64,000 bases of DNA from an uncultured Clostridia bacterium (lineage in GTDB: Bacteria > Bacillota > Clostridia > Christensenellales > Borkfalkiaceae), in assembly GCA_944341075.1 (NCBI GenBank), contig CALVLV010000003.1, positions 37,470 through 101,469 on the forward strand, in the 5' to 3' direction. The position numbers and the translations under genes were made by a program. Below the pieces are notes generated by a model, which worked only from the letters and a program-made list of their open reading frames with translations, searched no databases and was not told the DNA's origin. Positions within the stretch are counted from its first letter, which is position 1. Each line of letters opens with the position of its first letter. Positions 1-64,000 of this stretch are shown here, one piece after another.

Positions 1-1
1 G

Positions 2-1174
2 GGCAACATAGAGCTCATCGCCAGCGAAAACTTTGTGTCCCCCGCGGTAATGGCTGCGGCAGGCAGCCACCTCACCAATAAGTATGCAGAAGGCTACCCC
101 GGCCACCGCTACTACGGCGGCTGCCAGTTTGTGGACATAGCCGAAAACCTTGCGCGCGACAGGCTCAAGGAGCTGTTCGGCTGCGAATACTGTAACGTGC
201 AGCCCCACAGCGGCGCACAGGCAAACATGGCGGTATTCTTTGCCATGCTCCAGCCCGGCGATACCGTGATGGGCATGAACCTTGCGCACGGCGGCCACCT
301 TTCGCACGGTTCGCCCGTAAACATCTCGGGCAAGTATTTCAACATAGTGCCCTACGGCGTAAGCAAGGACGACGAGCGCATCGACTACGACGAAATGGAG
401 CGCATCGCTTTAGAGTGCAAGCCTAAAATGATAATCTCGGGCGCCAGCGCCTATCCCAGGGTAATCGACTTCAATCGCATCCGCGAGATCTGCGACAAGG
501 TGGGCGCATACATGATGGTGGATATCGCCCACATAGCCGGCCTTGTTGCGGCAGGGCTTCACCCCTCGCCCGTGCCTGTGGCTGACTTTGTGACCACCAC
601 AACGCATAAAACGCTCCGCGGCCCCCGCGGCGGCGCAATAATGTGCAAGGAGCAGTACGGCAAGGCCATAGATAAGGCAGTGTTCCCCGGCATACAGGGC
701 GGCCCCCTCATGCACATAATCGCCGCAAAAGCTGTTGCCTTTAAAGAGGCGCTTTCACCCGAGTTCAAAACTTACCAGCAGCAGATAGTTAAAAATGCAG
801 CCGCCATGGCAGACGAATTTTCAAAGCTGGGCATAAAGATGGTTTCGGGCGGCACCGATAACCACCTCATACTTCTCAACCTCACCGAAAAGGGCATCAC
901 GGGCAAAGAGCTTGAAAAGATGCTCGACGAGGTGCACATCACCGTAAATAAAAACGCCATCCCGTTCGATACGCAAAAGCCCTTCGTAACTTCGGGCATC
1001 CGCCTCGGTACCCCTGCAATGACTACCCGCGGAATGAAGGAAGAGCAGGCCCGCACCATCGCCCGCCTCATCGCCGCCATAATCGAAAGAAGGGAAGAGG
1101 CATTCGAAGAGGTAAAGGCCGAGGTTGCAAAGCTGTGCGCGGCATTCCCTTTGTACGCAAACGACGTAAACTGA
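2..1174 (+). CDS. glyA: Serine hydroxymethyltransferase, 5'-truncated by window edge
   Basis: PLP enzyme that interconverts serine and glycine while loading tetrahydrofolate with a one-carbon unit. The reading frame is open from base 2 and begins inside the conserved segment [11 protein letters not shown], so roughly the first 25-30 residues lie outside the window; the GTG at 35 is internal, not a start. The PLP-lysine motif [11 protein letters not shown] is intact, with its Lys codon at 608-610, and the C-terminal ITSGIRLG-type block (here [16 protein letters not shown]) is present. The gene ends in a strong hairpin terminator at about 1207-1250. Family assignment is very secure; only the N-terminus is unseen. 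Confidence 0.97.
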
Positions 1175-1206
1175 ATATTATCTCCGTTTTTATAAATATT
1201 GCTTAA

Positions 1207-1250
1207 AAAGTTGCGGCGGCGCGCAAAAAATGCGCGCCGCCGCAACTTTA
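1207..1250 (+). terminator. Intrinsic terminator after glyA
   Basis: The long G+C-rich stem AAGTTGCGGCGGCGCGCA is repeated in inverted form after a 3-4 base loop and is followed by TTTACCTTTT. It lies 33 bp after the glyA stop. Confidence 0.85.
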
Positions 1251-1270
1251 CCTTTTGTATAAATAAAATT

Positions 1271-1301
1271 TACGGGCGCGCCGTTTAAGGCGCGCCCGTT
1301 C
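1271..1301 (-). terminator. Terminator of the zinc-ribbon gene cluster
   Basis: Inverted repeat ACGGGCGCGCC around TTTAAG. Read on the minus strand it is followed by AAATTTTATT, so it would stop transcripts coming from the minus-strand zinc-ribbon genes. It faces the glyA terminator. Confidence 0.7.
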
Positions 1302-1415
1302 AACTCTTTAATACAGCGGCATATATACCGCAACTATTAAAATATTTGCTCTGTTAAAGCGTTGTTGCGCGGCAAACCTGCTGTGTGCAGGCGTGCCGCG
1401 CTCATGGGCGGCATA

Positions 1416-1775
1416 TCAATAATATACGTTGCCTGCGGCATATGCAAAGCCCGCTACGCAGAAGGCTATTATCACTATCACCACAGACAGCGAAACGCTG
1501 ACTATAACGCTTATAAGCGCGCCCTTGCCTGCAGATCTTGCGCGCAGGGGGTAGGTCTGCTGCCAGACAAGGTACAGTATAAGCCCCACTATGGGGAAAA
1601 AGAAGCCGAGCACCGCAAAGCCCGCGCTGGGCGCATCGTCGGCGGCGGGGCCGCCATAGCCGTTGCCGCAATTTCTGTTGTTGCCGTTTGCGTAGTAATT
1701 GTCTGTAGGCACGCCGCAGTGCGGGCATATAACGGCCCTGTCGTCAAGCTGGCTGCCGCAGTTTTTGCAAAACAT
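1416..1775 (-). CDS. Zinc-ribbon membrane protein (paralogue 4 of 4)
   Basis: Small protein of 119 residues starting MFCKNCGSQ. The start at 1775 is chosen because AAGGAG stands 8 bases upstream and because all four paralogues begin with MFC. Residues 3-22 hold two CxxC knuckles (CKNC, CPHC) of a zinc-ribbon domain. A Gly/Asn-rich linker follows, then two hydrophobic segments (about 53-75 and 90-115) with a short basic loop between them (PLRARSAGKGA). It probably sits in the membrane with a cytosolic ribbon. It is closest to the paralogue at 2783-3124, sharing the FAVLxFFFPxxGLILYLVW block. Function unknown. Confidence 0.8.
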   Translation of the reverse strand: MFCKNCGSQLDDRAVICPHCGVPTDNYYANGNNRNCGNGYGGPAADDAPSAGFAVLGFFFPIVGLILYLVWQQTYPLRARSAGKGALISVIVSVSLSVVIVIIAFCVAGFAYAAGNVYY

Positions 1776-1862
1776 ACATATTCTCCTTATAAAATCAATT
1801 GGTATATAAAAGTCTTTTAAATATAAAATACATGCGCATATATGCCGCAACTATTTGTGTTT

Positions 1863-2264
1863 TTACCCCCACATGGCAAATGAAAGGGCTATGATGTGCA
1901 CAAAACAAACGACAAATGCAATGCCGAACCACAGCGTGCATAAAATGCACGAAATGACTGTGCCCGCAACCGCCCTGCCGTGCGCCCCGCCCTTTTCAGG
2001 CGTTTTTGCCAAACCTATAAGGCTCAGTATGTATGCCGTCACGGTCGGCAGAACAAACATTCCCGCAACAATGCTTATCAAAGAGAGTATAAACCCCGCG
2101 TTCGCGCAGCGTGCGCCGTTCTTTTTGTACGCGCGTTCTTCCTGCTCAGGTTCCGCCGCATGCGGTGTGCGGGTAAAATAGTAGTAATCGGTGGGCGCGT
2201 CGCATTCGGGGCAGGCTATTGAATTGTTGTTGGTAAGCTGCCTTCCGCAGTGCGTGCAGAACAT
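1863..2264 (-). CDS. Zinc-ribbon membrane protein (paralogue 3 of 4)
   Basis: 133 residues. The N-terminal zinc ribbon has CTHC and CPEC knuckles, followed by an acidic/aromatic linker (to about residue 45) and a different membrane part from its neighbours. That part has a segment around 53-85 ending in a PEKGG turn and a second long hydrophobic stretch around 97-130, which resembles DUF4190-type membrane modules. It lies between two sister genes on the same strand. The shared ribbon with an exchanged membrane part suggests domain shuffling inside the cluster. Role unknown. Confidence 0.75.
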   Translation of the reverse strand: MFCTHCGRQLTNNNSIACPECDAPTDYYYFTRTPHAAEPEQEERAYKKNGARCANAGFILSLISIVAGMFVLPTVTAYILSLIGLAKTPEKGGAHGRAVAGTVISCILCTLWFGIAFVVCFVHIIALSFAMWG

Positions 2265-2343
2265 AAATGTGCCCTCCGTTTTTTAATTGCACCCGCAATA
2301 TGGCCGTTTTACTGTATTTTTGTATGCGTTATTTTTAACGTGC

Positions 2344-2664
2344 TCAGGCGTATTCCGCCCTGATGTTTATAACGGTTAACATAAAAATCACCGTAAAAGC
2401 GGCAAGTGCCAGCACATAGAGCGTAATATTTACAAATACGCCGGTAATGCAGGAGCCCGCCCTTTTCGGCAACGTGTTCTTCCATACAAAATATAGTATA
2501 AAGCCTACAATTGGCACAAAGAACCCCAGCAAGCCAAAGCCCGCGCCGCCCGTGTCGGGTATGGGAGGAGGTGCGGGAGGGGTGTAGTATTCGGTCGTCG
2601 TGCCGCACTCAGGGCAAACCACGGCGTTGTCGGCAAGCTTTTTGCCGCAGCGTGTGCAAAACAT
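2344..2664 (-). CDS. Zinc-ribbon membrane protein (paralogue 2 of 4)
   Basis: 106 residues with the same plan: MFCTRCGKK and CPECG form the zinc ribbon, then a proline-rich linker (TPPAPPPIPDTGG), then two hydrophobic stretches from residue 42. A ribosome binding site AAGGAG precedes the ATG (bases 2671-2676 read on the minus strand). It shares the GLLGFFVPIVGFILYFVWKN segment with paralogues 1 and 4. No catalytic motif is visible; a sensor, scaffold or small-transporter accessory role cannot be told apart from the sequence. Confidence 0.75.
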   Translation of the reverse strand: MFCTRCGKKLADNAVVCPECGTTTEYYTPPAPPPIPDTGGAGFGLLGFFVPIVGFILYFVWKNTLPKRAGSCITGVFVNITLYVLALAAFTVIFMLTVINIRAEYA

Positions 2665-2782
2665 TTCCGCTCCTTGCAGTATTTTTATGCAAATTTACTT
2701 TGTGTGCGGCTTAAGCCGCCGAGGGGGCAAATAATAGCGGGTGACGGCAACAGTACCGCCACCCGCCGTCTGTGCGGATAAA

Positions 2783-3124
2783 TCAATACAAAACCGCAGG
2801 CAATGCAGAAAGCGCCCCGGCGTTTGAAAGTACCACAATGGCCAAAATTATGTATAGCACAACTAAAACGGCATATACTATAACGCCTATAAGTGCGCCT
2901 TTCCCGCACGATTTTGCGCGCAGCGGCATCTCGTTCTTCCATACAAGGTACAGTATAAGTCCGATTACGGGGAAGAAGAAGCATAGCACGGCAAAGCCTG
3001 CACTTCTTGAGTCGGCAGGGTTCGTTTTGCCTGTTTGGGGTGCATAATTTTCGGTAGGGGTGCCGCAGTTGGGGCATACTACCGCGCGGTCGTCTATCTG
3101 ACTGCCGCAGTTTTTACAGAACAT
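2783..3124 (-). CDS. Zinc-ribbon membrane protein (paralogue 1 of 4, promoter-proximal)
   Basis: 113 residues. MFCKNCGSQIDDRAVVCPNCG is a canonical two-knuckle zinc ribbon, followed by a short Asn/Pro/Thr linker and two membrane segments (about 44-62 and 77-105). It is the first gene after the promoter at 3198-3226, so it probably heads a four-gene transcript read leftwards. Spacings of about 80-120 bp to the next genes are wide for an operon, and a hairpin at 2735-2770 could attenuate transcription. Function unknown. Confidence 0.8.
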   Translation of the reverse strand: MFCKNCGSQIDDRAVVCPNCGTPTENYAPQTGKTNPADSRSAGFAVLCFFFPVIGLILYLVWKNEMPLRAKSCGKGALIGVIVYAVLVVLYIILAIVVLSNAGALSALPAVLY

Positions 3125-3197
3125 TTTTCATTTTCTCCCTTTAATTTTTTTGTAACACTATATTGTATAAATTATTCAATATAATATTACTGTTTTT

Positions 3198-3226
3198 ATT
3201 TTATCACGTGAATGAGCGGATGTCAA
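3198..3226 (-). promoter_or_regulatory. Sigma-A promoter of the zinc-ribbon cluster
   Basis: On the minus strand TTGACA (3221-3226) and TAAAAT (3198-3203) are separated by exactly 17 bases, about 75 bp upstream of the first zinc-ribbon gene. Confidence 0.75.
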
Positions 3227-3344
3227 TAGTATTTAAATATATTCTGTCGGACATTGTTTAAAGGGTAACGCCGACCACCTCGCTGGTAAAAGTCGTATCA
3301 CACCTGCCTGTTATTGGCATTTTGGTCAAGATAGTCTATATTCG

Positions 3345-3707
3345 TTATTTTTGCATATTTTTAAATTCATTTAAGATATGCACAATGGTGTCTATAAAAT
3401 CCTCGTCTTCTTCCCAATGCGTGAACTTAATCATACCTTTTCTGCAAAATTGAATTATGGATGTTGAAAATGAAAATGAACTTTCATCAAACTCTACGAT
3501 TTTGTTATTGTTATCTACAATATCAAAATATAAATAAAGTTCCTTAATTTTGTCGGGTTTGCTGTTTACAGATGGCCCTACCCCACAATTAAAATAAAAA
3601 CCTGCCTGAATTGACTGATTTGTAAGGGCTAAACAATATTTACTTGACTTGAATGATTTCAGTTCTTCGTCACAATAAAATTCTATTACCTTGTTTATAA
3701 TATCCAT
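3345..3707 (-). CDS. Hypothetical protein, A+T-rich
   Basis: 120 residues and clearly richer in A+T than the flanking genes (Lys/Asn/Ile/Phe-rich protein), which suggests recent arrival or low expression. There are no transmembrane segments and no motif I recognise; acidic and aromatic residues dominate (FTHWEEDEDFIDTIVHIL near the C-terminus). GAGG occurs upstream of the ATG but at a rather long spacing. It stands alone between the zinc-ribbon cluster and degV. It could be an immunity-type or orphan protein, but nothing in the sequence shows this. Confidence 0.55.
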   Translation of the reverse strand: MDIINKVIEFYCDEELKSFKSSKYCLALTNQSIQAGFYFNCGVGPSVNSKPDKIKELYLYFDIVDNNNKIVEFDESSFSFSTSIIQFCRKGMIKFTHWEEDEDFIDTIVHILNEFKNMQK

Positions 3708-3922
3708 TATAAATCAAAACCTCATAAAATTCCACCGTGTCCATCTTGCTATTGTTCCTGCTACATGTGAATAGGTATGAAATGGTAGTGGTCTTCCTCT
3801 GTGGCGCCCGCGCCTTCAAGTAATTTATTTTCGCTATATATGGCGCCCAATGTGCGCCATACTTTCGTTTTGCTGCCACGCAACCTTTTTGTGACCGTTC
3901 GCACGGCAGTTTACACGGCAGT

Positions 3923-4768
3923 TTATTTGGCTATAAACAGCACGCCCAGCGTGTTTTTGCCGCAGTGGCCGGTTACAACGCCGCCCGCCACAGTTTCGTG
4001 TATCTCGTCAAAATCAAAGGTGTTTTCCACCTGTTCGCGCACCATGTCTACAACTTCCTTCTCGCAACAGCTGTGCGTTATAAAACAGCGCGTTTTGTCG
4101 TATTCGGGGTATTCGGCGGCAATGTCGTTCACATAATTTTTAAGGCACCTGGTAAGGCTGCCCATGTATTTTTTTGAAGCGTAAAGCTGGCCGTCCTTCA
4201 TCTCTATCATGGGGTGAAGTTTTAAAACTTTTGCCCCCATAAGCGCCGCCAGCGAACATCTTCCGCCCTTGTGCAGGTATTCCAGCGAATCGGGCACGAA
4301 CGATGTGTTTACCTTTGGCCTGAGCTCGTTCACCGTGCTTACTATCTCGTCTGGCGACTTGCCCTCTGCGGCAAGATCGCATGCCTTCAGTACAAGCAAC
4401 CCCTGCCCGGTAGAAAGGGCAAGGCTGTCTATCACGCGCACCTTTTTCCCGAACCTCTTTGCCGCCTCGGTGGCGTTGCGGTTGGTGACCGAGGCCTTTG
4501 AGGAGATGTTGAAGTGTATCACGCAGTCGCAGTCTTCAAGGTATGCCTTAAACCGCTCTGCATATTCTTCCTCGGTGCAGGCCGCCGTCTTGGGCAGAGT
4601 CTTTGTTGCGGCAACGTAGTCAAATATCTGTTGCGGCGTAATGTCTACGCCGTCGGAGTACACTTTGTCGCCGAGTATTACCGAAAGTGGTATTATGCCA
4701 ACATTATAGCGCTGTATAAGCTCGTTGCCGAGGTCGCAGGTAGAGTCAGAAGATATCTTTATTTTCAT
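3923..4768 (-). CDS. DegV family fatty-acid-binding protein
   Basis: 281 residues, the usual DegV length. The N-terminus MKIKISSDSTCDLG carries the conserved SDST motif whose Ser/Thr contacts the fatty-acid carboxylate. The middle part (DSLALSTGQGLLVLKAC) and the segment SLEYLHKGGRCS are hallmark DegV blocks. Members such as FakB present fatty acids to the kinase FakA; no FakA homologue is in the window. GGAGG lies 6-7 bases before the ATG. A consensus promoter with an inverted repeat around its -10 box lies upstream (4800-4851). Family certain; ligand unknown. Confidence 0.93.
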   Translation of the reverse strand: MKIKISSDSTCDLGNELIQRYNVGIIPLSVILGDKVYSDGVDITPQQIFDYVAATKTLPKTAACTEEEYAERFKAYLEDCDCVIHFNISSKASVTNRNATEAAKRFGKKVRVIDSLALSTGQGLLVLKACDLAAEGKSPDEIVSTVNELRPKVNTSFVPDSLEYLHKGGRCSLAALMGAKVLKLHPMIEMKDGQLYASKKYMGSLTRCLKNYVNDIAAEYPEYDKTRCFITHSCCEKEVVDMVREQVENTFDFDEIHETVAGGVVTGHCGKNTLGVLFIAK

Positions 4769-4799
4769 TGTTTCCTCCCTTGGCTCGGGCGGCGCGTCT

Positions 4800-4851
4800 G
4801 CCGTCCGATTCTCTTTTGCTATATTTTACCATATCGGACGGCAAATTTCAA
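4800..4851 (-). promoter_or_regulatory. degV promoter with inverted repeat around the -10 box
   Basis: Minus-strand TTGAAA (4846-4851), 17-base spacer, TAAAAT (4823-4828). The 10-bp arms GCCGTCCGAT (4800-4809) and ATCGGACGGC (4833-4842) flank the -10 box, so a repressor site or a 5'-leader hairpin is possible. Confidence 0.65.
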
Positions 4852-4952
4852 CATTCCCCGCAAAAATAAGTTTGCTTTCATGAAAAAATCACATTACTTA
4901 TTGCCTTGCCGCTATTGCATTATTTATTGATTTTCGGTTTACGAATGAATTC

Positions 4953-5046
4953 AAATTTTGGGGCAGGATTGGGGGCATAAAATGTAATTTGCCTCAAAAA
5001 AGCCCATATAATGTAGTTGACAGCAGCGTTTTAACGCTATATAATA
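4953..5046 (+). repeat. Copy of the island right end, with consensus promoter
   Basis: About 70 bp (4953-5022) match 17602-17670 with a single inserted G. Both copies hold two GGGGCA repeats 11-12 bp apart and a perfect promoter, here TTGACA (5017-5022), 17 bases, TATAAT (5040-5045). The spacer sequence differs between copies but CGCTATATAAT is shared. The promoter reads to the right, towards the truncated riboswitch piece at 5180-5210. It may be the native ribU promoter or the right end left behind by an earlier island. Confidence 0.8.
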
Positions 5047-5055
5047 AATTTGCAG

Positions 5056-5170
5056 AAAAATAGTGCCGAAACGCGGTAGCACGAATTTAGTTCGGGCGTA
5101 TAGCCGCGTTACGACAGCTTTTGCCTCACGGAAAAAGATTTTGCCGCAGGCAAAAGATTTTTCGTGAACA
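5056..5170. repeat. Dispersed palindromic repeat (copy 1)
   Basis: Contains CTCACGGAAAAAGATTTTG followed by its imperfect inverse ending in AAAAGATTTTTCGTGAA. The same block recurs at about 54649-54693. It separates the left promoter copy from the riboswitch fragment, whereas the right copy of the island boundary lacks it. Confidence 0.6.
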
Positions 5171-5179
5171 TCGTTTTAG

Positions 5180-5210
5180 AGTTAGTTCTTTGGGGCGGGG
5201 TGCAATTCCC
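5180..5210 (+). repeat. Putative attL: truncated FMN riboswitch 5' end
   Basis: 31 bp identical to 17709-17739, which is the 5' strand of the FMN riboswitch (ending GGGGTGCAATTCCC). Here the riboswitch stops dead and unrelated sequence follows. The repeat lies 126 bp from the integrase stop codon, as expected for an attachment-site core next to int. Confidence 0.7.
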
Positions 5211-5228
5211 GAGTAAATCACTGATTTT

Positions 5229-5270
5229 GCCCGTTTTTGAGCTAAAAATGCTCAAAAACGGGCTTTTTTA
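5229..5270 (+). terminator. Intrinsic terminator at the island left end
   Basis: Perfect 14-bp stem GCCCGTTTTTGAGC / GCTCAAAAACGGGC around TAAAAAT, then TTTTTTA. It would end any transcript from the promoter at 5017-5045 before it runs antisense into the integrase gene, giving an RNA of roughly 220 nt. Confidence 0.85.
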
Positions 5271-5307
5271 TGCCATTTTTATGAGCTCAGATTTTGACTT
5301 TTACAAT

Positions 5308-5335
5308 TTTCGGGGCATATTTCGGGGCATAAAAT
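5308..5335. repeat. Tandem 12-bp repeats beside int (possible integrase arm sites)
   Basis: TTTCGGGGCATA occurs twice head to tail at 5308-5319 and 5320-5331, followed by AAAT. The related pattern TTGGGGCA...TTGGGGCATAAAAT appears at 17605-17631 and at 4956-4983. Repeats at both ends in this arrangement resemble arm-type integrase sites; the role is inferred. Confidence 0.5.
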
Positions 5336-6547
5336 TCAGTAATTGAGCTTCTGCGCCTCGGCATATAGATATTCGTCCGACAGGTCTGTGTAAGCCTTTG
5401 CAAGCGCGCCCGCAGAGTGTCCCATGAACTCGTCCCTCGCGGCGTCGGCAACTCCGCACTCGCGGCACCTCGTGTAAAAGGTGGTGCGCAAATCGTACAG
5501 TTTGTGCCCTTTAATGTGCCTGTTCATGTGCGTTCTCATGCTCTCCACATAGGGGAAGTTTAGTTCGCTCACGCCTTCAAGGTATGGCTTCAACATCGGC
5601 GAAATTGCAATGCGCTTGTATTCAACTTTTTTGCTCTTGCGCTTGCTGTTTACGGCAATTATAAAGTCGCCTTCAATGCGTGCAGTCTTGTACTCGTTGG
5701 GGCGCATCCCTGTGTACAGAGCCACAGCAAAGGGGATGAGGTAGTTGGTGCCTTTCAACCCTTCAAGCAACGCTTTCTCTTCATCTTTGGTAAGCGCCTT
5801 GCCGTGTTCGCGCTCGTGCTGGGTGTGCACGACGGTCGTAATGGGGTTACGCTCTACAATGTTGTGCGCTATCGCCATTTTGAAGATTTGGTTTAAAAGT
5901 GAATGAACTTCGTCCGCCGTCTTGCCCATACCCTGTTCGGTGTACTTGTCAAGCAGTTTCTGGCACTGCCCCGTCGTAATGCTCCTGATTGGCACATCTT
6001 TAAAGTGCGGGGCAATGTGCTTGTTGTATCTGTACAAATCACCTTTATAGGTCTCGGGCGACACCTTTTTCTTCTTGAAGTTTTCAAAGTAGTACATTGC
6101 AAACCCGTTGAAGGTGGTGGGGACTTTCTGCTGTTCGTCCTGCCTGTCGGCGTTTTTGAGTGCTTCGATAAACTTTTCCTTGGCTTTTTCCAGATCGTTG
6201 CTCGAAACGGAAATGTTGTATCCGTCTCTGCGGTAGCGGATTTCGTAGTTTACCGTCTTTTTGCCGCTCTTGCGCCTGCGGCATCTCACAAGCCTGTCGT
6301 TTAAAATAAATTGTTTTCTGAATTGTATCGGCATCTTTGATAATTCCTTTTTAGTGAATTTCAAAGGATGCGATTTACGCTTGTCGGTATTTTTGTCATC
6401 TTCGCCGTCGTTGCTGTCAACGAGTTCGGAAAGTTTTTCAACTGTAATGGTATTAGCTGCCATCTCAAGTAAAGCTTTTCTCTGCTCGTCAGAACATTCA
6501 ACGGCGGTTATAAAGTTAAAAATTTCAAGTAATTGTTCTCGGGTCAT
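5336..6547 (-). CDS. Tyrosine recombinase / phage-type integrase
   Basis: 403 residues. An N-terminal region of about 150 residues includes an arm-binding-like part (RRKSGKKTVNYEIRYRRDGYNISVS). A SAM-like core-binding domain covers about 155-245, and the catalytic domain follows. The catalytic set is visible: Arg in ALYTGMRPNE, LYDLRTTF (the H-x-x-R box with Tyr in place of the usual His), His in FMGHSAG, and a nucleophile Tyr in AKAYTDLSDEY. Its gene abuts the left attachment repeat, so it probably catalyses island excision and integration. The promoter at 6577-6605 and the GGAGG before the ATG look functional. No excisionase gene is obvious. Confidence 0.92.
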   Translation of the reverse strand: MTREQLLEIFNFITAVECSDEQRKALLEMAANTITVEKLSELVDSNDGEDDKNTDKRKSHPLKFTKKELSKMPIQFRKQFILNDRLVRCRRRKSGKKTVNYEIRYRRDGYNISVSSNDLEKAKEKFIEALKNADRQDEQQKVPTTFNGFAMYYFENFKKKKVSPETYKGDLYRYNKHIAPHFKDVPIRSITTGQCQKLLDKYTEQGMGKTADEVHSLLNQIFKMAIAHNIVERNPITTVVHTQHEREHGKALTKDEEKALLEGLKGTNYLIPFAVALYTGMRPNEYKTARIEGDFIIAVNSKRKSKKVEYKRIAISPMLKPYLEGVSELNFPYVESMRTHMNRHIKGHKLYDLRTTFYTRCRECGVADAARDEFMGHSAGALAKAYTDLSDEYLYAEAQKLNY

Positions 6548-6863
6548 TTCCTCCTGTTGTTTTGTATTCTGCGGTTATTGTATCATATACAGCCGCAAAG
6601 TTCAAGCTCCTTTGTTAAATTGTTCATCGAATGGCGGGTATCATCCCGCCAGCTTAAGCAATTACATTGTACACCGTTTTTGGGGAAAATAATAGCGCAT
6701 TTATATACCCAAAACCGCAACTAGTGTTGACAAAACCGAAACAAATAGCACCTTTTGTTGAATTGCTGACACAAACCGCACCATAGCGGTATGTTAAAGG
6801 TGCGGTTGCTTAGTGTTAAGTTTTAGATGCGTAATTTTATTGGATTTTACACAAATTGACAAG
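6548..6863. promoter_or_regulatory. Intergenic region with int promoter and two hairpins
   Basis: 315 bp without a convincing gene. The minus-strand promoter for int is TTGAAC (6600-6605), 17 bases, TACAAT (6577-6582). Hairpins: TGGCGGG/CCCGCCA at 6632-6651 and AACCGCACC/GGTGCGGTT at 6774-6807, the second just after the end of the regulator gene. Confidence 0.55.
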
Positions 6864-7529
6864 TTAAGTAGTTAATAGCGTCCTTTCATAAGCATTATAC
6901 TTCTGTCTTATACGCAGTTTTCTGTATCTTACTCCGTGTATGGTAATGCCGAGTTCCGCAGCGATTTCGGAGCGTTTCATTTTGTTCATGCAGCAGTTGA
7001 GGGTTTCGAGTTCTGACTCTGTCAAATGTAAATTTTCAAGTAGTTTATCCGCTTTTGCGTAATCCTCAGTTTTATCTTCAAAGTAGTCGCGCGGGTCGGG
7101 AATGTCGTGCTTGTTGCTAAGTTCAAACTGCCTGTCGCGAGCAATATCTTTGCGGAAGTGCATAAGTTCTTTATCTACGGCGCGGTAGCAGGCGGTTTTT
7201 ATCGTTATGTACTTGCCGTTTCTGTCTTTGCCGTAGATATCGCTTACAAACATTCCCTTGAACTGATACAGAAAGCAGATTGCAAGTTGGGCGTAATCAT
7301 ATCCGTCTGTGATTGTGTAGTCGATTTGAGAAATATGGTTAAGGTCTTTGACTAAACCATTGTATAGCTTGCTTACAACTTCAAAGTCATACTGCATTAC
7401 GTTACGTAGAGCTTGCAAAGCTATCATTTCGCCCATGAGTTTTACATTATCGTCCGAGATGGGTTCTGCAAACAGTTGACCTTCGTTCGCATATTTACCT
7501 TTCGAGAGCTTTGTAACCAACATTTTCAT
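6864..7529 (-). CDS. Sigma-70-like / helix-turn-helix regulator of the island
   Basis: 221 residues. The central part (about 60-130) is helical and resembles sigma factor region 2-like proteins of mobile elements. The C-terminus (about 165-215) reads LTESELETLNCCMNKMKRSEIAAELGI, a region-4 type helix-turn-helix. GGAGG lies 8 bases before the ATG at 7529, and a second in-frame Met is at residue 3. It is transcribed towards int and may control element genes. It could instead be a LuxR-like regulator; the central match is weak, the HTH is clear. Confidence 0.65.
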   Translation of the reverse strand: MKMLVTKLSKGKYANEGQLFAEPISDDNVKLMGEMIALQALRNVMQYDFEVVSKLYNGLVKDLNHISQIDYTITDGYDYAQLAICFLYQFKGMFVSDIYGKDRNGKYITIKTACYRAVDKELMHFRKDIARDRQFELSNKHDIPDPRDYFEDKTEDYAKADKLLENLHLTESELETLNCCMNKMKRSEIAAELGITIHGVRYRKLRIRQKYNAYERTLLTT

Positions 7530-7717
7530 TTGAATTGCCTCCGTGAGTAATTTTGCCTTTTACGGGCAAGAGGCAAAGGGCACGGGACGGTGAAAATGCT
7601 TAAATTTCGTGTTGTTTTGCGCAAGTCAACGGTAGCAAAGCCAAAATCGTTGCGTCTACAAGCCTTTAAAGGGGTCTGTAATGGTAGAAAGACCCATAGG
7701 ATGGGAAACCTCCTCAC

Positions 7718-7876
7718 ATGGACACAAACGAACGTTTAACGCGAATTTTAAGCGACGATTTTGCGGCCGTTGACTTGTGCAAGGAACCGTGCCAGACTGA
7801 GCCTCCCGGAAAAGGGAAAACACACGGAGGAGAGGTAAAACGAAAAAGAGCAACAAAAAAATACGCGCGGCGATGA
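7718..7876 (+). CDS. Possible small basic protein
   Basis: 52 codons starting MDTNERLTRILSDDFAAVDL and ending in a strongly basic tail (KRKRATKKYARR). No good ribosome binding site precedes the ATG, so this may be a remnant of an element gene or not coding at all. No family recognised. Confidence 0.25.
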   Translation: MDTNERLTRILSDDFAAVDLCKEPCQTEPPGKGKTHGGEVKRKRATKKYARR

Positions 7877-7994
7877 TAAGGCGGCGATTTGCAAGCGGGT
7901 CAGCGCAAACGCCGCCTCGTCGCCGCGGGTTTGTAGCTTTGTTTTCAATGGTCGGTAAGTTTGTCGTTCAGGCTGCCTGTTTAGTTTAATTAAA

Positions 7995-8057
7995 AGGCGT
8001 GAGCTTGTTGCGGCGGCGCTTTGCGCCGCCGCACTCGTCGAAGACAAGCTCACGCCT
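7995..8057. repeat. Nested inverted repeat
   Basis: Outer arms AGGCGTGAGCTTGT (7995-8008) and ACAAGCTCACGCCT (8044-8057) enclose an inner stem GCGGCGGCGC-TTT-GCGCCGCCGC. No T-run follows, so it is not a typical terminator. Confidence 0.8.
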
Positions 8058-8130
8058 AACTGCCACTTGGTTGATTTAACGACTGATTTTTATTGTTTGG
8101 TTGGCCTGTTTTCTGTCTGATTTTTGATTT

Positions 8131-8237
8131 GTGTGTGTGCTTGGTCGGCGCCGCGAGCGTAGCGAGCGGGTGACGGAATGGCGTCAGCCGTTCCGTCAGT
8201 TGCAGGCCGCCGCTTGTTATATACCAAGCACACACAC
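8131..8237. repeat. Long nested inverted repeat
   Basis: Perfect 15-bp arms GTGTGTGTGCTTGGT (8131-8145) and ACCAAGCACACACAC (8223-8237). Inside is a second stem, TGACGGAATGGC / GCCGTTCCGTCA with one mismatch, around GTCA. The arrangement predicts a cruciform or a branched RNA. Confidence 0.8.
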
Positions 8238-8366
8238 TACAGCCATTTGAGTTTTTCCGTTATAATTTTTTGCTTTATACTGCCCTCATATTCGCAGTTA
8301 AAGCCTTAAACGCAAAAGCTGAGGGCAATGCTGAGCGTTCATATTGCATATCGCTATGATTTGATT

Positions 8367-8413
8367 AAAAAGGGGGCGGAGCCGCACGATTTTGCGCGGC
8401 TCCGCCCCCTTTT
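8367..8413. terminator. Bidirectional intrinsic terminator
   Basis: AAAAAGGGGGCGGAGCCGC and its inverse flank an A/T-rich loop, with A-run and T-run on either side, so it can terminate on both strands. Confidence 0.8.
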
Positions 8414-8431
8414 CCGTTTCAAAAATATGCA

Positions 8432-8496
8432 GTAAAAGCGTACTTTTACCGTACACCTGACAATTTAGTCTTACGGTAAACATTTTACCATATAAT
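8432..8496 (+). promoter_or_regulatory. Operator-like repeats upstream of the recombinase-like gene
   Basis: GTAAAAG-CGTA-CTTTTAC (8432-8449), TTTTACCGTA (8444-8453), its inverse TACGGTAAA (8472-8480) and TTTTACCATA (8483-8492) are crowded before a TATAAT at 8491-8496. This suggests a regulated promoter about 80 bp upstream of the start codon; no good -35 box is seen, which would fit an activated promoter. Confidence 0.5.
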
Positions 8497-8576
8497 CAGC
8501 TATTTTGCAATACAAATCGTTTGGAAATTTTAGGTCAAAAAAAGTACACGTTTACAAAAAACATTGCGAGGCGTGA

Positions 8577-9167
8577 ATGGCAAGGTATGCATATGCGCGT
8601 GCAACGAACGGCGGACAGAGTGTTTTGAGGCAAATTCAGTGCTTTTCGCAGTTCGGTGTAGAAAAGGCAGAGATTTATGCGGACGAAAAACTTAATACGC
8701 GCACGGCATACGGCGATCTTTTGCAGACTCTTAAAGAGGGCGACCTGCTTGTTATAAAGTCGTTGACGGCGCTTGCCGATGGCTACGACGGCATGGCCAT
8801 CGAGTGGACGAGAATAACTTCGCTCGGCGTTGATATATGTGTGGCAGATATGCCGGCGGTGGATACCAGGCGTGGAGAGAACCGCGGCACGGTAATTGCG
8901 GCTGTTGCCCAGATGCTAAGTTTTTGCGCTGAAAAGGAGAGGGCGCACAGCACCTTGCAGGCCAAGGGGATAGAGGCCGCAAAACAGCGCGGAGTAAAGT
9001 TCGGCCGTCCGGCAAAGCAGTATAGCGAAGAGTTTATCGACGCTGTTAAGCGGTTCAAGGCGGGCGAGATAACATTAAAACAGGCCCTCGCCTTCACCGG
9101 CATGAAGCAATCAAGTTTTTACTACCACGTACACAAGTTGGAAATGCAGAACCGCTTTGCTGAATAA
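8577..9167 (+). CDS. Serine-recombinase-like protein lacking catalytic residues
   Basis: 196 residues with the resolvase/invertase layout: N-terminal domain (1-120), long helix with MLSFCAEKERA, then a C-terminal helix-turn-helix after KFGRPAK. The catalytic core is altered. The YARVST-type start is YARATN, so the nucleophile Ser is replaced by Thr. The usual D-R-x-x-R segment after the GDLLVIKS strand reads LTALADGYDG. The fold and DNA-binding part are kept, so it probably binds DNA without cutting it. It sits directly upstream of the glycan genes in the same direction and may regulate them. Confidence 0.8.
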   Translation: MARYAYARATNGGQSVLRQIQCFSQFGVEKAEIYADEKLNTRTAYGDLLQTLKEGDLLVIKSLTALADGYDGMAIEWTRITSLGVDICVADMPAVDTRRGENRGTVIAAVAQMLSFCAEKERAHSTLQAKGIEAAKQRGVKFGRPAKQYSEEFIDAVKRFKAGEITLKQALAFTGMKQSSFYYHVHKLEMQNRFAE

Positions 9168-9215
9168 CCGGGCGTTCGGTCGCCATTCATATAAAAATAC
9201 AAAAGGGAGAATTTT

Positions 9216-10418
9216 ATGAAGATAGCAGTAGTAGGCGTAGGCTATGTAGGTCTTTCAAACGCAGTGCTTCTGGCGCAGCACAACGAGGTGCTGGCTGTAG
9301 ATGTCAGCCAGGAGCGTGTCGATATGGTAAATGCCCGCAAGTCGCCCTTAGTCGACAATGAGATAGAGGAGTATCTTGCGAAAAAACCGCTCAATTTGCG
9401 GGCATCCGGCGACGGAAAGAAATTTTATAAAGAGGCGGACTATATCGTTATTGCTACGCCGACAAATTATGATGAGGAGACAAATTACTTCAATACCTCG
9501 TCTGTGGAGAGCGTTATCGAGGATGCGCTTGCTGTAAAGACAAATGCCTGCATAGTCATTAAATCGACTATACCTGTGGGGTATACCGTAGGCGTACGCA
9601 AGAAGTACGGGTATAAGAACATAATCTTTTCGCCCGAGTTTCTGCGCGAAGGCAAGGCGCTGTACGATAATCTGTACCCCGCGCGCATAGTCGTCGGGAG
9701 CGACCTTGCGGACGAAGAGCTGACGGAGAAAGCGAAAAAGTTTGCCGCGCTTCTTGCAGAGGGCGCAATCAAAAAGGATATACCGGAGTTTGTGATAAAC
9801 TCCACCGAGGCCGAGGCGATAAAGCTGTTCGCAAATACCTATCTCGCGCTTAGGGTGTCGTATTTCAACGAGCTGGATACCTATGCGGAAATGCGCGGGC
9901 TTGACACAAAGTCGATAATACAGGGCGTATGCCTCGACCCGAGGATAGGCGCAGGTTACAACAATCCTTCGTTCGGGTACGGCGGCTACTGCCTGCCGAA
10001 AGATACCAAGCAGCTTCTGGCGAACTTTAAGGACGTGCCCGAAAACTTAATTCAGGCGATAGTGGATTCAAACCGCACGCGCAAAGATTTCATTGCTGAA
10101 AGGGTGATGTTGAAGGCGGGATATCCCAATAAAAAAGACATAGTAGTCGGCGTATATCGCCTGACTATGAAGACCGATTCGGATAATTTCCGCCAGAGCG
10201 CCATACAGGGCGTTATGAAACGGTTGGAAAGTTACGGCGCGGAAATAATAATTTACGAGCCCGCGGCAAAGACGAACGAGCATTTCGGACACAAGATAAC
10301 CAAAGATTTGAAAGAGTTTAAAAAGAAGAGCGACGTTATAGTTGCCAACCGACTGTCGGAAGAGCTTTCCGACGTTATGGACAAGGTTTACACCAGAGAT
10401 TTATTCGGCAGAGATTGA
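9216..10418 (+). CDS. ugd: UDP-glucose 6-dehydrogenase
   Basis: Oxidises UDP-glucose to UDP-glucuronate with two NAD+. 400 residues, matching the short bacterial form. The N-terminal Rossmann motif is VGVGYVGLS (6-14). The catalytic Cys is residue 259 in [10 protein letters not shown], and the central segment includes [27 protein letters not shown] lies upstream of the ATG. It starts the glycan cargo, and its G+C content is near the chromosomal average, unlike the two genes after it. UDP-glucuronate would serve as sugar donor for an acidic surface polymer. Confidence 0.95.
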
Positions 10419-10461
10419 GCTCGGAGAGGGAATTATAGGGATTAATACGGAGTAAAAAATA

Positions 10462-12753
10462 ATGGGAAAGAAATTTAATAAGTCAAGAAAGAAGGTGAAT
10501 TTGATTGCAGAGGACAAGATTACCCCAAAAGTATCTGTTGTTGTCCCTGTATATAATGTTGATAAGGATTTAGAACGTTGCATAAAATGCTTGATTGGCC
10601 AAAGTCTAAGAAAAATAGAAATAATATTTGTAGATGATGCCTCAACTGATTCAAGCGTAGAAATAATTGATTCATATGCAAAAAAAGATAATAGAATTAA
10701 ACTTATACGCCACGAAAATAACTTATCTGCAAGTATATCTAGAAAAGATGGTGCAATGGCTGCAAATGGTGAATACACACTATTTGTTGATCCCGATGAC
10801 TCCTTGAAAAAAAATGCTTTAGAAGTGGCTTATTTGACTGCCAAAGAGAAAAATGTTGAAATATTACATTTTGGTACAAATGTAATTAATAATGGCGTTA
10901 CTGATAAACAAATTGAATGGTATAATAATTTTTCAAAACCTTATTTGGGATCCATTTATGGCGAAGAAGTTTTTAGAAAATGCTTTGAAACGCAAGATTA
11001 CCGATTTAATATTTGGAATAAATTGATTTTAACATCATTGTGTAAAAAAGCAATGAGTGTTCATACCGATGTTCCTTTACCCAAGGCCCAGGATTTATAT
11101 GCTTATTTTTTGATTGCTTATTTTGCAAAGTCGTACTATGGCATAGAAGATAAGTTATACAATTATTCGTTTGGTGGTGGGATAAGTGGCGGTAGAACTT
11201 TTACGGAAGAAAAGTTCAAGCGACATTGTACCCATGCGAATGTAGCATATTTTATTATTGACTTTTTGATTAAACAAAATGATTTGAAGAAATATTATGT
11301 CGCCGCGTTTCGTATAATTAATAATTTAATTAATGATAATGTTGCTAGTATCAAGGCTTGTGGTAAAGCAAAAGTAACGTTTAGTGCAGAGCAAATTTTT
11401 AACGAGTATTGGATTACTGGAAAATATATGCAGAATATGATCAATTTCGTTGAAGACAATAATAACCCCGTTTGCGCTCAGCTTTTATTTGAAATTAATT
11501 TTAAAATATTTAAAAATCTATCTGTTAAATCAAGGGGGGCGGTTCTTGCAAATTTGCTAAGGATGGAAGGACGGTATCCTAATAATATTGCCGAGTTATT
11601 AACAAAACTTGATATACAAAGTAAAGATTATATGTTCATGCAAACGATATATTCTGCTAAAAAATCAGGAATATATGGCGAGAATTATATCCCTATTTTT
11701 TTTGCTGCAAATGAAAACTATATGCCTTATTTAGGAGTTACGATAAATTCAATAATTAAGAGCTCAAATAATAATTTTATATACGATATTTATATACTAC
11801 ATTCGGGGATAAATAAATATTACATTTCCAAAATTGTTCAGCTGAATAGTGATAATATATTTATTCATTGTTTGAATGTGAATGACCTTATCAAGTCGCA
11901 GAAATTGTACACTAATAGGCATTATTCTGTTGAAATGTATTATCGTTTTTTAATTCCTGAATTATTTTTCTTCATTCAAAAAGTATTATATTTAGATTGC
12001 GATTTACTGGTTTTAGATAGTGTACACAAACTTTTTATGATTGATATGGAAGGATGTACGTTATGCGCAGCGCGAAATATACTTCACAATGAAATGTATA
12101 ATTATGTTGTCGATAAGCTGCAAGCTAATCCCAACAGGTATTTTAATTCGGGTGTATTATTAATAGATTGTAAATTGTTTTTAAAAAATGGAATTAAAAA
12201 TAAATGCTACAATTTTTTGAATCGTAATCTCGATTTGGCGTGTCCTGATCAGGATGCTTTAAATGTTTGTTGTGATTTGGTAAAATTATTACCATTAGAG
12301 TGGAATTTTCAATGGCATCATTTATTAAATACAAGTAAATTAGACAAATACCAATTAGTGCCTCCTGATTCATTATTATATGAAGAGGCTTTAAAAAAAA
12401 TTAAAATTGTTCATTATACATCCGATAAAAAACCGTGGAATTATTTAATGTCTGAATATTCGGATTTGTATTGGGATTATGTTAAGTCGTCTATTTTTAG
12501 TTTAGAAGTTTATTTTAAATATAGGGGGTTACACGATTCACTTGTTTTACGTGTGCAAGAATTAACGAAGCAAATTAATTCGTTTAAAAATCTTTATAAT
12601 CTAGAAGATCATAAAGATAGGAAGAAAACAAAAAATAAGGCTTGTTCAAATAAGTTTCTTTCTAAGTTTGGACATTACTTATATGAAAATGGAATATTAA
12701 ATACATTGCGACGAATTTTTTTTGGCCGTAACTGGGCAAATAGAAAAAAATAA
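10462..12753 (+). CDS. Two-domain glycosyltransferase, GT2 joined to GT8
   Basis: 763 residues. Residues about 24-330 form a GT-A family 2 transferase (VVPVYNVDKDLERC, VDDASTDSS, and the DxD-like VDPDD near 110). Residues about 408-690 form a family 8 transferase (IPIFFAANENYMPYLGVTI, the DxD in LDCDLLVLDS near 512, NSGVLLIDC, PDQDALN near 594 and a terminal HYTSDKKPW). A basic C-terminal tail may bind membrane. Such proteins add two different sugars to a growing glycan. The gene is strongly A+T rich, as is the next, and unlike the flanking cargo genes, so this pair was probably acquired separately. Confidence 0.9.
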   Translation: MGKKFNKSRKKVNLIAEDKITPKVSVVVPVYNVDKDLERCIKCLIGQSLRKIEIIFVDDASTDSSVEIIDSYAKKDNRIKLIRHENNLSASISRKDGAMAANGEYTLFVDPDDSLKKNALEVAYLTAKEKNVEILHFGTNVINNGVTDKQIEWYNNFSKPYLGSIYGEEVFRKCFETQDYRFNIWNKLILTSLCKKAMSVHTDVPLPKAQDLYAYFLIAYFAKSYYGIEDKLYNYSFGGGISGGRTFTEEKFKRHCTHANVAYFIIDFLIKQNDLKKYYVAAFRIINNLINDNVASIKACGKAKVTFSAEQIFNEYWITGKYMQNMINFVEDNNNPVCAQLLFEINFKIFKNLSVKSRGAVLANLLRMEGRYPNNIAELLTKLDIQSKDYMFMQTIYSAKKSGIYGENYIPIFFAANENYMPYLGVTINSIIKSSNNNFIYDIYILHSGINKYYISKIVQLNSDNIFIHCLNVNDLIKSQKLYTNRHYSVEMYYRFLIPELFFFIQKVLYLDCDLLVLDSVHKLFMIDMEGCTLCAARNILHNEMYNYVVDKLQANPNRYFNSGVLLIDCKLFLKNGIKNKCYNFLNRNLDLACPDQDALNVCCDLVKLLPLEWNFQWHHLLNTSKLDKYQLVPPDSLLYEEALKKIKIVHYTSDKKPWNYLMSEYSDLYWDYVKSSIFSLEVYFKYRGLHDSLVLRVQELTKQINSFKNLYNLEDHKDRKKTKNKACSNKFLSKFGHYLYENGILNTLRRIFFGRNWANRKK

Positions 12754-12774
12754 TTATGTGGAGCTAGTTTCTAT

Positions 12775-13791
12775 ATGAAAAATGAATTTTTTGAAAGACT
12801 TGAGAAATTAAAACGTGGTATGGAAGTAGCGGATCGTATTTGTGGTTATGATACGTCCGTTTGTTATATAATTATTAATCGTCATATTGGTGATTCCACT
12901 CGAGCATTTAAAGTTCTTAAATCAATTAGAGTATACTATGGGCTTGGGTCAAATCGATTCCACTTTAGTGATTCTACTGTTCATAAAGCTGTTTTTAAGA
13001 AAAAAAAATTAATTCAAAAAATTGTAGTTGTTACGACAAAATCCATTTCTGGGGTCGCAAAGTTATATTCTGATTATTATGATGAAATGATCATCTTAAA
13101 CAAATCCGATCTTGATGCTTTAGAGCTTTATGCTTTTTCTGGATGTGCTATACATGAAAACATATTCTTTGACGAGAATCCTAGACAGATGATTTCAAGA
13201 CACTGGAATAATGATGAGGGCTCATGGACACGTACGTTGATGTTTGGTATTACAGATTTAATGTGGGAACTGTGTCTTCCTAGCAATTTGCCTAAAGGAC
13301 AAATGAAAATTTCGAATACTAGTGTTAAAGAATGTGGCGAAGTGATTGAGCATTTTAATATAGATATTGCTAAGACAGTGATAATTTGTCCGATTGCAAA
13401 AAATTCTTCAATGTTAGCTCCTAACATATGGGAGAGTTTTGCTGATTTACTTATCGCAAAAGGATATAGGATTTTTACTAATGCTTTCGGAGAAGAAAAA
13501 ACGATAAATGGGACAGAACGCATAGAGGTTGATATTGATGTTATTGTCTGCTTGGCGAACATGGGCGTTAGAATAATAGGTGTACAATGTGGATTAATGG
13601 ATATAATTGTTAAAATATTACCAGAACATGTAACAGTTATTAATGTAATAAAAACTGACAAGGATAAACAATATGCGAAAAGCCGTGGAGCTATAAACGA
13701 AGTAAATCATATTAACAATGTAACCTACCTTCGTATAGAGCATTTTGAAGAAGATTATGTGCTTAAACTTTTAATGGATAACTTTCACTGA
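12775..13791 (+). CDS. GT9-like (heptosyltransferase-fold) glycosyltransferase
   Basis: 338 residues in a GT-B-like layout. The N-terminal part contains IINRHIGDSTRAFKVLKSI, as in ADP-heptose:LPS transferase relatives that begin with a glycine-poor IGD loop. The C-terminal part has CPIAKNSSMLAPNIWESFADLL and a nucleotide-site stretch IIGVQCGLMDII. It lies 21 bp after the GT2-GT8 gene and shares its low G+C content. It probably transfers a further sugar to the same glycan. Family placement rests on pattern only; the donor is unknown. Confidence 0.6.
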   Translation: MKNEFFERLEKLKRGMEVADRICGYDTSVCYIIINRHIGDSTRAFKVLKSIRVYYGLGSNRFHFSDSTVHKAVFKKKKLIQKIVVVTTKSISGVAKLYSDYYDEMIILNKSDLDALELYAFSGCAIHENIFFDENPRQMISRHWNNDEGSWTRTLMFGITDLMWELCLPSNLPKGQMKISNTSVKECGEVIEHFNIDIAKTVIICPIAKNSSMLAPNIWESFADLLIAKGYRIFTNAFGEEKTINGTERIEVDIDVIVCLANMGVRIIGVQCGLMDIIVKILPEHVTVINVIKTDKDKQYAKSRGAINEVNHINNVTYLRIEHFEEDYVLKLLMDNFH

Positions 13792-13803
13792 GGAGACAAG
13801 AAA

Positions 13804-15939
13804 ATGCAAATAGAACATATCATAGTGCAGGCAGGGGGAAAAGGAACGCGGATGCAGTACCTCACAAAGAACAAACCCAAGGCGCTGGTGCCCGTGGATA
13901 ACCTGCCGATGCTCTTTCATTTATTCAAGAAATATCCGGATAAGAAGTTTGTGATAATCGCCGACTACAAGGCGGATGTAATGAAAAAGTACCTCGCGGC
14001 GTTCGCCAAAGTGGAGTACATAGTGGCGGACGGTCGCGGCAAGCAGGGCACATGCGGAGGATTGAGTGAAGCGCTCTCATATATTCCCGAAAAAGCTCCG
14101 TTTATGCTCATCTGGTCAGATCTTATTCTGCCCGCGGAGTTTACTCTTCCCGAAAAGGACGGGGACTATGTGGGACTTTCCAAAGATTTTCCCTGTCGCT
14201 GGAGCTATAAGGACGGCAAGTTTGCGGAGGAGCGTTCCTCGGAGTACGGCGTCGCCGGACTGTTTGTATTCAAGTCCAAATCGGAGATAGCCGGCGTGCC
14301 CGAAGAGGGCGAGTTTGTGCGGTGGCTCTCCGGAAGGGGCATTAAATTCGGCACTATAGATCTGTATAAGACCAAGGAATACGGCCTTCTTTCCGAGTAT
14401 GACAAGGCGGAGGAAAGGAAAGAGGGCAGCCGTTGCCGCCCGTTCAACAGGATTGAAGAAAAGGGCGGCAAGATAGTAAAAGAGGGCATAGACGAACAGG
14501 GCCGCAAGCTGGCGGTTCGCGAAAAGGCATGGTATAAGTTCGTGCAGGAACACGGCAAAGGTAAGGCGGCCATACCTGAGATATACTCTTTCGAACCACT
14601 CACCATGCAGCGCATAGACGGGCGCAACATATTCGAGTACGAGCTTTCCGAGGACGAGCAGCGCGGAGTGCTTGAAAAACTGGTAAAGGCGCTTAAGGAT
14701 CTCCATTCCCTGGGTACGGCGCCCACAGATTATTTCAGCATAAACGAAGCATATCTCGGCAAGACGTTTGCGCGGCTGGAAAAGATCAGGGATCTTGTGC
14801 CGTTCGCGCATGACGAATACATCGTGGTGAACGGCAAACCCTGCCGCAACGTATTCTTTTATAAGGATGAACTCGCGTCGCTGTTCGCGCATTACCGCTG
14901 CAAACAATTTGAATTTCTGCACGGCGACTGTACGTTCTCAAACATGATGCTGGACGGGGACATGAATCCCGTGTTTATAGATCCGCGCGGCTATTTCGGA
15001 CATACCGAATTGTACGGCGACCCCAACTATGACTGGGCCAAGCTGTATTATTCCGTTGTCGGCAACTACGACAGGTTCAATTTAAAGAAATTCAGGTTGT
15101 CGATAAACGAGCACGACGTGGAGCTGGATATACAATCCAACGGATGGGAGCACCTTGAAGATTATTTCTTCGGGCTCATAGGCGATGATGTAAACCGCGA
15201 TTACATAAAGCTCATCCATGCGGTGATATGGCTTTCGCTCACCACATATGCGTGGGAGGACTACGATTCGATATGCGGCGCGTTCTACAACGGGCTCTGG
15301 TATCTCGAGGACATATTTGCGAAGTATCTCGAAGGCACAAAAAAGTTCAACGCGCCCAAGGTAAATCTCACGTTTGAAGAGACGCTTCGCATGCTCACCG
15401 ATTCGTTGCGCAGCATAGACGAGGATGTGTACAACAAATTGCTCGACGAGTGCGTGGAGACGCTCAGACGCGGCAACAAGATAATAGCCTCCGGCCTCGG
15501 CAAAAACGTGCCCATATGCGACAAATTCGTGGGTTCCATGCTCTCCATGGGGCTCAACGCCAATTTCCTGCACACCAATTCGGCCGTGCACGGCGATATG
15601 GGCATGGTGAAGAGCGGCGATCTCGTAATAATACTCACTAAAAGCGGCTCCACCGCGGAATCGGTGTACCTCGCCGACCTGCTCTCCAAGAGGCAGGGTG
15701 TAAACCTGTGGCTGTTGACGTTTAAAAAGCACAGCGTTATGAGCGAAAAGATGAAGTCGCTTGTGATAAACCTTGAGCACGAAGGCGATATGTGGAACAT
15801 AATGCCCAACAACTCAACGACGCTTAATTTAATAGTATTGCAGTCGCTTGCAATGAACATAGCCAAGAAGATGGGCGTGACGCTGGACGATTTTAAACCC
15901 AACCACCCGGGCGGCGCGATAGGGAACCAATTAAAATGA
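13804..15939 (+). CDS. Fusion: nucleotidyltransferase + APH-type kinase + SIS isomerase
   Basis: 711 residues with three enzyme domains. Residues 1-225 are a sugar-phosphate nucleotidyltransferase (VQAGGKGTRM, NKPKALVPV, acidic WSDLILP). Residues about 230-505 are an aminoglycoside/choline-kinase-like phosphotransferase, with HGDCTFSNMML near 374 and FIDPRG as metal site. Residues about 520-711 are a SIS domain of the KdsD/GutQ kind (ASGLGKN near 558, LTKSGSTAES, NHPGGAIG near 700). Together with the overlapping HAD gene this could supply every step from a ketose phosphate to an NDP-activated sugar or polyol. AGGAGA lies before the ATG. The product is inferred and not identifiable. Confidence 0.88.
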   Translation: MQIEHIIVQAGGKGTRMQYLTKNKPKALVPVDNLPMLFHLFKKYPDKKFVIIADYKADVMKKYLAAFAKVEYIVADGRGKQGTCGGLSEALSYIPEKAPFMLIWSDLILPAEFTLPEKDGDYVGLSKDFPCRWSYKDGKFAEERSSEYGVAGLFVFKSKSEIAGVPEEGEFVRWLSGRGIKFGTIDLYKTKEYGLLSEYDKAEERKEGSRCRPFNRIEEKGGKIVKEGIDEQGRKLAVREKAWYKFVQEHGKGKAAIPEIYSFEPLTMQRIDGRNIFEYELSEDEQRGVLEKLVKALKDLHSLGTAPTDYFSINEAYLGKTFARLEKIRDLVPFAHDEYIVVNGKPCRNVFFYKDELASLFAHYRCKQFEFLHGDCTFSNMMLDGDMNPVFIDPRGYFGHTELYGDPNYDWAKLYYSVVGNYDRFNLKKFRLSINEHDVELDIQSNGWEHLEDYFFGLIGDDVNRDYIKLIHAVIWLSLTTYAWEDYDSICGAFYNGLWYLEDIFAKYLEGTKKFNAPKVNLTFEETLRMLTDSLRSIDEDVYNKLLDECVETLRRGNKIIASGLGKNVPICDKFVGSMLSMGLNANFLHTNSAVHGDMGMVKSGDLVIILTKSGSTAESVYLADLLSKRQGVNLWLLTFKKHSVMSEKMKSLVINLEHEGDMWNIMPNNSTTLNLIVLQSLAMNIAKKMGVTLDDFKPNHPGGAIGNQLK

Positions 15940-16310
15940 AACAAATTATAACGCTTTCGCCGCTGGGTCACACGTGGATACTCGACCTTGACGGCACGAT
16001 AGTAAAGCATAACGGGTATAAGGAGGGCGGCGACGTCCTCCTGCTTGGCGCAAAGGAATTTATAGAAAGTCTTCCCGAAGGCGATATGGTGATAATAGTT
16101 ACTGCGCGCAAAGAGGAATATCGGGAGAAAACCGAAAAATTTCTCAGAGAAAACGGCGTGCGCTATGACCATATAATATTCGGTGCGCCGTATGGGGAGA
16201 GAATAGTAATAAACGACAAAAAGCCGTCCGGGCTTCCCGTCTCGGTTGCGGTAAATACAGAGCGCGACGAAGAGTGGAACGTTGAATATTATATAGAAGA
16301 GAATTTATAA
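15936..16310 (+). CDS. HAD-family sugar phosphate phosphatase
   Basis: 124 residues, a minimal capless HAD enzyme. Motif I is ILDLDGTIV (residues 16-24) with the nucleophile Asp, motif II is IIVTARK with Thr, and VINDKKPSG carries the Asp of motif IV. Its ATG overlaps the stop of the triple-domain gene (ATGA), which implies translational coupling and a shared pathway. It probably removes a phosphate from an intermediate made by the kinase or isomerase domains, as GmhB or KdsC do in heptose and Kdo synthesis; the actual substrate is unknown. Confidence 0.85.
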   Translation: MKQIITLSPLGHTWILDLDGTIVKHNGYKEGGDVLLLGAKEFIESLPEGDMVIIVTARKEEYREKTEKFLRENGVRYDHIIFGAPYGERIVINDKKPSGLPVSVAVNTERDEEWNVEYYIEENL

Positions 16311-16345
16311 TATCAAGTAGATAAATAGGTATAGGAGAAGAGGAG

Positions 16346-17398
16346 TTGAACCTCTCAATAATAATTCCCGTATATAACAAATCGGAATATCTGACAGAAT
16401 GTATTGAAAGCGTTCAGAGACAATCACTCAAAGATAGCGAAATTATCTGTGTGGACGATGGCTCAACTGATGGGAGTGCGGAACTGGTTTCGGAATTCCA
16501 AAAAACTGATGGCCGCGTTTGCCTCATAAGACAGCAAAATCTTGGCGCAGGTGCTGCTCGGAATGCAGGGGTCAAAGCGGCAAAGGGAGAGTATGTAGCT
16601 TTTCTCGATGCAGATGATTTTTATTCTTCCAAAGATACATTAGCTCGCATATATGCCGCGGCAAAGTCCAATAATGCACTCATTTGTGGGGGGTCGTTCT
16701 GCGAAATCCGCAGCGATGAACGCGTTATTCAATTTGACGGCGTTATGTCGGGCAATAAATTTGACGCGGAGGGATGGGTAGATTTTAAAGACTATCAGTT
16801 CGACTATGGCTTTTACCGCTTTATTTATAATCGTGATTTTTTGATTAAGAATAATCTGATATTCCCCGATTATCTTAGGTATCAAGATCCGCCATTCATG
16901 TTGCGCGCGTTTGATGCCGCGGGTAGGTTTTATGCCATACCTGATGTTACATATTGCTATCGCATAAATGATTGTCCGGTCAAATGGACAACCGAAAAAG
17001 TGCTGGACTTGCTGTGCGGCATTGAGGAAAACCTTAAATTTTCTGCCGCGCGCGGCTATGAACGGGTGCATGCGCTCAACTACTACCGTCTTTGCAATGA
17101 CTTTTGCGGTGTGATAGTTGATACCGCATTACGGAAGGACAGTACCGGTAATATACTTAAAAAGCTTGCAGATATGCAGTCGTCGGTTAATTTCGACATG
17201 ATAAAATCGAGTGAACTGTTTACCGACAAGGAAAACAAATTCAGTAAGCCGCTTTCGGAGTTGATACAAAAGTTGAGCGCACAGAGCGCACGGCTGCACA
17301 GCGAAGGGTGGTTTATCAACAAAAAACTGTTTCGTGTATATACCTGGCCTGTACGTATGTTAGGGAAAGCTTTAAGAGATATAAAGCATAGGAAGTAA
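16346..17398 (+). CDS. Family 2 glycosyltransferase
   Basis: 350 residues beginning at TTG (16346); GGAG at 16333-16336 gives a normal spacing and no ATG fits. The GT-A core is plain: IIPVYNKSEYLTECIESV, VDDGSTDGS, LGAGAARNAGV and FLDADD near residue 91. The C-terminal 130 residues are helical and basic and may hold it at the membrane. It is the last cargo gene before the right island boundary. The acceptor sugar cannot be read from the sequence. Confidence 0.92.
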   Translation: MNLSIIIPVYNKSEYLTECIESVQRQSLKDSEIICVDDGSTDGSAELVSEFQKTDGRVCLIRQQNLGAGAARNAGVKAAKGEYVAFLDADDFYSSKDTLARIYAAAKSNNALICGGSFCEIRSDERVIQFDGVMSGNKFDAEGWVDFKDYQFDYGFYRFIYNRDFLIKNNLIFPDYLRYQDPPFMLRAFDAAGRFYAIPDVTYCYRINDCPVKWTTEKVLDLLCGIEENLKFSAARGYERVHALNYYRLCNDFCGVIVDTALRKDSTGNILKKLADMQSSVNFDMIKSSELFTDKENKFSKPLSELIQKLSAQSARLHSEGWFINKKLFRVYTWPVRMLGKALRDIKHRK

Positions 17399-17601
17399 AG
17401 ATCACGGATATATATATTTTTTTTTGATATAAACATCATGGCCGAGCATTTTCCGGCCATGATGATTCGTAGTGTTAAGTTTTTTGTGTAATACCTGTAT
17501 GCAACTTGTCGCTGTATATTAGATTTGAAACACGTGTTGCAAAGTATCTGCATGTAAATTTCCGACAAGGTAATCGCATCTTTTGATTGAATAAATTTTA
17601 A
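17399..17601. other. Gene-free spacer at the island right end
   Basis: Holds a palindromic ATCATGGCCGAGCATTTTC / GGCCATGATGAT hairpin at about 17436-17466, probably the terminator of the glycan operon (weak T-run), then A+T-rich sequence with no gene. Confidence 0.5.
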
Positions 17602-17694
17602 AAATTTTGGGGCAGGATTGGGGCATAAAATGTAATTTGCCTCAAAAAAGCCCATATAATGTAGTTGACATAGCAAAAATTACGCTATATAATG
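17602..17694 (+). promoter_or_regulatory. Promoter of ribU within the island right-end repeat
   Basis: TTGACA (17665-17670), 17 bases, TATAAT (17688-17693): a perfect sigma-A promoter that starts RNA about 10 bases before the riboswitch. The segment 17602-17670 repeats 4953-5022, including the paired GGGGCA motifs. Confidence 0.85.
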
Positions 17695-17708
17695 TAGCTA
17701 CAATTTAA

Positions 17709-17739
17709 AGTTAGTTCTTTGGGGCGGGGTGCAATTCCC
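17709..17739 (+). repeat. Putative attR inside the FMN riboswitch
   Basis: 31 bp identical to 5180-5210. Here it continues into the rest of the riboswitch (ACCGGCAGT onwards), so the island end restores a complete riboswitch. Confidence 0.7.
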
Positions 17740-17868
17740 CACCGGCAGTGAGCGCGGTAGCAATAATTTGCTCATGCGTAAGTCTGCGAAGAGGCGGCGC
17801 CCTGGTGCCCTCTCCCGATACGGTGCGATTCCGTAACCGACGGTATAGTCCGGATGGTAAAAGAATTT
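17709..17868 (+). ncRNA. FMN riboswitch (RFN element)
   Basis: The conserved segments appear in order: GGGGCGGGGTGCAATTCCCC, ACCGGCAGTGAGC, GTCTGCGA, CCTGGTG, ATACGGTGCGATTCCGTAACCGACGGT and the closing AGTCCGGATGGTAAAAGAAT. It is followed by an expression-platform terminator and the riboflavin transporter gene, the classical arrangement. With FMN bound, the downstream terminator should form and lower ribU expression. Confidence 0.95.
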
Positions 17869-17885
17869 TTATCAAACCGCTTTTT

Positions 17886-17923
17886 GCGCGCCCTTAATGC
17901 ATATTAAGGGTGCGTTTTTTTTA
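17886..17923 (+). terminator. Riboswitch expression-platform terminator
   Basis: Stem around GCGCCCTTAAT / ATTAAGGGTGCG followed by eight T residues. It sits directly after the FMN aptamer and before ribU. Confidence 0.85.
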
Positions 17924-17978
17924 TGCGGAGCAAAAGGACTGCTTTAAAAAATATATTTTTCAAGGAGTTCTTTTTATC

Positions 17979-18758
17979 ATGGAACGTAAAAACACTCAGT
18001 TTTTTACACCCACGCGCATTGCGGTCATCGCAATGTTCGCCACCCTTGCGGGCGTGCTGTACGCCTTCGGCTTTCCCATCAACGTGGCCTTTCCCTTCTG
18101 GCTGGAGCTCAACTTTTCAGACATTCCCGCCCTTATCGGCACGTTTGCAATGGGGCCGCTTTCTGGCGGCATAATCGTATTCGTAAAAATACTCATCAAG
18201 CTCATCATAAAGGGCACCAGCACGATGTTTGTGGGCGAGCTTGCCGACCTTGTAATAGGACTTGCGTTCGTTGTGCCCGCAGGGCTCATCTACAAAAGGC
18301 ACCGCACATTCAGGGGTGCGCTTGCGGGAATGGGAGTGGGCACGCTGTGCTCGGTGGCGCTCTCCGTGTTTGCAAACTGGCTGATACTCGTGCCGTTCTA
18401 CCTTCAGCTGTTCTTTGGCGGGGATTGGAACAGCCTTATCGCCCCCATGCAGGCGCTCTTCGGCGACGGCGTAACTCGCGAAACCTTCTATAACTTCTAC
18501 CTGTGGGTATCCGTCCTGCCCTTCAACCTCATGCGTTGCCTTATAGCTGTGCTCGTCACCCTGCCCGTCTACAAGCGCATATCCGTGCTCATAAACAGAA
18601 TGAACGAAAGGTTTATGCCCAAGGCGCCCGCGGGCGGAGAGGGCGACGCTTCCGTCTGCGCCGCTACAAAAAAGCGCACCATAGTTACCGTTGCCGTGTG
18701 CGCGGGAGTGGTGCTCCTGCTGGTGGGCGGCGTGCTGTTAAGGTATTTCCTTTCGTAA
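17979..18758 (+). CDS. ribU: Riboflavin ECF transporter S component
   Basis: Substrate-binding membrane subunit of the energy-coupling-factor riboflavin importer. The start at 17979 has AAGGAG 11 bases upstream; the longer frame would begin inside the terminator. 259 residues with five to six membrane segments. The N-terminal part reads TRIAVIAMFATLAGVLYAFGFPI, and the family stretch ELNFSDIPALIGTFAMGPLSG contacts ligand. A Gly/Ala/Lys linker and one extra C-terminal hydrophobic helix (about 233-256) follow. Energising subunits EcfA/EcfT are not in the window. FMN control through the riboswitch supports the assignment. Confidence 0.93.
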   Translation: MERKNTQFFTPTRIAVIAMFATLAGVLYAFGFPINVAFPFWLELNFSDIPALIGTFAMGPLSGGIIVFVKILIKLIIKGTSTMFVGELADLVIGLAFVVPAGLIYKRHRTFRGALAGMGVGTLCSVALSVFANWLILVPFYLQLFFGGDWNSLIAPMQALFGDGVTRETFYNFYLWVSVLPFNLMRCLIAVLVTLPVYKRISVLINRMNERFMPKAPAGGEGDASVCAATKKRTIVTVAVCAGVVLLLVGGVLLRYFLS

Positions 18759-18836
18759 GGTAAAAACGTGGCGTAACGTCGCGGACTAATTCGTTTTTTT
18801 TAGTAAAGTCATAAAAAAATTCAAATACCAATTTAA

Positions 18837-18865
18837 TTGCCAAAAACTGCCGTGCGCGCTATAAT
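18837..18865 (+). promoter_or_regulatory. Promoter of the tsaE operon, giving a leaderless start
   Basis: TTGCCA (18837-18842), 17 bases, TATAAT (18860-18865). Transcription should begin near 18872, at the ATG (18874) of tsaE, leaving no room for a ribosome binding site. Confidence 0.75.
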
Positions 18866-18873
18866 ATATGCGT

Positions 18874-19275
18874 ATGGCAGTTTTTATTTCACATTCGGCG
18901 GAAGAAACTTTTGAATTTGCAAAGCGGTATGCCGTCACGCTCCACGGCGGCGACGTGGTGCTGCTCGGCGGCGACATGGGTGCTGGCAAAACGGTGTTTG
19001 CCAAGGGCGTTGCCTTTGGTCTTGGCATACGGGACGAGATCACCAGCCCCACCTATGCCTATATGAACGACTACTACGGCAGACTGTACCACTACGACTG
19101 TTACCGCCTTTCTTCGGGAGCGCAGGCCGAAGCGCTCGGCCTTACCGACTATTTTTACGGCAACGGCGTGTGTCTTGTGGAGTGGGCAGAGAACATTGCT
19201 GAAGTGCTCCCCGAAAACTGCAAAAAAGTTTCGATAAAAAAGCTCGGCGAAAACGAGCGCGAAATAACGTACTGA
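18874..19275 (+). CDS. tsaE: tRNA threonylcarbamoyladenosine biosynthesis ATPase TsaE
   Basis: 133 residues. The P-loop GGDMGAGKTVFAKG, the ITSPTY segment and HYDCYRL and LVEWAENI blocks are the TsaE signature. TsaE drives the TsaB-TsaD complex during t6A synthesis at position 37 of ANN-decoding tRNAs. An ATG six bases earlier (18868) is in frame but falls within three bases of the -10 box, so 18874 is chosen. It heads a same-strand cluster with tsaB and rimI; tsaD is not in the window. Confidence 0.94.
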   Translation: MAVFISHSAEETFEFAKRYAVTLHGGDVVLLGGDMGAGKTVFAKGVAFGLGIRDEITSPTYAYMNDYYGRLYHYDCYRLSSGAQAEALGLTDYFYGNGVCLVEWAENIAEVLPENCKKVSIKKLGENEREITY

Positions 19276-19352
19276 CCTCAGCGCTGCAGGCGCGCAAATT
19301 ATGCGTTGATCGCGGCATATGTGCCGCTCTGTTTGATTTTTCAGGTGTTGAT

Positions 19353-19982
19353 ATGAACGATTGTCCCGTGGCAGAACAATATAAATTCCTGGCGGTGGAT
19401 ACCGCCTCGTCTCACCTTACGGCGCTGGCCGTCAACGGCAAAAAAGTGGCGCTGCGGTTCAATGAGGACTGCGCTCTGCGCCACTCCGTGCTGCTCATGG
19501 GCGAGGTGGAGAGGGCCATGGACGCTGTCGGCCTTGCCGCCGCCGACTGCGACTTTTTCTGTGCGGTAACGGGCCCCGGTTCGTTCACAGGCATAAGGAT
19601 AGGCGTGTCCGCCGCAAAGGGCATGGCGCTGGCAACGGGCAAAAAGCTGCTGCCGCTCACCTCATTTCAGCTGATAGCATATAATGTAACTGATTGCAAC
19701 GACTTTTTCGCGGTGGCAGACGCCGCCCATTCGCACTTTTATGCCTGCCGCGCGGTGCGCGGCGAACTTGGGCAGCCGCAGTATATCTCGCGCGAAGATC
19801 TGCTTGCGTACGGACTTCCGCTGTACGGCTTTCAGTCGCTCGACCTTCCCCGCTACACCTGTCTTGCGGCGGGCGAGTGCCTGCTCCCCGCGGTAAATGC
19901 GGCGCTTGAAAGGGGTATGCCCTTCGGCGGCATGCATGCGCTGTACGTGCGCAAGTCGCAGGCGGAGGAGGGGCGCAAATGA
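19353..19982 (+). CDS. tsaB: tRNA threonylcarbamoyladenosine biosynthesis protein TsaB
   Basis: 209 residues of the ASKHA fold. The N-terminal strand FLAVDTASSHLTALAV and the motif GPGSFTGIRIGVSAAKGMA (about 70-88) are diagnostic. TsaB is the non-catalytic partner of TsaD in t6A synthesis. AGGTG precedes the ATG. The last four bases overlap rimI (ATGA), so the two are translationally coupled. A CATATG-centred palindrome (19312-19327) lies in the short gap after tsaE. Confidence 0.94.
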   Translation: MNDCPVAEQYKFLAVDTASSHLTALAVNGKKVALRFNEDCALRHSVLLMGEVERAMDAVGLAAADCDFFCAVTGPGSFTGIRIGVSAAKGMALATGKKLLPLTSFQLIAYNVTDCNDFFAVADAAHSHFYACRAVRGELGQPQYISREDLLAYGLPLYGFQSLDLPRYTCLAAGECLLPAVNAALERGMPFGGMHALYVRKSQAEEGRK

Positions 19983-20416
19983 CGCTCCGCCGCTGGAAGT
20001 TTGAAGATATCCTGCGCATATCCGAGCTGGAAAAACTGTGTTTTCCCAAGGAGCCGTGGAGCTACCGCCTGCTTGCCGAAAGCTTTGAAAGCGAGGGCTT
20101 TGTGGGCGTGCTCGCCGAAGAGGACGGCGAGGTGATAGGCTACGGCGGCATAACGCTTGGGTACGACACCGCCGATATAGACAACATCGCCGTTGCCGAA
20201 AATTTCCGCCGCGACGGCGTGGGCGGCGCCATATTAGAGGCGCTTGTGGCCGCGGCAAAGAGTAGCGGCAAGGAGAGGGTGTTTTTGGAGGTGCGCGTTT
20301 CAAACGCGCCCGCCATGTCGCTGTACTTAAAGCACGGTTTTACGGGCGTATATGCCCGCCAGAGGTATTATACAGACGGCGAAGATTGCCTTGTAATGGC
20401 AAGGGAGCTGGCTTAA
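19979..20416 (+). CDS. rimI: Ribosomal-protein-alanine N-acetyltransferase-like GNAT protein
   Basis: 145 residues with a GNAT fold. The N-terminus has LRRWKFEDILRISELEKLCF and the PWSYRLLAESF element typical of RimI. The acetyl-CoA loop is NFRRDGVGGAILEAL, followed by LEVRVSNAPAMSLYLKHGFTGVYARQRYY. It acetylates N-terminal amines, classically of ribosomal protein S18, whose gene also lies in this window (43032). It is coupled to tsaB, the usual tsaE-tsaB-rimI order in Bacillota. Confidence 0.92.
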   Translation: MTLRRWKFEDILRISELEKLCFPKEPWSYRLLAESFESEGFVGVLAEEDGEVIGYGGITLGYDTADIDNIAVAENFRRDGVGGAILEALVAAAKSSGKERVFLEVRVSNAPAMSLYLKHGFTGVYARQRYYTDGEDCLVMARELA

Positions 20417-20491
20417 GGCGCCGCGTGCGCCCTCGTTTTTCCCTTTATCAGGGGGCGGAAAGCCGTTGTCTGCGGCATATATGCGGGGTAA

Positions 20492-21226
20492 ATTATCTTC
20501 ACCGGAAACCTTCACATAGCCTGCACAACTTCGGGGCAGGGCAAGGATATGCTTATGCTGCACGGCTATATGTCGTGCAAAGAGAGCTTTTTTTACAGTA
20601 TATCGTATTTTTCGCGCTTTTACCGCGTTACGGCGCCCGACTTCCCCGGCTTCGGCGCGTCCTCGCCCATACCTGCCGCGTGGTCGGTTGGCGACTACGC
20701 CGCATGGCTCAAAGATTTTATCTCCGCCGCGGGAATGAAGCGGCCGCATGTAATAGCCCATTCGTTCGGCGCAAGGGTGGCAATAAAGCTCGCCGCGGCA
20801 TACCCGCAGCTGTTCGGCAGAATGGTGATAACTGGCGGCGCGGGAGTGCTGAAACCGCGCACGCGCGCGTACAGGCGCAGGGTGGCGGCATACAGGCTGG
20901 TAAAAAAGTTTGCACCCCGCCTTGCCGAAAAAAAGTTCGGCAGCGCGGAATATAAAAAACTTTGCCCGCTCATGCGCGAAAGTTACAAAAAGATAGTCAA
21001 CGAAGACCTGCTTGCAGACGCGGGCAAAATTCAAATCCCCGTGCTGCTTATATACGGCGCGGAAGATACGGTAACGCCCGCCGCGGAGGAGGGGCTGGCA
21101 TTTGCGCGGGCCATGCTGCACTGCCGCCTTGCCGTTATAGAGGGCGGACACTTCGCGTTTTCGCAAAATCACAACGTTTTCAACTCAACCGCCGCGCATT
21201 TTTTTGCGGGCAACGGAGATGTTTAG
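20492..21226 (+). CDS. Alpha/beta hydrolase, probable ATT start
   Basis: The hydrolase core has HGYM (oxyanion strand), the nucleophile elbow AHSFGA, the acid in YGAEDTVTP and the His in EGGHFAF. The first ATG (20549) would cut off the first beta strands: the in-frame codons 20492-20548 translate to IIFTGNLHIACTTSGQGKD, which matches the start of related hydrolases. A stop at 20489 leaves ATT (20492) as the likeliest start; GGGG just upstream is a poor ribosome site. It joins the next gene without a gap. Substrate unknown; a lipase, esterase or MhpC-like role cannot be separated. Confidence 0.8.
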   Translation: MIFTGNLHIACTTSGQGKDMLMLHGYMSCKESFFYSISYFSRFYRVTAPDFPGFGASSPIPAAWSVGDYAAWLKDFISAAGMKRPHVIAHSFGARVAIKLAAAYPQLFGRMVITGGAGVLKPRTRAYRRRVAAYRLVKKFAPRLAEKKFGSAEYKKLCPLMRESYKKIVNEDLLADAGKIQIPVLLIYGAEDTVTPAAEEGLAFARAMLHCRLAVIEGGHFAFSQNHNVFNSTAAHFFAGNGDV

Positions 21227-22825
21227 ATGGGTATATTCATTTCGGTAGGAAGAACTGTAGAGTGCATAGTAATGGCGCTGTGTTTCGGCGCGCTGCTCAC
21301 CATGTCGTCCACCAAGCTTCTGGGCGCCCTTCAGGGGTGCAACTATTCTGGCAAAAAACTGCTGCGGTGGGCGCGCAAGCGCAACAATATGTCGTTTGAA
21401 AGGCTGGCTCTTCTGGGCATGCTGTGCGCGCTCTCTTCGGCCATAGTGTCGCTCTGTTTCTCCTTTGCCGGCCAGTGGGCGGCGGTAATAGGGCTTATAC
21501 CGTATGCGGTATTTTTCGGCGCGTTCATCTATGCCGACGGCAAAATCGCCCTTCGCGTGCCCGCAGTGCGCACAAGGCGGTTCAGACGGCTTGAAGTCGT
21601 TCTGTTCTTTGTGTGCGCCGTGGCATCATATATTATAATAACCCTTTTAAACTTCGCGGCGGAAGCATGGGGCAAGCGGCTGTTCCTCATACTGCGCTAT
21701 GTGCCTCTTGCAATACTGCCCGTGATCCTTCTGCTGCTCATATGTCTTGCCAACGCCCTTTCAAAGATATACGAGGTGCCTCACAACCGCACCTATATCA
21801 AAAGGGCAAAAGAAAAGCTCAGCTCATCCTCGCTTACGGTGGTAGGCATAACGGGCAGCTACGGCAAAACAAGCACAAAAAATATACTTGCCGCCATACT
21901 CGGCAAAAAATACAGGGTGCTAACAACGCCCCGCTCGCACAATACGCCCATAGGCATAGCGCTTGCCGTAAATGCAAACGACCTTTCATCCTTCGACGTG
22001 TTCATCGCCGAAATGGGTGCCCGCAACGTGGGCGACATAGCCGAACTGTGCGATATCTGCCCGCCCGACTATTCTCTTCTCACGGGCATATGTGCGCAGC
22101 ATCTTGAAACTTTTGAAAGCATAGACAATATAATAAAAGCCAAGGGCGAAATTCTTTCCGCCACGCGCAAAAAGGCGTTCATTGCGGGCGACTGTCGCGA
22201 GTATTTCAAAGATATCCCCTGTCCTTTTGAGTTCTGCGACTGCGTTTCCGATATACAGGCCGGCTGTGACGGAACAGACTTCACGCTCACCCTGGGCGGA
22301 GAGAGCGTGCGCGTGCATACCAGACTTCTCGGCGCGCACTGCGCGCGCAACATAGGGCTTGCCGCCCGCCTTGCCTTTGAAATGGGCGTGGGGCTTGAAG
22401 ATATCGCCGCCGCAGCAGAAGAGCTTAACTTTGTGGAGCATCGCCTGCAGCTTACGCAGTCCAACGGCATAAATATTTTAGACGACGGCTACAATGCCAA
22501 CATAAAGGGCGCGCGCGCCGCGCTGGAGGTATTGCGCGCCTTCCCCGGCAGAAAGCTTATCGTAACGCCGGGCATTGTGGAGCTGGGCATACTCGAAGAG
22601 CAGGAAAACAGGCAGTTCGGCGGCCTGCTCGCCGGGTTAAACCTGGTGATATTGGTGGGCGATACGCTTGTCTCCCCCGTAAAGGAGGGGTACCTTGAGG
22701 CGGGCGGCGACCCCGAAAAACTGCTGGTGCGCGAAACGCTCAAGGACGCCCAGGCCGAACTAAAAAAAGTGCTGGAGCGCGGCGATACTGTGCTGTTTTT
22801 AAACGACCTGCCCGATATCTATTGA
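21227..22825 (+). CDS. Membrane-anchored Mur ligase, MurF-like
   Basis: 532 residues. The first 180 hold about five hydrophobic segments, an addition common in Clostridia. The Mur ligase core follows: ATP loop VVGITGSYGKTSTKN, TPRSHNTPIG, AEMGARNVGDIAEL, the carbamoylated-Lys region IIKAKGEIL and the C-terminal LDDGYNANIKGARAALEVL. It probably adds D-Ala-D-Ala to the UDP-MurNAc peptide. The ATG follows the hydrolase stop directly and ddl lies 196 bp downstream, so both dipeptide synthesis and ligation are adjacent. A second classical murF elsewhere cannot be excluded. Confidence 0.85.
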   Translation: MGIFISVGRTVECIVMALCFGALLTMSSTKLLGALQGCNYSGKKLLRWARKRNNMSFERLALLGMLCALSSAIVSLCFSFAGQWAAVIGLIPYAVFFGAFIYADGKIALRVPAVRTRRFRRLEVVLFFVCAVASYIIITLLNFAAEAWGKRLFLILRYVPLAILPVILLLLICLANALSKIYEVPHNRTYIKRAKEKLSSSSLTVVGITGSYGKTSTKNILAAILGKKYRVLTTPRSHNTPIGIALAVNANDLSSFDVFIAEMGARNVGDIAELCDICPPDYSLLTGICAQHLETFESIDNIIKAKGEILSATRKKAFIAGDCREYFKDIPCPFEFCDCVSDIQAGCDGTDFTLTLGGESVRVHTRLLGAHCARNIGLAARLAFEMGVGLEDIAAAAEELNFVEHRLQLTQSNGINILDDGYNANIKGARAALEVLRAFPGRKLIVTPGIVELGILEEQENRQFGGLLAGLNLVILVGDTLVSPVKEGYLEAGGDPEKLLVRETLKDAQAELKKVLERGDTVLFLNDLPDIY

Positions 22826-22848
22826 TTTTGGCCTGTACACTTTGGCAA

Positions 22849-22874
22849 GCCGCCGCGCCTGCGGCGCGGCGGCC
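22849..22874 (+). terminator. Hairpin between murF-like gene and ddl
   Basis: AGCCGCCGCGCC / GGCGCGGCGGC stem with no clear T-run. It may attenuate rather than stop transcription into ddl. Confidence 0.45.
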
Positions 22875-23021
22875 TGTAAACAGAACATATCGGCCCGTAA
22901 ATCGGGCATATATGCGTATAAAATCAAAAATATATATCAGATATTATTTGTGTGCGCCGCCCTTCCGGTGCGTGTGCATGCCGTTCACCAAAGCAAAAAA
23001 TAATGCGGAGGTGATTTTTTT

Positions 23022-24119
23022 ATGTTCAAAGGCGCTATAGCCGTACTGTTCGGCGGGGCTTCCAACGAAAGCGAAATTTCTGTTATCACTGGCACCATGT
23101 GCGCAAACGTGCTGAAGAGCGGCGGGGCAGATGTATTGCCCGTGTATATATCCCCTTCCGGCCGCTTTTACTGCGGCAAAGAACTTGCCGACATAGAGGT
23201 GTTCAGGCGGGCGGAGGAGCTTAAAAGCCCGCGCTGTTTTATAGCCGAAGGCGGCGCATATGTTTTGGGCAGGCGCGGCAAAATAAAAAAATTCCTGCCA
23301 ATATATGCCGCGATCAACTGCTGTCACGGCGGCCTTGGCGAGGGCGGCGGCGCGGGCGGGCTGTTCGCCCTGTGCGGTATCCCCATGGCGGGCGGCGACA
23401 TCTTCGGCGGCGCGGCCTTTTTAGATAAGTGCCTTTCAAAGGTGGTGCTCGGCGGGCTCGGCGTGCCCGTCCTGCCGTATGCGGAGGTGCGTTCGGAAGG
23501 CGATATCCCCGCGGCGATCCAAAAGACTGGCTTCCCCGCCATAATTAAGCCTGCTCGCCTGGGCTCCAGCATAGGCATAGCCCGCGCAGACGACGAAGGA
23601 CAGTTCCGTGCCGCCGTTCAGGCCGCGCTGTGTTACGACGACAAGGTGCTGTGCGAACGGTGCGTGCTCTCCCGCAGGGAGATAAACTGCGCCGCTTACT
23701 TTTACGGCGGCGAGGTGTTTGTATCGGAGTGTGAAGAGGCCATATCTTCGGGCGGATTGCTGTCGTTCGACGATAAGTATTCGGGCGGCGGCAGGTCGGT
23801 CATACCTGCAGCTATCGGCGGCGAACTCACAAAAAAAATAAAGGATACCGTTTCGGCGGTATATTCAGAACTCGGCCTGCGCGGCATTGTGCGATTCGAC
23901 TTTCTGCTCGAAGGCGACAGGGTGTGGCTGAGCGAGGTGAACACCGTTCCCGGCTCGCTGGCATGGTACCTGTTTGCACCGTCCTTCAAAAAATTTTTCC
24001 CCGTGCTTGAAAAGGTCATTTTGCAGGCCGTTGCCGACCGCGACGCCGCGCGCGGCAAAACGCTGCTTAAAACGGGCATACTTGCCGCCCTGCCCGCGGG
24101 CGGGCCAAAGGCAAAATAA
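23022..24119 (+). CDS. ddl: D-alanine--D-alanine ligase
   Basis: 365 residues with an ATP-grasp fold. N-terminal VLFGGASNESEISVITG matches the Ddl VxxGGxSxExxxS motif. CHGGLGEGGGAGGLFALCGIP corresponds to the conserved HGxxGEDG block, with EG GG substituted. PARLGSSIGI and SEVNTVPGSLAWYLF complete the site. The lid loop reads LSFDDKYSGGGRS, shorter than the usual YDYxxKY form and closer to the FDFxxKY seen in some D-Ser ligases. AGGAGG-like GGAGGTGA precedes the ATG. Peptidoglycan dipeptide synthesis is likely; acceptor specificity is open. Confidence 0.9.
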   Translation: MFKGAIAVLFGGASNESEISVITGTMCANVLKSGGADVLPVYISPSGRFYCGKELADIEVFRRAEELKSPRCFIAEGGAYVLGRRGKIKKFLPIYAAINCCHGGLGEGGGAGGLFALCGIPMAGGDIFGGAAFLDKCLSKVVLGGLGVPVLPYAEVRSEGDIPAAIQKTGFPAIIKPARLGSSIGIARADDEGQFRAAVQAALCYDDKVLCERCVLSRREINCAAYFYGGEVFVSECEEAISSGGLLSFDDKYSGGGRSVIPAAIGGELTKKIKDTVSAVYSELGLRGIVRFDFLLEGDRVWLSEVNTVPGSLAWYLFAPSFKKFFPVLEKVILQAVADRDAARGKTLLKTGILAALPAGGPKAK

Positions 24120-24142
24120 TATGTAGTGCAAATCAATTTATA

Positions 24143-24190
24143 AAGCGCGCAAAAGGCGGGGCGGCAATGTCGGCCCCGCCTTTTGCGCGC
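24143..24190 (+). terminator. Terminator after ddl
   Basis: GCGCGCAAAAGGCGGGGC pairs with GGCCCCGCCTTTTGCGCGC around a short loop. Only a weak T-run follows. Confidence 0.7.
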
Positions 24191-24197
24191 CATTCGT

Positions 24198-24227
24198 TTG
24201 ACAAAGTGCCACCTTAAAATATATAAT
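24198..24227 (+). promoter_or_regulatory. icd promoter
   Basis: TTGACA (24198-24203), 18-base spacer, TATAAT (24222-24227), 35 bp before the start codon. Confidence 0.7.
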
Positions 24228-24261
24228 TGGTAAAAGTACTACCAAAAGGGGTGCGATAATC

Positions 24262-25470
24262 ATGGCAGATAAAATCAAGATGAAGACGCCGCTGGTTGAA
24301 ATGGACGGCGACGAAATGACCAGAATACTCTGGAAATGGATAAAGGAGATACTTATAGAGCCGTATGTGGAGCTGAAGACGGAGTACTACGACCTCGGCC
24401 TGCCCGAAAGGGACAGAACGGACGATAAGGTCACCGAAGACGCCGCCCTGGCCGCAAAAAAATACGGCGTGGCAGTCAAGTGTGCCACCATCACCCCCAA
24501 CGCCCAGCGCGTGGAGGAATACAAGCTTAAAAAGATGTGGAAGAGCCCCAACGGCACCATAAGGCGCATACTCGACGGCACCGTGTTCCGCGCTCCTATA
24601 ATAGTAAAGGGCATAACCCCCTATGTCCCCGGCTGGAAAAAGCCCATAGTGCTTGCCCGCCATGCTTACGGCGACATATACAATTCGGTAGAGGCGCGCG
24701 CCTCCGCCGGCGACAGCGCATACCTTGTGCTGTGCGATAAAGATGGAAAGGAGCTTTCGCGCAGCCTTATAAAACAGTTCAACGGCGAAGGAATAGTGCA
24801 GGGTGTGCACAACCTCGATGCGTCCATCCGCGGCTTTGCGGTCAGCTGCTTCAACTACGCGCTTGAAAATAAAATGCCGCTGTGGTTCGGCGCAAAGGAC
24901 ACCATCTCCAAGACGTACGATCACCGCTTCAAGGATATATTCAACGAAATTTACGAAAGCGAATATAAGGAGAAGTTTGAAAAAGCCGGCATATACTTCA
25001 TGTACACGCTTATAGACGACATAGTCGCCCGCATAATGCGCAGCGAAGGCGGCGTGCTGTGGGCGTGCAAAAACTACGACGGCGACGTAATGAGCGACAT
25101 GGTGGCCACTGCATACGGCTCGCTGGGAATGATGAGCTCGGTGCTCGTTTCGCCCGAAGGCAAGTACGAATACGAGGCCGCTCACGGCACCGTAACGCGC
25201 CACTACTATAAGTATTTAAAGGGGGAGCAAACTTCCACCAACTCCGTAGCAACAATATGGGCGTGGACGGGCGCGCTTGCCAAGCGCGGTGAACTGGACG
25301 GCATTCCCGAACTCACCGCCTTTGCAAAAAAGCTTGAAAGGGCGGTTATAGACACCATAGAAGAGGGTAAAATGACGGGCGACCTTGTTCCGCTGTTCAG
25401 GCGCGAGGGTGTTGCGCCCGTAAAGCTTGAAAGCCGCGAATTTTTATACGCCGTGGCTGAAAAGCTGTAA
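24262..25470 (+). CDS. icd: NADP-dependent isocitrate dehydrogenase (eukaryotic-type)
   Basis: 402 residues. It converts isocitrate to 2-oxoglutarate, CO2 and NADPH. The long homodimeric subfamily is recognised by [13 protein letters not shown] at the N-terminus, [22 protein letters not shown] (substrate loop), [16 protein letters not shown], the metal-binding LIDDIVAR and [11 protein letters not shown], and the NADP site [14 protein letters not shown]. Gene stands alone with its own promoter and terminator. In a fermentative anaerobe it would chiefly supply 2-oxoglutarate for glutamate synthesis (inference). Confidence 0.96.
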
Positions 25471-25490
25471 TATGGCGGTCTGTTTTTTTA

Positions 25491-25530
25491 AAGCCCCGCC
25501 GCGCGGAATTTTTTCCGCGCGGCGGGGCTT
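25491..25530 (+). terminator. Terminator after icd
   Basis: Perfect 18-bp stem AAGCCCCGCCGCGCGGAA and its inverse around TTTT; only a weak T-run follows on the plus strand. Confidence 0.7.
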
Positions 25531-25555
25531 CTGTATTGCCCTAAGTGCGTTTATA

Positions 25556-25600
25556 TGTCATCTCAACTAAGCGAATGTAACGAACGCGTGGAGACATCTC
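25556..25600. repeat. Dispersed GTCATTTCGA-type repeat (copy 1)
   Basis: TGTCATCTCAACTAAGCGAA...GTGGAGACATCTC is a diverged copy of a repeat found at five more places in the window. It is followed by a single CCCCTTGTGTAAAGGGG hairpin (25617-25635), also the unit of the tandem repeat at 52231. Confidence 0.6.
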
Positions 25601-25681
25601 TGCTTGATTCCTTGTCCCCCTTGTGTAAAGGGGTATTGTAGGCGCAAAGCGCTGTAGGGCAACCATTGTAAATTAAGCCGC

Positions 25682-25746
25682 TTGACAGGGCCGCGGCCGT
25701 TCTGGTATTATTTAGTAAACCAAATCATAAAAAAATTATAATACCA
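25682..25746 (+). promoter_or_regulatory. mocR promoter and GGTATTA operator pair
   Basis: TTGACA (25682-25687), 18 bases, TATTAT (25706-25711). TGGTATTAT (25703-25711) covers the -10 box and recurs inverted as ATAATACCA (25738-25746), directly before the start codon. The same GGTATTA motif is repeated upstream of the pyridoxal kinase gene (30100-30131). This fits an autoregulated MocR/PdxR operator. Confidence 0.65.
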
Positions 25747-25755
25747 AAGGCGTCT

Positions 25756-27114
25756 ATGTTCCCTTACGATCTCAGCGGCAAAAATAAATACTACACCCTG
25801 TACGGGCGGCTGCGGGGCGACGTTCTGTGCGGCAGGCTTAAGGCGGGCGAAAAGCTGCCTTCAAAGCGTTCGCTTGCCGCCGACCTGGGCGTCAGCGTGG
25901 TCACCGTGCAGACGGCGTACGACCAGCTGCTTGCCGAAGGCTACATTTACTCTCGCCCGCGCAGCGGATACTATGTGTGCGCGGTAGATATTCAGCCTGC
26001 GGAAGTCAGACACCCCGTTCCGCCTGCCGAGCCTGCAAAACCGCAGTATGCAGCCGACTTTGTGCACGGCAGCGCCCCTGCCGAACTGTTTCCGTTCTCG
26101 TCGTGGGCAAAGCTCATGCGCTCGGTGCTCTCCGATTGCGGCGAACACCTCCTCGAGCGCGTTCCCTCCGAAGGCGACGGCGAGCTAAGGTCTGCCGTGG
26201 CCTCGTACCTGTACCGCGCGCGCGGCATTTCGGTCGATCCCTGCTATATCGTGATAGGTGCGGGCGCCGAACAGCTCTACGGCACCATACTCCAGCTTGT
26301 CGGCCGCGACAAGCTTTATGCCGTGGAAAACCCCGGATACAGAAGGATTTCCGAAACTTATGCATTAAACGGCGCGCGCTGCGTTCCCGTGCCCGTCACC
26401 GAAGGCGGCATGGATGTTGAGGACGCTATCGCCTCGGGAGCTGACGTTCTGCACATTTCGCCCGCTCACCAGTTCCCCACGGGCGCCGTAATGCCTGCGT
26501 CTGCCCGCGTAAAGCTTATAAATTATGTGCGCGAACGGGGCGGATATATAGTGGAGGACGACTATGATAGCGAATTCCGCCTGTACGGTAAGCCTCTGCA
26601 GAACATGTATGCCCTCTGCCCCGAAAACGTAATATACGTAAACACCTTTTCAAAGACGCTCGCCGCCTCTATGCGCATGGGCTATATGGTACTGCCGCCG
26701 CAGTTGTACAGGCGGTATGCAGAACTTTTCGGGCGCACTTCCTCGGCGGTGCCGCTGTTCGAACAGAAGGCGCTTGCGCGCATGATAGAGGGAGGGGGCT
26801 TTGAAAGGCACATCAACAGATTGCGCAACTACTACCGCGGCGTGCGCGGGGCGCTTATGGCTAAGCTGGAAAATTATTCCGTGCCCCACACCGTCTGCGA
26901 CAGTGGCGGAGGCCTTCACTTCACCGTGCGCTTTCCCCCGGCGGTGTCGGACGAGTGTATAAAGCGCCGCGCCCTGGCGGCTGGCATAAACGTGCGCTGC
27001 CTTTCAGACTATCTGCTCACTCCGCTTAAAGGATACGGCGGCGCCGCCGTGGTAAACTACTCCGGCATAACGCTTGCCGCCGCAAACGCGCTGGCGCTGC
27101 CGGAAATAAATTAA
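25756..27114 (+). CDS. MocR/PdxR-family transcription regulator
   Basis: 452 residues. N-terminal GntR winged helix (about 10-75; LKAGEKLPSKRSLAADLGVSVVTVQTAYDQL), then a fold-type I aminotransferase-like domain (about 110-450). The PLP-lysine region is VIYVNTFSKTLAASMRMGYMV, with VEDDYDSEFR before it. Such proteins sense PLP and control vitamin B6 or related genes. The operator motif shared with the kinase gene at 30217 supports a B6 role; pdxS/pdxT are not in the window. The next features on the plus strand are unrelated. Confidence 0.9.
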   Translation: MFPYDLSGKNKYYTLYGRLRGDVLCGRLKAGEKLPSKRSLAADLGVSVVTVQTAYDQLLAEGYIYSRPRSGYYVCAVDIQPAEVRHPVPPAEPAKPQYAADFVHGSAPAELFPFSSWAKLMRSVLSDCGEHLLERVPSEGDGELRSAVASYLYRARGISVDPCYIVIGAGAEQLYGTILQLVGRDKLYAVENPGYRRISETYALNGARCVPVPVTEGGMDVEDAIASGADVLHISPAHQFPTGAVMPASARVKLINYVRERGGYIVEDDYDSEFRLYGKPLQNMYALCPENVIYVNTFSKTLAASMRMGYMVLPPQLYRRYAELFGRTSSAVPLFEQKALARMIEGGGFERHINRLRNYYRGVRGALMAKLENYSVPHTVCDSGGGLHFTVRFPPAVSDECIKRRALAAGINVRCLSDYLLTPLKGYGGAAVVNYSGITLAAANALALPEIN

Positions 27115-27117
27115 AAT

Positions 27118-27156
27118 AAGGGGCGCAGCCGTGCTTGCACGGCTGCGCCCCTTTCC
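27118..27156 (+). terminator. Terminator after mocR
   Basis: GGGGCGCAGCCGTG-CTTG-CACGGCTGCGCCCC followed by TTTCC. Confidence 0.8.
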
Positions 27157-27204
27157 TATTCCGTAAGGCAGTTCTGTCTGCCCGTCTTGTTCGTCTTTTT
27201 TCGC

Positions 27205-27330
27205 TTACGCCTTGAATATGTTGGTAAGCGCAAGGTAATAGCGTAAAGTGGTCTTAAAGTCGTTGTTGTTTTCTGCGCACCTGCGCTCTACATTTTCATA
27301 CATATCCCTGAATATTCTTGTAAAAATCAT
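27205..27330 (-). CDS. Small basic peptide (41 aa), second gene of a two-peptide unit
   Basis: The start at 27330 is set by GAGGTGAC 7-8 bases upstream; a longer in-frame version from 27405 has only a poor ribosome site. The 41-residue product begins MIFTRIFRDMYENVERR and ends YYLALTNIFKA. It is amphipathic with mixed charge and carries one Cys. It lies 167 bp downstream of the 34-residue peptide gene on the same strand. No family recognised. Candidate roles are a toxin-like, signalling or regulatory peptide; none is shown. Confidence 0.5.
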   Translation of the reverse strand: MIFTRIFRDMYENVERRCAENNNDFKTTLRYYLALTNIFKA

Positions 27331-27497
27331 ATCTGTCACCTCATTATTTACTTGATTTTTCTTCTCTTTTTTTGTCTTGCAGTCTGCCGCGGTGTTGCGG
27401 CACATCGCCTTTGCGGATGTTTTTTCTTTCTGTGAATACGGTTCCTGCGCCTGCGCCCGTTTTAAAGGTGCGGCTCCAATGTAAAATTTTAAGGCAA

Positions 27498-27602
27498 TTA
27501 GTCGTTGCCGCAGCCGAGCACTTCGTACGAGAGGGGCTCTACGCCATATTCGCTCTTGTTGTCGCCGTCTTCAAGTTCGTTCAGCATATCGTAAATAGAC
27601 AT
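27498..27602 (-). CDS. Small acidic peptide (34 aa), first gene of a two-peptide unit
   Basis: 34 codons from ATG at 27602 to TAA at 27498, preceded by the very strong AAGGAGGTTGCAGAT. The product starts MSIYDMLNELEDGDNKSEYG and ends LSYEVLGCGND. An acidic leader-like N-terminus followed by a short C-terminal GCG motif recalls ribosomal peptide precursors (RiPPs), but no maturation enzyme or exporter is adjacent. It is transcribed from the promoter at 27660-27688, which carries a dyad operator. Too small for family assignment. Confidence 0.6.
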   Translation of the reverse strand: MSIYDMLNELEDGDNKSEYGVEPLSYEVLGCGND

Positions 27603-27659
27603 ATCTGCAACCTCCTTTTTCATGTTCTTGTCTCAGGTTCCTTCCCTGATTCCGCTATC

Positions 27660-27736
27660 AGTATAGCATTGATATTTTTGTTAGTCAATAACATTATTAA
27701 AAATTTTTAAAATTTCGATTATGTTATTTACTAACA
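27660..27736 (-). promoter_or_regulatory. Promoter and paired TGTTA-N5-TAACA operators of the peptide unit
   Basis: Minus-strand TTGACT (27683-27688), 17 bases, TATACT (27660-27665). Two perfect dyads of the same form, TGTTAGTCAATAACA (27679-27693) and TGTTATTTACTAACA (27722-27736), are centred 43 bp apart, about four helical turns. The first covers the -35 box. This suggests cooperative repression by an unidentified dimeric regulator. Confidence 0.75.
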
Positions 27737-28008
27737 TAATAATATGATAATGCCGATTATTTTTGTGAATTTAACGTGCAATTGTGTACAAGTTGTCAAA
27801 AAGTTTCAATAAAATTTAAACTTAACATTTTCTTTCGACATTCTTATAACCAGTTTTTCAATACTTAAACATCAGATAAAAAAACAAATTTTGCGGCAAT
27901 GTCAACATTGCAAAAATTGAACTGTTTTGTGCGGTTTTTATGGCATACTCTTGACGGGGCTCTGTGTTTGCGTTATAATTATATAAAATAATATCGAGGG
28001 GGAAATTT
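27737..28008 (+). promoter_or_regulatory. Intergenic region with the ade promoter
   Basis: TTGACG (27951-27956), 17 bases, TATAAT (27974-27979) and GAGGGGG before the ATG. The rest is A+T-rich without a gene. Confidence 0.75.
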
Positions 28009-29742
28009 ATGGCCGAAAATATCAGGCTTGAAGAACTCAGGCGCCTGTGCGACGTAGCCGCCGGCAGGTGCAAGGCGGATATAGTAATAAAAAATGCCCG
28101 CTGGCTGGACGTGTTCAATGCGCGGCTTGAAGAGGGCGACATCGCCATCTGCGGCGGCAAGATAGCCGGCACGGGCAGTTACGAAGGCGAGGCCGAATAC
28201 GACTTTGCCGGCAAAGTGGTCACACCCGGACTCATAGACGGGCATATGCATATAGAGAGCACTCAGCTCTCTCCCGAAGAGTTTGCCGCGCTCGCCGTTC
28301 CGCACGGCACTACCCTGGTAATAGCCGACCCGCACGAAATAGTCAACGTCTGCGGGCTGGCGGGTGCCGACTACATAAGGCGCGCGGCTGCGCGCACTCC
28401 GCTTGAAGTAAAGCTCATGTTGCCATCGTGCGTGCCCGCAACGCCGTTTGAAACAAGCGGCGCCGTGATCGACTCGTTTGAAACGTCGGCCGCATTGCGC
28501 AGCAGCAACTTTTTCGGCCTGGGCGAAATGATGAACTACCCCGCAGTCGCGGCAGGCGACGGCGAAGTGCTTAAAAAGGTAGTCGCCGCCCGCCTTGAAG
28601 ATAAGCTTATAGACGGCCATGCCCCGGCAATGAGCGGAAAAGACCTCAACGCTTACGTGGGGGCGGGCATCTACACCGACCACGAGTGCGACACCGCAGA
28701 GGAGGCGGCAGAAAAGGTTTCGCACGGAATGTATGTTCTCCTGCGCGAAGGTTCGGCCTCGCACGACCTTAAAAATCTTCTGCCCGCGGTAAACGAATAT
28801 AATTTCCGCAGGTTTGCCATCTGCACAGACGACAGGCACGCCGACGACCTTGCGGCGGAAGGGCACCTTGATAACGCCCTGCGCCTTGCCGTAAAGTGCG
28901 GCCTTAAGGGCGAGGTCGCCGCCGTAATGTGCACGCTCAACGCCGCCGAATGTTACCGCCTTCATGGCAAGGGCGCCATTGCGCCCGGCTACGATGCCGA
29001 CCTTGCCGTGTTCGACGACCTCTCTTCCTTCAGGTGCGCGGCTGTGTTCAAGGGCGGCAGGCTGGTAGCGGAGGAGGGCCGAGCGCTGTTTTCGGGCAGA
29101 ATGCCGCTGCCCGCCGCGGTAAAAAATACGGTAAACGCCGCGCCCGTCTCTGCGGCAACGTTCACCATAAAGTTAAAGGACAGGCGCGCGCACGTCATAG
29201 GCCTCATTCCCAACACGCTGGTAACGCAGAACCTGGTGGAGGAGGTGGAAAGCCGCGGCGGAGACGTCTGCCTTGAAGGCACCGATATCCTTCGCCTTGC
29301 CGTAGTTGAAAGGCACTTTGCCAGCGGCAGGGTGGGCCTGGGGTTTGTAAAGGGCTTCGGCCTTAAAAACGGCGCGGCTGCCACTACCGTCTCGCACGAC
29401 AGCCACAATATAATCGTCGTGGGCGACGATAAGCGCGCCATGGCAGAGGCGGTGGAACAACTCCGCAAAACGGGCGGCGGCATGGTGCTGGTGCATGGCG
29501 GCAAAGTCACCTCCGTTCCGCTGGATATAGCCGGGCTTATGAGCAGCGCCCCCGCGCGGCAGCATGCGCAGCTTTTGGAGGAGCTGTACAAACAGTCGTA
29601 CGCCGCAGGCGTAAATCCCGATATAGAGGGGTTCATGACGCTCTCCTTCCTCGGTCTTGCGGTCATCCCTCAGCTCCGCCTTACAGACAGGGGCCTGTTC
29701 GATGTGAACGCCTTCGGCTTTACCTCTGTAGACGCCGACTGA
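28009..29742 (+). CDS. ade: Adenine deaminase
   Basis: 577 residues. Hydrolyses adenine to hypoxanthine and ammonia (purine salvage). Amidohydrolase metal ligands appear as LIDGHMHIES (HxH), with the conserved PHEIVNVCG, DGHAPAMSGKDLNAY and DDRHADDL blocks. The C-terminal adenine-deaminase domain contains the SHDSHNIIVVGDD signature. Length and domain order match bacterial Ade. It stands alone between a promoter and a terminator at about 29819. Confidence 0.96.
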   Translation: MAENIRLEELRRLCDVAAGRCKADIVIKNARWLDVFNARLEEGDIAICGGKIAGTGSYEGEAEYDFAGKVVTPGLIDGHMHIESTQLSPEEFAALAVPHGTTLVIADPHEIVNVCGLAGADYIRRAAARTPLEVKLMLPSCVPATPFETSGAVIDSFETSAALRSSNFFGLGEMMNYPAVAAGDGEVLKKVVAARLEDKLIDGHAPAMSGKDLNAYVGAGIYTDHECDTAEEAAEKVSHGMYVLLREGSASHDLKNLLPAVNEYNFRRFAICTDDRHADDLAAEGHLDNALRLAVKCGLKGEVAAVMCTLNAAECYRLHGKGAIAPGYDADLAVFDDLSSFRCAAVFKGGRLVAEEGRALFSGRMPLPAAVKNTVNAAPVSAATFTIKLKDRRAHVIGLIPNTLVTQNLVEEVESRGGDVCLEGTDILRLAVVERHFASGRVGLGFVKGFGLKNGAAATTVSHDSHNIIVVGDDKRAMAEAVEQLRKTGGGMVLVHGGKVTSVPLDIAGLMSSAPARQHAQLLEELYKQSYAAGVNPDIEGFMTLSFLGLAVIPQLRLTDRGLFDVNAFGFTSVDAD

Positions 29743-30216
29743 GCTGTTTTTGCGTAAACATTGCGGCGGCCGTGCCGGCTGACAGCCGATAATTTCAGTG
29801 TAAGTGTTTTAACGTATATGCCCGCGGTGCAATGCTTGCGCCGCGGGCATTTTTGCGTAGCAAAAACTCCGTACTGTTCGGGCATTTTTTGCAAAAAAGC
29901 CGCAAGGCCGCCTTTCGGCAGCCTTGCGGGGAGAAAAAAAGGATTTTGTTTTGGACGAAGGTTTTGCCTCCCTCGCCCACGCATCACATATAGTATAGCG
30001 CGCGGTTGCAAAAAATTCCGCACAGAGTTGTAATAAATTGGTAAAATTTTGTGCTTTGCGCATTTTTTTAAGCCTGCAATCGGCGGCGCCTTAAAATCTG
30101 GTATTATCAAATTATCTTTATCTGGGTATTACATTAATATCAGATTTGTCTATAATAGTTTATATACTGCGGCGGCAAGGCCGCTGCTTTAAAAAAGTTT
30201 ATAAAGGAGTTTACTT
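29743..30216. other. Gene-free stretch with terminators and the pyridoxal kinase control region
   Basis: Holds the ade terminator (TGCCCGCGGTGCAA/TTGCGCCGCGGGCATTTTT, 29819-29855), a second stem CCGCAAGG.../...CCTTGCGG (29899-29929) followed by A-run, and the operator region described separately. No coding sequence seen. Confidence 0.6.
30099..30156 (+). promoter_or_regulatory. Promoter of pyridoxal kinase with two GGTATTA direct repeats
   Basis: GGTATTA at 30100-30106 and 30125-30131, spaced 25 bp, lie just upstream of TATAAT (30151-30156). The second copy overlaps a weak -35 (ATTACA), the geometry of an activator site. The same motif flanks the mocR start. Confidence 0.6.
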
Positions 30217-31032
30217 ATGCAAAGTACCGATAAAAAAATTCTCACAATTCAGGATCTTTCGTGCGTGGGGCAGTGTTCGCTTACCGTGGCGCTGCCTATT
30301 CTCTCGGCGTACGGCTACGAAACGTGCGTACTGCCCACGGCGGTGCTTTCAAACCACACCATGTTCAAAAAGTGGAGCTACCTCGACCTCACGTCAGAGG
30401 TGGAAAACATCTACTCGGTGTGGAAGGAAAACGGCTTCGCGTTCGAAGTGTTCCTTCTCGGCTACCTCGGCAAGCAGTCGCTCATGCAGCTTGCCGAAAG
30501 GGCGTTCGACGAATTTTCGGCCGAAGGCAGGCTTATAATAATCGACCCTGTATTTGCAGACAACGGCAAGCTGTACGGCGGGTTCGACATGGAGTATGTA
30601 AAGGCCATGGCGCACCTTATCCGCCGCGCGGACATAATTGTGCCCAACGTCACCGAGGCGTGCTTTTTAACGGGCACCGAATATAAAACGGAATACGGAA
30701 GGGAGTATGTGGAAGGGCTTTTAGACGCCCTTTCAAAGCTCACGGGCGCAACTGCGGTGGTCACTGGCGTGGAGCTTGGCGGCATGATAGGCGAGGCAAT
30801 CCGCAGGGACGGAAAAACCGAATACGTAATTGGCGAAAAGCTGCCGGGGTGCAGACACGGCACGGGTGATATATTTGCCTCTGTGTTCACTGCCGAATAT
30901 CTTTCGTCAAATTCGCTCACTGCGGCGGCAGGGGCGGCGTCGGCGTTTGTTCAGGACTGCCTGAGGCAGACGCCTGAAAGCCACTTCTACGGCACTGTGT
31001 TCGAAAAGATCCTCCGCGCTCAGCGCAGGTAA
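30217..31032 (+). CDS. pdxY: Pyridoxal/pyridoxamine kinase
   Basis: 271 residues of the ribokinase-like PdxK/PdxY/ThiD family. ILTIQDLSCVGQCSLTVALPIL is the N-terminal substrate strand typical of pyridoxal kinases. IIIDPVFADNGKLYGGFD, VPNVTEACFLTG and the anion-hole CRHGTGDIFASV (catalytic Asp) complete the site. It phosphorylates B6 vitamers to PLP. AAAGGAG precedes the ATG. Control by the MocR/PdxR protein encoded 3 kb upstream is suggested by the shared operator motif. The exact orthologue group (PdxK or PdxY) is uncertain. Confidence 0.9.
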   Translation: MQSTDKKILTIQDLSCVGQCSLTVALPILSAYGYETCVLPTAVLSNHTMFKKWSYLDLTSEVENIYSVWKENGFAFEVFLLGYLGKQSLMQLAERAFDEFSAEGRLIIIDPVFADNGKLYGGFDMEYVKAMAHLIRRADIIVPNVTEACFLTGTEYKTEYGREYVEGLLDALSKLTGATAVVTGVELGGMIGEAIRRDGKTEYVIGEKLPGCRHGTGDIFASVFTAEYLSSNSLTAAAGAASAFVQDCLRQTPESHFYGTVFEKILRAQRR

Positions 31033-31116
31033 TTTCCTGCTATGCGTTGCACGGTTTAAAATTGCAGGTATTTGCGGCATATATGCCGCTCAATTGCAGG
31101 TAATTTTTAAAATTTA

Positions 31117-31160
31117 AGGGGCGGGGTGCGCGCAAAAAGCGCGCACCCCGCCCCGTTCTT
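31117..31160. terminator. Bidirectional terminator between kinase and lysR genes
   Basis: GGGGCGGGGTGCGCGC-AAAAA-GCGCGCACCCCGCCCC with A/T-rich flanks on both sides, serving the two converging genes. A perfect 16-bp palindrome GCGGCATATATGCCGC lies just before it (31074-31089). Confidence 0.8.
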
Positions 31161-31165
31161 TATTT

Positions 31166-32044
31166 TCAGTTATTGCACAGGTTTTTAAGCTCTGCTAAAA
31201 AGGCCTCTGCCGAAGGGGAAAACACGGCAAACTTTTTCCATATAACGTCGGCATGGTTGTAAATGGGCGGCTCCAGCGGCTTAAAGCACAGTCCGCCGCC
31301 CCCGGTGTTTACTATCCCCTCAAGCCCCAGCGCGTAGCCCGCGCCCTCTTCCGCAAGCTGCGACCCCACATACAGCAGGTTGTATGTGGCGGCAATGTCC
31401 GTCTCCTCGGCGGGCATGCCCAGCCACTCGGCTATCATGCCGCGCGCATGCGATTGGTCGGAAGTTATCAGCGGCTTGCCGCGCAGGTCGTCGGGTGTGA
31501 TATAGTCACGCCCTGCAAGTTCGTCGTCCCTTTTTATAAGTACGCCCCACCTGTCTCTGTGCTTAAGGCGGAGGCAGTTGTATGCCGAAGTGTCGGGCAA
31601 GTCAAGCGTTATGCCAAAGTCTATAAGTCCCCTGTCAAGCTTTTCCAGCACGGCAGAACTGTCGCCGCTGAAAAAGCGGAACCTCACCTTTGGGTGCCTG
31701 CCCCGTATGTTCAGTGCGGCGGCTATAACGTCGCGCACGGCGGGCGATTCCCCGCCGCCTATGCGCACTTCTCCCGCAAGTTCGCTGGCGGGCGCGCTTA
31801 CCTCGGCAACCGTCTTTTCGTATAGCTCCAGCATCTCCTCCGCGCGCTTTTTAAGCAGCCTGCCCCGCTCGGTAAGCGTTATCCTGCGGCTGCCCCGTTC
31901 GAACAGCGCACCGCCCACCTCGTTTTCAAGATTCTGCATCTGGCGCGAAAGGCTGGGCTGGGTAATGTAAAGATATTCCGCCGCGCCCGAAATGCTGCCC
32001 TGCTGCGCCACCGCCAAAAAATATTTCAGTTCCCTCAGTTCCAT
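31166..32044 (-). CDS. LysR-family transcription regulator
   Basis: 292 residues. The N-terminal winged helix-turn-helix is standard (MELRELKYFLAVAQQGSISG, AAEYLYITQPSLSRQMQNLE, RITLTERGRLLKKRAEEML). The effector domain follows from about residue 90. It is divergent from an acetyltransferase gene; the promoters face each other with -35 boxes 27 bp apart, so it may control that neighbour. The effector is unknown. Confidence 0.93.
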   Translation of the reverse strand: MELRELKYFLAVAQQGSISGAAEYLYITQPSLSRQMQNLENEVGGALFERGSRRITLTERGRLLKKRAEEMLELYEKTVAEVSAPASELAGEVRIGGGESPAVRDVIAAALNIRGRHPKVRFRFFSGDSSAVLEKLDRGLIDFGITLDLPDTSAYNCLRLKHRDRWGVLIKRDDELAGRDYITPDDLRGKPLITSDQSHARGMIAEWLGMPAEETDIAATYNLLYVGSQLAEEGAGYALGLEGIVNTGGGGLCFKPLEPPIYNHADVIWKKFAVFSPSAEAFLAELKNLCNN

Positions 32045-32077
32045 ATGTTTCTCCGTTCTTGCCTTGTCGGCATGTCA

Positions 32078-32164
32078 ATTATAATTGGATAGAGCCATGC
32101 CTGTCAAGTATGCTGTTGTATTACATATAGGTATTTGACATATTTTGCCCGCGGGTAATATAAT
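32078..32164. promoter_or_regulatory. Divergent promoters of lysR and the acetyltransferase gene
   Basis: Minus strand: TTGACA (32102-32107), 18 bases, TATAAT (32078-32083). Plus strand: TTGACA (32135-32140), 18 bases, TATAAT (32159-32164). Between them TGCTGTTGTATTACA has the T-N11-A form of a LysR site. Confidence 0.7.
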
Positions 32165-32186
32165 TTTGCCGTAGACAGGAGGCATT

Positions 32187-32750
32187 ATGGATACAGAGGA
32201 ATACAAGCAGATGACTGCCCGCGGAGAGTATATACAGGCAGGGGGAGAGGCACACCTTTTGATGCACTCCGCCGCGCAGGAGGCGCGCAGAATAACCTGC
32301 CGCATGAACGACGGCTACCGTACTGCCGAAGAGTTGCGCAAGCTTTTTTCATTGCTCACAGGTGCATATATAGACGAAAGTTTCGGTATATTCCCGCCCT
32401 TTTATACAGATTTCGGCAAAAATATAAGGGTGGGCAGGGGAGTGTTCATCAACTCGGGCTGCTGCTTTCAGGATCAGGGCGGCATTCGGCTGGGCGACGG
32501 CTGCCTTATCGGCCACCAGGTGGTGATAGCAACGCTCAACCACGATCTCGACCCGGCAAAACGCGGCAGCATGATCCCCAAAAAGGTCACTTTAGGAAAA
32601 AACGTGTGGGTGGGGGCGCACGCAACCATTCTCCCCGGCGTCACCGTGGGCGATAACGCCGTTATAGCCGCGGGCGCGGTGGTAACAAAGGACGTCCCCG
32701 CAGACACCGTGGTCGCCGGCGTTCCCGCCAAAATCATCAAAAAAATATAA
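32187..32750 (+). CDS. Sugar O-acetyltransferase (Maa/LacA family)
   Basis: 187 residues. The N-terminal helical Maa domain (EEYKQMTARGEYIQAGG) is followed by left-handed beta-helix hexapeptide repeats (INSGCCFQDQGGIRLGDGC to IIAAGAVVTKDVPADTVV). The catalytic His is in IATLNHDLD. AGGAGG lies before the ATG. It transfers acetyl from acetyl-CoA to a sugar hydroxyl, often as detoxification. The sugar is not known. Confidence 0.92.
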   Translation: MDTEEYKQMTARGEYIQAGGEAHLLMHSAAQEARRITCRMNDGYRTAEELRKLFSLLTGAYIDESFGIFPPFYTDFGKNIRVGRGVFINSGCCFQDQGGIRLGDGCLIGHQVVIATLNHDLDPAKRGSMIPKKVTLGKNVWVGAHATILPGVTVGDNAVIAAGAVVTKDVPADTVVAGVPAKIIKKI

Positions 32751-32926
32751 AGCCCTGCCTCGCGTTAATCGCCCGTATGATTAAAACATTTCGCGTGCGT
32801 TTAAATATAAAATAGGTTTATGGCAAAACAAATTTTTTAAAACGCTTGACTTAAAGTTAAGTTTAAGTATTAAAATTCAAAAAAGCAAAAAAATCGGTGC
32901 GGCGGTGCCCGCAAAGGAGAATTCAA

Positions 32927-34099
32927 ATGTTAGGCGATTTTTCGTATTGCAACCCCACAAAATTATATTTCGGCAAAAACGCCCTTGAAGGGCTTAAAGA
33001 AGAACTGCCCAAATACGGCAAAAACGTACTGCTTGTTTACGGCGGCGGCTCTATAAAAAAGAACGGCATATACGATAAAGTTATGGTCGTTTTAAGGGAG
33101 TGCGGCAAAACCGTGTATGAAGACGGCGGCGTAATGCCCAACCCCACGGTGGAAAAGCTGTACGAAGGCGTTCAGCGCGCACGCGACGCTAAGGCAGACT
33201 TCATTCTGGCAGTCGGCGGCGGCTCGGTGTGCGACTATTCCAAGGCCGTTTCCATCTCGGTGAACTGCAAGGAAGACCCCTGGGAAAAGTACTATATCCG
33301 CTTTGAGGATGTAGACCCCGACTGCAAAATAATACCCGTGGGCTGCGTGCTCACCATGGTGGGCACCGGCTCGGAAATGAACGGCGGCTCGGTAATAACC
33401 AACCACAAGCAAAAGCTTAAAATAGGCCACGTATTCGGCGAAAACGTATTCCCCAAATTTTCCGTGCTTGACCCCGAATTCACGTTCACCCTGCCCAGGT
33501 ATCAGATGGTGGCGGGCTTCTACGATATAATGAGCCACATCCTCGAACAGTATTTCTCGGGCGAGGACGACAACACCTCCGACTATATCTCCGAAGGCCT
33601 GCTGCGCTCGCTCATCCACAGCGCCGAAATAGCCGTAAAGAACCCCTCCGACTACGAGGCGCGCTCCAACATAATGTGGACGGCAACGTGGGCGCTGAAC
33701 ACTCTCATCGCCAAGGGCAAGTCCACCGACTGGGAGGTGCACATGATAGGCCAGGCCGTCGGCGCCCATACAGACGCCACCCACGGCATGACGCTATCTG
33801 CGGTATCCATGGCATACTACCGCGCCATTATGCCATACGGCCTTAAAAAGTTCGTGCGCTACGCCGTAAACGTGTGGGACGTGAACCCCGTCGGCAAGAC
33901 GGATGAAACCATTGCGCAGGAGGGCCTTGCCGCAATGGAGAGTTGGATGCGCCGCATCGGCCTTGTGATGAATCTTTCAGACCTCGGCGTAAAGGAAGAC
34001 ATGATAGACGGCATAGTAAAGTCCACCCTTATAATGCAGGGCGGCTATAAGGTGCTCACCGAAGACGACGTGCGCGCCATTTTAAAGGCCAGCCTGTAA
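32927..34099 (+). CDS. Iron-containing alcohol dehydrogenase (butanol-dehydrogenase type)
   Basis: 390 residues from ATG 32927, chosen for the AAAGGAG 8 bases upstream and the typical MLGDFSYCNPTKLYFG start. The NAD(P) site is VYGGGSIKKNG and VGGGSVCDYSKA. The metal ligands are in YDIMSHILEQYF (Asp, His) and HMIGQAVGAHTDATHG (two His). The length and motifs match BdhA/YugJ-like enzymes that reduce aldehydes at the end of fermentation. A transcription terminator follows at 34137. Confidence 0.93.
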   Translation: MLGDFSYCNPTKLYFGKNALEGLKEELPKYGKNVLLVYGGGSIKKNGIYDKVMVVLRECGKTVYEDGGVMPNPTVEKLYEGVQRARDAKADFILAVGGGSVCDYSKAVSISVNCKEDPWEKYYIRFEDVDPDCKIIPVGCVLTMVGTGSEMNGGSVITNHKQKLKIGHVFGENVFPKFSVLDPEFTFTLPRYQMVAGFYDIMSHILEQYFSGEDDNTSDYISEGLLRSLIHSAEIAVKNPSDYEARSNIMWTATWALNTLIAKGKSTDWEVHMIGQAVGAHTDATHGMTLSAVSMAYYRAIMPYGLKKFVRYAVNVWDVNPVGKTDETIAQEGLAAMESWMRRIGLVMNLSDLGVKEDMIDGIVKSTLIMQGGYKVLTEDDVRAILKASL

Positions 34100-34135
34100 T
34101 AGGGCAAAACACTATAATTAAACTGTAAAATTAAA

Positions 34136-34167
34136 CGCGCGCCGCGGCTGTATGCCGCGGCGCGCTC
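34136..34167 (+). terminator. Terminator between alcohol dehydrogenase and phosphatase genes
   Basis: GCGCGCCGCGGC (34137-34148) pairs with GCCGCGGCGCGC (34154-34165); flanking A+T-rich runs could serve both converging genes. Confidence 0.65.
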
Positions 34168-34195
34168 TGCGTATAAAATAATTGCCTGCCAAAAT

Positions 34196-35269
34196 TTACA
34201 GGTCAAAGGCTATGGCGGTGATGTCGTCGTTGAACCTGCCGCCGCAGAACTCCTTGAGGTTGCGCTGCAGCGTCTTTATGAACTCGTCTGCCGAGCGGGA
34301 TACCGAAAGCGCCTTTATCGCCCTTTCGCTGCCGAACATTTCGCCGCGCCCGCCCTTGCTTTCGGTCACGCCGTCTGTAAGTAAAACGAGTATATCCCCG
34401 CGCGAATAGGGCAGCGTGTCCTCAAAAAAGGCGGGGTTTTCAAACCAGTTTGAAACGGGAGGGGAGTTGAGTGTTATGCGCGTTATGCCGCCCGCCGTCT
34501 TTAAAAGTATGGGCACGTTGTGGCCCGCCATGGAATAGGTTATGCTGCCCTTATCTATGCGCACGGCGGCAACGGTAACGTAGCTGCGCTCGTCAAGGTT
34601 GAGTTCGTTGAATTTTCTGCACAGGCTGCGTATGGCCTGCGCGGGCGAAAATTCCGTCTTGTCGTATGCCGCCTTCACAAATGCCGAAAGCATGCCCGCA
34701 GATATGCCCTTGCCCGAAACGTCGGCTATCATGCCGAATGCCGAATCGCCTATCGTGTATACGTCGGGCAGGTCGCCGCCTATGCCGCGGCAGGGCAGGT
34801 ACATGTACGAATAGCTGTGTCCCGCCGCCCAGTTGCCAGCGGGCAGCAGCCGCTGCTGTATGTTCTTTGCCGTGGCCAGCTCGCGCGAAATTTCCAGTTC
34901 GTAGGCGTCGTCTATCACGCCCATATACAGCCCGTCGCCCAGCGGCTTAACGCTTATGCTGAACGAAACGTCGCTTGTGCCCTCGGCCGTCTTTACCTTT
35001 AAAAGCACGCGGCGCACCACCTCGGAACAAGAATAAAAGCTGTCTTCAAAGGCCTGTGTAAGCGTGCACTCCCTGCTGCATGCCGAAAGCCCGCACCTGG
35101 CCGCGTCTTCGGCGCAGCAAAAAAGCTTCCCCAGCCTGCCGCGCCTTGCGGCGGAAGGGAACAGCTCTTTAAAGCGCGCGTTTGCAAACACCGCCTTTAA
35201 ATTTTCGTCCGCCACAACAACTGCGGCGGGCACGCCGTCTATAATGCGCCTGTAAAACTTTTCTATCAT
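34196..35269 (-). CDS. PAS domain - PP2C phosphatase (RsbU/SpoIIE-like)
   Basis: 357 residues. PAS-like domain in 1-120 (IIDGVPAAVVVADENLKAVFANARF) with a Cys-rich segment (CCAEDAARCGLSACSREC) that might hold a cofactor. The PPM phosphatase covers about 135-355: GGDLPDVY (metal Asp), MIADVSGKGISAGMLSAFVK, VLLTDGVTES and FNDDITAIAFDL. Such enzymes dephosphorylate anti-anti-sigma factors. No partner switch genes are adjacent. The Cys cluster hints at redox or metal sensing (inference). Confidence 0.88.
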   Translation of the reverse strand: MIEKFYRRIIDGVPAAVVVADENLKAVFANARFKELFPSAARRGRLGKLFCCAEDAARCGLSACSRECTLTQAFEDSFYSCSEVVRRVLLKVKTAEGTSDVSFSISVKPLGDGLYMGVIDDAYELEISRELATAKNIQQRLLPAGNWAAGHSYSYMYLPCRGIGGDLPDVYTIGDSAFGMIADVSGKGISAGMLSAFVKAAYDKTEFSPAQAIRSLCRKFNELNLDERSYVTVAAVRIDKGSITYSMAGHNVPILLKTAGGITRITLNSPPVSNWFENPAFFEDTLPYSRGDILVLLTDGVTESKGGRGEMFGSERAIKALSVSRSADEFIKTLQRNLKEFCGGRFNDDITAIAFDL

Positions 35270-35313
35270 CTATAAACTTTTTAAAGCCGCGGCGCTGCCG
35301 CGTTTTTTGTCTT

Positions 35314-36210
35314 TTAACGATCGCTTTTTGCGGCCTTCGCCCTTTCTGGCAGGTAAAAATTCAGCCCGCCTTCAACAATGTGCGCGTCGAGCGTGCGCCC
35401 CTCGTATATCTCGCCCTCGGCCTGTATTGCGCACGGCTTTTCGGGGTAGAACGCCGCGCTCTTTACGCGCAGCGCGGTAACTTCCTTTATGGCGTTTATC
35501 TTGCCCAGCATCAGCTTTATAAAGGCGGTTATCATTTTGAATTTAGATATATAGTCCACTATCAGCAGATCCATATAGCCGTCGTCAAGCCGCGCCTCGG
35601 GGAACAGCTTTATTCCGCCGCCTATCTGTCTGCCGTTGCCCAGCGCCGCTATAAGGCCGTAGTGTTTTTCGCGCTTTCCCTCGTACTCAACGGTAAAGTT
35701 GTAGCTTTCAAAGTGCTTAAGGCAGTATATAAGGCTGGTAAGGTACTTGCCCTTGCCCGCACTGCCTCCGCTGTATGCCTTTTTAAGCACGTCTACGTCT
35801 ATGCCCATGCCCACGGCGTTCAGGCTTTTAAGCCCGTCGGCAAGCTGAATGTAATCTATCTTTGCCGGCGTGCCGCAGGCTATGATTTTAACGGCCTCTT
35901 CAATATTTTTTGGTATGCCCGCCGCAACGGCAAAGTCGTTGCCCGTGCCGCAGGGTATAAGCCCCATGCTGCTGTTTTCAAAATGCTTTATGCCGTTCAG
36001 CACTTCGTGCAGCGTACCGTCGCCGCCCATAACAACTACCGCGCAGGGCGCGTCGCCTTCGGTAAGCTCTGCGGCCGTTTCGGCGGCGTGGCCCTTGTGG
36101 TCGGTGCGGTGAACAACACATTCCGCGCCGTGGCGCGCGAATGCCTTAAGTACTCTGTCTATAAGCTTTTCGCCCATGCGGGCGGCGTTTACTATAATGT
36201 GAAAAACCAT
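35314..36210 (-). CDS. Diacylglycerol / lipid kinase (DagK, YegS-BmrU family)
   Basis: 298 residues from MVFHIIVNAARMGEK; AAAGG lies 9 bases upstream of 36210, and the longer frame adds only six residues. The catalytic domain has VVVMGGDGTLHEVLNGI and IPCGTGNDFAVAAGIP. The second domain includes NGRQIGGGIKLFPEARLDDGYMDLLIV. It phosphorylates diacylglycerol or a related lipid to recycle it into phospholipid synthesis. 44 bp separate it from the phosphatase on the same strand. Confidence 0.92.
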   Translation of the reverse strand: MVFHIIVNAARMGEKLIDRVLKAFARHGAECVVHRTDHKGHAAETAAELTEGDAPCAVVVMGGDGTLHEVLNGIKHFENSSMGLIPCGTGNDFAVAAGIPKNIEEAVKIIACGTPAKIDYIQLADGLKSLNAVGMGIDVDVLKKAYSGGSAGKGKYLTSLIYCLKHFESYNFTVEYEGKREKHYGLIAALGNGRQIGGGIKLFPEARLDDGYMDLLIVDYISKFKMITAFIKLMLGKINAIKEVTALRVKSAAFYPEKPCAIQAEGEIYEGRTLDAHIVEGGLNFYLPERAKAAKSDR

Positions 36211-36283
36211 GCGATAGCCTTTGCGCACAAAATACTTGTTTTTGCGGCGCGCGCAAAAACATTATATACCAAATAATTTATAA

Positions 36284-36312
36284 TTGCAATAATTTTAAAT
36301 TGTTGCTATAAT
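36284..36312 (+). promoter_or_regulatory. Promoter of the CCA-adding enzyme gene
   Basis: TTGCAA (36284-36289), 17 bases, TATAAT (36307-36312), giving a leader of about 130 nt before the coding start. Confidence 0.7.
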
Positions 36313-36448
36313 ATTAGCGTAAAATACGGGCGGACACTACGCACGCATAAAAACGTCATACGGTCGCGCGGCCCGCAAGGGGCTTTTAAGTGCAGCCGCA
36401 TGGCGGGTTTTGCCGTATTGTTTTCCGCCGAGGATGAGAAAAAATAAG

Positions 36449-37798
36449 ATGCTGGAAATTTTACCCGAAAAACTCAAACAACTTGCGGCCTCGTGCCCCT
36501 TTCCGCTGTATGTGGTGGGCGGCACGTGCAGGGAATACCTTTCTTCTACCTTCCCCTTAAAGCCCGACTACGATATCTGCGCCCCCGTGCTGCCCGAAGT
36601 CTTTGCCGAGCACGCCGAGGCTGCGGGGTTTGAAAAGTGCGCCGTATACAAAAACACGGGCACCGTAAAAATAAGGGCGGGGGGAATTGAGTACGAGTTC
36701 ACCGCCTTCCGCTCAGACAAGTACGTGCGCGGCGTGCATACCCCTGCAAAGATATATTTTACCGACGATATAAAGCTCGACGCCCGCCGCAGGGACTTCA
36801 CCTGCAACGCCGTGTATTTCGACATAAAGGCCAACGAGTTCATAGACCCGTGCGGCGGCATTGAAGATATCCGCCGCAAAGTCATGCGCACCGTTGCCCC
36901 CGCCGAAAAGGTGTTCGGCGAAGACGGCCTGCGCCTTATGCGCCTTGCCCGCCAGTGCGGGTGCACGGGCTTTGTGCCGGATGAGGAGTGCATGCACGGC
37001 GCAAAGGTCAACGCCGCGCTCATACGCGACATCTCTGCCGAGCGCATCTACGTTGAACTGCGCGACATGCTGCACGCAGACGCCGAGTACGGCGTAAAGT
37101 ACGGGCAGTACCATGCCCTGTGCATACTGCGCGATACGGGCGTGCTCGGCTACATCCTGCCGGAGCTTGCATTCGGCGCCGGCATGAGCCAGCGGCAGGA
37201 CTTCCATTTTTACGACGTGCTGGAACACTCGCTGCGCTGCGTAATGTACGCGCCCGACGACATCCGCTTTGCCGCCCTGCTGCACGACGTAGGCAAGCCC
37301 TATTGCAAAATACTCACCGGCACATACCACAACCACGAACAGGAGGGCGAGCGCATAGCGCGCGAGATCCTTCAGCGCCTCAAGGCGCCCAAAAAGCTGG
37401 TGGAGGAGACCGCCCGCCTGACCGCGCTGCACATGTACGACGCGGACGGCCGCGCAAGGGAGAGCAAGATCCGCCGCCTTATAGTGGAAAATCGCGACAT
37501 ATTTTTCAAACTTGCAGAGTTAAGGCAGGCCGACTATTCCGCCTGCCGCGACGACCTTGCCGAAGCGCCCGTTATAACCAAGTGGAGGAGCATATATTCA
37601 GACATGCTCAAGGAGGGCGTGCCCTTCAGCCTGCGCGAACTCAAGGTGCGCGGTGACGACCTCATAGCCGCAGGCATACCCGAGGCAAAGTGCGGCAAGG
37701 TGCTTGCAAGGCTGCTTTCAGAGTGCGCCGTCCTGCCCCAGCTGAACGAAAAGAATAAACTCATAATCACCGCAAAGCGCGTCGTGCGCGAAGTGTAA
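36449..37798 (+). CDS. cca: CCA-adding tRNA nucleotidyltransferase
   Basis: 449 residues from MLEILPEKLKQL; in-frame ATGs at 36410 and 36434 are alternatives, the latter nearer to a GAGG. The nucleotidyltransferase signature is YVVGGTCREYL plus DYDIC, then RRRDFTCNAVYFD, and GEDGLRLMRLARQ begins the RNA-binding part. An HD domain follows (AALLHDVGKPYC). It repairs or adds the 3' CCA of tRNAs. HD-containing versions are common in Bacillota. It ends 57 bp before rmuC. Confidence 0.93.
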   Translation: MLEILPEKLKQLAASCPFPLYVVGGTCREYLSSTFPLKPDYDICAPVLPEVFAEHAEAAGFEKCAVYKNTGTVKIRAGGIEYEFTAFRSDKYVRGVHTPAKIYFTDDIKLDARRRDFTCNAVYFDIKANEFIDPCGGIEDIRRKVMRTVAPAEKVFGEDGLRLMRLARQCGCTGFVPDEECMHGAKVNAALIRDISAERIYVELRDMLHADAEYGVKYGQYHALCILRDTGVLGYILPELAFGAGMSQRQDFHFYDVLEHSLRCVMYAPDDIRFAALLHDVGKPYCKILTGTYHNHEQEGERIAREILQRLKAPKKLVEETARLTALHMYDADGRARESKIRRLIVENRDIFFKLAELRQADYSACRDDLAEAPVITKWRSIYSDMLKEGVPFSLRELKVRGDDLIAAGIPEAKCGKVLARLLSECAVLPQLNEKNKLIITAKRVVREV

Positions 37799-37855
37799 CG
37801 GGCGGTATAGTTGCGCCATATGTGCGGGGCTTTTGAGTGACTTACAGGAGAATTT

Positions 37856-38998
37856 ATGACCGATACCCTGATAATAATAGCAATATGCGTGGGGCTTGCA
37901 TGCCTCATCGCCGTAATAGCCGTAGGGCTTAAAGTAAAGAACAGTTCTGCAGGCCAGAACGAAAAAAAGCTGGACGAAGTTTCCCGCTCGCTCATCAGGC
38001 TTGAGGCCGCCTCCGGCGAAAACTCCCGCCTTATTCAGGCGCAGGAGGCGCGCATAGCCGACCTTAAGAACAAGATGGACGCCGACCTGCGCTATATATC
38101 GCAGACGACTGCAGAGGGAGTGGAAAAGATAAGGCTTTCGGTGGAAGAAAAGCTCTCTTCCACGCTTGAAGGCAAGCTTTCGCAGAGCTATTCGGTAATA
38201 AGCGACCAGCTTGAAAAGGTGTTCAAGGGCATAGGCGAGGTGAACACCCTTGCCGCCAACGTCACCGATATAAAAAAGCTTTTTTCCAACGTAAAGCTGC
38301 GCGGCACCTGGGGCGAGGTGCAGCTGGGCACCCTGCTTTCGCAGATGCTCGCCCCCAACCAGTATGCCTCTTCGGTAAAGGTAGACCCCCGCAGCGACGG
38401 CATGGTGGACTTTGCCGTCCGCCTTCCCTCGCGCGACGAGCGCACCGTGTGGCTGCCCATAGACAGCAAGTTCCCCATAGAGGAATACACCCGTCTTGTT
38501 GACGCGACTGACAAGGCAGAGGCCGCCGCCGCTTTAAAAAAGCTTGCCCAGGCGGTAAAACTGCAGGCCGACAGCATTGCCTCAAAGTATATTTTCCCGC
38601 CCTCCACAACAGATTTTGCTGTAATGTATCTGCCGCTGGAAGGGCTGTATGCCGAAATAACCAAGTTGCCCGAACTTGACGGGTACCTGCGCAAGCGCCG
38701 CGTGTTTGCCTGCGGCCCCACAAACCTGAGCGCGCTTTTATCTACCCTTCAGACGGGCTTCCGCACTGTGGCAATCGAAAAGCGCTCGGGCGAGCTGTGG
38801 CAGCTGCTGTCGGCGTTCAAAATTCAGTTTGAAAAGTTCACCGCCGTGCTTGAAAAAACGCAGAAAAAGCTGCAGGAGGCGCAGAACACCATAGAGGAGG
38901 CGGGCAAGCGCACGCGCACCATATCCAACAAATTGCGCGCCGTTGCCGACATCGGCGACGACGAGGCGGAAAGGCTTCTTTCCGGCGGCGACGAATAA
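37856..38998 (+). CDS. rmuC: DNA recombination protein RmuC
   Basis: 380 residues. One N-terminal membrane helix (5-24), a coiled coil to about 115, then the RmuC nuclease-like domain with LRGTWGEVQLGTLLSQML, PIDSKFPIEEYTRL and CGPTNLSALLSTLQTGFR. A second coiled coil closes the protein. RmuC limits rearrangements at inverted repeats, fitting in a genome rich in palindromic repeats (inference). AGGAGA precedes the ATG. A CATATG-centred palindrome lies at 37813-37828. Confidence 0.93.
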   Translation: MTDTLIIIAICVGLACLIAVIAVGLKVKNSSAGQNEKKLDEVSRSLIRLEAASGENSRLIQAQEARIADLKNKMDADLRYISQTTAEGVEKIRLSVEEKLSSTLEGKLSQSYSVISDQLEKVFKGIGEVNTLAANVTDIKKLFSNVKLRGTWGEVQLGTLLSQMLAPNQYASSVKVDPRSDGMVDFAVRLPSRDERTVWLPIDSKFPIEEYTRLVDATDKAEAAAALKKLAQAVKLQADSIASKYIFPPSTTDFAVMYLPLEGLYAEITKLPELDGYLRKRRVFACGPTNLSALLSTLQTGFRTVAIEKRSGELWQLLSAFKIQFEKFTAVLEKTQKKLQEAQNTIEEAGKRTRTISNKLRAVADIGDDEAERLLSGGDE

Positions 38999-39123
38999 CC
39001 TCGGTAACAGTTGCGGGCGCCGTTGTGTAAAAAATCGTACGGAATATTCCCATTGTTGCGTATGCGCTGGTGCGCGTGCGCAACTTTTTTTTGCCTGTTT
39101 CCAGTATTTGGCTGATTTAACTC

Positions 39124-39152
39124 TTGATTTTGCCCGCCAAATATAATATAAT
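39124..39152 (+). promoter_or_regulatory. Promoter of the large anchored protein gene
   Basis: TTGATT (39124-39129), 17 bases, TATAAT (39147-39152), about 120 bp before the coding start. Confidence 0.6.
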
Positions 39153-39273
39153 TGAATAAAGCATATAAAGTATCATTCGTTGCAGGCATTGCCTGCGCAT
39201 ACAGGCGCCGCGCCCTTTTGGTGCGGGCATACAAAAATTCGGCGCGGCCCGTCCGCGCTTGCGGGAGACAGCT

Positions 39274-41739
39274 ATGGCAAAAGGCAGGGGTGGATCTAAG
39301 GCCCTCACGGGAATACTCTGTTTCATATTCGGCTTTATCTTTGCGATAATTGCAGAAGTCGCCGTCATTGCGGGCGGCGTATACTTCCTCATGAGTGCCG
39401 ATATAGACAAGATCTTAAGCACCGTGGGCGTTGAAAACACCGATGAAAACGGCAACCAGATATACATAAATACAGACGTCGCCACAGGCGGCGTGGAAAA
39501 AATTTCCGACTTGGTGGAAAAATTGCGCGGCTTTGCCGATAAGGGCGCAGATAACCTCACCCTCGGCGACATGACCGCCCTCTTCCCCATAGCCGATACG
39601 GGCATAGACAGGGTGTATTCCACGCTTGCAGACGCGCTTTCGGGTTACGACATAACCGAATCCGACCTGCGCGGGCTGATCGACGAAGATGAACTCAAGG
39701 CCACGCCCATATCGCAGCTCGGTCAGTTTATTTCAGACAGCAGCCAGAACATGCACATAGACATGATACTGCGCATCGGCGGCATAGATGTATCGTCAAA
39801 CGTGCTCTACCTCAACATGGCGTACGGCAGCGAGGCCGCCGTAATGTACTCTGCCTCGGGTGAGGCAACGGTACTCTACGCAGACAGCTTTACTGTAGAA
39901 AGTACCGAAGAGGGGGACGAGGCGTACGTCCGTTCAGATGGCGCCGTTCTCCCCGCAGAGCTTGAAAGTTACGTTGTATCCCTTCACGGCGGGGCGGAAT
40001 ATGTAGTTTATTACTCGGTATCTGAAGGGGGCGTTGCAACCGTTGCCATGCAGCAGGAGGACGGAAGCTTTGTTTCTGCCGTGCCCTATACGCTGTATTC
40101 TGCGCAGACTGCCGCGCTTTCGGGCGGGTACTATTTTGATAAAAATGACGAGCTCGTCGTGCTCAGCAACCGCACTATTGCCGACCTGCGCGAAGGGGAG
40201 GATGGCATATTCTCCGTGCTCGACGATGTGTACGTTACCGATATCCTCTCGCAGGGTGAGGCCGGTTCGGACGACAGGTTCATATCCATGATGGAGGGAA
40301 TCACCCTCGGCGACCTGCTCGACGGCAACGTCGACTTCGACGGCATAATGGAGGACGTCACCGTTCCCACATTCATAAATATTACCCCCGAAGACGCAAT
40401 AATGATGTATGTCGGCTACAGCATAACCGATGTGGAAAAGGCAGAAGGCCAGAGTTACGACTACACGGGTATCATCCGCCGCTACGCACAGGACGAAAAC
40501 GGCCAGTGGACTGAGGATGAAACCCTTGCCGAAGAGTGCTTTATAGAAGTGGGCGAAGACGGCTTTGTAAGCCGCGTTTATACCGCCGACGGCGGCGAAG
40601 AGAGCGAATATCAAGGCGTCGGCGTAATGGATATCGGCGTGCAGACGGCCAACATAACGGGCGCGCTCACCGTGGGCGACGTTATAGATATAACAGAAGA
40701 CGACCAGCCCTTCATGCAAAAGCTTGCGGGCTATAAAATAGCCGATATAAGCACCGCCATAGACGAGCTGTACCTTTCGGACTTCCTCGGCGAAGTTAGG
40801 GTGAGCGACGGGCTTATGAGCTATATAGTATACGGTATAATCGATATACAGGAAGTTGAAGACCCGTCTGCTGTTCCCGAGGGCGTCACGCACACCGCCA
40901 CCTATATGCTTATAGGCGAAGACGGCGAAGTTACCGAAGTGCATGGCGTATACCTTGTCACCACCGAAATAACCGAAACGGACGAAGAGGGTCAACCTGT
41001 CAAAGATTATATAATCGAAAGGGTATATTATACGGAGGAAGGCGCTGAAATTGAGTGCTTCACTTCGATAAATAACGTAAGCGGGCGCATAGACGGGCTC
41101 AGGGAAGACCTCACCGTGGAACAGCTTATCGGCGAAATAGATTCAGGCAATACCATTCTCTATGCCCTGCGCGGCTCCACCATAAACAGCCTTGCCGAAG
41201 ATATAAACAACCTCACCATACAGCAGCTGTTTGCCGATGAAATATACGGCGACGGTGAGAGCGGCGCCGTAATGACGCGATATGAAAAGCCGGGTTCCGA
41301 AGATGACTTCCATGCCGAATGGCTGTATTATACTTTGGATGAAGACGGCGAGTATGTGCTTTTGGATAGCAACGGCGATGGCAATGGCGACGGCAGGCTC
41401 ACTTATGCTACTTGGGAAGACGGAGCGGTATACTATTCATACGGCGCGGTAAACCGGAACGGCGTTTGGGAACTGCTTCTCTATAACAACGGCGTTGAGG
41501 TTGCGTACAGCATAAACAACATAACCAACCTGCAAAACAACGTTCTCAACAATCTGCAAAAAGCTACTCTATGCGACCTTGCGGATATGGGCATAATAGT
41601 TGCTCCTGATGAAGATACAGATATAGACGAAATACTTGGTAGTTCTATTCCAAATCATGGAGTAATAGGAGAGCTTACGATTGGCGGATTTATAGCTGCC
41701 GTTGGAAGTCTGCCCGGTATTACCTCGGGCGGTAACTAA
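39274..41739 (+). CDS. Large membrane-anchored protein with degenerate repeats
   Basis: 821 residues from ATG 39274 (GGGAG 6 bases upstream). A basic start (MAKGRGGSK) and one hydrophobic helix (about 9-35) form a signal anchor; the rest is very acidic and should lie outside the cell. At least five degenerate modules share a short LT-[VLI]-x-[DQ]-[LM] helix: LTLGDMTALF, ITLGDLLDG, LTVGDVIDIT, LTVEQLIGEI and LTIQQLFADE. Asp/Glu- and Tyr-rich stretches separate them (ENGQWTEDETLAEE). No enzyme motif, no LPXTG. I do not recognise a named family; a wall-associated or adhesion role is only a guess. Confidence 0.8.
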   Translation: MAKGRGGSKALTGILCFIFGFIFAIIAEVAVIAGGVYFLMSADIDKILSTVGVENTDENGNQIYINTDVATGGVEKISDLVEKLRGFADKGADNLTLGDMTALFPIADTGIDRVYSTLADALSGYDITESDLRGLIDEDELKATPISQLGQFISDSSQNMHIDMILRIGGIDVSSNVLYLNMAYGSEAAVMYSASGEATVLYADSFTVESTEEGDEAYVRSDGAVLPAELESYVVSLHGGAEYVVYYSVSEGGVATVAMQQEDGSFVSAVPYTLYSAQTAALSGGYYFDKNDELVVLSNRTIADLREGEDGIFSVLDDVYVTDILSQGEAGSDDRFISMMEGITLGDLLDGNVDFDGIMEDVTVPTFINITPEDAIMMYVGYSITDVEKAEGQSYDYTGIIRRYAQDENGQWTEDETLAEECFIEVGEDGFVSRVYTADGGEESEYQGVGVMDIGVQTANITGALTVGDVIDITEDDQPFMQKLAGYKIADISTAIDELYLSDFLGEVRVSDGLMSYIVYGIIDIQEVEDPSAVPEGVTHTATYMLIGEDGEVTEVHGVYLVTTEITETDEEGQPVKDYIIERVYYTEEGAEIECFTSINNVSGRIDGLREDLTVEQLIGEIDSGNTILYALRGSTINSLAEDINNLTIQQLFADEIYGDGESGAVMTRYEKPGSEDDFHAEWLYYTLDEDGEYVLLDSNGDGNGDGRLTYATWEDGAVYYSYGAVNRNGVWELLLYNNGVEVAYSINNITNLQNNVLNNLQKATLCDLADMGIIVAPDEDTDIDEILGSSIPNHGVIGELTIGGFIAAVGSLPGITSGGN

Positions 41740-41758
41740 AAAGCAGTACAAAATTTAA

Positions 41759-41787
41759 CAGGGCGGCGCAAATTGCGCCGCCCTTTG
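41759..41787 (+). terminator. Terminator after the large anchored protein
   Basis: GGGCGGCGCAATTTGCGCC-type stem: GGGCGGCGCAA pairs with TTGCGCCGCCC, then TTTGT. Confidence 0.75.
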
Positions 41788-41888
41788 TCATTGGCACTAT
41801 TGCGCGGCTGCTTACGACCGAACTACAGCCCACACATTGTCATTGACGCTATTGGCGCTGACGCGCAGCAATAGCTATTCCGCCGCCT

Positions 41889-42062
41889 GTCATTTCGACC
41901 GAGCGTAGCGAGTGGAGAAATCTCATTGTCTATCGCCTGCGGCTCCTTACGGCTAAGCCGCCGCAATTTTTATCGCGGCGGCGCGTGGAGAAATCTCTAA
42001 AAAACAGTTATGCAGAGAGATCTCTCCACTTCGCGCACTTTGTGCGCTCCGGTCGAGATGAC
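41889..42062. repeat. Dispersed GTCATTTCGA-type repeats (copies 2 and 3, inverted pair)
   Basis: TCATTTCGACCGAGCGTAGC...GAGAAATCTC at 41889-41924 and an inverted copy at 42019-42062 (GATCTCTCCACTT...GGTCGAGATGAC). The pair could fold into a long hairpin. The 490 bp between the genes hold no coding sequence. Confidence 0.65.
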
Positions 42063-42106
42063 GGTTACATATAAACAAACGCTTTTCGGCAACACCCCAA
42101 ATTTGT

Positions 42107-42135
42107 TTGACTTTTACTTTATAATATAGTAATAT
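42107..42135 (+). promoter_or_regulatory. rpsF-ssb-rpsR promoter
   Basis: TTGACT (42107-42112), 17 bases, TAATAT (42130-42135), about 100 bp before rpsF. Confidence 0.6.
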
Positions 42136-42233
42136 TGTAAAGCCGATTTGTAAAAGGGTCGGTGCGCGCCTTTGCGCGTTTACCTTGCATGCGTAAACAA
42201 AAGGCATGCCGAATAAGACCGGGAGGTAAAAAC

Positions 42234-42515
42234 ATGAAATCTTACGAAATGCTGTACGTTTTGGACAATTCTGTCGCTGAAGAAGCCAAAGACGCCCTCG
42301 TAGCTAAGTTCGAAGGCATCGTAACTTCAATGGGCGGCGAGCTTGTTTCAACGGACAAGTGGGGTTCTAAAAAGCTTCCTTATGCCATTCAGTATAAGGG
42401 CGACGGCTTTTTTGTGCTTATGAAGTTCAACGCAGAACCCGCCGTTGTCAAAGAGCTGGACAGAATTGCAGGGCTTTCGGACGAAGTTCTCAGAAGAATG
42501 ATAGTCAAGGCCTGA
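42234..42515 (+). CDS. rpsF: 30S ribosomal protein S6
   Basis: 93 residues from ATG 42234, preceded by GGGAGG; the longer frame upstream lacks homology. YEMLYVLDN at the start, WGSKKLPYAIQYKGDGFFVLMKF and a C-terminal LRRMIVKA are typical of bS6. It binds S18 in the small-subunit platform. The classical rpsF-ssb-rpsR operon order is kept. Confidence 0.96.
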   Translation: MKSYEMLYVLDNSVAEEAKDALVAKFEGIVTSMGGELVSTDKWGSKKLPYAIQYKGDGFFVLMKFNAEPAVVKELDRIAGLSDEVLRRMIVKA

Positions 42516-42550
42516 GCGCATTTTTCAGCACATAATATCAGGGGACAATA

Positions 42551-42970
42551 ATGAATAAAGTATTTTTGATCGGCAACTTAACGCGCGATCCCGAACTTTC
42601 TGAAACACAGTCGGGCGTATCCGTATGCCGCTTCGGCATAGCGGTAAACCGCCGCAGCGGCTCTTCAGACGGCGAGCGCAAGGCCGACTTCTACAACATT
42701 ACAGCTTGGCGCGGCCTTGGCGAAACTGTAGCCCGCTACGCCAAAAAGGGCAATAAAGTTGCCGTGCTCGGCAATATAGAGATCAGAACTTACGAAGACA
42801 GGGAGGGCGTAGAACGCACCTCGGTAGACGTCATCGCCTCCGATGTTGAATTCCTCACCCCCAGAGGCGCTTCTGAAGACAGCGGCGACTATTCCGCTCC
42901 CGCTGCCCACACCGAAAGAAAGAAGCCCGCTCTGCAGTCCTTTGACGACGACGAGGACATCCCTTTTTAA
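42551..42970 (+). CDS. ssb: Single-stranded DNA-binding protein
   Basis: 139 residues. OB fold in 1-105 (MNKVFLIGNLTRDPELSET, FYNITAWRGLGETVARYAKKG, VEFLTPR). A short linker leads to the acidic tip DDDEDIPF that recruits repair and replication proteins. It lies between rpsF and rpsR, with AGGGGAC upstream of the ATG. Confidence 0.97.
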   Translation: MNKVFLIGNLTRDPELSETQSGVSVCRFGIAVNRRSGSSDGERKADFYNITAWRGLGETVARYAKKGNKVAVLGNIEIRTYEDREGVERTSVDVIASDVEFLTPRGASEDSGDYSAPAAHTERKKPALQSFDDDEDIPF

Positions 42971-43031
42971 AAAAGTTCCTTTTTGCCCGTGTTGCGCGGC
43001 ATGCGCCGCTTAAATTTTCAAGGAGTAAATT

Positions 43032-43280
43032 ATGGAAGAGAATAAACCCGTAAGAAAGAATTTTAAAAAGTCTTCTCGCAGAAAGGTTTGCGTTTTCTGC
43101 CAGGAAAAGGTCGAAACCATCGACTATAAAGATGTTGCCCGCTTAAAGAAGTTCATCACCGAAGGCGGCAAAATTCTTCCCCGCCGCATGAGCGGCACCT
43201 GCGCAAAGCACCAGCGCGAGCTTGCAAAAGCTATCAAAAGGGCGCGCGTGGCTGCTCTGCTTCCCTTCAAAGGCGAATAA
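43032..43280 (+). CDS. rpsR: 30S ribosomal protein S18 (zinc-binding form)
   Basis: 82 residues. [25 protein letters not shown] and [27 protein letters not shown] are the bS18 core. CVFC and CAKH supply four metal ligands, so this is the zinc-ribbon (C+) version. AAGGAG precedes the ATG. It is the last gene of the operon; a terminator follows. Confidence 0.96.
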
Positions 43281-43287
43281 TTGTTTA

Positions 43288-43325
43288 AAAAAATCCCATG
43301 CAAGCCGTTGCACGGGATTTTTTGT
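43288..43325 (+). terminator. Terminator of the rpsF operon
   Basis: AAAATCCCATGCAA-GCCG-TTGCACGGGATTTTTT: stem with one mismatch, flanked by A-run and T-run. Confidence 0.85.
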
Positions 43326-43839
43326 GAGCTTTGGGAGCTCCGCTCCCTTTGCCGCGACCTTTAAGTGCCCACAATTATATAGTTGCGGCAATTCCCTTCA
43401 GGTAAGCTCGCTTTGCGACAAATTGTGCCGCGGATAGACCGCAACATGCCGAGCAAAGCGTGAGGCGTTGCGGAGCCGACCAACGAGGCGCAAGGCGACC
43501 GCTTAACGGCGAACTAAATTCGCCTTGCGCACAATAATTATTTTTAATAATAATTGCCATTTACGTTATTGCACTTGCAGCGAATAATAGTCATTCCGTC
43601 GCTACGCTCCTTACGTTTGGGTGTCACTCTTCTGTCATTTCGACTAAGTGAGCATAGCGAACGCATGGAGAAATCTATTCTTTATTTGCAAGGTTTATAA
43701 TAAAATTTATCTTTAAACGTATGCAACGGCATAGCGCAATGATTATCTAAGCAGAACGGGCGCCCGAATTATTCGGGAGCCCGCCGCGTTTTTAATTTGC
43801 AGTATTCAATAACAGTGCGCTTTTAAAATATTAAGTTGT
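43326..43839. repeat. Gene-free stretch of dispersed repeats
   Basis: About 510 bp without a gene. It includes another TCATTTCGACTAAG...GGAGAAATCT copy (43633-43677), inverted-repeat material around TGCCGCGGATAGACCGCAA and CGCCTTGCGC (43420-43540), and a GGGCGCCCGAATTATTCGGGAGCCC hairpin (43759-43783) that may terminate the minus-strand yggS gene. Confidence 0.55.
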
Positions 43840-44505
43840 TTAGTTGTAGCGCCGCGGACCGAAGATGGAGGTGCCAAGGCGAACCATGTTAGAGCCGCAC
43901 TCCACGCACAGCCGCCAGTCGCCGCTCATGCCCATTGAAAGGTGCTGTATGTTGCCGTCTATTTCGCGCAGCTCGTCATAGAGTTTGCGCATTTTTTTTG
44001 CCAGCGGCCGCAAAACGCCTTCGTCGTCGGTAAAGGGCAGCATTGCCATAAGCCCCTTAACTTTAAGCGCGGGCAGCGCGCTTATTTTTTTGTAGGCTTC
44101 AGGCCCGTCGTCGTATTCAAAGCCGCCCTTGGTCTCTTCGTTGCCTATGTTTATCTGTATCAGGCAGTCGGATGTCACGCCCGCTCTCTCGCTGCGCTTT
44201 GAAAGTTCTTCGGCAAGCTCCATTCTGTCCACCGATTGGTACAGGTAAGTTCTGCCTATAAGGTACTTCACCTTGTTGGTCTGCAGGTGCCCTATAAAGT
44301 GGCGGCGGGGGTCGCCGGTAATGCCGTCGTACTTGTCCCTGAATTCCTGAACATGATTGTCACCTATGTCGGTTATGCCTGCGGCAATGGCGCGGTTAAT
44401 GTCTTCAACCGTCTGCGTCTTTACGGCGGCAACAAGCGTCACCTTTTCGCCGAAGGGGTTTTCTCCCACTTCTTCAAGCAATTTTTTAACGTTCTCTTCT
44501 ATCAT
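43840..44505 (-). CDS. yggS: YggS/PLPBP family pyridoxal-phosphate homeostasis protein
   Basis: 221 residues, alanine-racemase-like TIM barrel. The PLP Lys is in LVAAVKTQTVEDI (about residue 29). Family blocks GDNHVQEFRDKY, HFIGHLQTNKVKYLI, VDRMELAEEL, IQINIGNEETKGGF, LSMGMSGDW and VRLGTSIFGPR are all present. It buffers free PLP rather than catalysing a known reaction. Its gene stands alone on the minus strand, next to leuB. Confidence 0.95.
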   Translation of the reverse strand: MIEENVKKLLEEVGENPFGEKVTLVAAVKTQTVEDINRAIAAGITDIGDNHVQEFRDKYDGITGDPRRHFIGHLQTNKVKYLIGRTYLYQSVDRMELAEELSKRSERAGVTSDCLIQINIGNEETKGGFEYDDGPEAYKKISALPALKVKGLMAMLPFTDDEGVLRPLAKKMRKLYDELREIDGNIQHLSMGMSGDWRLCVECGSNMVRLGTSIFGPRRYN

Positions 44506-44613
44506 GCAAACGCCTTCTGTTTTCCTTAATCTTTACACCCGCGCTGCATGGGTTGCTATGCGGTGTAAAATAATTTTTACAAGTTTTATTTATACTAACT
44601 ATTTATTTTGCAA

Positions 44614-45687
44614 TTATATATTGTCACAAACCAGCTTTGCCATCTGTTTGCAACCTACTTTTTTGCAGCCCTCGCTGTATATGTCTGCCGTTCTCCAGCC
44701 CTGTTCAAGCGTGCGCTCTATGGCGTTTATAACGGCGTCGTATTCAGCGGTAAGGCCAAAGCTGTCGCGCAGCATCATTGCGGCGGCAAGAATGGTGGCA
44801 ATGGGGTTGGCAATGTCCTGCCCGGCAATGTCGGGCGCGGAGCCGTGTATCGGTTCGTACAGCCCGCACGTCGTGTCGCCCAGAGAGGAGGAGGCAAGCA
44901 TGCCTATAGAGCCGGTCACCTGCGCCGCCTCGTCAGAGAGTATGTCGCCGAATATGTTGGACGTTACCACCACGTCGAACTGCGCGGGATTTTTGACTAT
45001 CTGCATTGCCATGTTGTCAACAAGCACGTCGGTCACTTCCACTTCGGGGTAGTGTTTTGCGGCGTATTCGTGCACCGTCTTTCTCCACAGGCGCGAACTT
45101 TCAAGCACGTTGGCCTTGTCTACAGAGACGAGCTTTTTGCTGCGCTTTAAGGCAAGTTCGCAGGCTATGCGCGTTATGCGCTCTATCTCGGGCACGGAAT
45201 ATTTTTCGGTATCCCAGGCAAATTCGGCGCCGTTTTCTTTGCCGCGGCCGCGCTCGCCAAAGTAAATGCCGCCTATAAGCTCGCGCACTATAATTATCTC
45301 AATGCCGTCCTTAACCAGCTCGTGTTTTAAGGGCGAGGCGTCTGCAAGCTGTTTCCACAGTTTTGCGGGGCGTATGTTGGAATACAGCCCCATGGCCTTG
45401 CGTATGCCCAAAAGCCCCTTTTCGGGCCGCTTGTCGCCGGGCAGCTTGTCCCACTTGTAGCCGCCCACCGCGCCCAGCAGCACGCTGTCTGCCTTAAGGC
45501 ACTTTTCCACGGTAAAATCGGGCAGCGGAGTGCCGTAATTGTCTATCGCCACGCCGCCTATGGGCAGGTGTTCAAACTCAAAGCTGTGTCCGAATTTTAT
45601 TCCTATTTTTTCAAGAACTTTGGTGGCGCCCGCGCATATCTCGGGGCCTATCCCGTCGCCCGCAAGCACGGCAATTTTATAGTTCAT
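44614..45687 (-). CDS. leuB: 3-isopropylmalate dehydrogenase
   Basis: 357 residues from [18 protein letters not shown] (start 45687, shortly after a GGAG on the minus strand); the 28 extra residues of the longer frame are unlike the family. [67 protein letters not shown] and the NAD loop [12 protein letters not shown] identify it. It oxidises and decarboxylates 3-isopropylmalate in leucine synthesis. It follows leuC and leuD on the same strand. Confidence 0.96.
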
Positions 45688-45830
45688 TATCTGCTCCTCG
45701 GCGCGGCGCCTGTGCTGCCGCGCGGTAAGTTTTTGTATTTTTATAAATTTTGTGAAGCGGCGCGGTGGCATTTTGCCGCCGCGCCGCGCATATTTTCAGT
45801 ACAATATTCCGTTTAACAAATTTATTGTTT

Positions 45831-46316
45831 TTAATCTTTTGTCAGGTGTTTCATCAGTCCGCCGTCGGCGATTATCTTCTGAATGAACTCGGGGAAGGGC
45901 TCTGCCTTAAAGCTCTTGCCCGTGGTAAGGTCGCAAATAACGCCCTCGCCCAAATCGCAGCTCACCGTGTCGCCCTCGGCTATCGCGGCAACGGCCTCGG
46001 GGCACTCCAAAATGGGCAGCCCTATGTTTATGCTGTTGCGGTAGAATATGCGCGCAAAGCTGTTGGCTATAACAAGGCTTACGCCGCTCGCCTTTATGGC
46101 GATGGGCGCGTGCTCGCGCGATGAGCCGCAGCCAAAGTTGTCGCCCGCCACAATAATGTCGCCCGCCTGCACCTTTTTTATAAAGTCGGGGTCTATATCC
46201 TCCATGCAGTGGGCCGCCAGCTCCTGGTGAGAGGTGGTGTTAAGGTACCTTGCGGGTATAATAACGTCGGTGTTTACGTCGTTGCCGAATTTAAAAACTT
46301 TGCCCTGTACTTTCAT
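45831..46316 (-). CDS. leuD: 3-isopropylmalate dehydratase small subunit
   Basis: 161 residues from [30 protein letters not shown] lies 7 bases upstream of 46316. [16 protein letters not shown] is the signature loop, and [21 protein letters not shown] is conserved. With LeuC it isomerises 2-isopropylmalate to 3-isopropylmalate. The short length fits the bacterial/archaeal LeuD2-like form. It starts 14 bp after leuC ends, so the two are co-transcribed. Confidence 0.96.
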
Positions 46317-46330
46317 ATGGCGCCTCCGCT

Positions 46331-47590
46331 TTAAATTTCGTCGGGTGTGGCAAGCCTGCCTGCCACCGCGCTTGCCGCGGCAACGTAGGGAGAGGCAAGG
46401 TAAACTTCGCTGCTCACGTGCCCCATTCTGCCCACAAAGTTGCGGTTGGTGGTAGAAACGCACTTCTCGTTTTCGGCAAGTATGCCCATATAGCCGCCCA
46501 GGCAGGGGCCGCAGGTGGGGGTGGAAACAACCGCGCCCGCTTTTATAAACGTTTCAACAAGCCCCTCTTTTACCGCCTGAAGATAAATTTCGTTGGTGGC
46601 GGGTATTATTATGGTGCGCACGCCCTTTTTAACGTGCCTGCCCTTGAGCACCTTTGCCGCCATGCGCAGGTCTGATATCCTGCCGTTGGTGCAGCTGCCT
46701 ATGACCACCTGGTCTATCTGTATATTTCCCCACTCTTCGGGGGTACGCGTGTTTTCGGGCAGGTGGGGGAAGGCCACCGTGGGTTTAAGGGCTGAAAGGT
46801 CAATTTCGTACTCGTCGTCGTATTCGGCGTCGTTGTCCGCCATATAAATGCGCGGGCTGCGCTTAAAGCGGCCGTTCATGTATTCCAGCGTCTGCGCGTC
46901 CACGGGGAAAATTCCGTTCTTTGCGCCCGCCTCTATCGCCATGTTGCATATGGTGAACCTGTCGTCCATGGTAAGGTGCTTCACGCCGTCGCCGAAGAAC
47001 TCCATAGATTTATACAGCGCGCCGTCTACGCCTATCATGCCTATTATGTGCAGAATAATGTCCTTGCCGCTTATGTACTTTGCCGGCTTGCCCTTAAACA
47101 CAAATTTCAAAGCCGAAGGCACCTTGAACCAGCACCTGCCGCTCAGCATGCCCGCCGCCATGTCGGTGGAGCCTACGCCGGTGGAAAAGGCGCCCAGCGC
47201 GCCGTAGGTGCAGGTGTGGCTGTCTGCGCCTATCACAAGGTCGCCCGCGCCCACAAGCCCTTTTTCGGGCAGCAGGGCGTGTTCTATGCCCATCTCGCCC
47301 ACGTCGAAAAAGTTCTCAAGGTTCTGCTCTGCGGCAAAGTCGCGGCACAGTTTGCACTGCTGCGCGCTCTTTATATCTTTGTTGGGCACAAAGTGATCCA
47401 TTACAAGGGCAACCTTGCCCTTATCTTTCACCTTTTTGCCGCCCGCCTTTTCAAATTCCTTTATGCCGACGGGGCCGGTGATGTCGTTTGCAAGCACAAG
47501 GTCAAGCTCCGCGTCTATAAGCTGGCCTGCCTTTACCTGTTCAAGGCCCGCATGCGCTGCCAGAATTTTCTGCGACATTGTCATTGCCAT
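46331..47590 (-). CDS. leuC: 3-isopropylmalate dehydratase large subunit
   Basis: 419 residues from [15 protein letters not shown] (start 47590, GGGGAGG upstream). Aconitase-family features: [32 protein letters not shown], the 4Fe-4S Cys in [14 protein letters not shown] and [13 protein letters not shown], and [10 protein letters not shown]. It is the iron-sulfur catalytic subunit paired with LeuD. It lies first in the leuC-leuD-leuB run, 72 bp after a DUF4097-like gene on the same strand. leuA is not in the window. Confidence 0.96.
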
Positions 47591-47662
47591 AACTTTACCT
47601 CCCCGTGCGCCGCGCACAGTTTTCATTTCATGTGGCCGCGCCGTTTGCGTGTTGTATTATTT

Positions 47663-48433
47663 TCAGGCGTGCAGCTCTTCGTACTCCCCAAGCTCTTCGG
47701 CTTCGTCAAAGCGAGGGGCGTGTTCAAAGTCCAGCACAATGTTGCCCTTTGCCGCGCGCGCCCTTATAAACTTATCTCCGCCGTACGTGTTGCCGCACCC
47801 GCTCACCGCGGCGGCGTCCAGCGCTATTGTGTAGTCGCTTTCGCTGCCCAGCATGTTGGCATATATGCTGCCGTCTTCCGAATTGAGCACGGCAAAGTCG
47901 CATGCCGCGCCGCACAGGCCTATGTTGCCCTTTTTAAGCCTACATTCCGCCTTTTTGCAGAAGGTTTTTTCTATCTCTACCCTGCCGTCGGCAGCAATGG
48001 TGTTGGCAAGGTTCTTTACCGTCATTCCGCCCGCGCAAACGTCAAGTTCGGCGGCCTCTATTCTCAGGTTTTCAAATATGGCGCCGTCTATCTTAACGCT
48101 CATCATGCCGCCCGTTATCGCGGCGTCGCCAAAAATGCCGCCGTCAATGTAAATATTGCCGCGCTCTGCGTCTATGCACAGGTCGGGCACGGTGCACTCG
48201 GGCACATATACGTTTATAACGGGGCGCCTGAGCTTTGCAAACAGCCCGCCGCGCTGTTTTACGGTCACGGCGCCGTCGCGCTCGCAAAATACGGGGCGCA
48301 GGCCCTTTGAATACTCTATATAAAGTTCGGGTTCGGCCGTGCTTGTTACCGTTACCGCCGCCCCCGTAAGGTCTATGTCTATCTTAGCTACGTCGCCGTT
48401 TGCGCGGAACGCCGCAAATTTTTTATTTTTCAT
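47663..48433 (-). CDS. DUF4097-like putative adhesin / beta-helix protein
   Basis: 256 residues with no signal peptide. The middle repeats short beta strands with alternating hydrophobic residues (IDAERGNIYIDGGIFGDAAI, VKIDGAIFENLRIEAAELDV), the pattern of DUF4097 proteins that form a right-handed beta helix. Five Cys residues are spread through it. It precedes leuC on the same strand, but nothing connects it to leucine synthesis. Cytoplasmic DUF4097 proteins often accompany PspC or sensor genes; none is present. Function unknown. Confidence 0.6.
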   Translation of the reverse strand: MKNKKFAAFRANGDVAKIDIDLTGAAVTVTSTAEPELYIEYSKGLRPVFCERDGAVTVKQRGGLFAKLRRPVINVYVPECTVPDLCIDAERGNIYIDGGIFGDAAITGGMMSVKIDGAIFENLRIEAAELDVCAGGMTVKNLANTIAADGRVEIEKTFCKKAECRLKKGNIGLCGAACDFAVLNSEDGSIYANMLGSESDYTIALDAAAVSGCGNTYGGDKFIRARAAKGNIVLDFEHAPRFDEAEELGEYEELHA

Positions 48434-48928
48434 TTATATTATATTTCACTCCATAGGTTGCGGCAAATGCCGCCGCGCGCATGCTTATTTTTTGCGCGCC
48501 GTTGCCCGCTTGAGTTCTGCGGGCGCGCCCTCCCTCGGGCTGTGCCTGATTAAAGATTTTCAGGTCTTGGTGTGGTGGTGCGGGTATGTACGCCTCGCTT
48601 TAAAAAACGCGTCGCTGCGCCCCTGTGGCGTGCGCCCTGTGTGGTCGCGTACTCTGCCTGCTTTAATGCCGCCTTAACTTATGGCAGCCCTCTCCCGATA
48701 TACATTTTTATACACATGAATTTATGTGTACATTAATTATTATACATTATTTTTATGCAAAATTCAATCGTTGCGCATAAAAATAATGGTATTTTTATGG
48801 TAATTTATGCATTTGCGGCAATTTTTTGTGTATATTATGCACATATTTGACATTGTCTTCCGCGAGTGTTAAAGTATAAGCGTGAGGCTTAGCAATATAC
48901 AGGCGGGCCGAGGGGAGAATATTTTTTT
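48434..48928. promoter_or_regulatory. Control region of the ABC exporter with several dyads
   Basis: TACACAT-GAATTT-ATGTGTA (48711-48730) and CATAAAAAT-AATGGT-ATTTTTATG (48776-48799) are perfect dyads. They lie upstream of TTGACA (48847-48852), 17 bases, TAAAGT (48870-48875). GGGGAG lies before the ATG. The rest (48434-48700) holds no gene that I can support. Confidence 0.6.
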
Positions 48929-51900
48929 ATGCTTGAAGTAAAAAACCTTGTCAAAACTTACCGCCCCAGGGGCGGGGTAGAGGTAAAGGCTCTTGACGAC
49001 GTTTCGGTCACCTTTCCGGAAACGGGAATGGTGTTTCTGCTGGGCAAGTCGGGCAGCGGCAAATCTACGCTGTTGAACGTCTGCGGCGGGCTGGACACGC
49101 CAGACAGCGGCGAAATAGTCATCTTCGGCCGCAGCAGCAATACCTTTTCGGACGGCGACTTCGACAGCTACCGCAACACCTTTGTGGGCTTTATCTTTCA
49201 GGAATACAACATTTTAAACGAGTTCACCGTGGAAGAGAACCTTGCCCTGGCGCTGGAGCTGCAGGGCAAAAACAAGAATGCGCAGAAGGTGGAGGAGCTT
49301 TTAGAGCTGGTAGATTTAAAGGGCTTTGAAAAGCGCAAGCCCAACACCCTTTCGGGCGGGCAAAAACAGCGCATAGCCATTGCCCGCGCGCTTATAAAGG
49401 AACCCAAAATAATCATGGCGGACGAGCCCACGGGCGCATTGGACTCGGCTACGGGCAAACAGGTGCTGGACACCTTAAAAAAGCTTTCAAAGACGCGCCT
49501 TGTTATAATCGTTTCGCACGACGTGGAGTTTGCCGAAATTTACGGCGACCGCATAATAGAGCTCAAGGACGGCAAAATAATCTCCGACGTCACCAAGGAA
49601 AAGGTCGCCGCGCAGAGCTCGGGCGAAAATATATCGGTTATCGCCGGCGACACCCTGTCTTTAAAGAGCGGCAGCGGCGCCACCGAGGCCGACATGAAAA
49701 AGATAGAGCAGTTCATACGCTCTTCGGGCGGCAACGTAATAATTTCCAACGGCAGCCAAAGCATTGCCGCGTTCCGCCAGGCCAACCGCATAGACGAAAG
49801 CGGCTCTTCAGAGCGCTTTAAAAGGACGGAGGAGGACGATATCCCCGCGCGCACCTACGGCAAGGACGACTGCAAGCTGGTGCGCTCGCGCCTGCCCATA
49901 CTAAAGGCGGCGCGCATAGGCGTATCCTCGCTCAAAGTAAAGCCCTTCAGGCTGTTTTTAACAATACTGCTCTCCTTTGCCGCATTTCTGCTGTTCGGCG
50001 TATTCACGTCCATGATGATGTATAACTCCACAGACGTGCTCATCCGCGGCTACACCGATTCAAATTACGACGGCGTAATGCTTACCAAAAAGTACTACAC
50101 TACCGAACGCTATTACGACAGCGACGGTACCCTTTTATCCGAATACGAAAGCGAAAACGATACGCTGTTCACCCCTGAAGAATTAAAGGATTATTCGGCA
50201 AGGTACAACGGCGCGGCGGGGCTGTTCACGTTCGGCAGGCGATACGACGGCATAGATCCTGTCAATGTGCAGCTTGTAGAACAGCTTCCGCAGACTATGA
50301 CGGAAAGAACAACACAGCTTAACTATTTCGGCTGCGTTGACAGTGAAAACGTGACCTTTGTTGCCGGCACTTACCCTGCAAACAGCGGCGAAGTGGCAAT
50401 AAGCGAATATTATGTAGAAGTGTTAAAATATTGCTCGCTGAAAGGCGTGCAGGTTTCAGGTGGCTACCCGGACTATACGGCAGAATCTTTTACCATAAAG
50501 TCTGCGCAGGACGCCGTCGGCAAACAGCTGTATTTTGAAGTTTCCGGTCGCAACGGCAGCTATCCGCTTATATTGACGATATCGGGTGTGTTCGGCACGG
50601 GCGAAATGCCCGAGGAATTTTCTGGGTGGAACAGCGCGGAAGAGGTAAACGCTTGGCGGGAAGAAGATATAAGGGAGTTTTCTGACTACGTCGGCCAGTC
50701 GCTGCTGACTACGGGGCTGGTAACGCAGAACATGTATTCCGATTTCGTTGAAAAAACGGGCTGGACCAGCCAATACGAAAGCGTTGACTACGAAAAATAT
50801 TTTAAGGGCGGCGACGGACTCGAGTATCAGAGTTCGTATAGCGAATATTATGTTTACAGCTATTCAGTTTACGATTCGTCCTCGTCCGATATGCAGCCTG
50901 TTTCATGGTTCGGCGAACCGCGTCAGACGCTTGCGGAAGACGAGATGATAATAAGTTCAGACGACGTTGAGCAGCTTATTTACAACTTTTACTATGGTTC
51001 GCAAGACCCCTCGTCTTACGATGAGCAGTGGAAGGAGAGCTACGGGCAGCTGTATACGCAAAAGTATCAGCAGGCGGAAGCTCTGCGCCTGAAATATGAT
51101 GAACTCGCTAACCAGGCGTATAACGACGGCGACATTGAGCTTGGCGAAGAATATCAGCAGTATTCATATTACTACTCTGATCTTGCTAGTGTGTATCAGA
51201 TTGCTTCGGAGTATGCCTTAGATGGCTATAATCAGGCACGGGATTTTCTTCAACAGCTGGAAGGCGGCTCGATTGTTCCGCCGCAGGGAGCGGATGACCC
51301 CACTGCCGATCTGCAGGGGATAATGTCTAACATTGCTAAAATGTTCTTTGCCGATACTGCCTATACCTTCACTATGGATAGGGATAACATAGTGTACACC
51401 TTCAGAATAGTTGGCGTATACGATTGCCGCCCGCTGCAGGATCAAGGTTACAACACGGGCGTGTATATTGCAAAAAGCGTATACGATGCCGTGCGTAAGC
51501 ACTACGGCACCTCTGAAAGGGTCACAAATTACGTTGCCCCGGAAGACGCGGTGTATTCGGCAATATATCTTTCATACGACGGCACCCGTGCGGCCATAGC
51601 CGACGTTGCCGGCATGATAAATATAGTTGCGGCCGATGACAGCTTTGTAAGCATGTCAAGCCCGCTGTACGATTCCGTCATGAGCATAGACATGATGGTT
51701 TCGCAGATGAGCGCCATATTCCTGTATGTGGGCATAGGGCTTGCCGTATTTGCCGCGCTGTTGCTGTTCAACTTCATATCGGTGTCTATCTCAAGCAAAA
51801 CGCACGAAATAGGCGTGCTCCGCGCCGTCGGTGCGCGCGGCTGGGACGTGTTCAAGATCTTTTTGGTGGAGGCGGTGGTAATTGCAGCCATCTGCCTTGT

Positions 51901-52111
51901 GCTTGCAATCGTGTGCAGCATAGTAGGGGTGCACTACCTCAACATTGCAATCACAGAGGGCATGGGCATAAACTTCACGCTGTTCTCGTTCAACATTCTC
52001 TCCGTGCTCATGATGCTCGGCGTGGCGGCGGTGGTGGCCTTCCTCGGCACCTTCCTGCCCGTGTTCAGGATCTCCCGCAAAAAGCCGGTGGAGTCCATGC
52101 GCACGCTGTGA
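48929..52111 (+). CDS. ABC exporter, fused ATPase and FtsX-type permease with large outer domain
   Basis: 1060 residues. Residues 1-225 form the ATPase: LLGKSGSGKSTLLNVCGG, signature LSGGQKQRIAIARA, IIMADEPTGALD. A linker leads to one helix near 342-365. A very large external domain (about 370-920) is rich in Tyr, Ser and Asp and includes a coiled-coil stretch (YTQKYQQAEALRLKYDELANQ). Three C-terminal helices follow, with SSKTHEIGVLRAVGARGWDVFKIF, the MacB/FtsX coupling motif, ending FRISRKKPVESMRTL. This is a MacB-type mechanotransmission transporter in one chain. Related proteins handle peptides or lipoproteins; no sensor kinase is nearby. Confidence 0.92.
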   Translation: MLEVKNLVKTYRPRGGVEVKALDDVSVTFPETGMVFLLGKSGSGKSTLLNVCGGLDTPDSGEIVIFGRSSNTFSDGDFDSYRNTFVGFIFQEYNILNEFTVEENLALALELQGKNKNAQKVEELLELVDLKGFEKRKPNTLSGGQKQRIAIARALIKEPKIIMADEPTGALDSATGKQVLDTLKKLSKTRLVIIVSHDVEFAEIYGDRIIELKDGKIISDVTKEKVAAQSSGENISVIAGDTLSLKSGSGATEADMKKIEQFIRSSGGNVIISNGSQSIAAFRQANRIDESGSSERFKRTEEDDIPARTYGKDDCKLVRSRLPILKAARIGVSSLKVKPFRLFLTILLSFAAFLLFGVFTSMMMYNSTDVLIRGYTDSNYDGVMLTKKYYTTERYYDSDGTLLSEYESENDTLFTPEELKDYSARYNGAAGLFTFGRRYDGIDPVNVQLVEQLPQTMTERTTQLNYFGCVDSENVTFVAGTYPANSGEVAISEYYVEVLKYCSLKGVQVSGGYPDYTAESFTIKSAQDAVGKQLYFEVSGRNGSYPLILTISGVFGTGEMPEEFSGWNSAEEVNAWREEDIREFSDYVGQSLLTTGLVTQNMYSDFVEKTGWTSQYESVDYEKYFKGGDGLEYQSSYSEYYVYSYSVYDSSSSDMQPVSWFGEPRQTLAEDEMIISSDDVEQLIYNFYYGSQDPSSYDEQWKESYGQLYTQKYQQAEALRLKYDELANQAYNDGDIELGEEYQQYSYYYSDLASVYQIASEYALDGYNQARDFLQQLEGGSIVPPQGADDPTADLQGIMSNIAKMFFADTAYTFTMDRDNIVYTFRIVGVYDCRPLQDQGYNTGVYIAKSVYDAVRKHYGTSERVTNYVAPEDAVYSAIYLSYDGTRAAIADVAGMINIVAADDSFVSMSSPLYDSVMSIDMMVSQMSAIFLYVGIGLAVFAALLLFNFISVSISSKTHEIGVLRAVGARGWDVFKIFLVEAVVIAAICLVLAIVCSIVGVHYLNIAITEGMGINFTLFSFNILSVLMMLGVAAVVAFLGTFLPVFRISRKKPVESMRTL

Positions 52112-52147
52112 TGGTAATGCGCCCTGCAACTTAATAATTGTAATTTA

Positions 52148-52180
52148 AAGGCCTGCCGCAAAACACTTGCGGCAGGCCGT
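52148..52180 (+). terminator. Terminator after the ABC exporter
   Basis: GGCCTGCCGCAA-AACAC-TTGCGGCAGGCC, then GTACTTTTG. Confidence 0.8.
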
Positions 52181-52230
52181 ACTTTTGTTTGGTTCGTTTT
52201 GCAAGCAGGCTCGCTTTGCTTACCTTTGCG

Positions 52231-52346
52231 TAAAGGGGCCGCCCCACACCGTGCCCCCCTTGTGTAAAGGGGCCGCCCCACACCGTGCCCCCCTTGTGTA
52301 AAGGGGTCGCCCCACACCGTGCCCCCCTTGTGTAAAGGGGGGATAA
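52231..52346. repeat. 34-bp tandem repeat, about 3.4 copies
   Basis: Units start TAAAGGGGCCGCCCCACACC at 52231, 52265 and 52299 (one C-to-T change in the last), with a partial fourth from 52333. The period is exactly 34 bp and there are no unique spacers, so it is not CRISPR. Each unit holds CCCCTTGTGTAAAGGGG, an inverted repeat seen singly at 25617. Confidence 0.85.
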
Positions 52347-52577
52347 GGGGGGATTGGCTACAACGATAAGTTTGCCTTACGGCAAACGTGATAAGCAATA
52401 AGCGGGCAATGTAAAGACTGTTATGTCATTGACGCGATTGCGCTTTCGGCGAACAAGACGCGATTGACGCTATGCGTAACAATCGCTATTCCGTCGCTTC
52501 GCTCCTTACGACTAAGCGAATGAAATGAGCGCATGGAGAAATCTCAAAAAGGTTATAATGCGTATTGCCCGCCCAAA
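52347..52577. repeat. Gene-free stretch with a dispersed repeat copy
   Basis: Contains ACTAAGCGAATGAAATGAGC...GGAGAAATCTC (52509-52545), a member of the GTCATTTCGA family; no gene seen. Confidence 0.55.
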
Positions 52578-54242
52578 TCAGAACTTGCGGAACACCGCGC
52601 CCTCGGAGGCGGACGTCACGCTCGCGCGGTAGCGGGCAAGGTAGCCGCTCACCGGCTTTACAAGCGGTTTAAAGTTCTTTCTTCTGCGCGCTATCTCTTC
52701 GTCGCTTACGCGCAGGTTTATAAGGCAGTTTTCAATGTCAATGTCTATAATGTCGCCGTCCTCAACAAGGCCTATAAGCCCGCCTGCGGCCGCCTCGGGG
52801 CAAACGTGTCCTATCGCCGCGCCGCGCGTGGCGCCGGAAAATCTTCCGTCGGTTATCAGCGCGCACACCGCGCCCAGTCCCGCGCCCACAATGGCGGAGG
52901 TGGGGGTAAGCATCTCGCGCATGCCGGGGCCGCCCACGGGGCCTTCGTAGCGTATGACCACAACGTCGCCCGCAACTATCTTGCCCGAAGATATGGCCTT
53001 CATGGCGTCCTCTTCGCTGTCAAAGCACTTTGCGGGGCCGCTGTGTTTATACATGGCGGGGTCTACGGCAGATTTTTTTACCACCGAACCTTCGGGGGCA
53101 AGGTTGCCCTTTAAGATCACCAGCCCGCCCGTAGTTGAATAGGGCGCGCTTACGGGCTTTATTATCTCGCCGTCGGGCGCAGGCGCGTCCTTCACCGTTT
53201 CGGCAAGCGTAGTACAGCCCGCCGTCATAACGCCGCCGTCCAAAAGGCCCGCGCCAAGCAGTTCCTTCATCACGGCGGAAATTCCGCCCGCCTCGTTCAG
53301 CTCCTCAATGTAGTGCTCGCCCGCGGGCGCCAGCCTGCACAGGTTGGGCGTCTTTGCCGATATGCCGTTCATTATGTCTATGGAAACTTTGCCCTTAAGC
53401 CCCGCCTCGTTTGCTATCGCCAGCAGGTGCAGCACCGAGTTGGTGGAGGCGCCTATCGCCATGTCCACCGTTTCGGCGTTTTTAAAGGCCGCGGCAGTCA
53501 TAATGTCGAGCGGCTTTATGTCCTTTTCCAACAGCTTCATCACGGCGGCGCCGCTCTCCTTTGCAAGGGCAAGCCTCTGCGAATACACCGCAGGTATGGT
53601 GCCGTTTCCCGGCAGCGCCATGCCCAGCGCCTCGCACAGGCAGTTCATGGAGTTTGCCGTGAACATGCCGCTGCAGCTGCCGCAGGTGGGGCACGCGCCG
53701 CACTCAAAGTCCTTCAGCGTGCGCTCGTCTATCTTGCCCGCGTTGTATGCGCCCACTTCCTCGAACATAGTGGAAAGCGAGGTCTTTCTGCCGTGAACGC
53801 GCCCCGCAAGCATCGGCCCGCCCGAAACGAATATGCTGGGTATGTTCACCCTTGCCGCCGCCATAAGCATGCCTGGTATTATCTTGTCGCAGTTGCCAAT
53901 AAATGCCGCCGCCTGAAAGGCGTGTGCGCGTATGAGTATCTCTGCACTGTCGGCTATTATCTCGCGCGAGGGGAGGGAGTAGCGCATGCCCGCATGCCCC
54001 ATGGCAATGCCGTCGCACACGCCTATGCTGGGCACTATCACGGGCTTGCCTCCCGCGGCTATAACGCCCTCGGCCGCCGCCCTTGCAATCTGGTCAAGGT
54101 GCATGTGGCCTGGTATTATCTCGCTCTGCGCGCATATTATGCCCACAAGGGGCTTTGCCATCTCTTCGTCCGTCCAGCCCAGCGCCCTTAAAAGCGAGCG
54201 CTGCGAGCTCATGTCGGTGCTGTCTGTAAATATATTGTTCAT
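52578..54242 (-). CDS. ilvD: Dihydroxy-acid dehydratase
   Basis: 554 residues. It dehydrates 2,3-dihydroxy-acids in valine and isoleucine synthesis. Iron-sulfur ligands are visible in [10 protein letters not shown] and [46 protein letters not shown] and [19 protein letters not shown] are family blocks. The start is the usual [20 protein letters not shown]. An 11-G run lies 70 bp upstream (54313-54323). It is separated from ilvB-ilvN by 452 bp of repeats. Confidence 0.97.
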
Positions 54243-54694
54243 GATTGCTCCGTGCGGGCAATTCCCGCTAAAATCATAATGTTTTTATAAATATAACTGT
54301 GCAAAATTGCTTGGGGGGGGGGGTAGATTATTGCAAATCTTTCCGACACGCCCTCGCAACGCTCGTGCGTGTTACCTCTCCTGAAAGTGGAGGCTATATT
54401 GCGGTACAATCCCTCAGTCTTGCTCTCGCTTACGCTTTCGCAAGCCAGCTCCCTTAATGCTGTCGCATTAAAGGCGCCTATAGTGCGGAATTTTTCCCCG
54501 CAGGAAAGTTCAGCGCGGTAGCCCGCGCGTTAAGAACTTTACAAGGAATAAACTTCTCGCAACAGCAAATTTAAAAATACTTACGCCGAAAAAATGCAAG
54601 GCGGAATTTACTTCCGCTGTTAAGCATTTTTACGACTTACCATAATCTCACGGAAAAAGATTTTGACCGAAGGGCAAAAGATTTTTCGTGAATA
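54243..54694. repeat. Repeat-filled gap between ilvN and ilvD
   Basis: No gene. It holds a run of eleven G (54313-54323), dispersed-repeat sequence (TCTTGCTCTCGCTTACGCTTTCGC region, 54417-54480), and the second copy of the palindromic CTCACGGAAAAAGATTTTG...AAAAGATTTTTCGTGAA repeat (54649-54693) also found at 5127-5166. Confidence 0.6.
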
Positions 54695-55234
54695 CTAAAT
54701 GTTATCCCCATAGCAGTCCCTGTCTTTAAGGGTGTGGCGGCCGCGGGCAAGCACGGTCACGCCCGTGCGCTGCATTTCAATTATGCCGTACGGCTCTATC
54801 ACCTTCAAAAATGCGTCAAGCTTGGTGGGTATGCCCGTGAGCTCCAGTATCATGGTGTCGGGCGAAAGGTCTACGACTTTTGCCTTGTAAATTTCCTTTA
54901 TCTCAACTATCTGGCTGCGCGTTTCGGCCGTTGCGGGCACCTTAACAAGCAAAAGCTCCCTGTAAACGCAGTCCAGCTCGTCGGCGCAGCCTATCTTTTT
55001 TACGTCGTCAAGCTTATCCATCTGCTTTATCATCTGGTAAAGCATGTATTCGTCGCCGATCAGCACTATCGTCATGCGCGAAAGTTCGGGGTCTTCGGTG
55101 GCGCATACCGAAAGGCTTTCAATGTTGTAGCCGCGCCTTGCAAACAGGCCGCTTATCCTTGTAAGCACGCCGCTCTTGTTGGATACAAGCGCCGCTATGG
55201 TATTCTTTTTGGGGTCTTTTTTGTATTCGGCCAT
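54695..55234 (-). CDS. ilvN: Acetolactate synthase small (regulatory) subunit
   Basis: 179 residues. ACT domain in 10-85 (TIAALVSNKSGVLTRISGLFARRGYNIESLSV), then the C-terminal domain with VVDLSPDTMILELTGIPTKLDAFL and GIIEMQRTGVTVLARG. It confers valine feedback on IlvB. Its ATG follows the ilvB stop by one base, so the pair is coupled. The symbol ilvH is equally usual. Confidence 0.96.
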   Translation of the reverse strand: MAEYKKDPKKNTIAALVSNKSGVLTRISGLFARRGYNIESLSVCATEDPELSRMTIVLIGDEYMLYQMIKQMDKLDDVKKIGCADELDCVYRELLLVKVPATAETRSQIVEIKEIYKAKVVDLSPDTMILELTGIPTKLDAFLKVIEPYGIIEMQRTGVTVLARGRHTLKDRDCYGDNI

Positions 55235-55235
55235 A

Positions 55236-56906
55236 TCAGTTTTCCTCCATCTTCAAAAGCTGGGTGTCGTACGTCATGCCCGGCTTTATCATGGGCAGCA
55301 CGTTTTCGTCGGGGGATATCCTGCAGTCCACCAGCACGGGGCCTTCGCCCTTTGCTATGTAGTCGAACGCCTCCTTCAAAACGCCCTGCACCTGGCTTTC
55401 GTTCTCTATCCTCAGCCCCTTGGCGCCAAAGCTTTCGGCAAATTTAACGTAGTCGGTCTTCTTTTCAAGCGTGGTCTGCGAAAAGCGCCTGCCGTAGAAT
55501 ATCTTCTGCCACTGGCGCACCATGCCCAACACGCCGTTGTCCATAAGCAGTATGGCAATTGGGGTGCCCTGGGTCACCGCGGTGGAGAGTTCGTTCATGT
55601 TCATGTTAAAGCAGCCGTCGCCCGTAACCAGCACCGCCGGTTTGCCCGTGCCGAAGCACGCGCCTATGGCCGCGCCCATGCCGTAGCCCATGGTGCCCAG
55701 CCCGCCCGAAGAGCAGAAGAGCCTGGGCTTGTTCACGTGGAAGTGTTGCGCCGTCCACATCTGGTGCTGGCCTACGTCGGTTACCACGGGTATGTCTTTG
55801 GGCGCCATTTCAGACGCCGTGCTTATTATTTTGTATGCAAGGAAGTTGGTGTCCTTTTTAAGTTTTTCCTCGTCTTTGTTCTTTTTGCAGAAGCCCAGCC
55901 ACTCGTGCCTGTCCGCCCTTTCAAGCTCGGGCAGTATGGTGGTAAGCGCCTCGTAAAGGTCGCCCATAACGTGTATGTCGCTGCGCACGTTCTTGTCTAT
56001 TTCGGCGTTGTCTATGTCTATGTGTATTACGGTCTTGTTCTTTGCAAACATGTCGCGGTTGAGTGCCACCCTGTCTGAAAAGCGCGTGCCCAGCGCTATT
56101 ATAGTGTCTGCCTGCGTGAGCGCCTTTGCCGCCGCCACCGTGCCGTGCATGCCTATCATGCCCAGGCAGTGCGGGTCAGAATCGGGCACGCACCCCTTGC
56201 CCATCAGCGTGTATGCAACGGGGCAGTCCTGGCTTTCGTAAAGCTTTTTCAAAAGGGGAGAGGCGTTTGCCGAAATTATGCCGCCGCCTGCAATTATAAG
56301 CGGCTTTTTGCTCTGCTTTATCGCCTCTGTCGCCGCGGCAACTTTTTGCTTGCTCACGGGCAGCGGCTTGTAAACTTCGGGCTTTGCGGGGGTGTATTCG
56401 CACTCGTCGTTCTGCACGTTCTTGAGTATATCCACAAGCACGGGCCCTTTTCTGCCGCTGCCTGCAAGATAAAACGCCTTGCGCACCGTTTCGGCAAGGT
56501 CTTTAACGTCCTTTACTATAAAGTTGTGCTTGGTTATCGGCATGGTTATGCCGCATATGTCTATCTCCTGAAAGGAGTCCCTGCCCAAAAGGCTTAGCCC
56601 CACGTTGCCCGTTATGGCAACCATGGGTATGGAGTCCATGTATGCCGTGGCAATGCCCGTTACAAGGTTGGTCGCGCCCGGGCCGCTGGTGGCAAAGCAT
56701 ACGCCCGTCTTGCCCGTAACGCGCGCATAGCCGTCTGCGGCGTGCGCCGCGCCCTGTTCGTGCGCGGTGAGTATGTGGTTTATTTTGCCGTTTCTGTAAA
56801 GCGCGTCGTAAATATCAAGCACTGTGCCGCCTGGGTAGCCGAATATGGTGTCTACGCCCTGTTCCAGCAGGCAGTTTATAAGTATTTCCGCTCCCTTCAT
56901 CTTCAT
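55236..56906 (-). CDS. ilvB: Acetolactate synthase large (catalytic) subunit
   Basis: 556 residues, ThDP enzyme. GYPGGTVLDIYDAL near the start, the catalytic Glu in LTAHEQGAAHAADGYARVTGK, FAD-domain part in the middle, and the ThDP-Mg motif GDGCFNMNMNELSTA. It joins two pyruvates, or pyruvate and 2-oxobutyrate, in the first step of valine and isoleucine synthesis. GGAGTT lies upstream of the ATG and a promoter lies at 57040-57069. ilvC is not in the window. Confidence 0.97.
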   Translation of the reverse strand: MKMKGAEILINCLLEQGVDTIFGYPGGTVLDIYDALYRNGKINHILTAHEQGAAHAADGYARVTGKTGVCFATSGPGATNLVTGIATAYMDSIPMVAITGNVGLSLLGRDSFQEIDICGITMPITKHNFIVKDVKDLAETVRKAFYLAGSGRKGPVLVDILKNVQNDECEYTPAKPEVYKPLPVSKQKVAAATEAIKQSKKPLIIAGGGIISANASPLLKKLYESQDCPVAYTLMGKGCVPDSDPHCLGMIGMHGTVAAAKALTQADTIIALGTRFSDRVALNRDMFAKNKTVIHIDIDNAEIDKNVRSDIHVMGDLYEALTTILPELERADRHEWLGFCKKNKDEEKLKKDTNFLAYKIISTASEMAPKDIPVVTDVGQHQMWTAQHFHVNKPRLFCSSGGLGTMGYGMGAAIGACFGTGKPAVLVTGDGCFNMNMNELSTAVTQGTPIAILLMDNGVLGMVRQWQKIFYGRRFSQTTLEKKTDYVKFAESFGAKGLRIENESQVQGVLKEAFDYIAKGEGPVLVDCRISPDENVLPMIKPGMTYDTQLLKMEEN

Positions 56907-57188
56907 ATAAGAACTCCTTCCGCGCGCCCCCGTTGTAACGGCGCGCCGCGTTGCTTTTCTTCCGCCGCAGGCTGTATTGCGTTATGTATAAGCAGGCGCC
57001 GCGGCTCATATTCCTTATTTATAAAAGTTTATTATATCTATTTTAAAGTAATGCGCCCGCCGCTGTCAACAGAATTGAACAAAAAAATCTGGCAATAGGT
57101 GCATAAATTTGCAAAAAGTGGTATAAAAATACAGTTTACCGAACAAAAATCAATTTCTGCTCTGCAAAGCCGGCGACCGACGCTCGTT
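56907..57188 (-). promoter_or_regulatory. ilvB promoter and leader
   Basis: Minus strand TTGACA (57064-57069), 18 bases, TAAAAT (57040-57045). The leader of about 130 nt has an upstream frame from 57009 (MSRGACLYITQYSLRRKK) with its own AAGGA, overlapping ilvB. It lacks Leu/Val/Ile codon runs and no T-box sequence is seen, so the mode of control is open. Confidence 0.55.
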
Positions 57189-58544
57189 TTACAGCTTTGA
57201 ATAGTCGGCGGCTATCGCGCAGCAGACCTCTCTTGTGCTCCCGTCCGTCTTCACCTTGTCAGAAATTTCCATGCCGAACACTATCAGCACGTCGTTGCCG
57301 CTACAGAGCAGGGGTATGGTCTTGCGCAGGCGCAGCGGTATCTTTTTATCTGTGAACCAGTCGCCTAAGTTTTTGGTGCCGCCGCCAAACTTGGTGAACC
57401 TGTCGCCCGCGCGCATGAAGCGCACTATGGCGCCCTGCGGTATCTTGCCGCCGTCGTAGCGCAGCACTTTGAAAGTCGTTTCGGGCCGGCAGGGCTGCAC
57501 AACGTCCTTCATGTAGTCGTCGAGTTCGTAGTCAAAGCATATGGTAACAACCTGCCCGCAGTAGTTTGTTGCAAGCCGGCGGTAAAAGTGCCCGTAAGGC
57601 GCGCCCTCGTTTTCGTAGTGCAGAAGCTCGTCGTCGACAATGCATATTCTGCCCTCTTCCTTAAAGGCGGTAAGGCCTAAAAACTCAAACCTTTTTCCGT
57701 TTTCGGCAAATTGCAGGCCGTATAACCTTTCAAACTGTTCGCCGGTGTAGTCCTTCTTCCGGTGCCTGCCGGCTATGATCTTAAGCGCCGCGCGGCGGAA
57801 GATCAGCTTTTCTTCGCAGTGCGCAATGCAGTCGCCGTACGGCTCGCGGCGGGATAGCAGCGGCTCTGCCTGCCTTTCAAAATATTCTTCATCCTCGGCC
57901 GCCAGGCGCGAAAAGCGGTATATGGCCCTCGCCGCTCCCGGTACGGCATCTTCCAGGGCGGGCAGCACGTTGTGCCTTATTTTGTTGCGGGTGTAGTCGG
58001 TTTTAAAGTTGGTCTCGTCGTCCACATATGGAACGGAGTTGGCGGCAACATATTCGTCTATCTCCGTGCGCGAGCAGGCTATCAGCGGGCGGATCAGCCT
58101 GAACGGCTTGTCTGCAAGCGCCGAAAGGTCGCTGTCGGTTATGCCTTCCATGCCGTTTAAAGCTGCGCCGCGCGCAAGGTTGAACAGCACCGTCTCGGCA
58201 TTGTCGTCCAAATGGTGCGCCGTCGCTATGCAGTCGCACTTTTTCGCCTCCTCAAGGTAACATTTCAACCTCCATAACCTGGCGGCGCCTTCGCTTGCAA
58301 GCGGCGTGTCGGCAACGTATGGGGAGAGGGGTACGCCTATTTTTTTGCAGTAGTCGGCAACGAACGCGCTGTCGCGCGCAGAAGTTTCGCCGCGCATCTT
58401 ATGGTCGCAGTTTAAGGCGGTAAGGGTTATGTCATATTCGGCGGCATGCGCGTGCAGGTAGTGCAGCAGCGCCATGGAATCGCGCCCGCCGGAAACGGCG
58501 GCGCATATTTTAAGGCCGCAATACTTTTTAAGGTCAACGTTCAT
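57189..58544 (-). CDS. tilS: tRNA(Ile)-lysidine synthase
   Basis: 451 residues. The PP-loop ATPase begins AAVSGGRDSMALLHYL (S-G-G-R-D-S), with CDHKMRGETSARDSAFVADYC, IATAHHLDDNAETVLFNLARG and TRNKIRHNVLPAL following. The C-terminal substrate-binding domains are present (PQGAIVRFMRAGDRFTKFGGGTKNLGDWF). It converts C34 of tRNA-Ile(CAU) to lysidine, changing its reading from AUG to AUA. Two CAU-anticodon tRNA genes lie next to it, though both look like methionine tRNAs. Confidence 0.95.
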   Translation of the reverse strand: MNVDLKKYCGLKICAAVSGGRDSMALLHYLHAHAAEYDITLTALNCDHKMRGETSARDSAFVADYCKKIGVPLSPYVADTPLASEGAARLWRLKCYLEEAKKCDCIATAHHLDDNAETVLFNLARGAALNGMEGITDSDLSALADKPFRLIRPLIACSRTEIDEYVAANSVPYVDDETNFKTDYTRNKIRHNVLPALEDAVPGAARAIYRFSRLAAEDEEYFERQAEPLLSRREPYGDCIAHCEEKLIFRRAALKIIAGRHRKKDYTGEQFERLYGLQFAENGKRFEFLGLTAFKEEGRICIVDDELLHYENEGAPYGHFYRRLATNYCGQVVTICFDYELDDYMKDVVQPCRPETTFKVLRYDGGKIPQGAIVRFMRAGDRFTKFGGGTKNLGDWFTDKKIPLRLRKTIPLLCSGNDVLIVFGMEISDKVKTDGSTREVCCAIAADYSKL

Positions 58545-58799
58545 GCATACATTTTACCACTTTGCGCCCGCGTTTGCAATAGTTGAATGTATTATAGGTG
58601 TTTCCAAAGGCGTGTTATTTATTATCTGTCATTTCTCCATACGTCGCCGTATGTTTGGCGCAGCAGGCCTTATCGGCGGCTTTTTCAAATTTTTTAAAAA
58701 GCAAGGCGAAAAACGGTTGACAAAATCGCATTTATTTAATAATATAATAAGGCTTTAACAAAGCGGGTGGCTTTTAAGGCCGTCTGCAAAGCTTTTTAT

Positions 58800-58876
<77 letters not shown>

Positions 58877-59006
58877 ATTCGGAACGCGGCTGCCTTTGCA
58901 TTGGTTTTGGCACGCCAAAATCAATTGCTTTCGCGCCGGTTCCTCATTTTCGCCAAAAGTTCTGCGATACTTTTGGGTGAGTATCTGTAAAAAGGTCAGT
59001 GTTTTG

Positions 59007-59044
59007 TCATTTCGACCGAAGCGCAGCGGAGTTGAGAAATCTCT
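59007..59044. repeat. Dispersed GTCATTTCGA-type repeat (copy 6)
   Basis: GTCATTTCGACCGAAGCGCA...GTTGAGAAATCTC between the first two tRNA genes; the clearest member of the family. Confidence 0.65.
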
Positions 59045-59147
59045 CTGTTTTGCGGGTGTCATGTGCTGAACCTTCACTTAAAATCAAAAAGCAAATGTGC
59101 GCTTAACGTGCGGCGTAAAAACGCCGTCATTAAACGCACTTTTTAAT

Positions 59148-59225
59148 GGCGACGTAGCTTAGTTGGTCTATAGCGGCCGGTTCATACCCGGCAGGTCGGC
59201 GGTTCGAATCCACCCGTCGCTACCA
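59148..59225 (+). tRNA. tRNA-Met (CAU), elongator
   Basis: 78 nt with encoded CCA. Acceptor GGCGACG pairs with CGTCGCT (one G-U). The anticodon loop TTCATAC reads CAU. Loop bases and stem resemble elongator Met rather than tRNA-Ile2, whose loop is usually CTCATAA; a lysidine-modified Ile tRNA is the alternative. Confidence 0.88.
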
Positions 59226-59288
59226 ACAAAAAAAACCGTGCAATAATCGGTTTTACATAACTGAGCGGATAAAACCGCAAAGTACTTT

Positions 59289-59364
59289 GGCCCCATGGTC
59301 AAGCGGCCTAAGACATCGCCCTTTCACGGCGGTAACCCGGGTTCGAGTCCCGGTGGGGTCACCA
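59289..59364 (+). tRNA. tRNA-Glu (UUC)
   Basis: 76 nt with encoded CCA. Acceptor GGCCCCA / TGGGGTC, anticodon loop CTTTCAC (TTC at 59323-59325), T-arm CCGGGTTCGAGTCCCGG. Its 3' end is the left arm of a long palindrome that continues into a terminator. Confidence 0.95.
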
Positions 59365-59414
59365 CGAAACGGACAGCAGTTTGCTGTCCGTTTTTTCGTG
59401 GTGACCCCACCGGG
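59349..59414 (+). terminator. Giant hairpin joining the tRNA-Glu 3' end to its terminator
   Basis: 30 bases from 59349 (tRNA 3' end plus CGAAACGGACAGCA) pair with TGCTGTCCG (59382-59390) and CGTGGTGACCCCACCGGG (59397-59414) around a GTT loop and a short T bulge. The inner stem with TTTTTT acts as terminator; the outer arms repeat the tRNA. Confidence 0.75.
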
Positions 59415-59700
59415 CGATGTACTACGCGTGGTTCGTGTGAGGAGCGAAGCGACGAAACTCTGCCGAGGGGTTCCCTATGGGAAACGGCAGATACCCGGTG
59501 GACTTTTGCTGTCCGTTTTTTCGTGGTGACCCCACCGGGCGATGTACTACGCGTGGGGTGCGCGAGGCGCAGCCGCTGTCCTGCCGCGCGAGGAGTGAAG
59601 CGACGAAACCCTGCCGAGGGGCTCCCGCTTGCGGGAAACGGCAGATGGTTCCCTATGGGAAACGGCAGATACCCGGTGAAATTTTGCTGTCCGTTTTTTT
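59365..59700 (+). repeat. Tandem repeats derived from the tRNA-Glu tail
   Basis: GCTGTCCGTTTTTT recurs at 59383, 59508 and 59686, spaced 125 and 178 bp. CGTGGTGACCCCACCGGG and GATGTACTACGCGTGG occur twice, and AAACGGCAGATACCCGGTG occurs twice. Frames running through this area reflect the repeats and are not genes. Confidence 0.8.
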
Positions 59701-59857
59701 GTGTTTCTACCTAAGTTGTGTTGCCCGGCGCGGCGTATTTTGGTTTGGTTAGCGGCGCATACTTGTGTATGGCGCTGTTTTGCGTTTTGTTGTTGACATT
59801 GCCGCCGCGGCGTGCTAAAATACTATTAAACATATGTTTGTTAAGGAGGACGCGAGG

Positions 59858-61354
59858 TTGAAGGGGCGCACTTACATCGCAATAGACTTAAAATCGTTTT
59901 ACGCCTCGGTGGAGTGCGCGGACAGGGGGCTCGACCCCATGGATACCAACCTTGTCGTAGCCGACGAAAGCCGCACGGAAAAGACCATCTGCCTTGCCGT
60001 TTCTCCGTCGCTCAAGGCGTACGGCATACCGGGCCGCGCCCGCCTTTTCGAGGTGGTGCAGAAGGCGAGTGAGGTGAACAGGGCGCGCAGGCGTTCCGCC
60101 CCGGGGCGTACTTTTACGGGCAGTTCGTACTCAGACCGTCTGCTCAAAGACGACCCATCGCTTGAACTTTCGTATATCGTGGCGCCGCCGCGCATGGCGC
60201 ACTACATGGAGGTCAGCGCGCAGATATACAAGATCTACCTTGAATATGTCGCCCCCGAAGACATCCATGTGTATTCCATAGACGAGGTGTTCATGGACGT
60301 GACCGACTATTTAAAGCCTGCCGGCTGCACCGCGCGCGAATATGCGCGGCGCATGATAAAGCGCGTTCTGCGCCAGACGGGAATAACCGCCACGGCGGGC
60401 ATAGGCACAAACCTGTACCTTTGCAAGGTGGCAATGGACATAGTGGCAAAGCACGTTTCTGCCGATGAGGACGGGGTGCGCATTGCCGAGCTCGACGAGA
60501 TGAGCTACCGCCGCACGCTGTGGGAGCACCGCCCGCTGACCGACTTCTGGCGCGTAGGCGCAGGCTACCGGCGAAAGCTTGAAGACCACGGGCTGTATAC
60601 CATGGGCGACATTGCAAAGTGCTCCGTCGGCACGGGCAGCCTGTATAACGAGGACTTGCTGTACCGCATGTTCGGCATAAATGCCGAGCTGCTCATCGAC
60701 CACGCGTGGGGCTGGGAACCGTGCACCATTGCAGACATAAAGGCATACAGGCCCCAATCGAACAGTGTGGGCTCGGGGCAGGTGCTGCAGGAGCCTTACC
60801 CCTACAAAAAGGCAAAGCTTGTGGTGAGCGAAATGGCCGACTCGCTGGCGCTCGACCTTGTTGCCAAGGGGCTTGTAACAAATCAGCTGGTCATGACGGT
60901 GGGTTACGATATAGATAACGCTGGCTACAGCGGTGAGTACGTGACCGACAGGTACGGCAGAAAGCTCCCCAAGCACGCCCACGGCACATATAACCTTGAT
61001 GCGCAGACCTCTTCGGGCAGGCTGTTGCGGAAGGCCGCGGCGGAGCTGTTCGACAGGATAGTCGACAGGGGCCTGAATATACGCCGCCTTTACATCACCG
61101 CCGCAAAGGTGGTGGGTGAGGACTGCGCGGCCGCCAATTCAGACGAACAGCTCGACCTTTTCACCGACTACGGGCAGCAGCAGAAAGAGCGCGAAGAGCT
61201 TGCAGCCGACAGCGAAAAGGAGAAAAAGCGGCAAAAGGCCGTGCTCGCCATAAGGGAAAAGTACGGCAAAAACGCCGTTTTAAAGGGCGTCAGCCTTGAA
61301 GAGGGCGCCACCGCAAAGAGCCGCAACGAGCAGATAGGCGGACACAAGGCATGA
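59858..61354 (+). CDS. Y-family translesion DNA polymerase (UmuC/DinB type)
   Basis: 498 residues. The start is TTG at 59858, with a perfect AAGGAGG 8 bases upstream; an ATG at 59834 precedes that site. IAIDLKSFYASVECADRGLDP carries the first catalytic Asp, YSIDEVFMDVTDY the Asp-Glu pair; the fingers, thumb (TATAGIGTNLYLCKVAMDIVAKH) and little-finger domains follow. A beta-clamp motif EQLDLFTD lies near 435-442. The UvrX/YqjW-like layout and the YolD gene downstream suggest an SOS-type mutagenic polymerase; no LexA box was evident to me. Confidence 0.92.
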   Translation: MKGRTYIAIDLKSFYASVECADRGLDPMDTNLVVADESRTEKTICLAVSPSLKAYGIPGRARLFEVVQKASEVNRARRRSAPGRTFTGSSYSDRLLKDDPSLELSYIVAPPRMAHYMEVSAQIYKIYLEYVAPEDIHVYSIDEVFMDVTDYLKPAGCTAREYARRMIKRVLRQTGITATAGIGTNLYLCKVAMDIVAKHVSADEDGVRIAELDEMSYRRTLWEHRPLTDFWRVGAGYRRKLEDHGLYTMGDIAKCSVGTGSLYNEDLLYRMFGINAELLIDHAWGWEPCTIADIKAYRPQSNSVGSGQVLQEPYPYKKAKLVVSEMADSLALDLVAKGLVTNQLVMTVGYDIDNAGYSGEYVTDRYGRKLPKHAHGTYNLDAQTSSGRLLRKAAAELFDRIVDRGLNIRRLYITAAKVVGEDCAAANSDEQLDLFTDYGQQQKEREELAADSEKEKKRQKAVLAIREKYGKNAVLKGVSLEEGATAKSRNEQIGGHKA

Positions 61355-61435
61355 CAAGCTTTATTGTTGTATGGTAAAGTTTTATTTGCATTGTTTGTCG
61401 AATATTGACTAATTTTATATGCATAACGGTGATTT

Positions 61436-61840
61436 ATGGGTAAATACGACGATATTATAGACCTGCCGCACCATCAGTCGGCAAAGCGGCCGCACATGTC
61501 TGTATACGACCGCGCCGCGCAGTTTGCCCCCTTTGCCGCGCTCACGGGCTACGGCGACGTTATAGCCGAAACCGGGCGCCTTACCGAGGGCATGGCGGTG
61601 CTTGACGAGGACGCGCTGGCCGAACTCGACTTTGCCCTGTCCGAACTTGCCGTGCGTGCGGGAGAGAGGCGGAAGATAAAGGTGACGTATTTTGTTCCCG
61701 ACGGCAAAAAGTCGGGCGGGGCGTATGCGGAGTACTGCGGGGTGCTCAGGCGTGCAGACGGCGCAAACAGGCGGCTTTTGTTCGAGGACGGAACTGAAAT
61801 ACCGCTCGCGCGCATAGTGCGGCTTGAAGGCGCCGATTGA
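61436..61840 (+). CDS. YolD-like protein
   Basis: 134 residues. YDDIIDLPHHQSAKRPHMSVYDRAAQFAPFAALTGY is the YolD-like signature, and a basic RRKIKVTYF strand follows. YolD-like genes commonly sit next to Y-family polymerases in Bacillota (yqjX-yqjW), as here, 81 bp downstream. The family is thought to assist the polymerase; its mechanism is not established. Ribosome site weak. Confidence 0.88.
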   Translation: MGKYDDIIDLPHHQSAKRPHMSVYDRAAQFAPFAALTGYGDVIAETGRLTEGMAVLDEDALAELDFALSELAVRAGERRKIKVTYFVPDGKKSGGAYAEYCGVLRRADGANRRLLFEDGTEIPLARIVRLEGAD

Positions 61841-62042
61841 TCTCATATTTTGTATACGCATTTTTTGTATGTGCGGGGCGGCTATGCCGCCCCTCTTTTT
61901 TGTTATGACAAAATCAAACAGCCGGCTGTTGCACAAAAATTTTTTCCTTGCGGGCAGGCGGGTAAAAATTTATTGCAAAGGCGCCCCGCGGGTGGTAAAA
62001 TTATAAAAAAAGTATGGCACGGCAGTGCAAGGGAGGGAGTGT

Positions 62043-62321
62043 ATGCAACTTAAAATAGAAGTGGCGTCTGAGGCGGAAGGGGTGGAATACGGCGGCACAC
62101 AGATAATGGAAGCAGCTCGCGGCGAATATATCCTGGATGAAATTTTCAAACTCAACTTCTTCAGGATTATTATAGACGACATTATAGACGGCGCGCTGTG
62201 CTTCAGGCTTATGGAGGGCGCCACGCCCCATTTTTACGTTCTGGAAGGCAGCGGCGATAACGCCGTATTTGAGCGCGAAACGCCCGTAGGCAGCGACTTT
62301 TTCCGCTTTACGCTCATATAA
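62043..62321 (+). CDS. Hypothetical protein
   Basis: 92 residues from ATG 62043; GGGAGGGAG lies 6-7 bases upstream. Predicted beta strands near the N- and C-termini (MQLKIEVASEAEG, FFRFTLI) flank an Ile/Asp-rich helix (FRIIIDDIIDG). Acidic overall, no membrane segment, one Cys. No family recognised. It follows the yolD gene after a hairpin-containing 200-bp gap (GGGGCGGCTATGCCGCCCC at about 61875-61893). Confidence 0.6.
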   Translation: MQLKIEVASEAEGVEYGGTQIMEAARGEYILDEIFKLNFFRIIIDDIIDGALCFRLMEGATPHFYVLEGSGDNAVFERETPVGSDFFRFTLI

Positions 62322-62402
62322 AAGCGTGGCTGGTTTTATGTATGCATAAATGCCGTTGATCGGCGCATATTATGGCCCCATTTTAATTTTTTCGGTGATT
62401 TT

Positions 62403-62819
62403 ATGAATGTTGAAGACGTTGAAAATTATGCATATTCGCTGGGCGGCGTTTTATGCGACTTCCCGTTTGAAAACGATTTTCAAAGCCGGGTGCTGCGCCA
62501 CAAGGCAAGCAAAAAGTGGTTCGGCGTCTATCTGCTTGCACCTGTAAAGAGCATTTTAAAGTGGGAGCAGGGCGAAAAGCTTGCCGCCCTGCAAAAGCTG
62601 TTGTGCGGCATGGCAGAAGTACCTGTGCTCAACTTGAAGTGCGACCCCGCTCTGTCGCTGATATTGCAGAACAACTTTACGGGAATAGTGCCCGCATATC
62701 ACATGAACAAGCGCAACTGGATATCTGTAATTTTCGGCGCGGACGTCCCGCCGGATCAGTGGGAACAGCTGATAAGGCTGAGCTACGATATGACCCTCGC
62801 CGCGGCGGATAAAATTTAA
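62403..62819 (+). CDS. MmcQ/YjbR family protein
   Basis: 138 residues. VLNLKCDPALSLILQNNFTGIVPAYHMNKRNWISV is the MmcQ/YjbR signature. The fold resembles double-wing DNA-binding (CyaY-like) proteins. N-terminal DFPFENDFQSRVLRH is also typical. Function of the family is not settled. A CATATT-centred palindrome lies about 30 bp upstream of the start. Confidence 0.9.
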   Translation: MNVEDVENYAYSLGGVLCDFPFENDFQSRVLRHKASKKWFGVYLLAPVKSILKWEQGEKLAALQKLLCGMAEVPVLNLKCDPALSLILQNNFTGIVPAYHMNKRNWISVIFGADVPPDQWEQLIRLSYDMTLAAADKI

Positions 62820-62878
62820 ACAAAGGCGTTGAATGGCGCATATGTGCCCTTCAATTGATGAAATACGAGGTATTTTTT

Positions 62879-63874
62879 ATGGCTGAAGAACATATAAAAA
62901 CGGGTAGGCGCGCGGTGCCGCCGCTGAAAATAGTTGTTGTGGATACAAATACCCTTACTGCGGGGGATATAGACTTTTCGCCCATAGAGCGGCTGGGGCA
63001 GGTCACTTTTTACGACCGCCTAGCCCCCGAAGAGCTGATGACTGCTGCCGAATTTGCAGATATTCTGCTTATAAACAAGGCTGAGATCACCAGGCAGCTT
63101 GTGGAGCACTGTAAAAATTTAAAGTACGTGGGCACCTTTTCCACGGGGTACAACAATGTTGACCTTGCCGCCCTGAAAGAACGGGGCATACCCTGCTGCA
63201 ACGTACCCGGGTATTCCACGCAGGCGGTGTGCCAGCACGTGTTTGCAATGCTGCTCATGCTGGAGGGCAATGCGGATAAATACGTTGCCTCGGTGCAGTC
63301 GGGCGACTGGGTAAAAAGCCGTTCGTTCTGCTATATGCCGTGGGCAATGCACGAACTCAGCGGCAAAACGTTTGGCGTTTACGGCTACGGCAGCATAGGC
63401 AGGGCGGTGGCAAAGGTGGCGGACGCCTTCGGCATGAACGTTGTGGTGCATACCCGCACCACGCCCAAAGATTGCCCCTACCAACTCGTCGGCGCGGATG
63501 AAATTTTTGCCCTGAGCGACTATCTTTCGCTGCACTGCCCGCTGAATGGCGCCACTGCCGGCATGGTGAACGGGCGCACGCTTTCGCTGATGAAGCCTTC
63601 GGCGGTGCTCATAAATACTGCGCGCGGCGGGCTTGTGGATGAAGTTACGCTTGCCGCTGCGCTCAACGGCGGCAGGCTGCGCGCCGCCTGCCTGGATGTG
63701 CTCACCGAAGAGCCGATGAATGCGGACTGCGCCCTTCGTACCGCCAAAAACTGCCTTATCACGCCGCACATAGCGTGGTGCCCGCGCGAAACGCGCGCCC
63801 GCCTTGTGGAGCTTGTCGCCAAAAATTTAAGCGCCTTTCTTGCCGGCAGGCCGCAGAACGTGGTCAACCGCTGA
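62879..63874 (+). CDS. D-2-hydroxyacid dehydrogenase
   Basis: 331 residues from MAEEHIKTGRR, chosen because CGAGGT lies 6-7 bases upstream of 62879; an ATG at 62855 is less well placed. The Rossmann loop is VYGYGSIGRAVAKVA. Catalytic residues are in NTARGGLVDE (Arg), DVLTEEPM (Glu) and TPHIAWCPRETR (His). FSTGYNNVDLAALKERGIPCCNVPGYST is conserved. Closest in pattern to glycerate / hydroxypyruvate reductases; the substrate is not certain. Confidence 0.92.
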   Translation: MAEEHIKTGRRAVPPLKIVVVDTNTLTAGDIDFSPIERLGQVTFYDRLAPEELMTAAEFADILLINKAEITRQLVEHCKNLKYVGTFSTGYNNVDLAALKERGIPCCNVPGYSTQAVCQHVFAMLLMLEGNADKYVASVQSGDWVKSRSFCYMPWAMHELSGKTFGVYGYGSIGRAVAKVADAFGMNVVVHTRTTPKDCPYQLVGADEIFALSDYLSLHCPLNGATAGMVNGRTLSLMKPSAVLINTARGGLVDEVTLAAALNGGRLRAACLDVLTEEPMNADCALRTAKNCLITPHIAWCPRETRARLVELVAKNLSAFLAGRPQNVVNR

Positions 63875-63927
63875 AAAGATTCTGTAAACAAAGCTGATTT
63901 ATATAGTAAGGCCGCCGCGGCACATGA

Positions 63928-64000
63928 TATGCACCCCAAAAGTTGGACAGACTTTTGGAGGTGCATATTTTCATGTCAAGAGGAAAGAAGTTTAACACAA
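63928..64000 (+). mobile_element. Left end of an IS3-like insertion sequence, cut by window edge
   Basis: The terminal sequence TGCACCCCAAAAGTTGGACA starting at about 63930 is typical of IS3/IS150-type ends. ATGCACCCCAAAAGT and ACTTTTGGAGGTGCAT form a hairpin that includes the GGAGG of the following transposase frame, so RNA entering from outside would hide the ribosome site. Confidence 0.7.
63973..64000 (+). CDS. Transposase orfA, N-terminal fragment
   Basis: Begins MSRGKKFNT after GGAGG at the IS left end and runs out of the window. The start resembles IS3-family OrfA proteins; only nine residues are visible. Confidence 0.6.

Follow-up and report, generated by a model that had tools for sequence, protein, structure and literature searches.

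An integrative element that appears to use an FMN riboswitch as its attachment site

Introduction

The closest described counterparts of the locus analysed here are the tDNA islands, for which the relevant passages on Islander (PMC4383910) describe a tyrosine integrase, a split target, a target regenerated from attP, and a displaced fragment at the other end, all of which have their likeness in our locus. The two differ in the target, which is here a riboswitch, and in what is rebuilt: the RNA gene's promoter and 5' end, whereas in the seven tRNA-targeting relatives that could be mapped it is the 3' end. Here, what is displaced is a 5' stub, which lies on the integrase side. Islands associated with dusA, in the passages of PMC4482086 that concern them, likewise replace the 5' end of their target gene, have putative promoters before and after the insertion, and carry varied cargo, the integrase being their sole universal feature. 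But their target is a protein gene and their hosts are Proteobacteria, whereas here the target is a regulatory RNA. The HK022 prophage at torS (passage in PMC6814406) is alike in that the host gene adjacent to att is transcribed from a phage-borne promoter; it differs in that torS is upregulated and host regulation changed, and in that the abstract of that paper involves no regulatory RNA.

A mobile element within a riboswitch has been mentioned briefly in Enterococcus cecorum, where a prophage in a PreQ1 riboswitch is likely to alter downstream expression (PMC10117131). That mention concerns another riboswitch and another host, and holds no att analysis. Among the matches listed from the open-licence PubMed Central literature, excerpts of no other paper described a riboswitch as an attachment site, and those of PMC8190616, PMC5644110, PMC6002521, PMC9239245 and PMC4993456 held no relevant riboswitch passage. 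The first-pass annotation of this DNA had known of no established class of elements using a riboswitch as attB, which roughly holds for these excerpts, with the exception of the E. cecorum prophage.

Here, we describe an island in a stretch of 64 kb from an uncultured gut bacterium of the Clostridia (the window; its genome is labelled G000, and relatives are labelled Gnnn). The sequences are very probably best explained by an integrative element that targets a riboswitch, with attB in hairpin P2, a promoter supplied by the element, and an ancestry at tRNA genes.

Results

Two copies of the riboswitch 5' strand border the island

The island (12.5 kb; Table 1) lies between direct repeats that are identical over 31 bp and 97% identical over 36 bp (5175-5210 and 17704-17739). 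By simple arithmetic, an exact repeat of 31 bp is expected about 4e-10 times by chance in 64 kb. The first-pass annotation had read the repeats as the 5' strand of the FMN riboswitch, and their extent, position and identity are all borne out. The left copy is truncated: it ends past the P2 hairpin, after which come a terminator-like hairpin and then the tyrosine integrase gene. The right copy runs on into a complete riboswitch, the only one found by the Rfam search in the window and in the assembly, and this leads to the gene of an ECF transporter, as had also been described. The label ribU given to this gene stands in part: the protein belongs to the ECF S components (PF12822), but no RibU-specific model matched it in the profile searches, and the name is an inferred one. 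Its substrate is probably riboflavin, since an FMN riboswitch lies upstream. The start of the gene is perhaps an in-frame ATG at 17979.

Table 1. Features of the island and its flanks in the 64-kb window
Feature	Position	Strand	Evidence or remark
degV-family gene, left chromosomal neighbour	3923..4768	-	NCBIfam TIGR00762
Left-flank repeat, 73 nt	4950..5022	+	Doubled GGGGCA (4960), -35 box; 88% identical to element right end
Displaced promoter (putative), TTGACA-17-TATAAT	5017..5045	+	12/12 consensus bases; upstream of truncated riboswitch
Left copy of the probable attachment site	5180..5210	+	FMN riboswitch 5' strand through P2, truncated
Terminator-like hairpin	5229..5263	+	14 pairs, 8 GC, T-run after; between truncated riboswitch and integrase
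Integrase-proximal doubled GGGGCA	5304..5335	+	Putative integrase arm-binding site
Tyrosine integrase, 403 aa	5336..6547	-	PF14659, PF22022; phrog_1 integrase
Sigma-like / HTH regulator	6864..7529	-	Weak TIGR02937 and GerE matches, below cut-off
Serine resolvase/invertase-like protein	8577..9167	+	phrog_125 DNA invertase, 1.4e-19
Glycan cargo, whole	9216..17398	+	Pfam matches
Element right end	17598..17693	+	Doubled GGGGCA (17609), putative replacement promoter TTGACA-17-TATAAT (17665-17693)
Right copy of the probable attachment site	17709..17739	+	Runs on into complete riboswitch
Complete FMN riboswitch (RF00050)	17711..17869	+	98.4 bits (gathering score 66.2), model 1-138 of 138
ECF transporter S component	17910..18758	+	PF12822; under riboswitch

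The island encodes an integrase and a variable cargo

The integrase weakly matches PDB chains that bear the name Integrase, e.g., 1z1g, which we take to be that of lambda Int. It carries TGMR and YDLR motifs, which together with box II presumably provide the catalytic residues of tyrosine recombinases. Its activity is putative, because box II has Y in place of H and the Pfam search gave no match to PF00589. Among the 72 integrases labelled in this study, the position of the box-II histidine holds Y in 52 and K in 7, the motif being unmatched in the other 13.

The cargo encodes a UDP-glucose/GDP-mannose dehydrogenase, a GT2-GT8 fusion, an unknown protein, an NTP-transferase/APH/SIS fusion, a HAD-like protein (below cut-off) and a GT2 protein. 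The sugar-nucleotide dehydrogenase, the GT2/GT8 glycosyltransferases and the NTP-transferase/kinase/SIS fusion make glycan island, the name proposed earlier, an apt one. Searches of the nine island ORFs with Pfam found no relaxase, which would mark an IME, and no phage structural or packaging genes, which would mark a prophage (three of the ORFs were also compared with PHROGs); a Mob_Pre relaxase is encoded by the element of G073. Nor is this a tDNA island, the site being an FMN riboswitch and the tRNA genes of the window lying only at 58800-59364. What the locus does have are the marks of an integrative element: an integrase gene at one end, direct repeats, a target rebuilt on one side and left as a fragment on the other, and an empty site in relatives.

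The arrangement recurs in relatives, some of which have empty sites

Integrases 69-91% identical to that of the window were found in three further genomes of the genus (G107, G073 and G010), with a truncated riboswitch at the same place. The truncated copy thus adjoins the integrase in 4/4 members of the clade, which answers the earlier suggestion that relatives might be found next to truncated RFN elements; these four are all the riboswitch integrases known to us, and all come from one genus. Both ends of the element are visible in G000, G107 and G073, and the right end only in G046. In two of the three further genomes the complete far copy lies 13-16 kb off, with different cargo in between. 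The other cargo sets comprise NrdD, a radical-SAM activase-like protein and a DNA methylase; the Mob_Pre relaxase, PDC-S37 and HamB-like proteins; and an AAA/M41 protein and a kinase.

Across the loci examined, 72 distinct matches to the riboswitch 5' strand were found, 67 complete and five truncated, the latter being the four integrase-bearing ones and one viral contig with an unrelated hairpin. The pattern matches in viral contigs (6 loci) were discarded, their flanking sequences being hairpins without the remaining riboswitch, and the scan of viral contigs for the integrase gave one relative (33%). In samples of 396 genomes from the order and 398 from the phylum, the truncated pattern occurred in G000 only; this exact pattern is a narrow one, and the samples did not include the other three known cases. 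Relatives with both repeat copies and no integrase, named earlier as evidence against integration, were absent from the loci read, where truncated copies occur only in the integrase-bearing four; G082 and G052 have two riboswitch copies, both complete. The riboswitch site records number 51, with G023, G056 and G046 each counted twice.

The island-free locus predicted earlier, with degV followed directly by one riboswitch, exists in G057, G045, G003 and G082: a divergent degV precedes one complete riboswitch, and no integrase was found near it in the stretch read. Both flanks of G000 recur in G057 (degV 86%, S component 80%, TsaE 83%). G023 has the same left flank as G073 (glyA, then riboswitch), and G056 the same as G010 (degV, then riboswitch). 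These empty sites come from other species of the genus, not from the same species. G015 and G002, in which degV and the riboswitch are about 3.3 kb apart, were considered as carriers of decayed elements, which was not supported: there was no integrase match, and no arm motif at 400 bases or less from the riboswitch.

Promoter sequences stand at both ends

A perfect TTGACA-17-TATAAT is present on both sides of the island, and its -35 box closes the 73-nt repeat, which forms a second repeat pair in the window (4950-5022 and 17598-17670, 88%). The consensus promoter reported earlier at the right end, where it would take the place of the displaced one, is indeed there (17665-17693). The left promoter, the second repeat pair and the doubled GGGGCA had been overlooked; with the pattern used, the latter occurs in the window at 4960, 5312 and 17609 only. 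The integrase-proximal doubled motif has the same position in G107, G073 and G010, and the layout of the right end, with doubled motif and promoter, is common to G000, G107, G046 and G073. The promoter sequence is perfect at 8/8 riboswitch-5' copies of element ends, and 4/67 complete riboswitches, exactly those at the four element right ends, have a doubled arm motif in the 400 bases upstream. The 73-nt repeat of the left flank was not found in the upstream regions of the G107 left end or of the empty sites of G057, G045, G003 and G082. Because of this extra copy, which resembles a right end, we gave up a single clean insertion as the whole history of the G000 locus.

The riboswitch integrases lie in a family with mostly tRNA genes as targets

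The phylogenetic tree has 58 rows; the 14 other labelled integrases were kept out as duplicates (3), fragments (6), or distant or contig-end sequences (5). By their ends, the rows include complete tRNA genes (28), tRNA 3' fragments (12), 5S (8) and unclassified ones (6), the labels of L082, L149, L031, L011 and L071 having been assigned manually from the flanks. The four riboswitch integrases form one clade (100/100), nested in a family whose targets are mostly tRNA genes. Judged by these assigned ends, the tree shows that the target changed within the family, and the single riboswitch clade suggests that it changed once. Related integrases whose elements end at unrelated sites had been named as contrary evidence: the closest three end at the riboswitch, whereas the next full-length relatives, at about 60% identity and below, end mostly at tRNA genes. 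The branch that unites the riboswitch clade with a tRNA-Pro/5S group has a support of 89/96, below the mark of the tool, so the exact sister group is not firm.

5S rRNA is only an apparent target in this sister group: 7/8 rows labelled 5S, and one fragment row off the tree, have a tRNA-Asn 3' end after the 5S gene, and the tRNA sequence of three of these eight cases breaks off at the T-loop, which makes the T-arm of tRNA-Asn the more likely site. No far-end copy of these elements was found in the stretches fetched. Among the tRNA elements tested, 7/20 gave an identical block that starts between bases -2 and +4 of the T-loop and extends to the tRNA 3' end (that of G097 begins only at loop base 4), and for 13/20 there was no second copy of the core in the fetched DNA. 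The riboswitch cores (n=3) start between bases -27 and -15 of the P2 loop and end at its base 8 or 9; given these extents, riboswitch and tRNA cores overlap at the loop.

A solved structure shows the loop of P2, L2, to be T-loop-like (passage in PMC3764141), and so does its sequence (passage in PMC2258182). At the DNA level, P2 is the best match in the riboswitch to the T-arm of tRNA-Pro, with 11/13 bases. Within the window, 5/127,976 13-mers reach 11, namely the two P2 copies, the T-arm of tRNA-Glu and two others. This match was found post hoc and is true for 2/6 tRNA arms tried, the others reaching 9 or 10; P2 of G073 matches tRNA arms at 8 to 10 of 13 bases.

Discussion

In the explanation that we favour, the putatively active tyrosine integrase would use the FMN riboswitch upstream of the ECF transporter gene as attB. 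The truncated and complete copies, the recurrence and the empty sites all support the first-pass reading of the repeats as attachment sites with a regulatory RNA as target. The target would be the DNA of P2, the T-loop hairpin of the riboswitch, with crossover presumably in the loop, and integration would cut the riboswitch there. The promoter and 5' strand of the occupied locus would stay behind next to the integrase, forming a stub that leads into the terminator-like hairpin, while the far end would bring an identical 5' strand behind the element's own consensus promoter. Since the element would supply both, the complete riboswitch and its gene would be rebuilt under the element's promoter. 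The ancestors of the integrase probably had the T-loop of tRNA genes as their site of recombination, and the change of site may have tracked the DNA likeness between riboswitch P2 and the T-arm of tRNAs.

The island could also have arrived through homologous recombination or a segmental duplication of the riboswitch leader, with the integrase as a passenger, and the 88% identical stretch of 73 nt that also flanks the G000 island, as well as the repeats of the leader on both sides in G107, would suit such a history. Yet the ends of the G073 element share only a 24-bp identical run, which stops within one base of the endpoint of the others, the junction is constant despite different cargo, with the integrase always at the truncated copy, and seven tRNA relatives have the same architecture, which leaves this history very improbable. 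Equally improbable, or slightly more so, is that an earlier element had a tRNA-like or promoter site as its true attB, with the riboswitch 5' strand travelling along and only resembling a target. The element-like right end in the left flank of G000 (4950-5022) speaks for it and suggests an earlier insertion or gene conversion at this locus, but in three elements the right copy passes without a break into a complete riboswitch, and the empty relatives have a complete riboswitch between the same genes. That an assembler fused unrelated contigs at a short repeat is the least probable account of all: these are draft genomes, three of them MAGs, and the junctions are repeats, but the structure is repeated in three separate assemblies, with the left end in a fourth, and the flanking genes match those of empty relatives.

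A refinement rather than a full rival holds that the element is real and the T-loop likeness coincidental, the riboswitch having been reached through unrelated sequence evolution. This is unlikely, though it deserves far more weight than the foregoing accounts: the tree has a single riboswitch clade, and the match, noticed post hoc, is poorer for some tRNAs. Against this, position, orientation to the integrase and the overlap of the cores at the same loop are concordant. It is possible, though we would not favour it, that what the integrase family recognises is the DNA of T-loop hairpins of RNAs in general, and that the step from tRNA to riboswitch reversed the polarity of repair, from the 3' end to the promoter and 5' strand. 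Under the reading of T-loop hairpins, a step from tRNA to regulatory RNA would be possible because riboswitches share the T-loop fold of tRNAs; the AdoCbl and TPP riboswitches would be further expected targets, and the vitamin transporters of the hosts would be expressed under element-borne promoters.

With several occupied and empty sites behind it, the integrative-element explanation would add structured regulatory RNAs to the kinds of integration site, and the resemblance, as DNA, of the tRNA T-arm to a riboswitch T-loop hairpin offers a sequence-level rationale for the change of target. It points to an element that brings a replacement promoter and 5' strand and would leave its host with a complete vitamin switch. 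Truncated riboswitches beside integrases can serve to screen riboswitch collections for more such elements. As a minor observation made by eye, a hairpin similar to the terminator-like one of the window lies 3' of many related integrases.

The same junction in related genomes

The window's 12.5-kb element lies between two copies of the 5' strand of an FMN riboswitch, with an integrase gene at its left and the ECF S gene beyond its right end. The first-pass annotation had proposed, from sequence alone, that the element is an island integrated in the riboswitch. The direct repeats on which it relied are exact, and the left copy stops past P2, a hairpin with a T-loop-like loop, and is followed by a terminator-like hairpin and the 3' end of the integrase gene. 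The complete riboswitch at the right scores 98.4 bits (Rfam gathering score, 66.2) and is the only one in the window and in the whole 1.87-Mb assembly. That annotation lacked a second repeat, the perfect promoter sequence on both sides of the island, and a doubled GGGGCA motif.

Features of the window and of related elements (G107, G073 and G046 are genomes of the same genus)
Sequence	Position	Strand	Feature
Window	1416-3124	-	Tandem of four alike small genes, N-terminal zinc-ribbon-like CxxC motif (by eye)
Window	4950-5022 / 17598-17670		73-nt repeat, 88%
Window	4950-5045		Copy of the element right end (putative arm motif, promoter)
Window	4960, 5312, 17609		Doubled GGGGCA motif
Window	5046-5175		Insert (~130 bp)
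Window	54647-54692		Recurrence of a 46-bp part of that insert (93%)
Window	5180-5210 / 17709-17739		Exact 31-bp direct repeat (97% when extended to 36 bp)
Window	5229-5263		Terminator-like hairpin between truncated copy and integrase gene
Window	5336-6547	-	Tyrosine integrase gene
Window	10450-13800		GC 30% (flanks, 49-55%)
Window	13804-15939		711-aa fusion: nucleotidyltransferase, APH-like kinase and SIS sugar-phosphate isomerase domains
Window	17711-17869	+	Complete FMN riboswitch
L118 (G107)	10492-15572		Anaerobic ribonucleotide reductase NrdD, radical-SAM activase-like protein, DNA methylase
L119 (G073)	3894-4967		Mob_Pre relaxase
L119 (G073)	6030-17991		PDC-S37 candidate defence protein, PDC-S31-like protein, helicase matching HamB (Hachiman)
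L121 (G046)	3951-8609		AAA/M41 protein (weak IetA matches), kinase (weak Mad6/PD-T4-6 matches)

Some match to the window integrase (E 0.001 or better) is present in 70 of 93 genomes of the genus. The closest, in G107 (Candidatus Coproplasma stercoravium), is 87-91% identical (88% in this comparison, 91% over residues 27-403), followed by those of G073 (72%) and G010 (69-71%). Each of these three integrase genes has a truncated riboswitch next to it, in the position and orientation seen in the window, which bears out the association proposed for this integrase family. A complete riboswitch with an ECF transporter gene is found 13.4 kb away in G107 and 16.1 kb away in G073, and the contig of G010 runs out within the element. 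G046 has the opposite half, a right end ahead of a complete riboswitch. A narrow exact pattern found no further truncated copies in 396 genomes of the order and 398 of the phylum, samples outside which the three other known cases lie. At the box-II histidine position, the window integrase and its relatives have tyrosine (YDLR, 52/72) or lysine (7/72), the remaining 13 of 72 giving no match to the motif used.

Empty sites and possible transfer

The comparison with the window's neighbours covered 34 riboswitch loci in 32 genomes: a truncated copy is present in three (G107, G073, G010), and the other 31 have only complete ones. Island-free loci were found in G057, G045, G003 and G082, where degV diverges from a single complete riboswitch with the ECF S gene downstream, an arrangement that fits what would be expected of the window locus prior to insertion. 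G057 is among the genomes nearest to the window (degV, 86%; S component, 80%; TsaE, 83%). By left flank, G023 (glyA, riboswitch) corresponds to the G073 element and G056 (degV, riboswitch) to the G010 element. Across the loci examined there are 72 distinct matches to the riboswitch 5' part, 67 complete and five truncated; the latter are four integrase-bearing sites and a match on a viral contig, rejected as a riboswitch (hairpin only). No integrase-free relative among these loci keeps a stub beside a full copy, in agreement with the first-pass annotation, and the two riboswitches that G082 and G052 each carry are all complete.

The element-free G057, G045 and G082 are closer to the window genome by TsaE (82-83% identity) than is G107 (79%), yet the window and G107 have the most similar integrases. 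This suggests that the element was transferred within the genus. The ECF S components under the FMN riboswitch fall into two groups in this one genus, with 26-34% and 57-80% identity to that of the window.

Promoters and motifs at the element ends

Of 51 riboswitch site records, in which three genomes appear twice, 49 have a TTGACA-17-TATAAT promoter (at most two mismatches) no further than 280 bases upstream, and it is perfect in all eight records at element ends. At the right ends of G000 (the window's genome), G046 and G073 the -10 box is 20-21 bases from the core, i.e., the identical block common to both ends of an element, which is also the distance at most native sites; in G107 it is 202, owing to an insert. 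The element promoter is thus positioned to drive the complete riboswitch, and the displaced promoter stays with the truncated copy, consistent with the promoter replacement claimed earlier; both promoters are predicted from sequence to be active.

The doubled GGGGCA motif is found at both ends of all three complete elements, the right-end copy of G107 having a single mismatch. Upstream of complete riboswitches it occurs at 4 of 67 sites, which are exactly the four element right ends. The arm-type binding sites of lambda Int are the model by which we read it as a putative arm-type integrase binding site.

The right-end-like copy in the window's left flank has no counterpart in the upstream regions read at four empty sites. 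It could be the scar of an earlier insertion, or one promoter copy could have replaced the other by gene conversion. The adjoining insert lies between the displaced promoter and the riboswitch stub. The G107 right leader has 223 bp in common with the G108 leader (94%), and by eye the leader of G003 is long as well.

Likely ancestry of the integrase and its target

We labelled 72 integrases by the sequence past the stop codon, and the tree holds 58. Four riboswitch integrases form one clade (support 100/100); the remaining 54 rows correspond to a complete tRNA (28), a tRNA 3' fragment (12), a 5S gene (8) or no class (6). The nearest group comprises 7 tRNA-Pro, 8 5S and 3 unclassified rows, a placement that is not firm because the joining branch has a support of 89/96. 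tRNA-Asn follows the 5S in seven of the 8 5S rows. A 5S rRNA gene and then a tRNA-Asn 3' end lie beside integrases L138, L140, L149, L072, L080, L082, L152 and L029; in L140, L149 and L080 the tRNA-Asn sequence stops at the T-loop, as if a replacement 5S travelled with the tRNA 3' end.

A second copy of the site, sought for 20 tRNA elements, was found for seven, in which the core is an identical block that begins between T-loop bases -2 and +4 and extends through the tRNA 3' end. The cores of the three complete riboswitch elements end at P2 loop base 8-9 and extend back towards the promoter. What both types have in common is the loop, and passages of two structural papers describe that of P2 as T-loop-like (PMC3764141, PMC2258182). 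At the DNA level, P2 (GGGTGCAATTCCC) and a tRNA-Pro T-arm (GGGTTCAAGTCCC) have 11 of 13 bases the same, the top match within the riboswitch. Five of the 127,976 13-mers in the window, both strands, match the tRNA-Pro arm equally well: the two P2 copies, a tRNA-Glu T-arm and two others. Across the six tRNA arms tried, P2 scores 9-11 and its G073 variant 8-10.

It is likely that an integrase of tRNA T-loops shifted onto the riboswitch T-loop. The ancestral enzyme, working in tRNA T-loops, would have moved to the P2 loop of the FMN riboswitch, and the element would now carry a promoter and 5' strand, not a 3' end, because the short part of the target now lies on the 5' side.

Known systems and cargo

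The window island works like tDNA islands as outlined in part of PMC4383910, but is not one of them, because its attB is a riboswitch and not a tRNA. It resembles dusA islands, for which a section of PMC4482086 describes replacement of the 5' end and promoter. The first-pass statement that no class of elements with a riboswitch attB is established holds for the FMN riboswitch among the open-licence papers searched, in which we noticed no report of it as attB. For riboswitches at large it is only roughly right: a passage of PMC10117131 mentions a prophage inside a PreQ1 riboswitch, so such a target is not wholly unheard of.

Cargo is unlike between elements, that of the window consisting of glycan genes. 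None of the nine island ORFs tested is a relaxase, so the island may be helper-dependent or stuck. Its cargo looks composite, given its low-GC stretch. By eye, there is also a thymidylate-kinase-like ORF in the G107 element, and PP2C- and VWA-like ORFs lie beside the G046 cargo genes.
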